Translations under genes and position numbers: made by a program
Assembly (NCBI GenBank): GCA_003024785.1
Contig: PUQB01000148.1
Location: 124,001 to 188,000, forward strand
Length of the DNA: 64,000 bases
Source: Selaginella tamariscina
Taxonomy: Eukaryota; Streptophyta; Lycopodiopsida; Selaginellales; Selaginellaceae
Direction: 5' to 3'
Notes under the pieces: generated by a model
What the model was told of the DNA's origin: nothing
The model's input: only the letters and a program-made list of their open reading frames with translations
Databases searched by the model: none
Part shown: one piece after another, positions 1 through 64,000 of the stretch
How the letters are laid out: each line of letters opens with the position of its first letter
How positions within the stretch are numbered: the stretch's first letter is position 1

Positions 1-1014
1 TACGTACATAGATTGAATATACTAAAACCAACATTTTCAACACACGTACATGTTGCATAGAGTAAGCATTATATGTAGTATATATTACTCAAACCCAAAG
101 CATAGGTTTGTTATTAGATAAAATGTATTAATTATACAAATAATGCTAGTTAGAGAATAATTAAATTAAAAATACTGGGTGAAAGTGAAACCCACCTTAT
201 GTGTATATATGGTTCAAACGTTCACATCCAGAAAAAGAAAAGTGTATAGGGTAGCTAGGTAGAGTATGCAGTGTACAACGAACATATACACCGGATTATT
301 TAAAACCGCGCCTTGATTTTGAATTTTTCCGACTGGGACCATGTACAGGTCCGACGAGACCTAATCGGACGGTCAGCAGCAGCAGAATCTAGTTTACATG
401 GACGGATCTGTTTGATTGTGACATTGACGCTTCCATTGCCGGTAGCACGTCATTCGCGTTGGTTGGCTTATAGTAAAATCATTGTTTTTTCTTCGCCATA
501 GCAGGCGCCGCGTTCTTAGTGTTTGAATTCCTTATTCTTTTTCTTTAGGGCAGATTGATCCGGCAGAGTTCTGTAGCTGTATTCCTGTACGAATCTGGCT
601 TTCCGAGGGATTCTCATGTATAGATTGAATACTAGTTCCGATCAGTGTGAAGAATGAAGATTTCTAGCTTTTGGGATGAATCTTGCTAAATCCGCAGGGT
701 TTTAGCTTATACTGTGTCAATACAGGGGAGATTCACGATTCAATGTGGAAAATGGAGATTTTTAGCTGTTCAAAGTGTTTCTTATCGATTTCGTGCAACA
801 AACGCGAGTTTTTGTGGCTATGGCATCCATCCTATTGATTCAACCTCGAATCGACAGGTCTAAGCAGCACAGCACACTTTTCAAAGTCTCCATGCTCGAC
901 TTGTGTGATCGGAGCTTTGCCGGTTCTTCAGGTAAAGATCGCCCTAACCTCTGCTATATTTGGAAGATGAGATTTTTGTCTTTTTTACAGAGATTTTGAC
1001 TTCATGACGCATTC
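1..1014. other. 5' intergenic region before the beta-glucanase gene
   Basis: No gene is recognised here. The first 300 bases are AT-rich. From about 500 to 1000 there are pyrimidine-rich stretches and possible splice sites (for example a donor after position 931), so part of it may be promoter and 5' leader of the GH17 gene that starts at 1015. The short open frames show no family resemblance. Confidence 0.4.
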
Positions 1015-3694
1015 ATGGAGGCATATAAAAGCTGGGCAGTGACGCTTTTGTTTCTTTTTGCCATCACTGGTTGCTCAGGTGAGACCTGCATTCATTCTGT
1101 ACATTTGCCCTAATTTCATCTTTGGCAGCATTTGTGGGAGTAAACTATGGAGCGGACGGTGACAATCTGCCCACTCCTCAACAAGTGGTGGAGTTCTTGC
1201 AGAGACAGAAGATATCCCGTGTACGTATATTTGACACCAATGCCGGAATCCTACAGGCGTTTGCCGGATCAAACATCCAGGTCATAGTCGGGATACCCAA
1301 TGAACAGATCCTTGCTGTTGGGACATCCAATGCTACAGCAGTTGACTGGGTTAAGAGGAACGTAATCACTTACCTGCCTGGTACAAACATAACAGGTACT
1401 TTGAGATTCATCTCATGATTGTATGAGCTTAGTGTAGAATACTTTAATACACACGAACTGCCAATCATTTCTTGTTTATATGTATTGTCTTGCTGACTAG
1501 TCTAAAAATGTTTTTACTACTACCTCATATACATCATATGCATTTCTTTGATTGCAGTACGTGGCAGGTCTGTGTACTAAAGTTAATATGTAGTTATGTG
1601 GTGTCTATTATATTAAATGTGATATCTCTCTCTCTCACACACGCACGCACAACACATAACCTGGTAGTTTACTTATTTGCAAACGTGTATGTAATTTTTA
1701 TGTCTCTTGGAACACAACTTCGAACTGTTTCAAGCAATTTTGATACACAGATAAAATTTAGTGTATTAACTAGGAAGGTTACAGGTATTGTGGTGGGCAG
1801 TCAGGTTCTAACAGATTACACTGGTGCTGCAACCTCACTAGTTCCAACGATGAAGTTCATACAAGCTGCACTTGTGGCTGCCAACTTGGATGAGCAAATC
1901 AAGGTGTCTACTCCACATTCAACATCGTTAATCCTGGAATCCTTCCCACCATCAGGGCAGTCTTTAACCAGACATATGCAAACAATGTGATTCAACCAAT
2001 GCTGGACTTTCTTACGGATACAGGTTCTTATTTCATGCTCAACTTCTACCCACAGCGGATCTACGTAAAGAACATCCAGACGATGACTATAGACTATGCA
2101 CTGCTCAGACCGAACCCGGGACAGATGGATTCGAACACAAATCTTCTCTACACGAACCTTTTCGATGCCACTGTGGATGCTGTGTATACTGCTATGGCGG
2201 CTCTCAACTTCACAACTCTACCTGTTACGATCAGTGAGACTGGTTGGCCTGCTCGTGGTGATCCTGCAGAGGTTGCTGCTTCTGTTGATAATGCTGCAAC
2301 TTATGCTAACAATGTGGTCAAGCACGTCCTCAACAACACTGGTATGTAGAATCTCTGCATGTGAATGCTGTATGTGCGTGCGTGTGTTGTGAGTGTGTGT
2401 TGAGAACGGTCTCCATGCATGCATAGCTTCTACATTGTTCAAGTATGGAGAATGGAAGATATATATATGTTTGTGTTATTTCTCATTTGTATACTCTATT
2501 TCGTGTTAAGCATAGTACATTAAAGAGTAGCATTTTATAGATGGTTTTAATTCTACTAGTACATCACTCTCGTAAGGTGTTAGACTCAGTATAAGAATGT
2601 ATTATATTTGACAATAAATCGTGTATACATATATCATGAGAACGAAATACATGTATACATGTATATTGAGTGTTGTATACAGGTACACCTCGTAGGCCTG
2701 GTATTTCAATTGAGACATATATATACGAGCTGTTTAATGAGGACGAACGGCAAGGCATGACTTCTGAGAGGAATTATGGAATTTTTTATCCAGATCAAAC
2801 CCCAGTGTATACTGTGAATTTAACCGGAGCTGGACAGGTTAATGGAAACACTACAACCGTTCCTTCTTGGTGTGTTGCAAAGCAAGGTATAGACATTATT
2901 ATATATACGTTTAACGCACACACACACACACACATAAGTATGCACGTGTATTATGTGTTAATATAATATTGGATTATATGTAGGGATTAGTACAAGCAGT
3001 TTACAAGCTGCATTGGATTATGCCTGTGGACAGGGAAGGGCGGATTGTAGTCAGATTCAACCTGGACAACAGTGCTATTTCCCTGATACAGTTTTTGATC
3101 ATGCAAACTATGCCTTTAATGCCTACTACCAGAAGGCTATGACGACTCCAGGAAGCTGTGATTTTGCCGGTGTAGCCACCATCACTTTCACCGATCCAAG
3201 TAGAGTAGTTATTCTTGCATGTGTGTGAGAGAGAGAAGAGAGAGAGCCTCAAGTAGAGAGAGAATTTTCAAAACTGTCCTCTGATTGATTATAACAACTA
3301 TTGTGTTGAAGATATGTTTCATCTTTTACAGCATACATGTGAAAGCTCTCTCTCTCTCACACACACACAGGCAAACTCAACGGGAAACATGCATTCTTAG
3401 CATTTTAATCGTTGATCTTGTAACTATGCAGCTTTAAACCACATGCATCAACATCAATGTTGTTGTACTGATGATAATCTTCATTCTGCAGGTCATGGAG
3501 ATTGCATATTTCCTACAATGTAAGTTATTATCTCACACACATGTAGTGTGTGTGTTCTGATATTCTCTCTTCTCAGAGTACCTCGGAATGGTACCACAAA
3601 TCGTACGGGTAATTTTGGAATATCAACTAGGTTGCCAGGAAGTTTATTCTGTTCTGGACTATGCTTTCTCATAACGATGTTGTTACAAATGTAG
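1015..3694 (+). CDS. Glucan endo-1,3-beta-glucosidase (GH17) with X8/CBM43 domain and GPI-anchor signal
   Basis: Secreted, probably plasma-membrane anchored beta-1,3-glucanase of the callose-turnover type. Exons read as 1015-1078, 1129-1395, 1785-2341, 2683-2886, 2984-3199, 3492-3519 (28 bases) and 3577-3694, all with GT-AG borders, for about 484 residues, the usual family length. Exon 1 is a signal peptide (hydrophobic LLFLFAITGCS). GH17 follows (VGVNYGADGDNLP, KVSTPHS, nucleophile Glu in SETGWP near residue 262, TYIYELFNEDER). The X8 domain is complete (WCVAKQG, ALDYACGQGRADC, NAYYQK, CDFAGVA, HGDCIFPTM). The tail ends in a hydrophobic stretch typical of a GPI signal. Two oddities: the family VGSE/VGNE proton-donor motif reads VGSQ near residue 117 (CAG), and exon 3 changes frame near 1955, where GGG stands where GGGG would keep frame. 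It may be a catalytically dead or damaged copy, or contain a sequencing error. Family call is firm. Confidence 0.88.
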
Positions 3695-4082
3695 TGAGGT
3701 AATTTTTTGCTATTTATTTAGCGGAAAAAAAAAACAGAGAAAAAGAAAACGGGAAAGGTGATTGCTTTCCATAATTTTTGGTAGTTAAACATGTAAACAC
3801 GTTTCACGAGTGTGAAACCTGAATTTAAGTTAAGTCATTTTGTTTTCCTAATTTGTTTATTGATGTTTTGAGATTCGATTTTAACCGTTGAAATGGGATC
3901 AAGTTTATGAGGTTTTGGTATATACTGAAAAACAGCGACTGTCTGATGCTGTATTTGGTGAAGAGACAGGAGCATTGTGATCCAAAGCGAGGTGAGTAGT
4001 CTCTTCTTATTTTTTCATTATTGCACTATTGTCTGTTTGCAAACTTTAATCTGTTATTAAAAACCATTATTTTTCATGTCAT

Positions 4083-4114
<32 letters not shown>

Positions 4115-4415
4115 TTTTTGTTTCTTTCAGATGCTTTGATCATAAATTATACTGTGGATGATGCAGGACATGTCGACAAACTACGTACGTAACGTGCAAG
4201 TACTTTGGGCCCACCCGGACAAAACAGCCGGACATCCACGTGTTTTGCGTTGTATGGACAGTTGTAATTCCGGCTGGAAGTCACAGTTCCGTCTCCTACT
4301 TATGCAAGCCAAACTTCATTCCGTGTCGTAAACTCCGTCCACATTCTTAATGAGGTTTGTTTTATGTTTCCATAGTATATAACTTTATTAAATGTGTATT
4401 TAGTTTCCATATAGC
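3695..4415. other. Spacer between GH17 and PLC-X genes, with probable 5' leader
   Basis: Holds a (CA)n run at 4083-4110 and sequence that looks transcribed and spliced: a donor near 3991, an acceptor near 4130, and an intron from about 4353 to 4414 ending just before the PLC-X start codon. No recognisable protein. I take it as promoter plus spliced 5' untranslated leader of the next gene. Confidence 0.35.
4083..4110. repeat. (CA)n microsatellite
   Basis: Uninterrupted CA repeat of about 14 units in a probable leader intron upstream of the PLC-X gene. Confidence 0.9.
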
Positions 4416-5462
4416 ATGGGTGCAAGGATTTCTGTGGAAAAGGCAGCCATAGATGAAGAGAAGCAGCTCGTTGCACTGGAAAAGAGTGAAGGCACAGAGT
4501 TTCCAGGATGTGATACACGTATTCGAATCACAAAGAATGGATGTCAACACTGGATTTGGCAAAAGTCAAGGTGAAGGACGTGCTCTGGCCAGGAACACAC
4601 GACTCTGCAACAGATAAGATTGGGATTTACGGTGTGTCGAGGCCGTTTGCACAGTGCCAGACGGTTTCCATTTACAAGCAGCTGTGCCTGGGCGTGCGAC
4701 TCTTCGACATCCGGTAGAGAATACGGGACGGGTTTGCCATGGGATTCTCCGGAGCTACAGAGTTGAAGTTGTCATAAACCAGCTTAAGAAGTTTCTAAAC
4801 GAGACTGCATCTGAGATTGTCATCTTTGAAGTCAGAACTGAGTATGGATATGCGGATCCACCCCAGTTTGACCAGTGGTTGATCAATCAGGTATGATTGG
4901 CGCGTTGTGAAAGTAATGATTCGTTGGCTTTAAGTTATAAACCATGTAATTAACTTGTCTTAATCATACAGATGGGTGATATACTTGTGAACCAAGACGT
5001 GAACATATTTGGCAAAACGTTGCAAGAGGTTTTACCGAAGAGAGTGATTTGCATATGGAGACCGACAAAAGATCCAGCTCCATCGCCAGGAAGTCCACTG
5101 TTCAGCTCGGCATTTCTAAAAGATAACTGGACTGACACAGATCTACCGCTTACCAAGTTTAATGCCAATATGAAGCATCGGGTGAGCATCCGTCCAATGA
5201 CGACAGGAGATACTTCTACCGTGTGGAAAATACGTGTACACCACAGATTAACAGTGCTATCATGTGTGTATACCCTGTGACTAACCGTATACGTCCGTGT
5301 GCAAGGCTTTTCATCTCGCAGGCTTTTAAGAAGGGACTTGGTGATCATTTGCAGATACTCTCTGAGGATTTTGTGGACGAGGACTTCATTGATGCTTGCA
5401 TTGGGCTTACTGTTGCTCGTCAAATCAAGCAAAGCACTCTTCAATCAAAGCTTATCAACTAA
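4416..5462 (+). CDS. PI-PLC X-domain-containing protein (plant-type, single-domain)
   Basis: Phosphatidylinositol-specific phospholipase C X-domain protein of the plant subgroup that lacks the Y and C2 domains. Start ATG at 4416 opens MGARISVEKAAIDEEKQLVA, matching the family start. Exons 4416-4890 and 4972-5462. Visible motifs: VLWPGTHDSAT (first catalytic His), GVSRPFAQCQ, LGVRLFDIR, RVCHGIL (second conserved His), EIVIFEVRTEYG, LPKRVICIW, LKDNWTDTDLP, YFYRVENTCTPQ, ARLFISQAFKKG and DFIDACIGLT. Total is about 322 residues, normal for the group. Reading frame changes three times, near 4520, 4712 and 5178; the last two sit at G-runs one base short. It may be a pseudogene or carry assembly errors. 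The substrate in plants of this subgroup is not well established. The family call is firm, activity uncertain. Confidence 0.85.
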
Positions 5463-5529
5463 AAACTCCAGGTTTCACACTTAGCTTGAATTATATATAC
5501 AGAGTGTGAGCATTTAGTTACCATATATA

Positions 5530-7420
5530 TCACCCATCAACACATAAGGAGCAGCCGGATCTTGGGTTTCTTGTGGCAACTAATGCATCAAACGCAGCCT
5601 TACCCACTTTGGAGTTTTTCCATTTCCTGCATGCACCCAGCAAGCTGGTCCATGTGACTTGATTGGCTTTGAGAGGCATGCTGTTCACAATTGATAGGGC
5701 CTCGTCTAGTCTGTTAGCTCTCCCCAGCATGTCCACGAGGCAGGTGTAGTGTTTGATACCATGTTCATGTATGCAAGACTCAAAGTACCTCTTACCCTCT
5801 TCCACCATACCCGCATGGCTGCAGACTGTTAGAATACACACAAGCGTGACAGCGTTCACTTGTAAACCGGCTTCCTTAATCTCTCCGACCGACTTGAACA
5901 CCTGAGAGGATTCCCCCAGTGAACTGTACCCCGTTATTAAGGCGTTCCAGGAAACAATACTGGGGGTGTGCATACTGTTGAATATCTCTGCAGCAATAGC
6001 CATGCATCCACACTTGCCGTAAAAGTCCACCAAACCGGTGCTTACCATCTCATCTTCTTCTTCGACTCCAAGCTTGCAAATTGTACCATGAACGAGTTTT
6101 CCAGCTGGTAGTGTGGCTAGACTACCACAGGCCTTGAGTACACCTACATATGTAACACGGTCGGGTTCACAGTCCATGCTGGTAAAGAGTTCCAGAGCTG
6201 TTGAGCTCTCCCCGTATTCCACGTATCCCAGAATGAGAGAGTTCCATGTAACGATTGTTTTAAGGATCATCCTTTGGAAAACCTCCCAGGCAAGCTCCAT
6301 ACTCCTGCATTTTCTATACATATCTATCAATGTGTTTGCCACCACTGTGTTGGATTCCAACCTCGCACTCTCACCTCTTCATGAATGGTTAAGCCCCTGC
6401 TGAGAGAGCATTCTCCTGCACATAATAACGTTAAATAATTAATACCAAAGACAACTACCTGCACATGCCTTGAGAGCAGCCACATATGTGACATAGTTCT
6501 TTTCACAGTCCATGCTGTTGAACAGCTCCAGAGCTGTCGAGCACTCCCCATTCTCCACGTATCCCAGTATGAGGCAGGTCCAAGTAACAACATCCTTATG
6601 AGTCATCCCCTGGAATACCTCTCGAGCACGTCCCATCAGACGGAACTTGCTATACATGTCCACCAAAGTGCTTGCTACAAGCATGTTTGTGTCCAATCCA
6701 CGCTCCTTGATATGTTCGTGGAGGGTTACCCCTTTCTGGAGAGAAAACTGCCTCTTTACGCTTTCACTGGCCAATCCAGCGCATGCCTTGAGTGCAGCAA
6801 CATACGTGATATAGTTTGGTTCACAGTCCATGCTGGTGAACAAGTCTAATGCTATTGAGTGTTCCCCATTCTCCACGTATCCCAGAGTGAGACAGTTCCA
6901 TGTAACAACGTCTTTACGGATCATCATATGGAAAACCTCGTGGGCAAGAACCATGCTCCGGCATTTACTATACATGTCTACCAGTGTGCTTGCCACAACT
7001 ATGTTTGAATCAAAACCACGCTCTTGATCTGTTCATGAATGGCCATCCCCTTCTTGAGACAAGCTTCTCTCCTAGACTCAGATTCACTGGCCAGTCCTGC
7101 ACATGCCTTGAGAACAACCACATAAGTTACATGACTTGGTTCACAGTCCATGCTTGAGAACAGGCTGAGCGCTACCAAGTTCTCCCCATTCTCCACGTAT
7201 CCCGTAATCAGGCAGTTCCATGTAACAACGTCTTTATGGATCATCCTTGGAAAACCTCGTGGGCAAGTGCCATGCTCCGGCATTTGCTGTACATGCTCAC
7301 CAATGTGTTTGAAACAACTAAGATGGATTCAAATCCCTGCTTTTAACCTGTTCATGGATTCTTTTCCCGCCCTCTAAGTTCCTTGCCTTGCTACAATGTT
7401 TTAAAGCAACAACAAAGCTT
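5530..7420 (-). CDS. Pentatricopeptide repeat protein (PLS class, E-type end)
   Basis: Likely an organelle RNA-binding protein. Reading down from about 7420 it shows ALKHCSKARNLEGGKRIHEQ, then at least five PPR blocks built on the phrases LVDMYSKCRSM, KDVVTWNCLILGYVENGE, LDLFTSMDCEPNYITYVAAL and KACAGLA, then a C-terminal block (SHAGMVEEGKRYFESC, HYTCLVDMLGRANRLDEAL, TWTSLLGACRKWKNSKVGK) typical of the E-motif region. No DYW domain is seen. Stop at 5530. The internal repeats are close copies of each other (DNA as well as protein), so recent repeat expansion is likely. The frame shifts near 7257, 7023 and 6360. A 45-base stretch near 6415-6460 has GT and AG ends and may be an intron. The true start is not found: upstream sequence becomes AT-rich. 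No signal for plastid or mitochondrial targeting can be judged. Confidence 0.75.
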
Positions 7421-9667
7421 GAGGGATTCTTTCCTTCTCACCTGTTGTGCTCTTGAAACGTACCTTGAATGTAAACAATATTCTCCAAGCAAGTTTCTTG
7501 CTTTTCTCATGAAACATAATTGTGTATTATCATATATTCTAAAGTACGTCTTTAATCGTTCATGTAATCTTACAAAATTTTAGTTAAACCTTTAAATAAT
7601 GGTATAATATTAAATTTAATTAATAAGATGAACGCGCATTTAAAAAATACATTTAAAGAGCTCATTATCATTCTTTTGATGAAATAATAATGGCTCATTT
7701 TAATGCTTTATAAGATATTAAATAGGATATTAATATGAATACTTAAATAATAAAACTTACTCAAGAAATGATAAAATAAAAAGCCTCTTACTAATTTAAT
7801 AAAGTATAATCTGCATAATTATAATCTCAAAAATTAAAGCTAAGATTTTCAATATATGTTCATTTCTAAATTGCAACAAATTATATTATGTATATTATAC
7901 TATATAGGCCCTAAACATAATATACTAATTAGACAGATATAAAAAGATATTTTAAAGTGTTTTTTTTTAAATACTAAATAATTTATATAATTACATAACA
8001 AATATGTATGTTGAATGCATAAATTGTTTATATTAATTTAATAATAGCTTATATCATAAATTTATAAATCAAAAGGAAGCAAAAAAAAAAAGGAAGTAAA
8101 AGCTAAAGTAGCTAAACATTATTCAATAAATTTAGTATAAAATTGTGTGTTAAAACATTAATTTATTATTTCATCTATTTATTTAAAGATTAATTCTCTT
8201 ACCTTTTATATTGTTTAATCTTTTCACTTGCAAGTAAATATATACTTTTTCTTTAAAATAAACATTTTGTAATTCCTTATATATTGATTTTGAAAAAGAA
8301 GATACAATTAATGTACTTAACATATATATTATATATATATTTTATGTGTTGCTCTTTTACAATCGAACTGAATTATAAATAAATAATAAATTTATTTATT
8401 AATTTAAATGACAAAAAAGAGTTAAGTACTTAATCTACAAAGATTTTATAAAGAAAACTTATTAAAACAATAAGAAAAAGCTATTATTATATTAAATTAT
8501 AACTTTTGTAATTAAAATCTCATTAATAAATGTTTTTCTAATTAAAAAAAAATAAATAAAAGATATATAAATCATTTATTTATAAACATAAATAATTAAG
8601 AAGATTTATAAGTGATTGATTTATTAATTCTTTATAGATATATATACTCTTTCTCATATTAGAATTATTATGAAATTTAATATAGAAATCATATATATTA
8701 ATAAAAGATATGATTTTTTTGTAATAAGTGTTATGGACAACTTTATTTAATTAAATAATAATATTCTTTTATTATTGTTATTATTTTATTATTTATATAA
8801 AATTTAATAAAATTAAAGTCAATTTCTAAAATAAAAACTTACCACCGGAACAGCAGTTAGTCTGCAAAATAAAAAAAGAAGATTATTATCGAAACTATAT
8901 AAAGTAATATATTACTAATAACATCAACTTTATATTTATATAAATAAAAACAATAAAAATAATAAAATTATTATTTATTATAGATAAAAATACTTATAAC
9001 ACTTATTAAATAAAATCATATCTCATAGTGATATTGGAAAGTTTAATTTAAATCATATATTTAAGAAAGCATTATAAATTAAAATGTTAAAATAGTTAAT
9101 ATATTTAGTGACATGAACAATGGAAATCCATGTAATAAACAAGATTATATGAGTTAAAACTGTACTAGAATGCAAGTAATGCAAATTACTTCTACCAAAT
9201 ATGCAACCCAAGTCTTTTTTCACGATTCCATATGCAAATTAACATGTCTAATATAATCAACAGTGTAAACTCACAGTTAATTAAGTTTCGCATTCTACTA
9301 TTCACAAATCATTCATTTAAGAGTTTTATTATTAATTATATGTAAGCATAAAACAATGAAAAAAAAAAATTACAAATAGAAAACATTAAGGTAAATATAT
9401 AATTATAAGCCCATGTTGTCACATAACAGCCTTATTACTTGGTCACTTTTCACACAAACTTTCTCAGTATTATTATTATTTATATTATCAAAGAATTATA
9501 AAAGGTAAAAATGACATTATATAAAAACCACTGACCCTGATAATATAAACCATAATTATGTATGATCATATGAATTTACATTGTATGTGTGTGCTGTTTA
9601 CCTTCAATATGAACAAAGATTATACTACACGGGTATAGAATATACGTCAAGAAAAAAACCGGGAATT
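7421..9667. other. AT-rich intergenic spacer
   Basis: About 2.2 kb of very AT-rich sequence with no convincing coding region or structural RNA. The last several hundred bases (from about 9060) are the downstream flank of the phosphoesterase gene and are shared with the duplicate copy at 30335-31100, so they belong to the duplicated segment. Confidence 0.6.
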
Positions 9668-11097
9668 TCAAATTCGAATAAATAAGAAGGGATCGTCTTC
9701 TAACTCTTCCTCTACAGTAGTCTCTTTTCTGCTGCTATGCAAAACTTCTTCATGCACAGTATCTATATGCTCATTCTCATATACCTTCAACCATTTCCAG
9801 TGATTTTGTTAACGTTGTTGTCCACCATCTCAACCACCATAAACTGTCTGATTCCTTCATAGACACGCGGCACAATAGCTGCATTGAGGAAAACAGTCCC
9901 TCATCATTAACTGTAGTCTTTTTTCTCCAGCCCTGATCTCCAGCCAGTATGTTGTGCATGTGGCCAAACACTACCAATTGTATCTCGCGTTTTCCCTCAC
10001 ATGACTTAAGTGCCTCTCCCAGGTCTATATATCACAAGAATTAGCCTCTGTGTGTGTGTGAGAGAGAGAGAGTGTGTGTGTTGGGAAAAACATAAGTCTA
10101 GTTCTAAATGTACCTGGATCCCCGTAGTCACCAGCTCCAACAGCAAAGTTTTCCCACAGAGATCATCTGCTTTTGAGCCCAACCCTATAACCAAGTAATA
10201 TATCAATATATGGATAAGCATAAATACTCTCTCTCTCCCACACACACGCACACAACTTATGTATATATATACCGGTTGGACCATTGTGGCCGAGGAAGAT
10301 CACAGAGTGTCCTTCAGGAGCCCAAGTGCAAGCTCAGTGATTCTTTTTGCACTAGTCTCGAAGTCAGAAATCCATAACTAGTTACAAGGAAGTGTTTAGT
10401 CATTGCATAATCTTACTAACAACTAGTACTGAATTCAGTGTGTGTGTGAGTATTAGTAACTTACAATTCGGAAAGGTGCTCTTTGCCAAAGATAAACTCA
10501 CTACCACCAAGTGAAAATGGCCTTGAACCAACCACACTAAGCTTAAACTGTGGATAATCTATCCTATTAAAGCCCACATCGAACTCTCTAAGCCTGTAAA
10601 ATAAGCCAGTGTTTGTTCATACATATGTATATATATACACACATGTGCGCGCAACACGCACACAACTTACGCTGTGATTTGATCCTTGACTGCATTAGGC
10701 TTGATCAACTCCTCTGGGATATCACGGCCCAAAGTTCTGCAAATATCATTGAACATGACAAGTATTTTATGATGATAATCGTAATAGTCTACTTAATGTT
10801 ATTAGCATAATATAACTACATAACTTACTTGAGGGTACTCCACCAACAGTCATGGTTTCCTAGTATCACAGCCTTTGGCAAGTCAAGCTTCGCAATATCT
10901 CTGACCATGTCTAAATCTTCGTTGCCAAAATCACCTGTTTACATCAAACAAAGTTGTTGTGTGTGTGTGTGCGCGCGTGTGTGTGTTTGTGTATGAAAGA
11001 AAGAAACAACTTTACCTGTGAACAAGACAAGGTCCGGCTGCGGGAACAGTTATTTAGAGTAAGAACGATACAGTAAACAAGTTATTTAGATATTTAC

Positions 11098-11135
<38 letters not shown>

Positions 11136-11481
11136 TATATATATATATATAATACTTCGAATAATACTTACCTCGAGGAGTTTCAGAGCCGTTCTATCGG
11201 CCCGAGAATCCCAAGCTCCATGCTGAAAATCAAAGAAATAAATATTTTGATTTTCACACACACACGCACATCTACATAGGCGTGTTTCTGTATAACTTAC
11301 AATATCGCCTACGACAACAATTCGGACAGATTCTGCTCGTGTAATCCCTGAAAAAAAATGCATATGCACATGTTTATTAAATTGCATATATATAAACAGA
11401 TGTATATGTGTGTATATATTTACCATTGTTCAACAGCACGCCCAGAAATACAAATGAAACTAAGATACTAGACCAATACAT
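9668..11481 (-). CDS. Calcineurin-like metallophosphoesterase (TIGR04168-type)
   Basis: Binuclear-metal phosphoesterase of the plant/cyanobacterial TIGR04168 type; the physiological substrate is not known to me. Ten exons on the minus strand: 11481-11424, 11347-11301, 11222-11172, 11037-11016 (22 bases), 10934-10829, 10736-10671, 10593-10465, about 10366-10273, 10184-10114 and 10024-9668. The first exon encodes a hydrophobic leader (YWSSILVSFVFLGVLL). Metal-site motifs occur in order: GDIHGAWD, FTGDFGNED, LGNHDCWW, LGHNGPTG and VFGHMHN. The end is LEDDPFLFIRI. Introns carry (TG)n(AG)n or (CT)n tracts. Frame breaks lie near 10350, 10321, 10155, 9900 and 9790. At 10321 and 9900 the run is CCC while a duplicate copy in this window has CCCC, so at least these may be sequencing errors or recent losses. 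This is the fullest of three copies; others at 29446-30335 and 40886-41850. Confidence 0.8.
10047..10080. repeat. Compound (TG)n(AG)n(TG)n microsatellite in an intron
   Basis: Fills much of the intron between exons 9 and 10 of the phosphoesterase gene. It recurs, expanded, at the same intron of the third copy (41212-41262). Confidence 0.85.
11099..11152. repeat. (CT)n(TA)n microsatellite in an intron
   Basis: CT repeat running into AT repeat inside intron 3 of the phosphoesterase gene (minus strand). Confidence 0.85.
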
Positions 11482-12769
11482 CCCTATCTAATATCCTTTT
11501 ATACCCTAATCCAGTTTAGGTATATATCAAGATTTAAATACGATTTATATACAGCCACCAAGCCCTAATATGATCCCAATGAGTGAGTTACTCATTGTAT
11601 AGATTATACAGCATTTTATTATTGAAAAATTATAATTAATATTTAAGAATAAGGTTTTATTATTATAAAAATTAGGTACTCTCGATTCCGTAGCTTTCCA
11701 ATCTTTTCTTTAATCTCCTCCGTTGACATTTCATATCAAATATTTTGAATCATCACATTTCAAACTAACCCTAGAAAAGCCCTAGGTATTTTAATAAGTC
11801 AGGTATTATCGTCTTAAACTTTTGGAACTGAGACGGTTATTTTCTCATTTACTTATAATTGTTAACTATTAAGAACATACTACTTGTTGTATTGTGTGTG
11901 CATATATACATATGTATGTATTTCAACAATTTATTTTAGATGAGAATGAAAGAGCAATTAAAAATTTGAACGAAGTGTGGAAGTGATTTTTAAAGCTTAA
12001 TAATCTGAATTAAATTAGATTACCATCTTCAAAATGAAGAGTTTATAGTAATTTGTATAATAAGTTTTTATTTAGAAAACTTAATAAAGATAAGATGCAT
12101 TTATATGTAAAAATATTGTGTGCTTGAGAGGAGTTTGAACGAACAGCGTGGATAAGACATGTCTAACAGAATGTATTACAGATGTCCGAATTTTATAAGT
12201 CGAAAGTTTAATGTTTTATATATTCTAAATTTGAAATAAGAAAATGAAGTAAAACTTAATTATATATGGTCTTTATATATGGATGGTCCACAAGAAATCC
12301 AAAAGCTGTAAGTTTTAAGGGAGTATCCAAACTGACCAGTTAAATTATACCACACGATCATTAAATATTATTTTTATAAAATTAATTTATAAGATGAGGT
12401 CATATAAAATATATTTAAATAATAAACAAATTTTACCCTATAAATAACCTTATGAAATGTATACACTTGATCAACTTGTTCATTCTTCATGCTAAGAATA
12501 TAGTCAATGAAGGCATACACACATCATGCTTGTGCCTACGAAACGAACTGATCAACCAATCGATTCTCACGTTTTCCAAAGTTTCTGGAACCGCAAAATA
12601 AACAGAGTTTAAGATCAAGTCAAGAATGAACCCCCAGTTTAATTATAATATATACACACTGTTTGAATACGTAATAAATGGTAAACTACACATCACCACC
12701 ATTTTACACACCAACTGCAGAACGAGTGCGTATAAAAAAACAGAGTCTACTCGTCTTCTTCTGTATAGA
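11482..12769. promoter_or_regulatory. Divergent intergenic region between phosphoesterase and receptor kinase
   Basis: The two genes point away from each other, so this 1.3-kb AT-rich stretch should hold both promoters. The last 120 bases before the kinase start are conserved in the duplicate at about 27600-27723 (shared tracts ATAAATGGTAAACTA and ACAGAGTCTACTCGTC), which marks them as the proximal promoter and leader. No specific operator recognised. Confidence 0.45.
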
Positions 12770-15700
12770 ATGAAAATGGGTAGTTCTTTTATAAAACACA
12801 CATACACCTTACTTCTTATCACACTCTTATTGTACAAGGCTGCAAGTAGCGATGTGGCTGCTTTGATATCAATAAAGAGCGCTCTCGACAAGGAGTCTTC
12901 TGAGATTCTCCACACATGGAACGCATCCGACACTTCACCATGTCACTGGACAGGTATCAGATGCAAGCCTCACACTTACAAGGTACAAGCTTTAAATCTC
13001 ACTGGGATGAACGTCTCTGGAACGCTCTCCCTTCGATAGGAAGCCTCACCGACTTGGTTACGGTGGACCTCTCTTTCAATTCTCTCGGTGGATCAATCCC
13101 GGAACAGCTTGGAAACTTAATCAACCTGGATTACCTCGACTTGAGTGAGAACTTGCTCACAGGAAACATCCCGGCGTCCATCTTCGCCTTGAAGAACCTC
13201 CGTCTGTTGTATCTGATCACAAACACCTTGTCCGGTGAGCTCACATCAGTATGGAAGCAGCCGATGCCTAAGCTTACCGGCTTCTGGATACACGCAAACT
13301 CCTTAACCGGGGAGATACCACCGGCTCTCTTCCAGAGCCGCAACCTCACCTCTGTTTGGCTCAGCGAGAACAAGTTCACCGGAGAAATACTGGATTTTGG
13401 TGCACTCGAGAATCTCCAAGAGATTTATCTGTACAAGAATAGGCTCCATGGGAGCATTCCTCTCGGAGGTAAGTGCTCCAAGTCACTCGTAACTATAGAC
13501 GTGTCAGATAACTCTCTGTCCGGAAATATCCCCAGGGAGATTTCAGACTGCTCGGCTCTCCAGTATTTGATTCTGCACACAAATAGTTTCTCCGGAAACA
13601 TTCCCACCTCGCTGTTCTCCCTGGAGAGTCTGAAACAGCTGGATCTCTCGCACAACCAGTTGACAGGGGGAATACCACCTGAGTTTGCAAACTTGAAGAG
13701 TCTTACTTTCCTCAGCCTCTCATTCAATAACTTGACTGGGAGAATCCCAAAGGAGATGGGGAAGATCAACACTCTTCAGTATCTCTGGATGCAAAGGAAC
13801 AATCTGACTGGAGAGGTTCCGCCAGAGCTGGGGAATATCAGCAACATTCTTGACTTGAGACTCTCAAACAACAGACTTACAGGATTAATACCAGGCGAAC
13901 TCAGCCGTCTCACACACATGGAGCTTCTCTTCCTCGATAACAACAATCTACATGGTGAAATCCCTTCCGACTTAGGGAGTCGTAGTAACTTGAAAGGAGT
14001 CGAGTTTAGTCAAAACCGGTTAGCAGGAAGGATTCCTGCTAAAACTCTATGCACCTCAGGAAATCTTAGATTGCTCAATATTGCAAACAACCGTCTTGAG
14101 GGTGGCCTGCACGAAGTCGCAAAATACTGCACCAAAGTTCAACGCATGAGGCTGGAGAACAACCTTCTCAATGGGACCATCCCCAAGGAGTTTGGAAGTA
14201 ACAAAGGATTGTACTTTGTAACGTTGTTCTCGAATCAACTCGAGGGTAACATACCTCCGGAGCTCGGATCGGCACACAACTTGAGCAACATTGATATCTC
14301 CAACAACCAGATAACTGGAGCAATCCCTGCCGAGCTTGGCCTTCTCCAGAAGCTTGTCACTTTGGATGCCTCTTCAAATATGCTCAATGGCAGTTTACCA
14401 ACCAGCCTCGCTAAGCTACAAAATTTGATTCTCCTCGACTTGAGTGGGAACAGTCTCCAAGGAAAACTTCCAAAGGAGCTCTCTAACCTGTCTTCACTCA
14501 ACAATCTCAAGCTTGAGAGTAACCATTTCACTGGAACAATCCCAGAACAGATCTTCTTGGGTATGAACAAACTCATAGAGTTCAGTCTCGCTGACAACGA
14601 GTTCACCGGTCCTATACCACGCTCCATTGGGCAGCTCAGTGACTTGAGCATCTCCCTCAACCTCAGCCACAACTATCTTACAGGCTCGATCCCAGCAGAA
14701 CTCAGCTCCTTGAACAAGCTGCAGGTCCTCGACTTATCCCACAACAAGCTCTCCGGAAGCATTCCGAACAGCTTCAAGGACATGGCTTCACTCCTCTCTG
14801 CCAACCTCTCGTACAACAACCTCACGGGGGAGTTACCAGATGGTCCATGGAGACTGCTACCGGACAGCTCGTTTGTAGAAAATCCCAACTTGTGCACATC
14901 CACTTGCAACACGACGTCAAAGCAGTACCTGGGAAACTCAGTGCAGGATTATTGTAGCAATTGCGGTCGGAGCTTCTGCAGCCGTCTTTGTTCTAGCTCT
15001 CTCGTGTTGTTCTTGTTACTTGGCAGGAAACAAAGGCGGATTCGACGTGCTGGCTCGATCAAGCTGTTTGGATCGCTCGAAGAACAGTCTCGTTGCGGGA
15101 GATCACCGAGGCTATCTCAGGTAGTCCGAGGAGAATGTGATTGGAAAAGGAGCACATTGTGGTTTACCGTTGAAAACCACTTCTGGGCATGAATTTGCGG
15201 TGAAAAAGCTGATGCATGCCAGTAAAGAGGACGAGACTTACCGGAGTTTCGAGCGTGAATTACGACCGCAGGGACGTTCCGTCACAGGAATCTTGTCAAG
15301 CTGATCGCTTACAAGTCTGGTGAAGAATACAGCAATATGTGTACGACTTCATGCCAAATGGAGTCTTGCAAATGCCTTGTACAAGGATGGGGAAGAGCTT
15401 GTGTGGGAAGCAAGGTGCAGGATTGCACTAGGAGCTGCTAGAGGACTCGAGTATCTCCACCATGGCTGTGTACCTCTTGTCATCCACCGGGATATAAAGC
15501 CTAGCAATATCTTGCTTGACGCAGACATGGAGGCGAAGCTCACCGATTTCGGTATTGCCAAGCTTGTTCAGCAAACTGTGGAGACCCAGAGTGCTTCTGT
15601 CATCGCTGGAAGTCTAGGATACATAGCTCCAGGTAAAAATTCTGTGCGCGTGCGTATGTGTGTGTGAGAGAGAGAGTACTAGAACTCACAAACTAGCTGG

Positions 15701-16086
15701 CAGTTCATATAAAAGCTATAACCATGCCTTATAACAGAGTCTGCATACACACTTCGGGTGACAGAGAAGGTAGATGTATACGGCTTTGGTGTAGTGATGC
15801 TGGAGCTGCTAACGAGAATATCCCCATTTGATCGACGGTTAATAGCAGACGGTCTAGATTTGGTTTCGTGGGTGAGGAGCAACATACAAGCAACAGGATC
15901 CGTAAATGCATTTGCAGACAGAGTTCTAGTCGAGGAAGTCGGTAGTGATGAGGTGATGAAGCTTGTCAAAGTTGCTCTCATTTGCACCGTCCGGATCCTA
16001 AACAAAGACCCAATATGAGAGAGGTAGTACAGATGCTTGAGCATCTCATTGGACAGTCCAAATCTTTGGAGCCCACTGTGGACTAA
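12770..16086 (+). CDS. LRR receptor-like kinase (LRR-XI/PEPR-like)
   Basis: Plasma-membrane receptor kinase. Start ATG 12770 (a second ATG at 12776 aligns with the start of the duplicate). Order: signal peptide (YTLLLITLLLYKAASS), LRRNT with CHWTGIRC, about 25 LRRs of the LxxLxLxxNxLxGxIP type from 13030 to 14850, a Cys pair after the repeats (NLCTSTCN), a transmembrane segment (IIVAIAVGASAAVFVLALS near 14960-15010), then a kinase: VIGKGAH glycine loop, FAVKKL lysine, RHRNLVKL, HRDIKPSNILLD (RD kinase), DFGIAKL, one intron 15633-15737 placed inside the APE motif, MLELLTR and ending LEPTVD. It resembles peptide-sensing LRR-XI kinases; the ligand is unknown. Frame breaks occur near 13030, 14930, 15130-15260, 15330, 15363 and 15990. 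The first is CCC where the duplicate has CCCC and would restore frame. The LRR half is otherwise open for over 600 codons. Most breaks crowd in the kinase half, so it may be a recent pseudogene. Confidence 0.85.
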
Positions 16087-17700
16087 GGTGTCCACTGTGG
16101 CTGCGGGGACCTCCATGTTGGACTTCTATGGAGGTTCGATTTATTCATTTCTTTTACACACTTATTTCTTCTATGGGAAACAGAAGCGATCTCTTTTACA
16201 CGGCATTTGTTTCTGTTTTTAGGGTTCGTAAACTAGCCCACTGACCTCCAACCTGTGTACATTTTCTTGTTCTCTCTCCCACACATTATTATGAGTGTTA
16301 TCGACTTCTTCTTTAGGGCCAGGTATTCCCTACTAAAGCACCCGGCCAACATATTCCCTTCCTATTTAATTTGTTTTATTTATTAAATTATAAAATATTT
16401 CATTATGAGTCTTTATTATGTGGATATTCTTCTTGCTTACATTAATACTTGAATATTAAAAAGCATTTTGTATTGTATCACTTATGTAATTATTTACAAA
16501 TTATATCTAGGTGATTCATACTTAAGGGCAAACCACAATTTTCATTTTAATAAATAAAATTAGACCCTATCGATTCCTCAAGCCATTAAACTATACCCTT
16601 AATCTTATACTCATGTATTGTGGTTACAAATTTATTGTCCTCCTCTAATTTACGATATTAGATATAGTTGAACTAAACTAACACACAAGATTCACTATAC
16701 ATCCTTATAGTGGATATAAACATGTAACCAAAACTCGTATATATCACTATGTAGTTGTATATTTTCTAATGTGTTCTTGTCGTACAAGGGGTTTTCATTT
16801 AGTTGTTATTTAAAATACCATTATTAACTACTTACCTAATTTCTCATTTTTCTTCCTTTTGAATTTCTTATATTATTTTTATATTTGGATCACTATATTC
16901 TTCATATTTGAATCACTTAAAGTCACATAGAAATGTTAAAAGAAGGAAACAGTAATTAAATATGAATGTTAAAAAAAAAATGAATGTTTAACCTCAAATA
17001 AATGACAATATGATTTTTAATTTTGTCGAGAAGAATAACTCTTCTCTTCTATTTCTTTGATTTGATATAGTGGAAACATGTAAATCAAGAATCATTAAAT
17101 AACATTGGTGAATTATAAACATTAAATAAAAAACAATTCAAATTAATGAGAAGTTAGAGGAAGTTATATACGAAAAAAAGAGCCAAACAACATTTTAGAG
17201 GAATTTTTTTTTAAATAATAATTTAAATTTACCAAACAAAATAGAAAATAGAGGTAATAGATCTATTAATCAAGTTTAAATGAAGTTATCAAATTCACAA
17301 ATCAAATTTAAAAAAAAAAAAAAATTAAAGATACACATATTAAAGATTTTGAAAAAAAAAAGGAAGATGATTATGAAAATTTAAAACTTAAATCACATTC
17401 ACTATGTTAGATTATACCAAATGAAATTGATTTAAATAAATAAATGTTTACGATTTAGACCTGTTTTTCTTAAGAAATTTAATCTTAAACTAAATAAAAT
17501 ATCTTTTATGTATTTTTTGTTTAAAAACAAAAAATAGCTAATTTAATTTAAATATAACACATTTTTATTAAAAGAAAACAATGAACATCTAATAAATTTA
17601 AATTCTGGAAATAGAAAGGAAAAGTCAATAAGTCAAAATCAAAATCAAAATTAATACTATAATTAATTTAATTAATAATATTCAAGCTCGATTGGTCTTA
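16087..17700. other. AT-rich intergenic spacer downstream of receptor kinase
   Basis: AT-rich with many A- and T-runs. No coding resemblance. The first 200 bases are presumably the 3' untranslated region of the kinase. Confidence 0.5.
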
Positions 17701-18003
17701 GGCCCACTTTTCACTAGGGTTATTTGGCCCGTAATAAATTAAAATAATGCCACATCATTAATTATTATTACCACTTTTCCATTAGTGGTTAATTGAATTA
17801 AAAAATAAACTAGTAATGCATAATTTTTATTTAACTAGTTATTATAAAGAGGGTTTATATATATATATATATATATATTGTACATACATATGTAATAAAT
17901 GTGCACCTAATCATTATTTTTAATTAAAAAAATATATTAAATCTCTAACTTTTCATTTTATTTTCTTATATAGAATCATTAATTATAGTTTACTAGTGTC
18001 TCT

Positions 18004-18058
<55 letters not shown>

Positions 18059-18660
18059 AGCATGTGTGTTGAGAGAGAGATAGATCTTTCAGTTATTACA
18101 TACTTCATAATATATTATATGTATAAATATAGTACATATATATATAATTATATACTCACACATATATGTGTATGTTTATTTATATATAAGAATTGTTTAT
18201 TTTGATTATTTATTGATTATACTTATAAAGAAATCTCTCATATATGTCATTTATGTCATATAAAAAAGGACTCTTCAAATATCTGCATATTATATAAAAT
18301 AATGTTTGTGTTTATATATATATATATATATTTCTTACATGTAAATGAGTAATATTTGTTGAATCTTATGTTCGCTCCTCATTTTAAAGTTCTAATTTAT
18401 CCATTTTCATATTTTTATAAAAAAGCAAAACCTAATTTCATTAATCTTGATACATTCAATTATGCCTCGATAACCGTACAACCGGGCAAAATTGCTTAGT
18501 TATTTGGGTACCATTGAAAAAGCCATGTAGGCGCACATAAGTGTGATGTAGATTATAAATTATAAATAACTAGCAAATGGAAAATTAAACCCATGGTAGA
18601 ATAAATAATTTTTATTTTTTAGTTAAACCACCACTAGTAAATTAAGTACTTTTCAAATGT
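17701..18660. mobile_element. Tourist-like (PIF/Harbinger) MITE, copy A, right end eroded
   Basis: Starts TTA|GGCCCACTTTTC and is similar along two blocks (17701-18060 and 18421-18660) to copy B at 32585-33242, including AAATAATGCCA, AGAGGGTTT, GCAAAACCTAATTT and CTAGCAAATGGAAAA. Between the blocks it carries about 300 extra bases and a long TA microsatellite. The right terminal repeat is not preserved; a retroelement fossil begins just beyond. No coding capacity. Confidence 0.6.
18006..18056. repeat. (TA)n microsatellite
   Basis: About 25 uninterrupted TA units inside MITE copy A; the same place in copy B also has TA runs. Confidence 0.9.
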
Positions 18661-18714
18661 ACTACAATGGCCTCCCTTGTGGACCATTTATCAACCATGT
18701 ACTATATTTTATCA

Positions 18715-19850
18715 TGATCACCCAAAGTTGGTCATTTTGGGGGAGGAAAACATATGAGTTGATTAAGAGGAGGTTCTACTGGAGGAATATGAAAGCTTAA
18801 TATCATAGAGTTCTGCAGGACTTGTGACAAGTGTCAGCAAGTAAAGGTGCCCAGGGAAAAACCAGATGGGCTATTAGTACCATTACCTATTCCAGACAGG
18901 CAATGGGGCAGTATCTCTATGGACTTTGTCACCCATTTGCCAAGGACATAGAGGCAGAATGAACAGGTGTGGGTCATTGTGGACATGTTGACAAAGTTTA
19001 TCAAGTTAATTCCCTTGGGGAAGAATGTGAATGCATCTGAGCTGGTACGATGTATTTACAACATGTATTTCCTATCCACAAATTTCCAGATGATATTGTA
19101 AGTGATAGGGACTCCAAGTTCACTTCTAGCTTTTGAAGAGGCTTTTCTAAGTGTATGGAAGTGAAGCTTAAGCTGTGTAATGGAAATCATCCCAAAATAG
19201 ATGGGCAAATAGAGAGGGTGAACCAAGTTCAAGATATGCTAAGGTGCACTATTAACTAGAAGGAATGCCAGTGGGATAAGTATATTCCATTACTCGAGTT
19301 TGCTTATAATAATAGCCAACACAGTGGCATTGGAATGAGTCCATACTATGCTATGTTTGAACGACATCCCAAGACAGCTTTTGAGCTCGATTTAGTAAGT
19401 AAGAAGGCTCAAGGCAACATGGATGAGGAAGCTAAAGATCTGAATGTTGAACTTAGAAACATTCAGAGTTTGTGCAAGAAAAACTTATAAGCAGCTCAGA
19501 GTCGAGCTATCAAATTTGCTAATGAATATAGAAACTTTCGAGAGTTCCAGGTGAGGGATTATGTATACACATGTTAAGGCGGAACATAGTTGTGGCCTTA
19601 CAGAAGGGACAATGTAAGTTGTCTCCTAGGTACTCAGTCCTTATGAGATTCTGGAGCGTATCGGTAAGGTGGCATATCGACTACGGCTGCCAAAAGGAGT
19701 GAGGGTGCACCCAGTGTTTCACGTTAGCCAGTTAAAGAGAGTACTCACAAGGAACGAGTCCCGGGTAGATTCTTTGTGGATGTACGAGCTAATGATACAT
19801 GACCAATTGAGTAAGTTATACTGCCCTTGAGGACAAGGACTTGTTATGAC
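18715..19850 (+). mobile_element. Ty3/gypsy polyprotein fossil (integrase region)
   Basis: Old, broken fragment of a Ty3/gypsy element in plus orientation. Recognisable traces are the integrase zinc-binding end ([11 protein letters not shown]), the start of the catalytic core ([13 protein letters not shown]), and the C-terminal stretch near 19660-19740 ([20 protein letters not shown]). No LTRs are found next to it and it has many breaks, so it looks old. Its family differs from the younger element at 22669-27586. Confidence 0.7.
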
Positions 19851-21985
19851 CCATATAACGAATCAAAGAATATTCCCTAAAAATGTATAAGCTAGAATAT
19901 TCCTAAGAGCTATACCTAGATCTAAGAAAGAATTAAGGGCACACTAAGATTGGAAGCCTCTTGGAGGGGAGGTCGGGGGGTTTTGTGAGGGTCTCTAGTT
20001 TGTACATAGTGGAGCATAACATTAGCACTCACCACAACTAAGATGGGTTACACAATTAAAGTTAAAGATATGAAACTAACTGCTGGATTGTTAGCATAGG
20101 GAACCCTTTTAAAGATGGTACCCTAAGAATGGTGAAAAATCTTTTGTAAGCAACATCTTAGGATTGATGGAAGAACAGCTAAAACATTAAAGTTATCTTA
20201 AGTTTAAAATCTTTGCAAACCAATTGTTAACAAGTTTTGTAACAACTTAGAACTCACATACAAAGTTAGTGAATACCCTCCATGTTGCATTTGAAATGCT
20301 AACAAGGCAGGGGTCCAAGCCTCTATAACATGTGATATTAAGGTAATAGCACATTGAGGTGTTAGTAATGTCTCTCAAATTGTCCCAAATAATATAGAGC
20401 GTCTATTCATACTTGTGGTAGTGAATGTTATGAGTAATCGCATCTCAAGATTTTACATCTTCTGTGACAGAAGATGTAAAACGTATGTAAAATTGAGTTA
20501 AGGAACTACAATGGAATCTTTTTAAATACTTGGATAATTAACTTATTATTTATGGAATGGTTTGACCACTTTGCAAAGTAAGTTCTAAGTCTTTTAAATA
20601 TTACTTTTGCACTCAACTCAAGTTGACAATTCTTTTTGAGGGCAATTTAGACATAACATTAATAAAGACATGTTTGTAACCACCTTCAACAAGCATTTAC
20701 ACAAGAAAATATAATTGTTAGTTTTTAGAACTAGTGGAATTTAAGAATTTAATAAAAATGTTATGGATGAACATTTTGGTCCATCCCTTATGCACTCAAT
20801 CCCTTTTAACATGTTAAATCAGGGTTTGGAGACTTGATAAAGACGAAGCACATTGAGGATAATATCACTCTAATTCTAGATTTCCAAGCAACTATTAATA
20901 ATAAGGATGAAGAAGAAGAGGTGTGTAAACTTATAGTTATTACAAATGTAATACATGAGAAGTTTAGAGCTCCATTAAATTGATTAATCAATGGTCTTAT
21001 TGCTCCAACTCTTGCACAAGCAATTGCATCTATGAGTGATTCAAATAATTTCTATTTGTTATAACATTCTCAATTCTTAGTTCCTACAACAACTAAAAGA
21101 GGCCAAAGCCACCAACAAATATGAAGAAAAACTTACAAGATGCAAAGTAAAGAGGAGATTGTAAATTAAAAAGTCCAAAATAAATTAAAAAAACAATGAA
21201 GGAGACAACCACATGAGGTTAAAAGTGTTAGAAGTAACCCACTTGGTTGGCAAGGACTCAAGAAATGTGGGCACCCAAGTAAAGTAATTGTGCTTATAAG
21301 CAACATGACAAGTACCTTTAATGACCATGATACAATGACTCCGTCTATAAAAGAGTCACCTCTACACTTTTATACACCTACAACTCTTCACCAAAATGAG
21401 GATATTGAACTCCTAACACCTTTGAACATGACAACCCATTTTAAAGATTCTCAAGGAATGTTACCCAGAGTGACAAAGTGATGTGTTTGAAGATCAGTGT
21501 TTTTATATATTTGGGTATTAAATTTTTCTATTTCTTAATTAAATTCTAAATGACTTATCTAAAAATATATTGTAATGAAGTCTGGCTTTACAATAGCATA
21601 TTGGCACTAATCAAACATGTTCTAATTATAAAAATTATGACCACTTTTTACAAGTTAAGTGTCTTTCAACTAAAATTGAATGACTTGTTAGTGAAATATT
21701 ACCCACCAAGGCATGTTATGAACATATTTAAGTAAAATGCTTATACCTATACCAAATTTGTTCAGATTTGCTTAGAAAAAAATGTTTTTGTTGTAATACT
21801 AAATTAAATATAATAAATTCATACGATAATTTGACATGAACTCTAACGAACACATTTAAATTTTAACATACTGGCCCAATTACCCTACATATTCACACAT
21901 GTTGAATATGATCTACGTTAGCATATACACATACACATTTGTACATAGTTACTGTATATATACATGTGTAATTATATCTATAAAT
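19851..21985. other. Intergenic region, no gene recognised
   Basis: Moderately AT-rich. Some stretches have codon-like composition (20820-20990, 21290-21480) but no known family and no splice-supported extension. Parts may be remains of the retroelement that lies upstream. Confidence 0.4.
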
Positions 21986-21997
21986 ACCTTTCTGTAG

Positions 21998-22282
21998 GAA
22001 ACTCTATCCCTGGATTACGAGGAAGCATGCAAGAGTATGTAACATACTTCACACTGTCAATGAGCACCACAATGAAAATGCGAGTCAGATCTGGCTTGTC
22101 TTTTTAATAGGTATATATGTCTGTATAGATATGTATACATCGTCTAAAATTTCCCACACTAACGAGTACAGATATGATGCATACACTACATACACGCATG
22201 TAAGTATGTTTAATTGAATATCTATTTTTGAAACAGGGAATTTCTTCTTCGATGGTGTATTGATATTCAACACGAAACAAGT
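21998..22282 (+). pseudogene. Possible coding remnant with two exon-like islands
   Basis: An acceptor-like CTTTCTGTAG precedes an open stretch reading [13 protein letters not shown] and [12 protein letters not shown] (21998-22108). About 130 bases on, another acceptor (GAAACAG) precedes GNFFFDGVLIFNTKQ followed by GTAAGG (to 22282). I do not recognise the protein. It could be a gene scrap or chance. Confidence 0.2.
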
Positions 22283-22668
22283 AAGGAATATTATGTGTGC
22301 ATCGTGCCTGTGTGAGAAAGAGAGGTACCTTAGACAGCGAGGTCGAGTACAGCGCTTTGGTTGAATTGAATCAAAGATCGATGTTTTCTGAAATGTAAAG
22401 ATACATCGAAGAACAGCAGATTATACCCTGTCTCTTGGGGAAGAACACAGGAGTCTTGAGCCGACAAATGCACATGCAGTCCGATACAAATGAAGAATGC
22501 CGATCGAAGTTAAGCGCTTGAGAGGTCAGCTAACAAGAAAATCCAAAGCGGAGAATTGTTTGTAAGTTTTAAGGTAGAAAACATTAGGTACGATATCGAA
22601 CCCCAAATCGGTTTGAATCATTAAATTTTATTTATATTGTAATTATTAAATTAAAAAATAATTTATAT

Positions 22669-22874
22669 TGAAAAAGCAGATATATTAAATGAAATGTCAG
22701 ATGTATTAGTTTACAAAAACCCTACTTATATACAGGAGACCTCCTGCCACATGGCACACATGCGACACGTGGCGCTGACACATGGGGGCCAGATCACCAC
22801 CCATGTGTCACTACGCATGTGTGTATATACACATGCGTATATACGGTATGTTACCTAATATACAGTATCTTACA
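22669..22874 (-). repeat. 3' LTR of the Ty3/gypsy element
   Basis: Direct repeat of 27384-27586. On the minus strand a purine-rich tract (GAGGGGAGGATAG) lies directly before it. Confidence 0.9.
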
Positions 22875-25800
22875 CTATCCTCCCCTCTGCGGCTGTGTAG
22901 ATGGTGATGGATCTGATGGTCCTGGATCCGTGTGAGCTGGGCCATCTAAGGTATGACCAAATGTACTCAACGAGTCTCGAACGACAAACCGTTTCATTCG
23001 AACCACGTGAACTATCTCAACCTCATGAGATCCCACCAACTGTACTTGATATACCTGAGGACCAACCTTTCGGAGTACTCGGTAGGGACCAAGCCACTTA
23101 TGTAATAAACCAGTTGCAAGCCCAGGTGCAGTCAGCTTGGGAAAACGTACCAGGACTAAGTCACCGTCAGCAAAATCTGGTGGAATTTGATGTCGTGCAT
23201 TGTAAGAAGATTGCTGCCGCATTTGAGCTCGACCAAGATGTTCAGCAGACTCTGCACGCAGAAGAGGCAAAACAGCATCCAAATGTCGAGCCCACATCTT
23301 TGCATCCTCGGCACGTGGCAGATTCGATGATAACCCCAATTCACTAGGCAACTTAGGATCATATCCATACAATGCCTTGAATGGAGAGATACCAATCGAA
23401 CTCTGAATGCCTGTTACATAAGCAAATCTCAAACATCGCAAATACCAATCCCAGTCCGTGTGATTGAAGTTCACATACTTCGAGATCATACCCTTGAAGG
23501 TCCGATTCAATCGCTCCACCAAACCATCAGTTTGTGGATGATACGGAGAGGCAAATGAATGTTTTACCCCTAACCTCTCACACAACACTCGGATACCTCT
23601 GCAATGAAAGCGGGGCCATTGTCTGATAACATCCGCTCTGGACAAGAATGCTGCAAAACCACATTATCGAACAAAACAAAGCTGTTGACATGGCAGTTGC
23701 ATCGGAAGAGCACCAACCTCCACCCATCGAGTTAAATAATCGGATACAACAATGATGTACTGGTTACCTTGAGAAGAACGTGGAAAAGGTCCCATTAAAT
23801 CCACTGCAATTAACTCAAAAGGGCGAGAGACATTGATGGATTCCAACACCCCATGGCCCGAGTCGTAGAGGAATTCCGAGTTTGACAAGTGGGAAGCTTT
23901 GAATATACCTGATCACATCACCACGCATGCTGGGCCAATAAAAATGATCGGCACAGCTTCTCCAACACCCGTTGGTGACCAAGATGACCTCCAACATAGG
24001 TGAATCATGATATGCTCGAAGAAGGTGTGGAACATATGTAGAGGGTACAGCCAAACGCCATCTGTCCTCTGGATTTGTCCCAATAAAATACAATAAACCA
24101 TCCTGAAGTCGAAACTGAGCATGATATTGTCGAAACCGAGGTTCGGAAGACGGATTTGCAAACGCATCGCGTAATTGCCTCGTCCATGGTTCATGTTTTT
24201 GAGCATCCTGCCACTGTTCCAAGGATGGTAAGTCGGCATCGAATACCTGAGGGGCTTGTATCAAACCGAACGCTGCAGCTACTGCATGAGCAGGCAAAGT
24301 GGAATCGGAGAGGGGTGCTCGAGAAAGTGCATCCGCATCCACCATTGTTCGCCCAGGCCTGTGCACCACCTTAAAGTTATATACCTGGAGACGTAATGCC
24401 CATCTGGCTACGCGACCCACTAAATTTTCCGTTTTAATAAGGAAGTGACAGCAGCATGATCACATCCAAAAGCGTTTCACTCCCATGTAAGTAGGCATGA
24501 AGTCGTTCAAAACCTCAAACCAGCAGCAAGGCATTCTTTTTCAGTAGTGGAATAATTCCGCTCAGCCGGCGTGAGTACTCGACTAATGTAAGCCACCGGG
24601 TGTCGAATTGAAGAATCCACAGCATCAGTTTGCATCAATACACCACCAATACCAACATCTGAGGCATCTACTCGTAAAATGAACGGACGAGTAAAATCTG
24701 GGTATTGAAGCAATGGTGGAGTTGTCAGGAACTCTTTTAACTGGTCAAATGCCTGCTGACACCTGCGAGTCCACCTGAAAGATACCTGTGGATGAACTAA
24801 CTCCCGAAGAGGGGCAGTTCGATCAGTGAGATGATCGATGAATCGACCCAAGTACTGCACCTTGCCCAAGAAACGCTGGACTTCCTGTACTGTACGGGGA
24901 CGAGGGAACTCTCGAACAGCTCGCAACTTCATTGGATCCACCTGTAAACCCTCTCGAGATATACGGTAACCCAAGTAAGTGGTGTCGGTCGAACCAAACA
25001 CACACTTTTCAAGTTTCAACTTCAGGCCAACTTCTCGAAATCGATCAAGAACGCGCCGTACATCACGAATGTGATCCTCCCAAGAACCAGACCCATGAAT
25101 GAGCACATCGTCGATAAAATCGGCAGTGATATCAGGCATATCGGAAAGAAGCTCATCCATCATGCGTTGAAAGGTGGCAGGAGCTGAAGTCAATCCAAAA
25201 GGCATACCAAAAACTCGTAAAGACCAAATGGTGTCCGGAAGGCCGTTTTTGGAATATCCTCCTCAGCCATAGGAACCTGCCAATATCCTGATGCCAAATC
25301 CAACTTAGTAAACCATCGACTCTGACCCAAACGATCTAATAGATCGGCAGAGTTCGGAAGTGGATAGACATCTTTGATGGTAACATCGTTAAGAGGTCGG
25401 TAATCCACACAAAATCGTAGAGATCCATCAGGCTTGGGAACCAAATGAGGTTCACATGCCCATGGACTCCGTGATGGACGACACACCGCTTACCATCATA
25501 TCAGTAACAGCTGTTCGCATGGCTGATAACTCTTTTGGTGACCTGCGTCGAACCGGGACTTTGAAAGGCTTTGCATTGCCTGGGTATACAGTGTCGAGTC
25601 TTCACACGTGCACCTTGGGACAGATCAAATTTGAACAAACTTGCATACTGCTTAAGTTGTTCGATGCATTGTGCTCGATACTCAGGTGACGGATCCGACA
25701 TTTGAACCTGTTGAGATGAACACCACCCAAGACCGGAATCAAAGGAGCTGTATGTGTGATACAAACAGCAACAAGCTTCTCTGGACGTAAAGGAACAGAC

Positions 25801-27383
25801 TGCAGAGACACAGACTCCAAGCGTAATACAGGAGGAGAGAGTGAAAAATCACACATACCTTTCGACTGCTTCAACCAATCACATCCCAGAATAATGTCAA
25901 AGACCTGGGAAGGGACAACCCTAAGAGACCCAGAGGGAAACTTACGATTGTCACCCAAAACTAGCGTAGTCGAAGTGGTGTACTGTGATACTGCACGAGA
26001 CTGCCCATTACCATATAAAATGTGCAAGACCTTATCTGCACGTCTTAAGGGTAATGAGCACCGATGCGCTAGAGAAGAGTTATGGAAGACATACTGGATC
26101 CTGTATCCACAAGCACTGTGACTGAAAGATCATTCACTCGTGCAGAAAATGTGAAAACTGGATGATCTGGTGGAACTTGCAAACCCTTGATATGCATAGC
26201 GGAAAAAAGCATGGAGGTGAAGTCTCCATCGCACGGGATCCCTCCGTCGCCCGTACGATTACTGGTTTTCCGCAACAGATCCACTGCAAGAGAGGCTTCG
26301 TCATCTGGAAGCTCATCATCAGACATAATGGCCGCACAGGCACACCATCCGGAACATATGGTCGCCAGCCTGGATGTGGTGGACGCCAATCAGGATACAC
26401 ATCGCATGCCCGCCAAGTATGTCCAGGCCCAACAGGCCCAACAATGAACTTGATTGGGTCGACCTGCATTGTTCCGATTCCTCCTGTCACGAATCCGTGG
26501 ATTTTGACCACCACGGGCAGGTACTGGAGCAGGTGCAGGACGATTTCGTGGAGGTGGTCCACGGGGTGGGCCCCGAGGTCGACCACGAAAGGCTTGCCGT
26601 GCGGGCACATATGCAGCAGCATCAACCTCCATTGGATCAGCACGCTGAACAAGAGGAGCAGGTAACCCAAGGGGAACACGGCCCTCACCAGGCACCAACT
26701 CAAAACGTTGAGCTAGTGCAAAAGCTTCCTCCAATGTGGTAGGACGAAGAGCCCGAACGAATCGAACAAGTTCGGGTCGCATAGTTGGCCATAACATACC
26801 GAGCTTAATAGGCTCAGGCATGTTAGGATATGCACGCCGAACTAAATCCCCGAACCTAATACTGAACCGCATAACAGACTCACCAGGATGTTGTCGTATC
26901 GCATGCAGTTGTTGGAAAGCATCATCTGAATCCTCAACTTTGCCAAACGTACGTTTGAGGCATTCCGTTAACCGATTACTATTGGCTTGAATCTCCGCAG
27001 CCAATCCATTATACCACTTGAGCGCAGGGCCTTCCAAACATGTAGGGAATTCTCTGAGAGCACGGGCCTCATCCCAACCATGGTAACGAACAATGACTTG
27101 GAAATGATCAAACCAGTGGTATACATCATCTCCCGGATCACCACAAAAAGATCGGGGTCGAACCCTCGGATTTGTGGCCTGTGAAGATGAAGGAGTACTA
27201 GAAGCAGATCCCCCATGAGGCTCAGACGGGGAAGAGGAGGACGAACCCTCAACAAAGCGCTCCAACAACTTAGTTTGTGCATCAATAGCAGTAGCAATAA
27301 TGCTAAAAGCCGTCTCCATGTTCATTGTCATGGAAACAAGAAAAAGAAAAGGGGAAGAAAGGAATACCCAACTTCTCCACCAA

Positions 27384-27586
27384 TGAAAGAGCAGATATAT
27401 TAAATGAAATGTCAGATATTAGTTTACAAAAACCCTGCTTATATACAGGAGACTCCTGCCATGTGGCACACATGCGACACGTGGCGCTGACACATGGGGG
27501 CCAGATCACCACCCATGTGTCACTACGCATGTGTGTATATACACATGCATATATACGGTATGTTACCTAATATACAGTATCTTACA
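27384..27586 (-). repeat. 5' LTR of the Ty3/gypsy element
   Basis: Direct repeat of 22669-22874. The internal region begins TTGGTGGAGAAGTTGGG on the minus strand, the position of the primer-binding site, but I cannot assign the tRNA. Confidence 0.88.
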
Positions 27587-27723
27587 ATATAGCTCGTTTT
27601 CCAAATTGTGTCAAAAGTTTAAGATTGAATAAATGGTAAACTAAACATCACCACCGCAGAACGAGAACAGAGTCTACTCGTCTCCTCTATGTCAAAGAAA
27701 CACTCCATTCTGTACAGAACGAG

Positions 27724-29208
27724 ATGGGTAGTTCTTTTATAAAGCACACATACATCTTACTTCTTATCACACTCTTATTGTACGAGTGTGTCTGCTTTGC
27801 TACAAGGAGTCTTCTGAGATTCTCCACACATGTCACTGGACAGGTATCAGATGCAAGCCTCACACTTACAAGGTACAGGCTTTAAATCTCACTGGGATGA
27901 GCACCTCTGGTACGCTCTCCCCTTCGATAGGAAGCCTCACCGACCTGGTTACGGTCTCTATCAACTCTCTCTCCGTGGAGCAATCCCGGAACAGCTTCGA
28001 AACCTAACCAACCTGGATTACCTCGAATTGAGTGAGAACTTGCTCACAGAAAACATCCCGGCGTCCATCTTCGCCTTGAAGAACCTCCGTCTGCTGTATC
28101 TGATCACAAACACCTTGTCCGGTGAGCTCAGAGGCAGCCGATGCCTAAGCTTACCGGCTTCTGGGTGCAAACTCCTTCACCGAAGAGATACCACCGGCTC
28201 TCTTCCAAGTTCCAGAGCTCTGTTGGGCTCAGCGAGAACAAGTTCACCGGAGAACTACCAGATTTTGTGCAATCGAGAACCTTCAAGAGATCTATCTGTA
28301 CAAGAAGCCTGCTCCATGGGAGCATTCCTCTCCGAGGTATGTGCTCCAAGTTACTCGTATGTCGTAACTATAGACGTATCGGAAAACTCGCTGTCGAAGA
28401 TATCCCCAGAGAGATTTCAAACTGCTCGGCTCTCCAGTATTTGATTCTGCACACAAATAGTTTCTCCGGAAACATTCCCACCTCGCTGTTCTCACTGGAG
28501 AGTCTGGAAGATCTGGATCTGTCGCATAACGAGTTGACAGGGGGAATACCGCCTGAGTTTGCAAACTTGAAGAGTCTTACTTACCTCAGCCTCCCATTCA
28601 ATGATTCAATAATTTGATTGGGAGAATCCCAAAGGAGATCGAGATGGGGAAGATCAACACTCTTCAGTATCTCTTGATGCAAAGGAACAATCTGAGTGGA
28701 GAGGTTCTGCCAGATCTGGGGAATATCAGCAACATTCTCGACTTGAGACTCTCAAACAACAGACTTGACCGGAGTCGAGTTTAGCCAAAACCGGTTAGCA
28801 GGAAGGATTCTCGCTAAAACACTGTGCACCTCAGGAAAGCTTAGCTTGCTCAATATTGCAAACAACCGTCTTGAGAGTGGCCTGCACGAAGTCGCAAAAT
28901 ACTGCACCAAAGTTCAACGCATGAGGCTGGAAAACAACCTTTTCAATGGGACCATCCCCATGGAGTTTGGAAGTAACAAAGGATTGTACTTTGTAACGTT
29001 GTCTTCGAATCAACTACAGGGATACATACCTCTGGAGCTCGGATCCGCACGCAACAACATTGATATCTCTGACAACCAGATAACTGGAGCAATCCCTGCC
29101 GAACTTGGCCTTCTCCAGAAGCTTGTCACTTTGGATGCCTCTTCAAACATGCTCAATGGCAGTTTAACCAGCCTCGCTAAAGTTACAGTTTTAAAGTTAC
29201 AGTTTTAA
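27724..29208 (+). pseudogene. Truncated duplicate of the LRR receptor kinase (ectodomain only)
   Basis: Close copy of 12776-14415, including the proximal promoter (27600-27723), the start ATG at 27724, the signal peptide and most of the LRRs up to NGSLTSLAK. Transmembrane segment and kinase are missing: similarity stops at about 29180, where a short tandem (AGTTACAGTTTTAA twice) marks the join. It has several frame breaks and small deletions (for example one LRR block missing near 28770). At 27919-27922 it keeps CCCC where the longer copy has CCC. It is not expected to make a receptor; a short secreted LRR peptide is conceivable but unsupported. Confidence 0.85.
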
Positions 29209-29445
29209 ATTTTTTCCCTGGAATTTATTTAGTACGGTGTTGAAATTATCACAATTATGGAGCATGTAGATTTGGACAAGTAAGAATTCGAATGGAAGTT
29301 AGTACTTACATCATTTCCAACTTGTGCTTATCTCTCGTCTGTATATATATAATATATATATATATTTGTTAGAGAGAGAGAATCAAGTGAGGGACGAACA
29401 TTAAATGAAAATGACATTAATGCATCGTGTTCTATGATGTTTTGC

Positions 29446-30335
29446 AGAACTTTGGGCCTAATGCAGTCAAGGATCAAATCACAGCGTAAGTTGACTGTGT
29501 GTGTACGCATGTGTATATATTTATGAATAAACACTGTTTTATTTTACAGGCTTAGAGAGTTCGATGTGGGATTTAATAGAATAGATCGTCCACAGTTTAC
29601 GCTTAGTGTGGTTGGTTCAAGGCCATTTTCACTTGGTGGTAGCGAGTTTATGTTTGGCAAAGAGCACCTTTCCGACTAAACACTTCCTTACTTGTAACTT
29701 CGAGACCAGTGCAAAAAGAATCACCGAGCTTGCACTTGGGGCTCCTAAAGGACACTCTGTGATCCTCCTCAGCCACAATGGCCCAACCGGTATGTACATA
29801 AGTTGTGTGTGTTTGAGAGAGAGAGAGAGAGAGAATATTACTCGGTTATAGGGTAAGATTTTGCTGTTGGAGCTGGTGACGAGGTAAATAACTTTTCCTT
29901 TTGCAGCTCTTTCTTTCTCTCTCTCTCTCACCCACACCACACACACACACGTGCAGAGAGGCTCATTCTTTGATATGTAGACCTGGGAGAGGCACTTCAG
30001 TCATGTGAGGGAAAACGGGAGATACAATTGGTAGAGTGTTTGGCCACATGCACACCAGACTGGCTGGAGAGAAAAAACTGCAGTTAGGATGAAGGGCTGT
30101 TTTCCTCAATGCATCTATTGTGCCGCGTGTCTATGAAGGAATCAGACAGTTTATGGTGGTTGAGATGGTGGACAACAACGTTAACAAAATCACTGAGAAA
30201 TGGTTGAAGGTATATGAGAATGAGTAGATTGGTAGCTATATAGATACTGTGTATGAAGAAGTTTTGCATAGCAGAAAAGTGACTACTGTAGAGGAAGAGT
30301 TAGAAGACGATCCCTTCTTATTTATTCGAATTTGA
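29446..30335 (+). pseudogene. Truncated duplicate of the metallophosphoesterase (exons 6-10)
   Basis: Copy of the 3' half of the gene at 9668-11481. It starts inside the old intron 5 (from about 29395), then exon 6 shortened (29446-29486), exon 7 (about 29550-29680), exon 8 (29700-29789, SAKRITELALGAP, GHNGPTG), part of exon 9 (29850-29885) and exon 10 (about 29980-30335, FGHMHT, ending EELEDDPFLFI). Stop TGA at 30333-30335. The N-terminal metal motifs GDxH and GNHD are absent, so it cannot be active. The downstream flank to about 31100 is shared with the first copy. It lies 240 bases after the truncated receptor kinase, in the opposite relative orientation to the intact pair. Confidence 0.85.
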
Positions 30336-32584
30336 ATTTCCCGGCTTTTTTTTGACTTCATATTCCATAGTCTTTTGGAAATATACATATTGAAGGTACA
30401 CACAATGTAGGTTCTTATGATGATGGTATACACTATCATGGTCAGTGGTTTTATTTGTGTTAACAAATGGAGGCCACTTTTCACTTGTTTGATGATGCGA
30501 TAGTGGTTCTTATTGTCTGCCATTTTTCTGGAAGTATATGATAATACATAATTAAGGTATATGCTTAATAACTGTGTTAATAATGTCACTTTTCACTATG
30601 TAACTTCGTTTGGAAGTACATCCTTAAGGTATATTATGGGGCCAGTGGGATACATAATGCCATTTACCTTTTAATAATTCTCAATAATATAAATAATAAT
30701 AATAGTAAGAAAGTTTATGCGATAAGTGGCCAAGTAATATGACAACATGGGGCACTCTTTATAATATATTTACTTGTAATATTTTTCATTGTTCTATATT
30801 TAAGTCAATTGGCATATAATTAATAACAAAACTTTTAAATAAATGATTGTGAATACTTAAAGATTTGCGAACAGTTTTAACCCATGTAATCTCTAACTAT
30901 TTTAACATTTCAACTAGTGATGCTTTCTAAATCTAAGTTAACTCTTTTATTTATATTTAATCTAAAATGCTATAAATGTGGTAAATTGCATGCTTTTTAC
31001 CTGTATAAAGCGAAGGACAGTATATGAGTATCGTCATCTGCATATTATATAATAATAAGGGTTATGATTTAACTTAAATGGAAAATTTAAATAAACAATA
31101 CTTCTTTGTATTTCAGGTATATAAACTGCAAAGTTGTGTTATATAAAATCCTATTCGATAGTTGAAAATAACTAATTTTGAACTTCGACGGCATTTAATT
31201 TAAAATGTAATAAGCAAGATTCTTATTTATAAATATTATTATCAAACTTCAATAAAAAATATATTTTTAATAAATTAAATATTAAAGTCAAAACATAAAA
31301 TTTCATTTTTAGCAAAATAATTCAAATGAAACAAAGTTTATTTAAAATACTTCATATAATATTTTTAAAATACATATATTTAATTTTAATTGAAATAAAT
31401 AAAAAGAATTTATATATATATACACACACATAAATTGAAATGAAATAAAGCAAAGGTTAATAAATATCATAGATTTTTATTATGTGTGATTTGCATGTTC
31501 AATTAGTTTTATTTTGGCGTTAAAAAATATGGATTATAAGATAATTATAAATTTTTTTGTATTTCTAAAATAAAATCTAAGTTTTAATCATGAAGTGCAT
31601 GGAGATATATAAATTACATATATATACTCTTTGAAATCTATAGTATTTACATAAAATAATGTATATAGAGCGTGTGATATATAGCAAAAGTATGTGTATG
31701 TAAACAATTATTATAGATAAATTCAAATGGATATTTTACCATGTAAATGCTACTAAATCTCATGTACCAAGCAACCGGGAGAGCTAATCTGCGCGCTGCG
31801 CAATGACGCGAACGTATAGCCACTGTACGGACGTGATGACGTAACAGTACGGTCCATGACGTCTGCATGCAGCCTCGGCGCCAAGGATGACCTTACTTAC
31901 AAAGAAAGAGAATATCTGAAACAGCTTCCTAGGAGAACATGATGTAAACCTTGTACTCCATGAGTTCAGGGTGGTGAACGAAAATGTTCTTAGCATCCAT
32001 TATCAAAACATTACACGTGACGTAGTACATGTGCATGTACGGGGATATATCCAATTCTAGGAAATGTTGCAGAAGAAATAAACATCTAGTGGCAATTGTG
32101 CATCTACCATCTTTTTTGATATGTAATATAAAACAATTGCTCTATAAAACAACACGTTCGTTAATAACCACCCTAAGAAAAATGACTTTTCATGCTCTTT
32201 TCAATGGCTTTATTTGCGTTCGAACTTGACACCCTTCTATGTTTATAAGAACATTCTGGGATATAGGGTGGGCCTTGCAGTAGGTTCGGACATAGGTGTA
32301 TATGTATTAGATTGACTTTAAAAATGGAAATTGAATTTTGCTTTTGTGAGGGCTTCAATTTCCTAGTTTGTCATATTTATTTCAATGGCAACCGAAGATG
32401 GATCACGAATACTCTTTAACACTTCAAAAACAATAAAATCAATCGTGTAGAAATACAAAATGTTTCTTGCAAAATATAATTCAATCATTGCAATGATTTA
32501 AATAAAATGTTAAACATGTTAGTACTTACAATTACTTAGTCCTCAGTGTTGAGGATGCCACACTAACAACAAAAATCAAAGTAA
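30336..32584. other. Duplicated flank, AT-rich spacer and a GC-richer island
   Basis: 30336-31100 matches the flanks of the other phosphoesterase copies. 31100-31780 is AT-rich with nothing recognised. 31780-32000 is distinctly less AT-rich: it has three TGACG motifs (31804, 31837, 31857), a palindromic element at 31873-31889, and on the minus strand an exon-like open stretch (DAKNIFVHHPELMEYKVYIM, about 31998-31937) from an unidentified gene. A palindromic element lies at 32541-32557, just before the MITE. Confidence 0.4.
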
Positions 32585-32900
32585 GGCCCACTTTTCGATT
32601 ATTTGACCAGTGATAAATTAAAATAATGCCATGTCATTAATTATTATTATCACTGTGTTTTTTCATTAAAGTGGTTAATTAAATTAAAAAATAAACTAGT
32701 AGTGCACAATTTTTATTTAACCGGTTATTATAAAGAGGGTTTTTACATATATATTACACATACATATGTAATAAATGTGCACCTACTCAATATTTTTAAT
32801 TAAAAAATATATTAAAACTCTAATTTTTCATTGTTATTTTCTTATATAGAATCATTAATTATAATTTACTAGTGTCTCTCTTTATATATATATATATATA

Positions 32901-32937
<37 letters not shown>

Positions 32938-33242
32938 TACACAGAAACATATGAGTGTGTTAAGAGAGAGATCTTTTCATTAATTTTTTTTTAAATCTAA
33001 AAAAAGCAAAACCTAATTTATTAATCTTGATACACATGTCATTCAATTATGCCCGATAACCATATAATCCGTTGGCTATCACCAAAAAGCCATGTAGGTG
33101 CCACATAGGTGCTACGTAGGTGTCATGTAGATTATAAATTATAAATAATTAGCAAATGGAAAACTAAACTCATAGTAAAATAAATAATTTTTTTATTTTG
33201 ATTGGTTGAGACAATTAACCACTTGTTAGTGGAAAGTGGGCC
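32585..33242. mobile_element. Tourist-like (PIF/Harbinger) MITE, copy B, both ends present
   Basis: 658 bases bounded by terminal inverted repeats (GGCCCACTTTTC at the left, reverse complement GGCCCACTTTCC at the right) and by TAA on both sides (32582-32584 and 33243-33245), the 3-bp target duplication of PIF/Harbinger elements. It is AT-rich, non-coding and contains a TA microsatellite near 32884-32937. Similar to copy A at 17701-18660. Confidence 0.75.
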
Positions 33243-33245
33243 TAA

Positions 33246-35782
33246 TTTAAAATCATTTTACTTGGGCAAGTTTGGACTAGTTGAGTGACTTTTTTATATG
33301 CATTGATTTGAACATCACCAAAGAATCGTTTTGGAGTCCTGAAGGACAAACTAAAAAATAACATTTCTTTCAAGAATTAAAGTTAATTTCCTAACACCTT
33401 GCTGTATTGTCGTATAGCCTAGTCTTTGTCATATATCAGTTCTTTCTTTATAATTTTCCATTGTACCGTGTCAACATTGTCAAAATTCAATTTTGAAGAT
33501 GTTACAATTTTCTTGCTAGTCCTAGACCTCCTAGACATTGTGCAATTGTTAAGATCAAAGTTAGTGATGTAGAAGATTCCTAATTATGTTTATTTCTTTG
33601 GGCATATAATAATGAAAAACACAAAAAAAGAGTATATATTGTGGAAAAAAACGAGAGTCGGATGGAAATATAGAAGTATGAGATTACTACCATATTACGC
33701 TTAGTCGACTATCGCAATACGATGTTTGAGGTGGAGTACGGCACTTCAGGATAAGGATAAGGAGTTACGATAGATGAAAAGATAAAGTTATGAAATGATA
33801 AGAATAAGGAGTTACGATAAATGAAAAGATAAAGTTAGAAGGAAGTTATGATAATTATTAGTACGGGACCAAAAGTACGAGTATAAATAGACCAGATTAG
33901 GACTAGAAAAGGATCCCGAGTATACTGTTTATTGTACTATATATTGTTTGTGAATATAATATAAGTTTCATTCTACTCTCAATACGTTTTTTCTTGCTCA
34001 TCTTTCTGCTTTGATGTATACTATTCTTTTTCTCATCACTGCAATGGGATCCGCAATACTTTTACCTACTATATACCTTGTCATCCTTACCATTTTCCCA
34101 ACCTTTTGAAGTCTGATTTGTACTCTATATCTTTTTATCTTATTTCGATATATCCTTAATATGGGTTGTCTGTGGCGACCATTGCTACAAACTATGCCTA
34201 CTCCGATGATGTTTTCTCACCGTCCACCATGCAAGCCATGTGTGGAGTTTACATATGTCTTTACTCAATCTCTATTGTTCCTCTGGGTTTTCAATATGTA
34301 CTAATTTTTGGCATAATGAATCATGTTCTTTTGGAATTATATATTTATTTGTTGCTGATGACTATTTGTGTATAGTAAAAACTACAACCATGTTCTTGCA
34401 CAACATCGTGACCAAAGACTTTTTTTACAACATTTCATTTGGTAACAGCTTCATCACCCATGAAACCATGAATTTGTGGTTTTCATCTCACATATTGCAA
34501 TTGTCTCTCCCCCATTGACTTATTTAAACACTACCATTGAAATCCCTCAAGTGTGAATCATGGCTCCTAGTCCACGTTATTTGCTCTCTACATCCCCAAA
34601 AATGGATCCTTCATCAGTCTAGGGACTGATGACAATTCAAAAACCATATTACCATTGTATGCTTGTGAGACTTTCGTACACATGACTCATTGGCTTTCAT
34701 CAACAAATTCCTTGCATGACTCGAGGAATGCATTAACAAATCATACAAGGACACTGATGTACCAAATGCCAGTGATTCTATGCCGGTGACTTGTTTATAA
34801 TTAATATCCTTGATAGGTTGCTTCCCTAAACACAAAGAACAAGTTTACATAGGCTTATTTAGTCAAAAGTAAGTTACCTTGAAAGATACATGTTCTTGTT
34901 GCCATAAGTCTATCATTTTTGGAAAACCTTCAAAGAATCACTAGATGAACTGTCAAGAACATGAATGCAAGGTGTTTCTTGCACATATATAATGACATCC
35001 TTTTCCAAATCGAAGTCAATGTTGAAAGTTCCTTTGTCACTTAAAATTTCTTTTGTTAGTCCATCAAGACCTGTTAGAATTTGATACAACGTAACTGTCT
35101 TTCTTTGTGGATATTTCAAAATTTGCATGAAGAACATATTGTGATAAGTAAATGATGTTGTTACATTCACATTGATAGCTCCTTGTTACACTTCTATAAG
35201 AAACAACAAAGGAATCCATTAGAAACAGTGATAAAAATTGAATAATGGGTTATGAGAATGAAGATAGCCTTTAATCTTTGAAATGGAAATGAAATTTTGA
35301 TTTACTAATTTTCAAATTTAGACAATAAAATGTGTGTTTGTATTCTTAATAAGCTGCAAGAAGTTTAAAATCATTTTTGTGGACTATTGAATGCTTATAA
35401 TTAAGAAGATTATGCTATATATAATTCACAAGAATTATATGAAAGATTCATTGCCATGCCTACAAACTATACAAAAATTGGTTAACTAGCAAGTGAAGAG
35501 AATATTCTGAAAGGACTTCACAAGTATTCTTAACAAACTTGATAGGTATATTCTAAAAAGACTTCATTTGGAAGGTTGAGAAGAATATTCCTACTCATTT
35601 TCAAAAAATACTATCATGTGCCTCACATGCAATAAGCCATGTTGGATTGACACATATAAATATGAGTGTGCTGAAGTTGTTTATCATTGTTTAGGTTTTG
35701 GTTGTAGGATTCTGTTGATGTGTTGGCAGAGTTATTTCACGATTAGCATAAAAGAAACCAAGTACAATGTTCGCTTACATAT
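33246..35782. other. Gene-poor region with a 47-bp tandem duplication
   Basis: Contains a tandem pair (33751-33790 and 33798-33837; 40-base blocks at period 47) just upstream of a TATAAATAG box (33884-33892), a promoter-like arrangement. Short open stretches at 34166-34518 and, on the minus strand, 34613-35170 match nothing I recognise. Confidence 0.4.
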
Positions 35783-37211
35783 GCATCCTCAACACTGAGG
35801 AAGGTTTACTTTCTTTTCCTTTTGGCATTCAAGGTTGTACATCTTTTTCACATTCCGGACTCATTCTCAGCACCAAAGATGGGCACAATGCTTTCTCCTG
35901 GTGAGTATTTAATCCCTTTATCTAGTTCAATGATAGTCATCACACTGATCGGTGGAATGATTCCTATATATGGAGAAAGCTATGATCATCCTTGGCACCA
36001 AGGTTGGTGATGAGGATGATCATCTTTCGATGTACATTAAAATCTACTTTTGAGTAGATTCCCCATCCCTGGCACCAAGGAAGATCATTGACTTTCTCCT
36101 CCGGATGATAACCCCCTTGTTTTCCCCACCCCCTTATGAATACATTGGTCATCCTTAGTGTTGAGGATGATGATTGTCTTCTAGTGTAAACTATTTGATC
36201 CCCTTTTTGAAGTGTATTAGCCAGAGGACAATATTGGTGTAGACATTGCACTAAATCTTCCCCCAAGTACGATATAACCATCCTCGGCATTGAGGATGGC
36301 TATATTGTATTTGAGGGAAGGTTTAGTACAATCTCCATTATTGAATGGACATCCTCGATACCAAGGATGTACATTATTATCTGTGAAATTAAACTAGCAA
36401 ATTACTCTTTACCATCATTTCATAATCCTCGGTCCTAAGGATGCTAAATAATTTCTTTAATATGTCCAATTTATGTGTATAGAACTCATCTTCGACACCG
36501 AGGATGTTACTTTTAAATCATCTTCCACAAGAGTAGATTTATATTAAACCATTACACTACAAATTTGCATTTTTTTAGTTCTTGTACACATGTTTAGAAT
36601 CTATTATGTATCCAAACCATATTACTATACAATTTTAAATGTTCTCTTCACATTCAATAGGTATCTACAATAGTAAAGAGAATGTCTAAGATTGTTATTT
36701 CGCTCAACTTTATCGGCTCTTGTCTAGCTGAAGAAGAATCCATAAGTTTCAACACTCTTAACTAAGTTTGCAAGAACACTGGCATCATAGTTGATAAATA
36801 AAATGCAGAAAAAGGGTTGTGACAAGATCACTCATTTAAACCCTAATGACAACGAACATGCAAGTGAACAATGCTCCCATAAACCAATTATCTTGATGCA
36901 TGTTTGTAATTGCTTTTGCCTCAGCCTGCATTGAGATGGGCTATCACAATGATTATATGCTCTACACTAGTGCATCAAATATGGAAACTATGAATATTGC
37001 ATCAAGAGGCTTTTTGAAGAAAATGGGAGGACTGTGCAAGCAAAAATTAATAATGGTGTCGAAGTTGTTAAGTCCTTACTGAAGGCAACCCACATGATCA
37101 TATGTTTAGGGTAAGTCATGTATTTTTTATTACATTGAAAAGGTTATCATAATTTATATCCACATTTGTTCTCGATGCTGAGGATATTAATTGTCCTCAA
37201 TGTTAAGGAAG
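35783..37211. repeat. Array of about eleven 20-bp near-perfect palindromes
   Basis: A recurring element, consensus CATCCTCGGCACCGAGGATG, occurs at 35783-35802, 35861-35880, 35988-36006, 36064-36081, 36150-36169, 36279-36298, 36350-36369, 36424-36443, 36487-36506, 37169-37187 and 37193-37211. Between 35861 and 36487 the spacing is 63-129 bases. Further single copies are at 31873 and 32541. Arms pair (CATCCTCGG/CCGAGGATG) around a 0-2 base centre. The spacer sequences are not repeats of one another, and the elements fall in all three frames, so it is neither a simple tandem repeat nor a repeated peptide. It may be a cluster of protein-binding sites, such as transposon subterminal repeats. Confidence 0.7.
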
Positions 37212-38978
37212 ACTTTTATATTTACTTGGTTTTGTTTCTCTGGCAACATAAGGAGAAGGAGAAGATTGAGTGGGCTAGGAGGAAAGTAAATGCAAGTGTA
37301 TCTATGATAAATAAGATCAAGCACAATATGTACAACCATTGGACAACGATAATGGGGAAGTATTTCTTCATAATAAATGACAAGTTGAATAACCCTTAAT
37401 TTCTAGAGAAAGTCATTATATTTTAGTAGTCGGAGGCAGGGAACTGGAATCTTGAGCTCGAGAAGTGGATTGTCCTTGCTTGGCTGTCGTCGATGGACAT
37501 CGACCAAGGACAAGATGCCATGTTCGACACTTCAAAAAATTACAACTATACAAAAATCAAACTTGAAACTATGGGTAATGAAATGGATGTAGTTTCAAGT
37601 AATTGAAGAATGCTTGACAGTCTACCATGCTTTGACGATCAGTATGGAGGGAATAATGGAAAACGTAACCCTTCGATTTAAGGAGTTTCTTGATAAGATA
37701 CCTTAGAAGTCACCAAGAGTCTTCATTGTATTGAAAAAGGATAGAAGAACTTTTTAGATATCACATCGACTCAATTGCATGTCATATGCTATTGAGGTAA
37801 GAACATTGGTTATAATTTATGCTAAGCATGACTTAAATTGCATGAATATTAATGAAAAATGAATCACTCTCATGGGTTTACAATCATCTTTATTAAAATA
37901 AAAGAAATAGTGGCTTGTATAGAAAAAGCCAATAGAATATAATTATAAATATAATAAAGAATTTTATTATTTATTATACAAAAAGTTAATTAATAGATTG
38001 ATGATTTATGTTTTATAATAGGATAAAAAAACCTTTATTATAACAAATGATTCATGTCTTATAATGAAATCAGTGAAACCTTAGATTTCTAAGGTTTATG
38101 TTTAATTGAGATTTTTAGTTCAAATTTGTTTAAATTATTAAAATGTAATTAAGAAAACATATCAAGATTAATTTAAAAAAATTAATTTAAATTATAATTG
38201 AAAGATTCTTTATAAATATTAGTTTTCAAGTCAAATATATGTAGTTATTTTATATTATTAAACATAGAAAGAAGAGTGAATTCTTAACTATTAATGAATG
38301 AAATGAATTGAGTAACAATTAAAAATTAATTATTATTAAATCTTATAAATAAACATAAATTACAATAAAAGTTTCAACATGCTTCAAATATTAATATATA
38401 TTATTAAAATTCTTAATTTATTAAAAGAGCTGTATAAAATATTTAAACATTTGTTTTCAATTATAACTAATAATATTAGTAATACATAAGTTTATATCTG
38501 AAAATCCTAAGATTTTGAATTTATGATTATGTTTTATTATCTTGTAACAAATATTATTAAATAACATTTATAATTTGATTATTCAATAGGATTTTCTTAA
38601 CTATATATATATAGGATTTTTTTCAACAATATTACGTATGTATTATTTTACATCTTTTCCATGCTTTTTATAACATAAAATAAATGAGAACAAAAATATA
38701 AAAATTAGTTAAGGCTACTGTAATCAATTATACTTTTAAGTTTAAGATTATGCCAGCTTAAGTATATCCAATTTAACATCAAATTGATAAATGCGATTGC
38801 TTTATGTGATTTTTAAATGTGTTTATGTTATTAAACTTATAAAAAATCATATATAAATTAAAATACTTTAATTATAGTTACTGTATTAGAAATACTAAAT
38901 ATTTTTTTATTAAGATTGTTTTTTTTAATTATGTTGTCTATGTTAAATTTCATAACAATTCTAATATGAAAAAAGACT

Positions 38979-39011
<33 letters not shown>

Positions 39012-39159
39012 TTAAGAGAATTAATAAATCAATTATAAACCTCTTTAATATATTTTTGTTTATGAATAAATTAATTTTTTATTTTAATTTTTTTATCAAC
39101 TACTGAAAACATTTTATTAATTAGATTTTAATTAAGCAGGTTGTAATTTAATACAATAG

Positions 39160-39215
<56 letters not shown>

Positions 39216-40885
39216 TGCACTAAAAAATTAAACAAAATAAAATATAATATAATGTAAAAAAGATAAAGAAAATTAATCTTAACTTACAATGAAGCAATCT
39301 TAAACCTTTTGGTACATTCATAGAAGATTATAATTATATTACACACACACACACATAAATAATGTTTTAACATGTTATTACCTACACCTTTTTATATTAT
39401 GATTATTTAAATAATGGTTTTGCTGCTTTATTTTTCACCTTTTCCTTTTTTGCGTTTTGTGATTTTATAATGTTTTCATAGTTACCGGCATACGTTGCAT
39501 ACGTCTTATGCATACGTGATAAATGTGTATGCATAATAATGATAAACTAGTCCTATGCATCATACGTGAATAGAAGACATCCATCACGCCCGCACCAACT
39601 TATTAAATTTTCTGAAAGTTTTCTTAGGCTTCTTAATCATGGACCCTATTCATACGTGTTTGCATGTGTATAAAAATTGTGTCATACCCATACTATAGTA
39701 ATTGTGAATGTTATAATCAATAAATAATACTTTATATAAAATGGATGTAATAAAGAAGTGTGTGTATATATAATTGCTGTCAAGTTATCTTGATAAAGAC
39801 TAAGTAGTAGTGGCTATTTAATAAATTTTATTAATTAAATTAAAATTTTAATAATTTTTTAATGATTATGATATTATTCTATTACTATTGGTTTATGAAC
39901 AATAATAATGAAAGATTTTATTATATACGGTGAGTAAACTTACTATAAGAGAGCATTTTAATTCATAATGAGATAAAACTCTTCACTTTACCAAAGGAAA
40001 ATCAATATTCAATCATTATTTAAAAGTTAAATTATATTCATGTTTTAATTGAAAATTATATAGTATCACAGTAAAGATGGACCTTGTCTTATATGGAAGT
40101 CACCTCCAAAACTAACGTTGGCAATGTTTTCATTTATAATATTTAAAAAGCTTAAAATTTAATTATATTTTAATTTTAATATTTTTAATTAATTAATTAT
40201 TCAATATTAGTTAAGGATAACAACATAATTAAAGGTTGTTAAATTAAATCCAGGATAAACTGGATTTAACTTAAGATAATAATTAAGTTAAGAGTCATTA
40301 AATAATTAAGAAGCTTAATAATAAATTCATCGGGTTAAGCATAATAATTTGTTACATATTTAATTTATGAATAAATTCATTAAATTAAGATAAATTATTA
40401 TTAAATAACTAAGACATATTTACTAGTAAATGATAAGTTTATTTAATAACATGAATAAAAGAATATTAAAATTAAAATAGATTAGGCATGTGGCGCTTCT
40501 TCTTACTATTAAAGAAGATATTTTACTTATGAATTATTACTCATTTTAAAAAGCACCCTCCATTTGCTAACACCATAATATACCTTAATGATGTACATCC
40601 AAACGAACTTACATAATATATCCCATCCATTTGCTAGCACAATTATTAACACAATTATAAAGCATATACTTTCATTATGTACTATCATATACTTCCAAAA
40701 ACATGGCAGACATTAAAAACCACTGGTCCTTGATAATATATACCCTAATTATGAAACTGGCCCCTCCGTTTGTTAACACCGATTAAAACCACTGACCCAT
40801 CATAAAAACTTACATTATGTGTGTGTAAAAGACTTACACGGGTATGGAATTGAAGAAAGACACGTCAAGAAAAAAACCGGGAAAT
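37212..40885. other. AT-rich spacer
   Basis: 37260-37400 has an open stretch rich in Lys/Ile (EKIEWARRKVNASVSMINK) that may be the end of a decayed gene or transposase but is not identified. 37800-40400 is very AT-rich with TA/CA microsatellites (39165-39211). From about 40555 the sequence is the flank of the third phosphoesterase copy, with three variants of a CCATTTGCTAACACC phrase. Confidence 0.45.
39165..39211. repeat. (TA)n(CA)n microsatellite
   Basis: TA repeat of about 18 units running into a short CA repeat in AT-rich spacer. Confidence 0.85.
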
Positions 40886-41210
40886 TCAAATTCGAATAAA
40901 TAAGAAGGGATCGTCTTCTAACTCTTCCTCTACAGTAGTCTCTTTTCTGCTATGCAAAACTTCTTCATACACAGTATCTATATAGCTACCAATTTGCTCA
41001 ATAACATACACCCTGAACCATTTCTCAGCGATTTTGTTAACGTTACCACCATAAACTGTCTGATTCCTTCATAGACACGCGGCACAATAGCTGCATTCAG
41101 AAAAACAGTCCCCTCATCATTAACTGCAGTCTTTTTTTCCCCAGCCAGCAATTGTATCTCCCGGTTTCGCTCACATGACTTCTCCCAGGTCTACATATCA
41201 AAGAATGAGC

Positions 41211-41265
<55 letters not shown>

Positions 41266-41850
41266 GGGAAAAAATAAGTTTAGTTCTAAATATGTACCTG
41301 ATCCCCGTAGTCATCAGATCCAGCAGAAAAATCTTTTCCCACGGAGCCCAACCCTGTAACCAAGTAATATTATCGACATCTGGGATAAGCATAAATATTC
41401 GCACCCTCTCTCTCACACACCCATGCGTACACACACAACTTATGTATACACCGGTTGGGCCATTGTGGTGGAAGAAGATCAGAGAGTGTCCTTCAGAAGC
41501 CCCAAGTGCAAGTTCAGTAATTGTATTTACATTGCTCTCAATCTATTAGCGGTTAAAACATCTTTCAGTATGTGTGTTGTAAATTTAATAACTTACAATT
41601 CGGAGAGGTGCACTTTCTCAACGATACTCACTACCACCGAGTGAAAATGGCCTTGAACGAACCACACTAAGCTTGAACTGTGGATAATGTGTTCTATTAA
41701 ACCCCACATCGAACTCTCTAAGCCTGTAACATAAAGCAGTGGTTTTTCTCTTTCTCCATATATACACATATGTTAAATAATACTACCGCGAGGAAAGCGT
41801 TCTATCGGCCCAAGAATCCCAAGCTCCAGGCTGAGAAATCAAAGAGATAA
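40886..41850 (-). pseudogene. Third, decayed copy of the metallophosphoesterase
   Basis: Exon remnants can be laid against the first copy: exon 10 in two pieces (40886-41195, with the FGHMHN metal segment deleted), exon 9 (about 41298-41360), exon 8 (about 41452-41520), exon 7 (about 41597-41725) and exon 3 (41786-41831, GAWDSWADRT). Exons 4-6, which encode the TGDFGNED and GNHD motifs, are missing. At 41110-41113 and 41500-41503 it has CCCC where the first copy has CCC. It lies next to sucrose transporter A in the same orientation. Confidence 0.8.
41212..41262. repeat. (TG)n(AG)n microsatellite
   Basis: Expanded version of the intron microsatellite at 10047-10080, showing that the tract was inherited with the duplicated intron and grew. 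Confidence 0.9.
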
Positions 41851-42167
41851 ATACTTCGGCCATTTCACATGGCGTGCTTCGTACACAACAATGTTTAATA
41901 TATGTATAACTTATAATATGGAACAATTCGGACAACTGTGTAAGATTCTGCAGAAAAATGCACATGCATATGCTTATTAAATTACATGTATTTAATAACC
42001 TAAAGGTTTATACCCATCTCTATACGTCAAGTCATTTAATTTAAATGTTGTTGGTGTGTGGTTGAGGCTATAAGTCTCTCAGCAAATATATAGAAGAAGA
42101 TTGAAGTACATAACTTCCATTTATATTTAAATAGAGGTTGAGAAATATTATACAGTTATATAGATAC

Positions 42168-44456
42168 TTAATAAACTCGATCATCTTTCTCATCAACAGG
42201 CTTTTTGTCGAGCTTATGCTCCTCCTGCGCATGCATTTGAGACGGCGGAGTAGGAAGCTTGATTATCGCCATCACTGCACCAATGAAGGCAACCACGCAC
42301 CCTAATATGAACCCTGGTACATTGCTTCCCCCAAATGCTCGATCAAACGGCCCAATAGTGAACGAGACAAGCAGCTGTTCATACACATACGGCATTTTAA
42401 GTGACACACATACACGTCTAATATGTACTCACCTGTGGGATTACAACGGCTTGATTCAACACCCCCATGGAAAGCCCTTGGCCTCCCTCGTACGAGTTAG
42501 CAAAGCTCGATACCAGAGCAAACGGAAGGCTGTATGTCACCTGCACATAATTCACATAATGTAAGTGTTGTGCGTGTACATGTACGTAGAAATATATACC
42601 GCTTGTGGGATTCCGATGAGCGCGAACAAAAACCGATGACAGCCACAATACCGTGAGAAGGGAGGAGTGCTCCCCTTCTTAGCCACATAAGTAATACCAA
42701 CAAGACCGGCTAGGGCAGATGAAAGTATTAAGTTGGCCACACCCCACACATACTTAGCACCAAACCTTGCGCAGAGATTCTCCATTAGCAGAGAAGTAAT
42801 TCCGAGCATAACTGCATAGAGCATGAGCCCAAAAGAGCCCATTCTCACACCCCTGTCGTACAGGTCCTTGAGTGACTGATCCTTTGAGCTAGCGTTTCCA
42901 CGGTATATATCGCTTCCCACCCAATCAGTGTCGTAGAGTAGCCAAGGGAACCAGGCAATCCAGCTGAGGGCCGTCACCAGAAATATGAACCAGACGGGCC
43001 TGGGTACGATCTTGACAGCACTGAACAGCTCCCATATGAACATTCTGTTATCGTCGTGGCCTGCAGCCACCTTGCCTGTCTCTACGTCCACTTCCTGTGC
43101 CTTGATCTTCTTTAGAGGAACCTCCTTGATGCCAGTTATACTGAAAGCCGTGGTCGATGTGAGGATGATGATGTCCAGGATGAACGCTGACTTAAGGTTT
43201 GCACACGTCTTGTTGCATGCCGTCGTCCTTGTGAACTTGAATATCTTATACCACCCGCTGTACGCGCCCGTGGCGTATCCCATCACGTTTCCCACCGCCA
43301 GGAAGAAGGAGAAGAATGCATTTGCCTTCCGTGTCTTCCTATGGTCAGATCCTGAAAGATATAATCATTTATACGACCCTCCCGTTTGCGTGTGTGTGTG
43401 TGTGTGTTTGTTGGGGAGGTGAGAACTGTTACGTATAGCTGTAATTGTTTGTGTGTGTGTATGGACGAAGTATTTGTAGAAAACACACGCACACACGCAA
43501 TACGTACCCGTTAAGTCTCCTAGGAGTGCTCTTAGAGGACCTTGGACAGTGTTATTGGCTAAGTCGAGGAGCCAGAAGCCAGAGACATAGAGAACAATAG
43601 CCCACGTCCTCCTTGTGCTGGTCATCTTGTCGCCCATCAGATGACCCAAGTCGGACGAGAAACCCACAACGAAACTGCAAGAACTATGAAAGCATAGCCA
43701 CCCACTATGAACGGCCTTCTTCTCCCGAATCTCGACTTGCAGCTGTCGCTGTAGTAGCCCACAATTGGCTGTAAAACATAAAATACTCGATAAAATGTGT
43801 GTGCTGTGGGCACTCTTGCATCAACACATGCATGCATGAATAGATGCGAAAGCTAAAAAAGATTAATCAACTTTAGATTAAAATTCTGACTACTTAAGTT
43901 CGTTCACATATAAATACATACATAAATATGTCTGCAGTGTGCGCATATATATATCAGTCAGCTTTAGCTTTTGTAGTGCGCATCAAGGACCACATCGGAC
44001 CTCTCTCCACACACACACATGCATACACACTGTTGCACACCGTATGTATAGATTTGATTGCAACTCACTTACAGAGCATGGGAGGGGAATATGCAGTGCA
44101 CAAATCACTAGCCACACACGACACACAAATTAGGAGAGAGAGATGTGAAATGGAAACACGCATACCTGCACGAACATGCCACTGAGAGGGCCACAAAGCC
44201 ATATATAGCTAGCAAAAGTATGAGGAATCCCAAGCTCCTGAACATAGGGAGTTAGCAAGGAGAGCTGCAGCGCCCAACCGAACTGCAGGCCGGCCCCGAC
44301 AGTGGTAAGCCGGAATATATTCAGCAGGCTCGTATCGCTACTCGCATTCGTGGCATTATCTTCATGATGTACACCATTGCTCGCCGACAGCTTGTTGTTG
44401 CTGCGCTCGTCGAGCATGTTCTTGTCATCGGAGTTGTTATCGACTCCATTAGTCAT
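42168..44456 (-). CDS. Sucrose transporter A (SUT/SUC, MFS-GPH family)
   Basis: Proton-coupled sucrose symporter of the plasma or vacuolar membrane. Five exons on the minus strand: 44456-44166, 43768-43508, 43351-42600, 42540-42433 and 42374-42168, for about 539 residues. Landmarks: acidic/Asn-rich N-terminus, [20 protein letters not shown] in helix 1, [21 protein letters not shown], the RFGRRRPF loop after helix 2, [39 protein letters not shown], the Cys-containing [12 protein letters not shown] loop, central loop with short charged stretch, [14 protein letters not shown], the [14 protein letters not shown] helix, [18 protein letters not shown] and a cytoplasmic tail ending DDRVY. One frame break lies in exon 2 near 43663, at a T-run one base short. 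Otherwise whole. Fourteen kilobases away is a second, more diverged transporter on the other strand. Confidence 0.9.
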
Positions 44457-46474
44457 TCTAAAAAAAAACTCTGTGATATACACAATATAGAGTATTCAGT
44501 ATTGTGTTTTGGGGCTCCTTTTATAACGTTTTATAAGCTACACCTCTTATCTAAAACTAATGGATAACTTATCTAACTTTTTACTATCTTGTTTAACTTG
44601 TTTTGAAGTGTTTTAATCCACCTTGTTTAACCTTATAATTGTACCTTCGTTCACAGCTTCGCTCACAGATTCCGTAATCTCTCAACTTTGTTGACTTAGT
44701 ATTTCAATAATTATATTTATCACACTACGTTTCAACTTCGTACAACTCCGTGTTCTCCACGCAACCCCCTACTTTTGTTAATATTAAAATGTTAAATAAC
44801 TATATTGATTAATTAGTTAGAATCAGTTAATAGTTTTACGGAAAATGGTCTAGAATTTTCTTTCTAGGTGTGGTCGTGGAATGGCGACACGTGTTGCCAC
44901 CTCAGGAAGGACCACATCTCAGATACTTAAATAGCTACGGAACAAAAGTACCCTCATTAAGTCATAAAAAAACTTAATTTAAACACAAAGGCATGATTAT
45001 ATCAAATTACACGTGTACGGAATCAAAATCCCACGTGTCTTCACAAGCAAGGTGCGACAAATCTCAGCCTTTCGCAGAAAGATTCCTCTATACGTGCGTA
45101 GCATCTAGAATCCAATCATGTGCATACCTGTTTCGTGTTAGCATACATGTGGTTGTCAATCCGTACAGGACCACCGATTGTCAAACTCCGTACAGGACCA
45201 CTTCAAAAGGCCATAAATTCCCATTCCTGTCTACGGTAGGCTACCACATACTGGTTGGTTTCTGTCCCTGTGAGTAGATAAACGCATACATACACATACG
45301 TATTCACGTGTGCATACATGATCTGACTCAGCATTTGTGCACATTGTATACATAAAGAAAATGTAGCTACATGCATGTAAAGACCATAAAATATTAGAAA
45401 ATAAGTACATGGTGATCACCTCAATCTGCATCTAGCCATACAATGTGTACCACTTACGGGCATGTTATGTGGCCATCTACTGGCCTTCTCTGTGTACCGT
45501 ACTCTATATGTTGCTTAACTATGTTTTAATCTCGAATGCATTAAGTAGTAAATACTTGGACAAGTGCATATATGTATACGTGTGTGTAGACATACGTAAA
45601 CATACACGTGGCATAAAAACACATAAAACGTACATTATACATGTTCGTGGTACATGCATATATAACACATAAAACATATTATACATACACACGCATACAA
45701 ACATAAACACACACACACACTCTCTCTCCTACTTTGGGAGAGTAGTACGTACAGAAAACAGTTACACTCAGCATACAGTACATGGGCAATTATCACGATG
45801 GTCCTGTATGCACTGAACATACACATAAAGACAATTTACAATGGTGGTCCTGTATGTTGCTTAAAAAGACAAAGGAAGTCCACGCGCATGGTGGTTATGT
45901 ATGTACGTATCTGTGATTTTGTACACACATATATACAAGCATTTGGACAGGGACATTTATCGATGGTCCTATATGAACTTCATGGTGCTTATCTACATAG
46001 AAACCTCTGGACCATAACATGTATACAAACACACGCACATAAACGCCCACGTACACTATACATACCTTTGTCAAAATGATCCTGTATCCTGCCTAACAAA
46101 AACAAGAAAAAGACGGTTTTTCCTGAGTTCCTTATGTGTTGCTCATCAAATCTTCCTGACAAATACGAATACACAGCACAGGGCCGTAATTTGTAACTGT
46201 AGGCCCATGCAAAATAAAGGCCCATATGTGCATCTAGGCGAGGTTAACACACACACACAGAGGTCATTTTTAAGTATAGGACCACGCAATAAAAGCGCAA
46301 GATATACACCCATGCATTCATAGATGTATGTCCATGTAGTTACAGTAAAGACACACAAATACACACACAACTACTTTAGGTGAATGAGATAAAGTACTTC
46401 AACTACTTCAAGTATTAACATCTGTTGTTAATAAATATTAATATAAATTATGCACCCGTAATTTTTAAACCCTA
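44457..46474. other. Intergenic region with an oriented repeat family (TACAGGACCA / TGGTCCTGTA)
   Basis: Upstream region of sucrose transporter A and downstream of COQ2. It has no gene I can support. A short motif recurs in both orientations: GTACAGGACCAC at 45163 and 45190, TATAGGACCACG at 46275, and TGGTCCTGTATG or close variants at 45799, 45844, 45964 and 46077. Long CA/TG-rich stretches give open but meaningless frames (Cys/Val/His-rich). Confidence 0.45.
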
Positions 46475-46564
46475 CCACACGTGTTATTGTACCATTTTCC
46501 CAGTACGATGCTTGTAAAAACCATAGCTCCTAACCATTTGTTTGACACGAATCTGCAGGGAAAA

Positions 46565-46609
<45 letters not shown>

Positions 46610-48311
46610 TTACTTGCTATTACAATCTGCTCTGTTCGAGATATCTACTGTGGATAACTGCCATGCATAGTGTCCTGAGGTGGCAAGTAAGCCAACATAA
46701 AAGGGCCAACCTGTAGAAACAAAGACAAATGAATTTGATTTATTTTATATATTTATAGTGCACACAATGAATCAAATGGTTCATACCTATCTCCGCATTA
46801 TACCCGGCAAGAGCTAGGCCGGAAACAGAAGCCGTACTAAATGCAGCAAGCCATGTACAAGTTTTATCTCCAAACCTCAATGCTGTAGATTTCACACCAA
46901 CTTTTACATCATCCTCTTTATCCTGATACACAATAGCTAGTCACATGAGTTGGACAATATATACATAAAACTACATACATTGTGTGTCTGTACTACAAGA
47001 ATATATGTCCGATGCATCCACACACAATATACGCACGTATACACATGTACATCGAGGTATGCTGTATATATCTTGTGTGTGCGTGTGTGCGCCCGTGTGT
47101 GTGTGTTTTTGACCTGATGAGCGTATATTGTATCGTATACTAGTGTCCAGCATACGCCGGACAAATATAAAGGTACTACAACAGGGAGGTCCAAGCCGCC
47201 TCGAACTGCTGACCAACCAAGAAGAGCTCCCCAGTTGAACGTTAGGCCCAGAAAAGCTTGAGGCTGTTTAATAATATACTCTATTAGTAAATAATGATTG
47301 GTGCAACATATTGCATAATATTATATACAAGACCTTTAAGTAGGGCCATTTTGGTAATTTTCTCAAAAACAACATACCCAGAATGTCCACCTTTTCATCA
47401 AGGGATATGTGCCGACTAACAGCAAAGATGAGGCTCCTAAAACGCGACTGAAAAGCTTATAAGTCAATATGGTCGTTATCATCAGTATGTTATATAATAT
47501 TATACATAGTAAATACATTTAAGCATGGAGGTATATAGTGCACAAAGCGCCGCAAATTGTGTACCACGTCATTATGAGCATACAATCACTACACGATACT
47601 ATTAGACACTGAATGGACATGGATTCATATTCATAAAAAGAATAGAAAAGAAAAGAATACTTACACCTTTCTATAGCACAAGGAAAAAGAGTGTAAAATA
47701 ATATGTAATATTGTGTAGTCTAATCTCGAAAAGTAGGCGTGCATTGAAGCCGTCAATATTCCTTCACATCGAATATATTATATATAGATATGTATGCATT
47801 CGCGTGAGCACACACCTGAAGTTATTTAGCTGAAGAAGTATTCCGAGTCCCAATAATAGTTGACATCCAAGAAAACTAACACCTTGAAATGGTGTTAAAG
47901 CTCCTGAACAATTGGTCTAAACCTTGTTCTATCAACCTGAAATAGATATACTTGGTATAATAGTTATGTATATACAAATACAAATACAGTATACAGTATA
48001 TATTATACCATTCTAAAGATAGAAATAATTAACTCACTGACCTTTCCATCGATGTCGCGATCAAGCAAATCGTTTATTGTGCAGCCAGCACCACGCAATA
48101 AGATGGCACCAGTTCCAAATAAGACCATCATTTTTAGATCTGGAATATTCCCAGTCGGGGCAGCTAGTGCTATGGACCTAAAAGAGACAATAATAATACA
48201 AATAATGAGGAATATTGCTGAAAAGCACATATAGAGATGGAAAAGTTCATCCATAAGTTATATAAAAATATATAAATTCGATTATTGTACTACAATGAAT
48301 ATGTGTGCGAG

Positions 48312-48344
<33 letters not shown>

Positions 48345-49216
48345 CAGAAAAGCGGATAGAACAGTACATCCATAAGTTATACAACATAAAAAATATACAA
48401 AATGTGATCAATGAATGTGTGTGTGTGTAGAGAGAGAGGGGATATTGCAAAAAAACACATATAGAAGTACATCCATAAGTTATATATATATATATATATA
48501 TATACAGAGAGAGAGAGAGGGGGAGAGAGAGAGGGAGGGAGGGAGAGTCTATAAAGAGGAGTTAATAACCAGAACTTTGAAGTACAAACAGCATATCTAC
48601 CAACCAAAATGTAACTTGTATTCTGAGCTGCATATTCTGTGTAATTGTTTGCACGCGCGCACACACACACACACGCACATATGTTAGAAAGTCTATACAT
48701 CCATACGATATAATATCTATTATATCGTATCTATATATATTTATATAAATGTTCTGGTATGTGTGGCTTACACAGACACACACACCTACCAGAAGCATGG
48801 CCATGCTAATAACCACGTCCCAATGGGCTTGTCCAAGCGGGCAAGGCAAGCAAATGGTCTGAGATGCTGTGGGAGATTATCAACCCATGTACGAGCGCTC
48901 GTTGACGAACTAACTTGTTCTTCCTTTTTGTGATCTCCATTCTCGAATCCTGGGCTTGCATCGGCCCCAGGTGCTGTAGAATACCACGAAACTCTCAGGG
49001 AACTATAAACTGGAATTGCTGAACCTTCTAAAGTCTTCCCCTTACTCCACTTATCGCCATTAGCTGCAGAATACCGTGAAAAGTTCCAAGCATTGCTCCA
49101 TGAATTGATCGCCTCAGGATGCTGATAAAGAAATGATAGATTTCTTACCGCTCTCGATCGAGATCGACGCTGCCCGAGGGACCTCGCCACGCGCCAGAAG
49201 TTTCCTCTGTGCCCAT
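46475..49216 (-). CDS. 4-hydroxybenzoate polyprenyltransferase, mitochondrial (COQ2/PPT1-like)
   Basis: Membrane UbiA-family enzyme that attaches the polyprenyl chain to 4-hydroxybenzoate in ubiquinone synthesis at the inner mitochondrial membrane. Exons (minus): about 49216-48790, 48177-48042, 47936-47816, 47447-47378, 47263-47114, 46922-46787, 46710-46614 and 46552-46475. The N-terminus is Arg/Ser-rich, as a mitochondrial presequence. [16 protein letters not shown] is followed by [16 protein letters not shown] (first Asp motif, NDxxDxxxD) and DTIYAHQDKEDD (second Asp motif). The end is [19 protein letters not shown]. The ATG at 49216 is one base out of frame with the rest, so the true start or one base there is uncertain; exon 3 also shifts near 47910. 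The last intron (46613-46553) is almost wholly (CT)n(CA)n. Head-to-head with the DUF641 gene, 437 bases apart, with telo-boxes between. Confidence 0.88.
46567..46609. repeat. (GT)n(GA)n microsatellite forming most of an intron
   Basis: Makes up about 43 of the 61 bases of the last COQ2-like intron. Confidence 0.9.
48310..48680. repeat. Cluster of AG, TG, TA and CA microsatellites in COQ2-like intron 1
   Basis: Tracts at 48316-48340 (AG), 48417-48438, 48482-48545 (TA then AG/GGGA) and 48655-48676 (CA). The phrase ACATCCATAAGTTATA occurs three times (about 48250, 48367, 48470), so part of the intron is an imperfect tandem triplication with a period near 110 bases. Confidence 0.75.
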
Positions 49217-49653
49217 TGCCCTAGAACCCTAAACCACTGCTCTGTTCTAGGGCACGCATTGCCAGAAACCCTAAACTCATGTATTTATATTTTACGTGAT
49301 TATCAACATTATATTACGTCAGATAGAGGCGTACATGTTCTCGTTTGCTAACGAATACAGATTTATATATGCGAGATTGTGCCACGTAGTCCAGCTCAAC
49401 GAACAAACAACATCCAACCGTTCGAATTTATAAATGGGTACATACACATTGACATTATAATGCATGCACCGCGTGTGTGCGTGAGGTTTGAAGGGGTAAA
49501 TATACACAACATGTATAGAAATGCATTTATCTCTGTTCTTTCGCATCTTTCCAAAATAAGATGTGGGCAGCAGATAATTAATAAATGAACCCCGCCAAAC
49601 CTCTTTAATTACTAGCTTAAACCAGCTTCGTCTCCTTAATCCCTGGAGCTTCA
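49217..49653. promoter_or_regulatory. Bidirectional promoter region with telo-boxes (COQ2-like / DUF641)
   Basis: Lies between two start codons pointing away from each other. It holds AACCCTAAACC at 49225-49235 and AAACCCTAAA at 49266-49275, the plant telo-box common upstream of housekeeping and organelle-protein genes, and AGCCCA-like and GCCACGTA sequence near 49380. Regulation by telo-box factors is inference. Confidence 0.5.
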
Positions 49654-50820
49654 ATGGAGAGAGTCTCCCCAGTTCCCAACACGCTCCCCACAATATGCGA
49701 ATCCGAAGAACTGCCTAGTCATGCTCCATTCTTCATGGGCATCTGCGGCGTGGGCAAAGCATTGGCGGGTGAGCCCAAGACCAACAACGGATGCACACTC
49801 TAAACCTATTCAGATGCTTCACATCTCTCGGACATTCCCAAGAATCCCCACAAAGGCACTACTTGGGGGATTCATGGGATTCTCCTCGGGGTAAGCTAGA
49901 CCAAGATAAACAGGCTCTCCTTTGTACCAAGTTAGCAACTGCAGCTCGGGAAAGCCATCCATCCCAGCCATTGAGCTTCTCCTTGAGATCTGGGCAGTTC
50001 GTGCAGCTCTCTCTGTGAGGAGGTTTTGCAAGGTGTTCATGAAGCAAATGGAGGTTTCTGGGTACGTTGTGTGTCAGGCACTCGCGGATTTGGAACCCAA
50101 GACGTGTTTTGTGAAGAAAGAGCATGCTGCACTCGCTCTGGAAGCGCGCATCAACAGGGCTTTGTTTCATTGCTTCGAGAGTGAGAGCTTTGATACCTCG
50201 GGTATCACCAAGATTCTCGATCCCTTTGAGGTAACTGCTTATATGTATGTAAACACACACACACGTACCTTTCTAGAGGGCGTTTGCACGTCTGGATGAG
50301 TTTCAAAGAATGAAAACTTCCAACACTTCAGAGGTGGTGAACGTAGAGCATCCCAACTTTGAGCCTGACTTTCTAAGGTTCACATACATATATACATATC
50401 TACACACACACACACAGCTAAGACTGAGGTTTTCTAAGGTTTTGTGAGAATAAAACCCGCTACATGTGGGGTATGTTTCCATGGAGTATAGTGTTTAACA
50501 CTTCATCAGAAAGAAACTCATTTACATCCGCATTTATAGAGGCTTGTAAAGGCGTTTGGCTATTGCACAGGTTAGATATACATACACATACATATACGTG
50601 TACACACACATGTTACAGGTTGGCATTTTCCATGAATCCAGTGGCAAGTATTGTTAGGGTGGGACGAGGAATGGAGATGAACAGTGCACACATGGAAACA
50701 GTGAACTCTCAATGCACTATTTGTGAGAGTACTAAAGTGGAGTTTATGATAATGCCAGGGTTTAGGACTCAAAACAAGGTGGTTAAGTGCTTAATCTACA
50801 TACACGCTCAGTGTAGATGA
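49654..50820 (+). CDS. DUF641 / GIL1-IRKI-like protein
   Basis: Member of the plant DUF641 family (GRAVITROPIC IN THE LIGHT 1 and IRK-interacting protein). The ATG at 49654 has good context. The recognisable part is the C-terminal domain: AALSVRRFCKVFMKQMEVSG, CFVKKEHAALALEARINRAL, FESESFDTSGI, then after introns about 50230-50278 and 50378-50434: FCENKTRYMWGMFP, FTSAFIEACKGVWLLHRLAFSMNPVASI and the family's closing PGFRTQNKVVKCLIY. A third intron lies about 50571-50617. The stretch 49800-49925 changes frame at least once, so the N-terminal half is uncertain, and it is shorter than typical family members (coiled coil not seen). Ends 28 bases from the end of the convergent GIY-YIG-like gene. 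The family is linked to phytochrome-dependent growth orientation; this copy's role is unknown. Confidence 0.72.
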
Positions 50821-50848
50821 TGTATTACAAATTTAATAAACAAAGTTC

Positions 50849-52162
50849 TTACACAGCATATTCCTTCAGCTGTTCAGCATATTCTTGGGAACCATTGTTT
50901 GAAGTCATCAAACTTCTGCACAAGCTCCCACACTGAAAAGTTGCTCATGGAGAAACCACGACAATCTTTGTTTCTTGGAACGCCTTTGTGCTGCACAATA
51001 CAATATACTGTATATATCTGTGTGTGTATGTAGTACGTCTAAGCTGTATTATACATGTATTCGAGACAAATCTGTATAAAATAATTGGTTACCAGGAGGA
51101 AGGCCATGACCAGCTCCAGAAAAGCATCCTCCGGAAGATTGCCAGGACAAGTACTTCCGCATGTAATTAAATGCCTGTACGTATATGTGTTTACACACCA
51201 TGATAGACATATATACATACTATCTAACTATCTATGTACTATGTATATGTATGTGTGTGTGTGTGTGCTATATATACACGAGTATTTATAGCTTGCCTTG
51301 TTTCCTCTCCATCTTTATTGAGAGAAACATCGTATTTCCAGCCAGAGTTTGTCTTTGCTTTGTCATTGTAGCAAATATAGTACTCAATTGTTCCACCATG
51401 TGGTGTTTTAATTACAGTATGTTTCCCCTTTGGTGCCTCTGCTGGTGTAGTTGCCTGAATAATTAAATAAACATACATATACATAATATATAATACATAC
51501 ATATAAAGACATCTATATATACACATAATATATTTAGCTATTTATTTATTATATACACACGTACGATTAATGTACACATATCAGCTTGGCAATCTTCAGT
51601 TTCTACTTAGCTCAATTGTTGTAACGATACTCTCTCTCATACACACACCACATACTGAGGCAGATTAAGAACGTATATTGTAAATGAGAGAAAAGTACCT
51701 CCAAAACATCACATCGTCCAAGTTCCATGAGAGCTGGGTCATAGACCATCTACAGTTTCAATAGCAGTTACAAATGGTTCAAACACACACACAGACACGG
51801 CTATATTGATATGTGTGTGTGTGTGGAAGGATATTTTATATATTATGATTTTATTACCTCTTTTTGAGGCCTCTTTCCACCATTATCTGAATGAGTGCTT
51901 TAGCCTTTTGAATAGCTGCCGCCAAAGCTTCCCCCTTACCAAACAAGATGACGATCCAACGGCATCGAGTGCTTGCTCCCACTGCCTTGCATCTGAATTA
52001 CCTGGTGGATTACTTCCAAGCTCTTCTATCCACTGTTCACAAGCTTCATAACTCCATAAATTAGTATATACATACTCATAGATGTCCACACACACACAAA
52101 TATGTATATACACACATAAATAACCATCCACTTACATTCTCTATACATGATTCCGTGTGTGT

Positions 52163-52197
<35 letters not shown>

Positions 52198-52595
52198 AGT
52201 TATAATATAAAAGAAACACGATATAAATGCTCTTGGAAACTATAAACATGAAGTAATAAATGCACACACCATGTAATTATGAATGAAACTTACCTGTTTC
52301 TTGAGCAGGTGAGACTGTTGTACACCGTCAGATTCAAGAATATTATAGAGCTTATAAAAGTAACAAAACCCAGGTTTACGCCCCATAATCTTACGCAAAG
52401 TATTCCGTATGTTCTTCGTAACACCAATATACTGCGCCTTCTTAAGACGGTCAAAAACAGCAAACACACTTGCAACTGTGTCCGGTGCAACTGGTGGATC
52501 AATCTTGCCTTCCGAGTTTATAAAGTTTATAAACGGGAGCTCCTTAAGTGTAGGGAATGTTGGTACTGATAAGCTTCACAATCCCAAAAGTTAGC

Positions 52596-52628
<33 letters not shown>

Positions 52629-53694
52629 TTATGTGTATACATGCTTGTGTGTGTGTGTGCGTGTGTTAGTTATATGCATACCATGAGTTTAACATCTCTT
52701 CCTCTTTTGCTCTTGCTGCTGCTTCTTCTTCAAGTTGTGCAGCTTCCCAAGCCGAAGCAAGGCCTCCAAATCCTCCTCTTCCTGCTGCTGCACTTCATTC
52801 TTTCAAAGAAAATAAAAAATTATATTAATTTATTAAATATGAATATATAGATAGAGAGAGAGGGGGGGGGGGGATAGACATATGTAAGTATATAAGTATG
52901 TATGGGCTAACCTTGGTCTGCAGTCCTTTCTTGATTGATCCACGTATACTATCTCTTGCTTTTGCATTCTTAAGCAGAAATAATGAGAAGTCGATTATGT
53001 TACTCTCAGATGGATTAAGCGAGCTTTTTGCATCTATGTCAATTGCTTCAGGTTCCTTGAACTCCTCAGATACATACTCTTCTGCCTTTTTATCCATCTA
53101 AAACAGTAAAAAAGCAGTACACATTGTCTATAGTTGAACATACAGATGCATATCCTTGTATGCATATCTATTACACTCTCCAGATATGCACACACACACA
53201 CACACGCATACACAGCATACCTTATTATGGGGTTGTTCAATCTGTGTATGGATTTGAACTGGTAACTGCTGAATGTCATGGTCGGGTCTCAAAGGAGTTG
53301 ATGAAGTCACAGAAATTTCCCTCACTTTCAGCTTTGGAGCTTGAACAACTCCTGGAGGTGTTGGTGGAACTTCAAATATAGATGTCCCTTTGCATGGTCC
53401 TAATAAAGTTCCTCATATAATCAACACACGCACACGCACATGCACACAGTATATGTGTGTATTCTTATACTTACGAGCACTCATGAGATCCAGACGAGGA
53501 ACATTATCAACTGGGACATTCTTTCTTGGTCCAGGTGTTAATGGAGCTCCATAGACTTTGAGGTTTGAGAAGGATGACGAAGGCGGTGAACATGGTTTAC
53601 GTGGTGAGTTCGAGTCCTGGTTAGCATCTGGATTAGCTGCCGTTGTTGAAGATGATCCTTTGTTGTTTGTACAATTAACACGAGTAATCTGTAA
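50849..53694 (-). CDS. GIY-YIG-fold-like protein, probably plastid, multi-exon (5' end not fixed)
   Basis: Minus strand. Exons (approximate): 53694-53477, 53404-53222, 53098-52915, 52801-52683, 52580-52292, 52055-51856, 51751-51701, 51453-51297, 51176-51094 and 50990-50849. The exon at 52580 reads TFPTLKELPFINF, SVFAVFDRLKKAQYIGVTKN, and the next EQWIEELGSNPPGN: this arrangement is that of the GIY-YIG-like N-terminal domain of plastid glutaredoxin GRXS16, but no glutaredoxin follows. Before it are Ser/Pro-rich sequence, DFSLFLLKNAKARDSIRGSI and a coil-forming stretch (AWEAAQLEEEAAARAKEEE). After it come ALAAAIQKAKALIQ and PHGGTIEYYICYN, and an end NFSVWELVQKF. Frame breaks near 52750, 51940 and 50890. 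One intron seems to use a GC donor (AG|GCAAGC at 51297). Nuclease activity is not implied. An acceptor at 53695 shows an earlier exon exists. Confidence 0.6.
52155..52197. repeat. (TG)n(AG)n microsatellite in an intron
   Basis: Lies in the intron between exons 52292 and 52055 of the GIY-YIG-like gene. Confidence 0.85.
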
Positions 53695-54590
53695 TAAGTA
53701 AAGATTGTACATTGCTAAAGCAGAAATATCTACATAATACGTAAAGGTCAAATATGTTTCATGTGTATTTATATGATTAGTCTATATATAAACCAGGCAC
53801 TCATATACTATGTGAAACATACACGCATATGTGCACACACACATACATCCATCTGCATTCTAATATACATAAACATAGTCTACTCTCAAGGTTGTCACTT
53901 TTTAAAAAAGGATGCCCGGCTCTTGAGCATTTAGTATCCTGTGGTATTTAACAATGTTGATAAGCTCAAAAAAATTGGCTTAATATTGGATAATGGGAAA
54001 TTTATTACGGGAATATTTTCTTTATTAATTGTGTAAACTGTTATGTGTTATGCAATTGCTAATATGTTTTAACACCTTCAAATGCAAACTTGTGTTTGTT
54101 TGAATACACATGGAAATATGTGTATATATGCCCATATAATTATACGTACTATAACAATATAAGGTATATACAAATACATGTTTACGGTATATATATTTTA
54201 TTATATTTATTATATGCTAAGCATTTAGTATCTTTCGCGTCATTATAAAGTACTGTGTTTAAATAAGTTTATACTTTAATCTTTGGATATAATACTTATC
54301 TTTATTAATCATTAAATGCTCCTAAAGTATATACATCTGTAATCTATGGAAATTTGTATATGTGTGCGATATAATGTGTTTTAAGAGGAATTTGTGATTA
54401 AAGCAAATTTGAATTTGAATTCAAAAAAGAGCGGGAAACCTGGATCCCAATGTCTGGAGAGGACTGTCGGGGCCGCAGAAGACAGGAATGTCAAGCATTC
54501 GTGCAGGTGCCATAGCCAATGGCAGTTCATGACAGTTCCGCCATCAACCCTAAACCTAAACCCTCCACCCTTCCACTGCCTCCTGTTAAT
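53695..54590 (-). other. Upstream part of the GIY-YIG-like gene: intron and candidate first exon
   Basis: AT-rich intron-like sequence from 53695 to about 54430. At 54440-54550 the composition changes, and the minus strand reads ELPLAMAPARMLDIPVF and PDSPLQTLGS ahead of a possible donor (CCAG|GTTTCC); a nearby ATGGCGGAA opens it in another frame. Two telo-box-like AACCCTAAAC tracts precede it (54547-54562). This could be the transit-peptide exon, but frame does not join cleanly. Confidence 0.3.
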
Positions 54591-54596
54591 CGTTTA

Positions 54597-54655
54597 AGCT
54601 CATTCGGTAACAACCGGGCTTTTGACCACTAAGTCGGGGGTTCGAGTTTCCTTGC
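54597..54655 (+). repeat. tRNA-like / SINE-head sequence with A and B boxes
   Basis: AGCTCATTCGGTAACA (54597-54612) resembles a pol III A box and GGTTCGAGTTTC (54639-54650) a B box, about 30 bases apart as in tRNAs. It does not fold into a full cloverleaf by eye and the B box has an extra base, so a worn tRNA-derived SINE head is more likely than a tRNA gene. AT-rich sequence follows. Confidence 0.4.
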
Positions 54656-56338
54656 TTATATATATATTTTGCTGGCTGATATATATTAAGTACAACGTTA
54701 CGTATTAAAAAGTTAAAGATTAACTTAATAAGAATATTAACAAGAATATAATTAATTAAACTTAGCAAAAATTATTTAGTAAAATTAATGATAAAATATT
54801 AATTTTATAAGTTAAATATAAAACTATTAAAAGACTTGTGGAAATTAAGTACATAGAAGTGTGTGTATTTATATATTTACGTACACGAGCCATCTGAATA
54901 TACACACAAATATTTTATGCTTACATATATGATATATTAATATATATCTATTAATTATATAACAATATATACATATATTTTAAACTTATATCATAACTGC
55001 GAACTTGAGAAGATTGATCATTAACAGTGAAACACATAAGTATAAACATTTTTATTGTTATACTAAAAATATATATAAATATAGTTATTTTACAAAATAT
55101 TAACAATATATTAGTATCTCTATATTGAAATTTATATTTTTAAAACAAAATGTTAAAAAAAACTTAGAATAAATATTCATAAATTAAATTAAAATAAAGA
55201 GTGCCAAAGTTTCTTTTCATGATAAATTGTATTCTCATCGTACTTATCGTATATAAACATAAAGATACGTGATAATACACACATTGAAGTGTAATACTGC
55301 TAAACATGCTATCTGTTTAACAGTTTCATTAAGTTTAATTATATTAGTTTTTCTTAATTAAATCAGGTGTTAACTAATGAGGAAATAAACTTAATTTAAC
55401 ATAATAATTAAGTTAACCTGAATAATTATGTATTGCTACTGTTCAGCTGACTTCAAACAGCATCAACGTGTCTGTAGTATAAGGGAGCTCTACACACAAT
55501 GTGTATGTGTATACATATTTGAATACGTACAACTTCCATAAGAATATCTCTTGCACAATATAGTGCCAGCCTAACACTTTACCTTCGTGGCCCATCCAAC
55601 CGAATGCCACGTTTCACTTCATATATTGTAGGATACAATATGATTGGTGGTCAGTGCTTGACTTATCTACATTTAAGTATATAGGATAGGCAAGGGATAT
55701 AAATGAAGTACAAGTCTTGTAAAGTCTAAAGTGTGTGTCTTAACGAACCCTAAACCCTAAACCCTAAACTCAACGTATTATAATTAAATTAAGTATAACA
55801 ATGATTGGCTCCCAATCGATCTATTCTTTGGCTTAATCTTATTGTTTGATTGGATATCCACGTGTACACACATATATGCATACATATACATAAGCAGATA
55901 TGTAGTTAGGCCAACCGACATAGATTGCAAGTAAGTCGAACAGCTCATATTCCACGGCTTGGAATATAGCGTGTTATAGCAAAACCAAGATTAGAGATTA
56001 AATTGGGACACTTGTCAAGTTTTTGTCGTCAATTTGCATGAGACCAGGTGGCAGAACAAGGTGGCGTATTCTGGCGCTCTCTATCATTCAAATTTTTTTA
56101 AAAAGAAGCTCATCAAAACCCATAGGCTGGTCCTGATCTCCATAATTTTGGGGTTTGAATTTGGAACATCAAATGCCTATTTTGGGCATTTGTAGTTCAT
56201 AGTTTTCTTTCTTCTTCCCTAGTTCGTCAGCAACAGCCAAGATCCATCGATTTCTTCCTCTGCCGTTGCCGATTTGCTGCCAAAATCCTTGTTTTTCTTC
56301 ATAGATTCATCATCGTCTCCTAAATCCGTCATTTGAGC
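54656..56338. other. Intergenic region upstream of sucrose transporter B
   Basis: AT-rich to about 55440, then more mixed. Includes a short interstitial telomeric tract at 55746-55769. The last 150 bases before the start codon are pyrimidine-rich and look like 5' leader. No other gene seen. Confidence 0.5.
55746..55769. repeat. Interstitial telomere-type repeat
   Basis: Three and a half copies of the plant unit AAACCCT in a row, about 570 bases upstream of sucrose transporter B. Too short for a relic chromosome end; may act as telo-boxes. Confidence 0.7.
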
Positions 56339-57779
56339 ATGGCAGACAGCGGGAAGATCATGCGGCGGCGGCGAGACGACAGGGTTCCAATGAAGGCGCT
56401 AGCGCGTGTAGCATCCGTGGCAGCAGGGGTTCAATTCGGCTGGGCGTTGCAATTGTCGCTCCTCACGCCCTACGTACAGGAGCTGGGAATTCCCCACGCA
56501 TTTGCGAGCTACATATGGCTGTGCGGGCCGATCTCGGGTATGTTTGTGCAGCCAATTGTTGGGTACTACTCGGATCACTGTGAGGGAAAATATGGTCGTC
56601 GGAGGCCGTTCATTCTTTCCGGGGCGATTCTTGTTGTGATTGCCGTGATCATCATTGTGTTTGCTGCGGATCTGGGGTACATTCTTGGGGATTCTTTCAC
56701 CAGTCGCCCCAGGGCGATTACTATCTTTATCACGGGATTCTGGCTTCTGGATCTTGCTAATAATACCCTCCAGGGTCCCTGTCGTGCCCTCCTTGCAGAT
56801 TTCACAGGTACTTTATGTGATGTAGACATGTGCATGTGCGGGCGTGTGTAGTAGAGGGTTTGGTCACATCTATCTTGCATGCATGTGGTCCTCTGTTTTA
56901 GCTTGATTAGACTGATACATAATATTATTAATGCAAGTTGTAAATCCGTATGTATGAATGATATGTATGATATATTGTTTAATGCTCTGTTTGTAGGGAA
57001 GGACCACCGTAGAACGCGACGAGCCAATGCCTTCTTCTCATTCTTCATCTCCGTGGGGAATGTTCTTGGTTTTGCTGCTGGATCATACAACAACTGGCCT
57101 AAAATCTTCCCATTCACCTTAACAAAAGCCTGCAATCGACCGTGTGCAAACCTGAAGTCTGCGTTCCTCATTGGTGAGTATTCATCTAATGTTAGTTATA
57201 GTATTATTATTGTACATATAACTGGATTTCTCAAGTTATATGCTTGTTATTATGTCTATATTACTCATGTATATATCTTTTTTTAGATGTGATCCTTCTC
57301 ATTGCAACAACGATATTAAGTGTTACGGCTGCTGAAGAAATCCCATGGTCTCCTCTCACTAAAGGCCAGAAGCATGGAGCAAGCACACCCACAACACCAT
57401 TACTTCCTGGTAAGTATCCATACTCATTGTGTGCATGCATATATTCGCTCGTGTATGTGTCTGTGTGTTTGTGTCTATAATACAACAGATATAGAGAGGA
57501 GAGTACTTAATCATTGTTATTCTTTACACAGACAAGCCAGCAAATCAGGATAGTCTCGATCCAGAGCACCGTGGGGAAGACAATGAAGATGATGAGGAGG
57601 AAGAAGAATCGGAGGCTTTCTTCTGGGAGTTGATAGGAACTTTGCGTCACCTTCCCAGAACAATGTGGTGCATTTTAGCTGTGACCGCCTTAACCTGGGT
57701 AGCTTGGTTCCCATTCTTGCTCTTTGACACCGATTGGTTTGGACGTGAAGTATTCAAAGGAGAGCCAAGCTCTAAGTAA

Positions 57780-57835
<56 letters not shown>

Positions 57836-58906
57836 CTTAAGTTCATGTGTATGGACACATATGTCTGTTCAATAAGCTTTACCTTTGGTGTTATTTAAAG
57901 GACGGCTGACGTTTATGACCGTGGTGTACGCATGGGATCATTTGGGCTTATGTTAAACTCGGTGGTTCTGGGATTTACATCTGTGATGATGGAGCCTCTT
58001 TGCCGAACGCTTAAACCGAGCTTTGTCTGGGGATCTGGTAATTTGATAATGGCAGCCGCTTTTGCAGGCACTGTTGCAATTTCGATTGTAAGGAGCCATG
58101 AGAGTAGATTGTTCCCCTCTACAGGGGTGACTATAGCTTCGTTAATCATCTTTGCTGCTTTGGGAGCTCCTCTTGCTGTAAGCACCGCGTATGTTAAATA
58201 TATATTGAGTAGTAATTAGAGTTGGGATCTTAAACTTGTAAGGTCTGCAAGAATATCTGTATATGTATATTGGCGTTCTTACAATTTTTGTATTTGCAGG
58301 TTACGTACAGTATTCCGTTTGCATTGACAGCTACATGTACAAGTTCATCCGGAGGTGGCCAAGGTATATTAACACACACACGTTTGTGTACATGTGCTTA
58401 AACCTGTTCTGAACGTGCAGGTCTCTCCATGGGAGTGCTGAATCTGGCTGTTGTGCTTCCACAGGTATGAATGCTAGTTAGAAAATCATGGTAATGATAT
58501 AAAGAAATGGTTGTGACAACTATACACGTTAGATATTTGTTATAGATTATATTAAATTATATGATATGTGCTGAAGAATAGCACGTTCTCTGGGTTGGTG
58601 ATGATTTTATTTAGTATATATTATATATATATAATATGTGTTGACTTTTTTTTAATTGTATATTTGGTTGTAGATTTTATTTCTTTGGGGAGTGGACCAT
58701 GGGATACTCTATTTGGTGGGGGGAATATGCCAGCATTTGCACTGGCGTCAGTGGCTTCACTTATTGGAGGTGTATTAGCGTTTCTCATTCTGCCACGACC
58801 TCCACCAGACTTCCGTCCTGCGAGTATTCGTCGTACGCGGAGCTCCCAATTCCTTGAGAGCTACTACAATTGTGGTAAAAAATTATTTACATTTGTTTTT
58901 GTATAA
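56339..58906 (+). CDS. Sucrose transporter B (SUT/SUC, MFS-GPH family)
   Basis: Second sucrose/H+ symporter. Exons 56339-56807, 56997-57173, 57287-57409, 57532-57775, 57901-58177, 58300-58363, 58421-58464 and 58674-58906, about 543 residues. Starts [15 protein letters not shown], then [70 protein letters not shown] and [12 protein letters not shown]. The central cytoplasmic loop is longer than in transporter A and has a strongly acidic run ([12 protein letters not shown]). Then [47 protein letters not shown] and [20 protein letters not shown]. Eight exons against five in A shows intron gain or loss between them. The only frame problem is one base at the T-run opening exon 8. The last few residues may be intron read-through, since GTAAAA follows the Cys codon near 58873. 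Confidence 0.9.
57782..57831. repeat. (TG)n(AG)n microsatellite directly after a splice donor
   Basis: The donor GTAAGTGTGTGTG of sucrose transporter B intron 4 runs straight into TG then about 20 AG units; the tract takes up about half of the 125-base intron. Confidence 0.9.
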
Positions 58907-61900
58907 TAAACATGATTTTGGTTTTTCATTTTTAATGTTTTTTAAGAACTCATATACATGGTTTCTCATATGCGTTATGTGTGTGAGAGAGAGTGTATAT
59001 TTATGTGTGTGTGTATAGTCCTGTATATTTGAGGTAAACACTATGTGAAATATGGATACACAATGCATGTTTACAACATATCATACACTTCTACACAACA
59101 CTGTGTTGAACACAACATTGTAAAGTATATAGATCAATAATATTAATAAAAGAACTATGTAAAATTGTTATACAAACAGGAGATGTAAAGAAAAAATAAA
59201 AAAATGAACTTTTTTTTAAAAAAAATAATCAATATTAAAAGTGAAGAACAATCGTAATGAAAACTATAACAATCCAGATCAAGACTATATCATATTATTT
59301 TTTATATTTTTTTTTTTTTTCAAGTAACTAATTACTTTATGAATTTTTTTAAAAGAAAAACTATTTATATGTATAGTATAATACATTATTTTTAGACAAT
59401 TGATTTGTTTATATATGTTTTGACTTTGTCATTTATATAAATACAAAAGTGGTTATAATTTATATTTTGACCTTATCATTTATATAAATAATACTGTTAT
59501 ATTTAACATTATTGTATTATTGTGTTTATTATATTATTAAAGTATATTTTAACTTATATTATCCTTTATGTGAAATCTTTTTAAAAAAATGATTTTAACC
59601 TATACATTAAGAACATGTATTTAAAACATATATATATACATATAGATAGATAGATCTTATATTCACAAGTACATATAAAATTAAAAAAATACTTAAGCTA
59701 ATTAATTATGATTAAAAAGATTATATATAGACCACATAATATATAAAAACACTTTACATACATAATTTTGAAGTTTAAACAATCTCTTAAACTATAAAAC
59801 ACAATTAACAACTCAATTAATTAAATAATATTAAAAATTTAATGGGTATGACAATATAATATTGCATATGTATTTAAATGTATGTGAGTGAAAGAGAGAG
59901 AAACTTCTTTATTACTTAAGTTAATTTTTAATCATATAAAACATTTCTTATCTTTAAAATACAGCACTAATAAAGTATCAGTATTTTTAAAATATTTAAT
60001 ATTCAAGATCTACTTTTGAATTAAAACCTTTTTAAATGATAATTCTTATTAAAAGATTATAATTACATTATTTTTTTAAATTATTTTAAATTTCTTTTGG
60101 ACATGCTGTTTATATTAAAATTCTTGTATTACATTTATTTTATATAAAAGACCAATCAAATTCTTACCACTGTGTTTAAGTTTTATGGTATCATTATATC
60201 TATTTATAACACAAATTCATTATTATGTATTAAATTTTTATATAAATATTCAATATTACTAAGTGTAATAATATTATTTCAATATTATAAAGATAATTAA
60301 TGTTATAAAAAGAACCTTATATTATAATTATTTATTTTAAATAACATTCATTCACCATTACTTACATTTTATATATTATACTACAAATTAAACAAGTAAC
60401 TTAAATGAAAAAATGTATTTCATTATACTTTAAAAACAAATATCACATACATATTATAATCATACATATATCATCAAATATAACTAAAAATGATTAAATT
60501 AAATGTAAATGATGTGTACATAAAAAAAATTAAAAAAAAACATATTTGTTAAGCAATAATTATATTCAATATAATATGACTTATACTATATCATTTTAAA
60601 CATGTATTATATTATAATAAATGTAAAAGCTATTATAAATTTAAAATTATATAACTCATTTTTTAAGAACTATTAATTTAAGTAATATTAAAGGAGCATG
60701 ATTGTACAAACATATATAATAATATTTATGTAAATATTTAGCAATACTAAGTGAAATAATACTTCTTTTTTTAATTTTTAATCATAAAACTAATGAATTA
60801 ATTGGTATTACATGAAAAGCCTAATATTAGAATTATTTTAATACATTCATTCATCAACTTACTTTATATTACAACACATAAATAAATAAATATCTTAAAT
60901 GCAAAAAATGGTGTCTTCATTATAATTTAAAAACAAACATTTTATATTTTAAAATTATATATGTACTTGTTAAAGACTTTAAATTTGAAGTTTTTGTCTT
61001 TGTGCAACCAAGGACGTGGAGGTGCGAACCATGGGTCCTTGATCAATTAAAAAATATAAATAATATGTACATAAATATAAAAATATGTTTATTAAACACA
61101 TATATCAAAAGAATATATCAATTCTCATATTAAAAAACAAAATTCAACAATTATATTCAATATAATATAACATGTACTACATCATTTTAAATATGTATTA
61201 TTTAAATTTGAAAGTATATAACTAATTATTAACAAATTATCAATTTAAACAATATTAAAACTCTCTCTTCAAATAATGATAATTTATATAAATTGGTCGT
61301 TATGTAAAAATAGTTTATATAATTATTCAAATCACTTACAATACCAAATATAATAGTACTATTTCTTTTATTTTGGTTATAAAATTTAAAAAACTAATTA
61401 AATATAAAAAAGATCTTTATAATATTTAATCGGGTTTTACATGATATACCTAAAAGTGAATCAAAAAATACATAATTAATTATTATAAATGAGAAGAGTA
61501 TATATATAATACTTTATGCATATATATACACTATAGGTTAATGCATATGCTTTTTACACTAAGTGTAATTTATGCATAAGTATATACATAAAAGAGCTTT
61601 TTACACATTTTTTAAAATTTATACACAAGTTTTTATATGTTTTTAGTGCACTTGTTGATTTATTATTTTTATATTTGATTTATACTTAATAGCTATATAC
61701 ATAAAAGACCTTTATGATTAATGCATATGGTTTTACACATTTCTTTTTTTAATTTATACACAAGTTTTTATTTATGTTGGTTTTTAATATTTATTAATTT
61801 AATAATTTTATATTTTATTATAATCTAAAGAATATACACCTTTAGGTTAATGTATATAATTTTTTCACGTTATTTTTCTATACGCGTGTTTATTTATTTC

Positions 61901-62641
61901 GGGCCCGTTAATATACTTAATATCATGATATCAGGGAAAGGCAGGGAAGGCATGCATCCCTGCCAATACCCGATTATTTACGTATCTCCGGGTTTAGGGT
62001 TTATTAATAACCTATTCAACTCATTATATCTTAAGTAATCCGTATAACCACGCTCGACAATGATGTATATACAACCGTACAATACATAAACTTCACAATA
62101 TTGTAAAACTGCACTGAACCATGTATGTACTACAATTAAAACACAGCCTCAATCACAAGTATGTACAGACATCCATTATGTGTGTATATGTTACAATTTC
62201 AATAATTATGATATATAGTTGTATATGCATACATACAAAATTCTTCCGGTTTGATAAATATTTATACATACCATACATGTATAATAAACATTTATTATAG
62301 AGCATAATTTTTTTCAAACACTCACGAAAGCTTTCAAGTAAAGGTAACGGTTATGTATACATATAATTATGTAAATATATGCACATTCGCCACGCCCACG
62401 CACACACATCATAAAAATGTCAAGGTCTTAAGGCTCTCCGAGTTTTGACACGTATTGTAAATCACGGTTCAAATAGTTTAACAATCACACGTACAGATAG
62501 CCATTTCGTCTACACCTTGGGTTGCTTATGACAATTTCAGCCATCATAAATATCTATGCAATTCTGTGTGTGTGTGTGTGAGGGAGAGAGAGGTGCAAGA
62601 TCACAAATATATAGTAACAACATACTGCAAAACACAGTAAG
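58907..62641. other. Very AT-rich spacer
   Basis: Long stretch with A/T runs, TA repeats and several imperfect repeats of local phrases (for example TTAATGCATATG with TTTTACACA near 61540-61750). A single GC-richer patch at 61900-62000 holds a perfect 8-bp-arm palindrome (61940-61964). No gene or structural RNA recognised. Confidence 0.5.
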
Positions 62642-62975
62642 TTAGTAGGCACACCTCGCCAATGGAAGAATAGACAGAGGCTCATCAGCTCTGCCACCAA
62701 TCCTAAGAGTTGTCATCAGAGGACCATTCTTATTCCCAACATGGACTGCCTGGATATGAAATGGATAAACACACACACAAATGGAAAACACACACGCACA
62801 CACGTGCCTGTTGGAAGGAGGAAAGTCCAGTAGACAGATTGTGATACTTCCATATGTGGCGAACCATCCATTGGCCGAATTCAAACGGAGGGAAATACTC
62901 GGAGCGGTCCAGCTCAAATGAATATCCATCCAGGACTCTTGAGGTGGGCCTGATTAAAATTAACACCGTCTTAAG

Positions 62976-63023
<48 letters not shown>

Positions 63024-63259
63024 CTGTTGTATGTGATCCGGTACAGTGGGCGGCCTGTAACAGAGCTGAGCTCGCGCGGATGCACAAAAATATCCTGCTG
63101 TTCTGTGGGGATTTCCGTGGGTATTTCCAGCTTGGCCTTCATTTGCTTTGTCGCCTTTTTGCATGCATTCATGGCCTGACACAAAAATAGATTCATATGG
63201 CCATGGAGAGAGAGGAGAGTCCATGGCTGTACCTGGCGACGCTCCTTCACTGACGCCAT
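62642..63259 (-). CDS. Small conserved-looking protein of unknown function (142 residues)
   Basis: Four exons on the minus strand join in frame with no breaks: 63259-63233 (27 bases, MASVKERRQ), 63175-63024, 62949-62808 and 62749-62642. The product reads AMNACKKATKQMKAKLEIPT, DIFVHPRELSSVTGRPLYRI, then VLDGYSFELDRSEYFPPFEF, GQWMVRHIWKYHNL, and ends AVHVGNKNGPLMTTLRIGG plus DEPLSILPLARCAY. No signal peptide or membrane segment. I do not recognise the family. Intron 2 opens directly with (GT)n(GA)n (63023-62981). Intron 3 seems to use a GC donor (CAG|GCACGT) and ends ATATCCAG. The codon pattern, exact splice phases and unbroken frame support a real gene. Confidence 0.6.
62981..63022. repeat. 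(CT)n(CA)n microsatellite abutting a splice donor
   Basis: On the gene's strand the donor itself is the first GT of a (GT)n(GA)n tract that makes up over half of the 74-base intron. Confidence 0.9.
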
Positions 63260-64000
63260 GCCAATACCTGATTTAGGGCTTTTTCTGTTTATATATACTC
63301 CTTATTAACAAAAAATTAAAAATTTATACATTGTTATAGTAAGATTTTGCTTGTATATTACACATGTAGACACACACACATATACGTGCTTGTGCCTACA
63401 CGAATATGGTGAATTATTAGGGAAAATTCTCCAAATAACTTTTAAACTTTACATATTTCCACATTCGACTTTCTTTTTAAAATATCCATAGAAATGCTTA
63501 ATCAAGTGAATTTAATAAGCACCTCATGAATTAAATAAATTTAAATAGCTGCTTAATTTATTTTTAAAACATTTTTTAATTATAAATGGAAATTATTCAG
63601 ATGCATACCCCAAACAAGTAAAAATTAAAAAGTTATTTAGGGAATTTTCCCTTGTGTCATAATTAAAAAATTTACATTGTAATATATATCTTCAATCAAT
63701 TATAAGATTATTATGTGACTGCGAGTGAGATTATCAATGATTATAAAAAGTTTGAAATTTAAGGTTTTAGAGTCTGGTGTCTCCAGTAATAAATTTAAAC
63801 TTATATATCCATCTTTAAATCTATAACGATAGATCTAAACTTATAACTTATATATACATGAATTTAAATACACCCACACAATAAAATGTAAAAACAATTA
63901 TAATTAGTGTATAATGATGTATAATTATAAATTATTAATTAAAATTTAGGATGACATTGATTAAGTATATACATATACATTACATATATTGAATAAACTT
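63260..64000. other. AT-rich upstream region, end of window
   Basis: Promoter side of the unknown small gene. AT-rich with no other gene seen. The gene's upstream element content cannot be judged. Confidence 0.45.

What the first reader, a model, noticed from the sequence alone, without database searches (positions are those of the whole stretch)
31873..37211. Irregular array of 20-bp near-perfect palindromes
One element, consensus CATCCTCGGCACCGAGGATG, appears at least eleven times between 35783 and 37211, with outliers at 31873 and 32541. Centre bases and arms vary in a compensating way in several copies (CTTAGTGTTGAGG, CTCGGCATTGAGG, CTCGATACCAAGG). Spacers of about 45-110 bases are unrelated to each other and the copies lie in all three frames. 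That fits repeated binding sites or hairpins, such as the subterminal transposase-binding repeats of CACTA-type elements, or a short palindromic element that spreads on its own. I know no named plant family with this unit.
Basis: partly seen in the sequence, partly recalled or inferred. Interest (0 to 1): 0.7.

Follow-up and report, generated by a model that had tools for sequence, protein, structure and literature searches.

The report
Decayed palindrome array in plant DNA
About a dozen worn copies of a 20-base palindrome sit close together in plant DNA, most likely old protein-binding sites from the edge of a dead jumping gene, which is a known sort of feature.

Summary
The array is real. 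I count thirteen copies of a 20-bp palindrome (CATCCTYRRYRYYRAGGATG) at 31870-37211, nine of them in 723 bp (35784-36506). Twelve match with at most 3 mismatches; 0.125 were expected in simulated 64-kb sequence. Spacers are unrelated, with one exception, and copies fall in all three frames. The "compensating" changes are not supported: 87 of 130 arm pairs are Watson-Crick, against 86.9 when arms are permuted among copies. Variation is mainly transitions at CpG (35 of 78 sites, against 16 of 104 other C/G sites), as expected of methylated DNA under no constraint. One copy (36279) is the centre of a 94-bp palindrome with 44-nt arms, 84% complementary.

Best reading: the decayed subterminal region of a DNA transposon, working like CACTA (En/Spm) subterminal repeats. 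The layout, 2 on one side and 11 on the other, resembles the 2 + 12 stem-loops of soybean Tgmt*. Membership is not shown: no CACTA ends with target duplication and no transposase domain were found. The genome-wide search did not complete (14 tries). Probably ordinary; I found no name for the motif.

The parts
31870..31889 (.). palindrome copy 1 (left outlier, in a CpG-rich patch)
   Evidence: 1 mismatch to the degenerate motif; CpG o/e 1.20 in the 500-bp bin 31501-32000
32538..32557 (.). palindrome copy 2 (left outlier)
   Evidence: 2 mismatches
35784..35803 (.). palindrome copy 3, start of dense cluster
   Evidence: 1 mismatch
35862..35881 (.). palindrome copy 4
   Evidence: 2 mismatches
35987..36006 (.). 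palindrome copy 5, with an extra half-site word at 36012-36018; arms 35982-36001 / 36004-36023 pair at 85%
   Evidence: 1 mismatch
36064..36083 (.). palindrome copy 6
   Evidence: 2 mismatches
36150..36169 (.). palindrome copy 7
   Evidence: 0 mismatches to the degenerate motif
36279..36298 (.). palindrome copy 8, centre of the long palindrome
   Evidence: 0 mismatches to the degenerate motif
36242..36335 (.). 94-bp imperfect palindrome, 44-nt arms with 6 nt between them, 84% complementary, centred on copy 8
   Evidence: z -7.1 for 36200-36370; 7 differences between arms, 6 of them transitions
36350..36369 (.). palindrome copy 9
   Evidence: 0 mismatches to the degenerate motif
36424..36443 (.). 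palindrome copy 10
   Evidence: 2 mismatches
36487..36506 (.). palindrome copy 11, end of dense cluster
   Evidence: 1 mismatch
37167..37186 (.). palindrome copy 12 (weakest)
   Evidence: 4 mismatches
37192..37211 (.). palindrome copy 13
   Evidence: 3 mismatches

Best explanation
The array is the decayed subterminal region of a plant DNA (class II) transposon, working like the subterminal repeats of CACTA (En/Spm) elements. Each 20-mer would be a symmetric site of two head-to-head half sites (CATCCTCGG) bound by an element-encoded DNA-binding protein of the TNPA kind; many sites near one end and few near the other would bring the ends together for excision. After the element died, cytosine methylation and deamination turned CpGs into TpG or CpA in each arm independently. 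Shown here: the motif, its clustering, half sites that lie mostly inside palindromes, independent variation of the arms and CpG-biased transitions. Inferred: the transposon, the binding protein, its class and the methylation.
For: Dense cluster of near-palindromes with unrelated spacers. Of 16 exact half sites CATCCTYRR in the window (3.5 expected), 12 lie inside the palindrome copies. CpG transitions 35/78 against 16/104 at other C/G sites, Fisher P 2e-5; without the central two columns 22/52 against 16/104, P 4e-4. CpG o/e is 0.21-0.47 in the bins 34001-37500 against 0.67 for the window. Soybean CACTA element Tgmt* has 2 stem-loop palindromes in its left border and 12 within 732 bp of its right end, with a 17-bp motif (section 7 of PMC2613891 read); subterminal units of CACTA elements are 10-20 bp in direct and inverted orientation (PMC8978399 and PMC8195511, passages), and motif sequences differ widely between families (passages).
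Against: No pair of CACTA/TAGTG ends enclosing the dense cluster with at most one mismatch in both words together, 9 of 13 matching TIR bases and a 3-bp duplication was found. A generic search for inverted ends with duplications showed nothing convincing in the top 12 of 172, 50 and 42 candidates. No transposase domain in six frames of 30700-33200 and 33200-38000, nor in four of six frames of 38000-40500. The two left copies are 3.2 kb from the cluster with another small mobile element between, so the 2 + 11 layout may be coincidence. Low CpG is not special to the array: several neighbouring bins are as poor (0.36 at 32501-33000, 0.35 at 30501-31000). The genome-wide test was not possible.
Confidence: 0.6

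Rival explanations
1. Repeated binding sites in the non-coding part of another class of plant DNA transposon: a MULE (including VANDAL-type elements, whose anti-silencing VANC protein binds arrays of a short motif) or a hAT. The array would recruit a regulator rather than the cutting complex.
For: VANC21 sites are short, dense and mainly in non-coding parts of one TE family (PMC5735166, passages). The array here has unrelated spacers and no coding domain.
Against: VANC21 motifs are described as arrayed in the same orientation and as evolving by tandem repeat formation; here the sites are palindromes and no tandem array was reported at them. No MULE or hAT domain.
Confidence: 0.17
2. A short hairpin-forming element that spreads on its own, each copy being a separate insertion.
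For: Palindromic copies with mostly unrelated flanks; the strand folds far better than shuffles (z -8.3 for 35770-36520, 20 shuffles); one copy is the centre of a 94-bp palindrome, which suggests fold-back copying at a hairpin.
Against: The 12 good copies fall within 5.3 kb of a 64-kb window, which a freely spreading element would hardly do. None of 13 copies has an exact flanking duplication of 3-10 bases; one has 2 bases and one a 5-base match with one mismatch. No compensatory change. In the listing (15 of 206 papers shown) I saw organelle palindromes but no such nuclear plant family; one search listed bacterial REP.
Confidence: 0.08
3. An RNA-level function: a transcript with many hairpins, or a small-RNA source.
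For: The dense cluster and the long palindrome fold well (DNA parameters only; RNA parameters were not run).
Against: No excess of compensatory changes; no Rfam family in the window at gathering scores; folding strength follows from palindromes of any origin.
Confidence: 0.05
4. A decayed coding repeat.
For: Some short open frames nearby.
Against: Copies in all three frames with variable spacing, no domain, palindromic symmetry.
Confidence: 0.02

Closest known systems
Subterminal repeats of plant CACTA (En/Spm) elements, in particular soybean Tgmt* and Tgm1
   Same: Many short palindromic stem-loops, few on one side and many within about 0.7 kb on the other (2 and 12 in Tgmt*; 2 and 11, nine of them in 723 bp, here); repeated motif of 17-20 bp in the soybean elements, 20 bp here.
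   Different: Motif sequence differs from the soybean sub-motifs quoted (TTGGCAG, AATCTTACAG); no CACTA ends, duplication or transposase found here; the left pair is 668 bp apart, whereas in Tgmt* the left repeats lie within 159 bp.
VANC-binding motif arrays of VANDAL (MULE) elements of Arabidopsis
   Same: Short motif at high density in non-coding transposon DNA (passages).
   Different: Nine-base motif arrayed in one orientation that evolves by tandem repeats; here 20-bp palindromes without reported tandem units.
REP palindromes of bacteria and organelle palindromic repeats (Volvox)
   Same: Short repeated palindromes (search listings only).
   Different: Bacterial and organelle genomes; here copies cluster in one locus of what looks like nuclear plant DNA.

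Membership tests
CACTA (En/Spm) transposon | Terminal inverted repeats starting CACTA, with 3-bp target duplication | tested here: not met
   No pair with left start 28001-35783 and right end 36507-40999, at most one mismatch in both CACTA words together, 9 of 13 TIR bases and identical 3-bp flanks. More decayed ends, or ends not enclosing the dense cluster, would be missed.
CACTA (En/Spm) transposon | Transposase (TNP2/TnpD type) | tested here: not met
   No transposase family at E up to 1 in six frames of 30700-33200 and 33200-38000 and four of six frames of 38000-40500. Most CACTA elements lack the genes (passage of PMC8195511), so this does not exclude.
[quoted passage not shown]
   13 palindromic 20-mers, nine in 723 bp; definition. 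That the region is subterminal is not shown, since no ends were found.
CACTA (En/Spm) transposon | The same subterminal motif in many copies in the genome, each bounded by the same ends | not testable with these tools
   The genome search did not complete (14 tries, first, last).
MULE/VANDAL element with VANC-type motif array | Motif repeated in one orientation in tandem units | tested here: not met
   Sites are palindromic; Tandem Repeats Finder reports no array over any copy.
Functional RNA hairpin array | Compensatory changes between arms | tested here: not met
   Watson-Crick pairs 87 of 130, permutation mean 86.9.

The most novel reading that the evidence does not exclude
The palindrome is a hairpin-forming unit that copies itself and its flanks by fold-back template switching. 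The 94-bp palindrome centred exactly on copy 8 would be one such event caught in place, and the array would have grown by such events instead of by selection of transposase sites.
Probability: 0.06. Interest if true: 0.6.

Novelty: new member of a known kind. Interest (0 to 1): 0.25.

Why it matters
If it is a subterminal array, the motif marks a plant transposon family for which I found no name and gives a simple tag to find its members. The case also shows that arm changes in old palindromes can look compensatory when both arms merely lose CpGs independently. The 94-bp palindrome centred on a copy may be a natural record of fold-back copying at a hairpin-prone site.

Tried and rejected
Decayed coding repeat: rejected by frames, spacing and symmetry. 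Compensatory hairpins: rejected by permutation. Known RNA families: none in the window at gathering scores. Flanks of all copies as part of a longer unit: rejected except for copy 36279 (same-copy flanks share on average 8.8 of 30 bases without it, flanks of different copies 8.7); among other flank pairs that do not overlap, the best had P 0.001 in 325 pairs (35862 right with 36150 right), which I take as chance. Separate insertions: no exact flanking duplication of 3-10 bases at any of 13 copies. Intact element ends: the first 12 of 172, 50 and 42 candidates of the generic search, which is what was printed, are mainly simple TA/CA sequence, pieces of the long inverted repeat at 30.0-30.6 / 40.6-41.2 kb, and weak pairs such as 35512 / 37076 (12 of 14 bases); no shuffled control was run. 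CACTA words: the one at 32561 points towards the cluster but has copy 2 outside it and no partner; the one at 36555 points away from the dense cluster. Prokaryote genomes and viral contigs for two near copies 40-70 bp apart: none, as expected. Papers: none holds any of six core sequences searched (open-licence PMC only). The ancestor's centre cannot be told: total mismatches to four candidate ancestors are 61 to 64.

Full report
Observation. The window looks like nuclear plant DNA (inference): of 10 frames scanned, Pfam finds a glycosyl hydrolase 17 frame, PPR repeats, an LRR frame with an adjoining kinase frame, two retrotransposon frames and an MFS sugar-transporter frame; three frames had no hit. 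Between 31870 and 37211 lie 13 copies of a 20-bp near-palindrome. Three match CATCCTYRRYRYYRAGGATG exactly, 11 with at most 2 mismatches and 12 with at most 3; a first-order Markov simulation of the window gives 0.02 and 0.125 for the last two (200 runs). At up to 4 mismatches there are 17 positions against 1.69 expected, three of them far outside the array, so the thirteenth copy (37167, 4 mismatches) is accepted only because it lies beside another. Nine copies lie in 723 bp (35784-36506), with starts 63-129 bp apart.

Symmetry and decay. I permuted right-arm letters among copies, column by column: Watson-Crick pairs 87 of 130 against a mean of 86.9; G-T pairs 17 against 17.6; A-C pairs 18 against 17.6; pairs with both sides changed 9 against 9.3 (5000 permutations). 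The arms vary independently as far as 13 copies can show. Against a perfect palindrome with a CG centre, 35 of 78 CpG positions carry transitions, against 7 of 78 CHH, 9 of 26 CHG and 4 of 78 A/T positions; transversions are 8 in all. CpG against other C/G gives Fisher P 2e-5, and 4e-4 without the central two columns, which were chosen to fit. Copies and columns are not independent, so these P values are rough. Four candidate ancestors fit about equally (61-64 mismatches). The surroundings are CpG-poor too (o/e 0.21-0.47 in bins 34001-37500; window 0.67), but so are other bins nearby, so this is not special to the array. Copy 31870 sits in a CpG-rich patch (1.20 in its 500-bp bin) and keeps two of its three CpGs. 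The simplest reading is deamination of methylated cytosines in a once more uniform set; methylation itself was not measured.

Flanks. Same-copy left and right flanks share on average 10.0 of 30 bases, and 8.8 without copy 36279, against 8.7 for flanks of different copies. So the repeat unit is the 20-mer alone. None of the 13 copies has an exact flanking duplication of 3-10 bases; 37167 has 2 bases and 35987 a 5-base match with one mismatch. Copy 36279 is the exception in its flanks: arms 36242-36285 and 36292-36335 are 84% complementary, with 7 differences of which 6 are transitions, and 36200-36370 folds at z -7.1 as single-stranded DNA. This looks like one fold-back duplication centred on a copy, later decayed (inference). 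Exact half sites CATCCTYRR number 16 in the window against 3.5 expected; 12 of the 16 lie inside palindrome copies and the other 4 are about what chance gives, so the half site hardly occurs alone.

What bounds it. Six-frame domain searches of 33200-38000 and 30700-33200, and four of six frames of 38000-40500, gave no transposase; the weak hits (E 0.86 and 0.12) are far under their cut-offs. A search for CACTA ends with 3-bp duplications enclosing the dense cluster found none. A generic search for 14-bp inverted ends with duplications of 2-5 and 7-10 bp gave 172, 50 and 42 candidates for three placements; the 12 printed for each are mainly simple sequence, pieces of a long diverged inverted repeat whose arms are 10 kb apart, and weak pairs; no control was run. 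A separate small element lies at 32585-33242 between copy 2 and the cluster: inverted ends GGCCCACTTT, TAA on both sides, and a relative starting at 17701. The array's own element therefore has no visible ends here.

Mechanism. [quoted passage not shown] Tgmt* of soybean has 2 palindromes in 159 bp on the left and 12 in 732 bp on the right (section 7 read). The array here, 2 and 11, with nine in 723 bp, resembles this closely, though the left pair is 668 bp apart and may not belong. I judge CACTA-like subterminal sites most likely (0.6), another DNA transposon class next (0.17). Since defining features were tested and not met, I do not file it as a CACTA element; in organisation it looks like a worn, probably non-autonomous one.

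What is missing. The decisive test, the motif's distribution in the whole genome, was asked for 14 times and never answered (first, last). No paper in the open-licence library holds any of six core strings of the motif. Paper searches on CACTA subterminal repeats and on short plant palindromes (15 of 206 shown) gave listings in which I saw no family named for this unit; I read passages of PMC8978399, PMC8195511 and PMC5735166, and passages and one section of PMC2613891.

Verdict.

Noticed in passing
32585-33242 and from 17701: A small element with inverted ends GGCCCACTTT and TAA on both sides, and a relative (88% alike over 347 aligned positions) preceded by TTA, right end not found. Looks like a PIF/Harbinger (Tourist-type) element; that label is recalled.
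   Followed up: partly
22669-27590: Retrotransposon with LTR-like repeats at 22669-22878 and 27384-27590 (95.7% identical) and RT, RNase H and integrase domains; Ty3/gypsy is my reading.
   Followed up: no
9433-11244, 29456-30739 (inverted), 40573-41853: A unit of 1.2 kb or more in three diverged copies; the middle one is inverted to the others, and with the third it brackets the array region with a long inverted repeat.
   Followed up: no
12759-15667 and 27708-29187: LRR receptor kinase-like gene and a second, shorter, diverged copy.
   Followed up: no
31780-31890: A stretch with many CpGs and three TGACG words, next to palindrome copy 1, in a region otherwise poor in CpG; could be promoter-like.
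   Followed up: no
36242-36335: 94-bp imperfect palindrome centred on one array copy, perhaps a fold-back duplication.
   Followed up: partly
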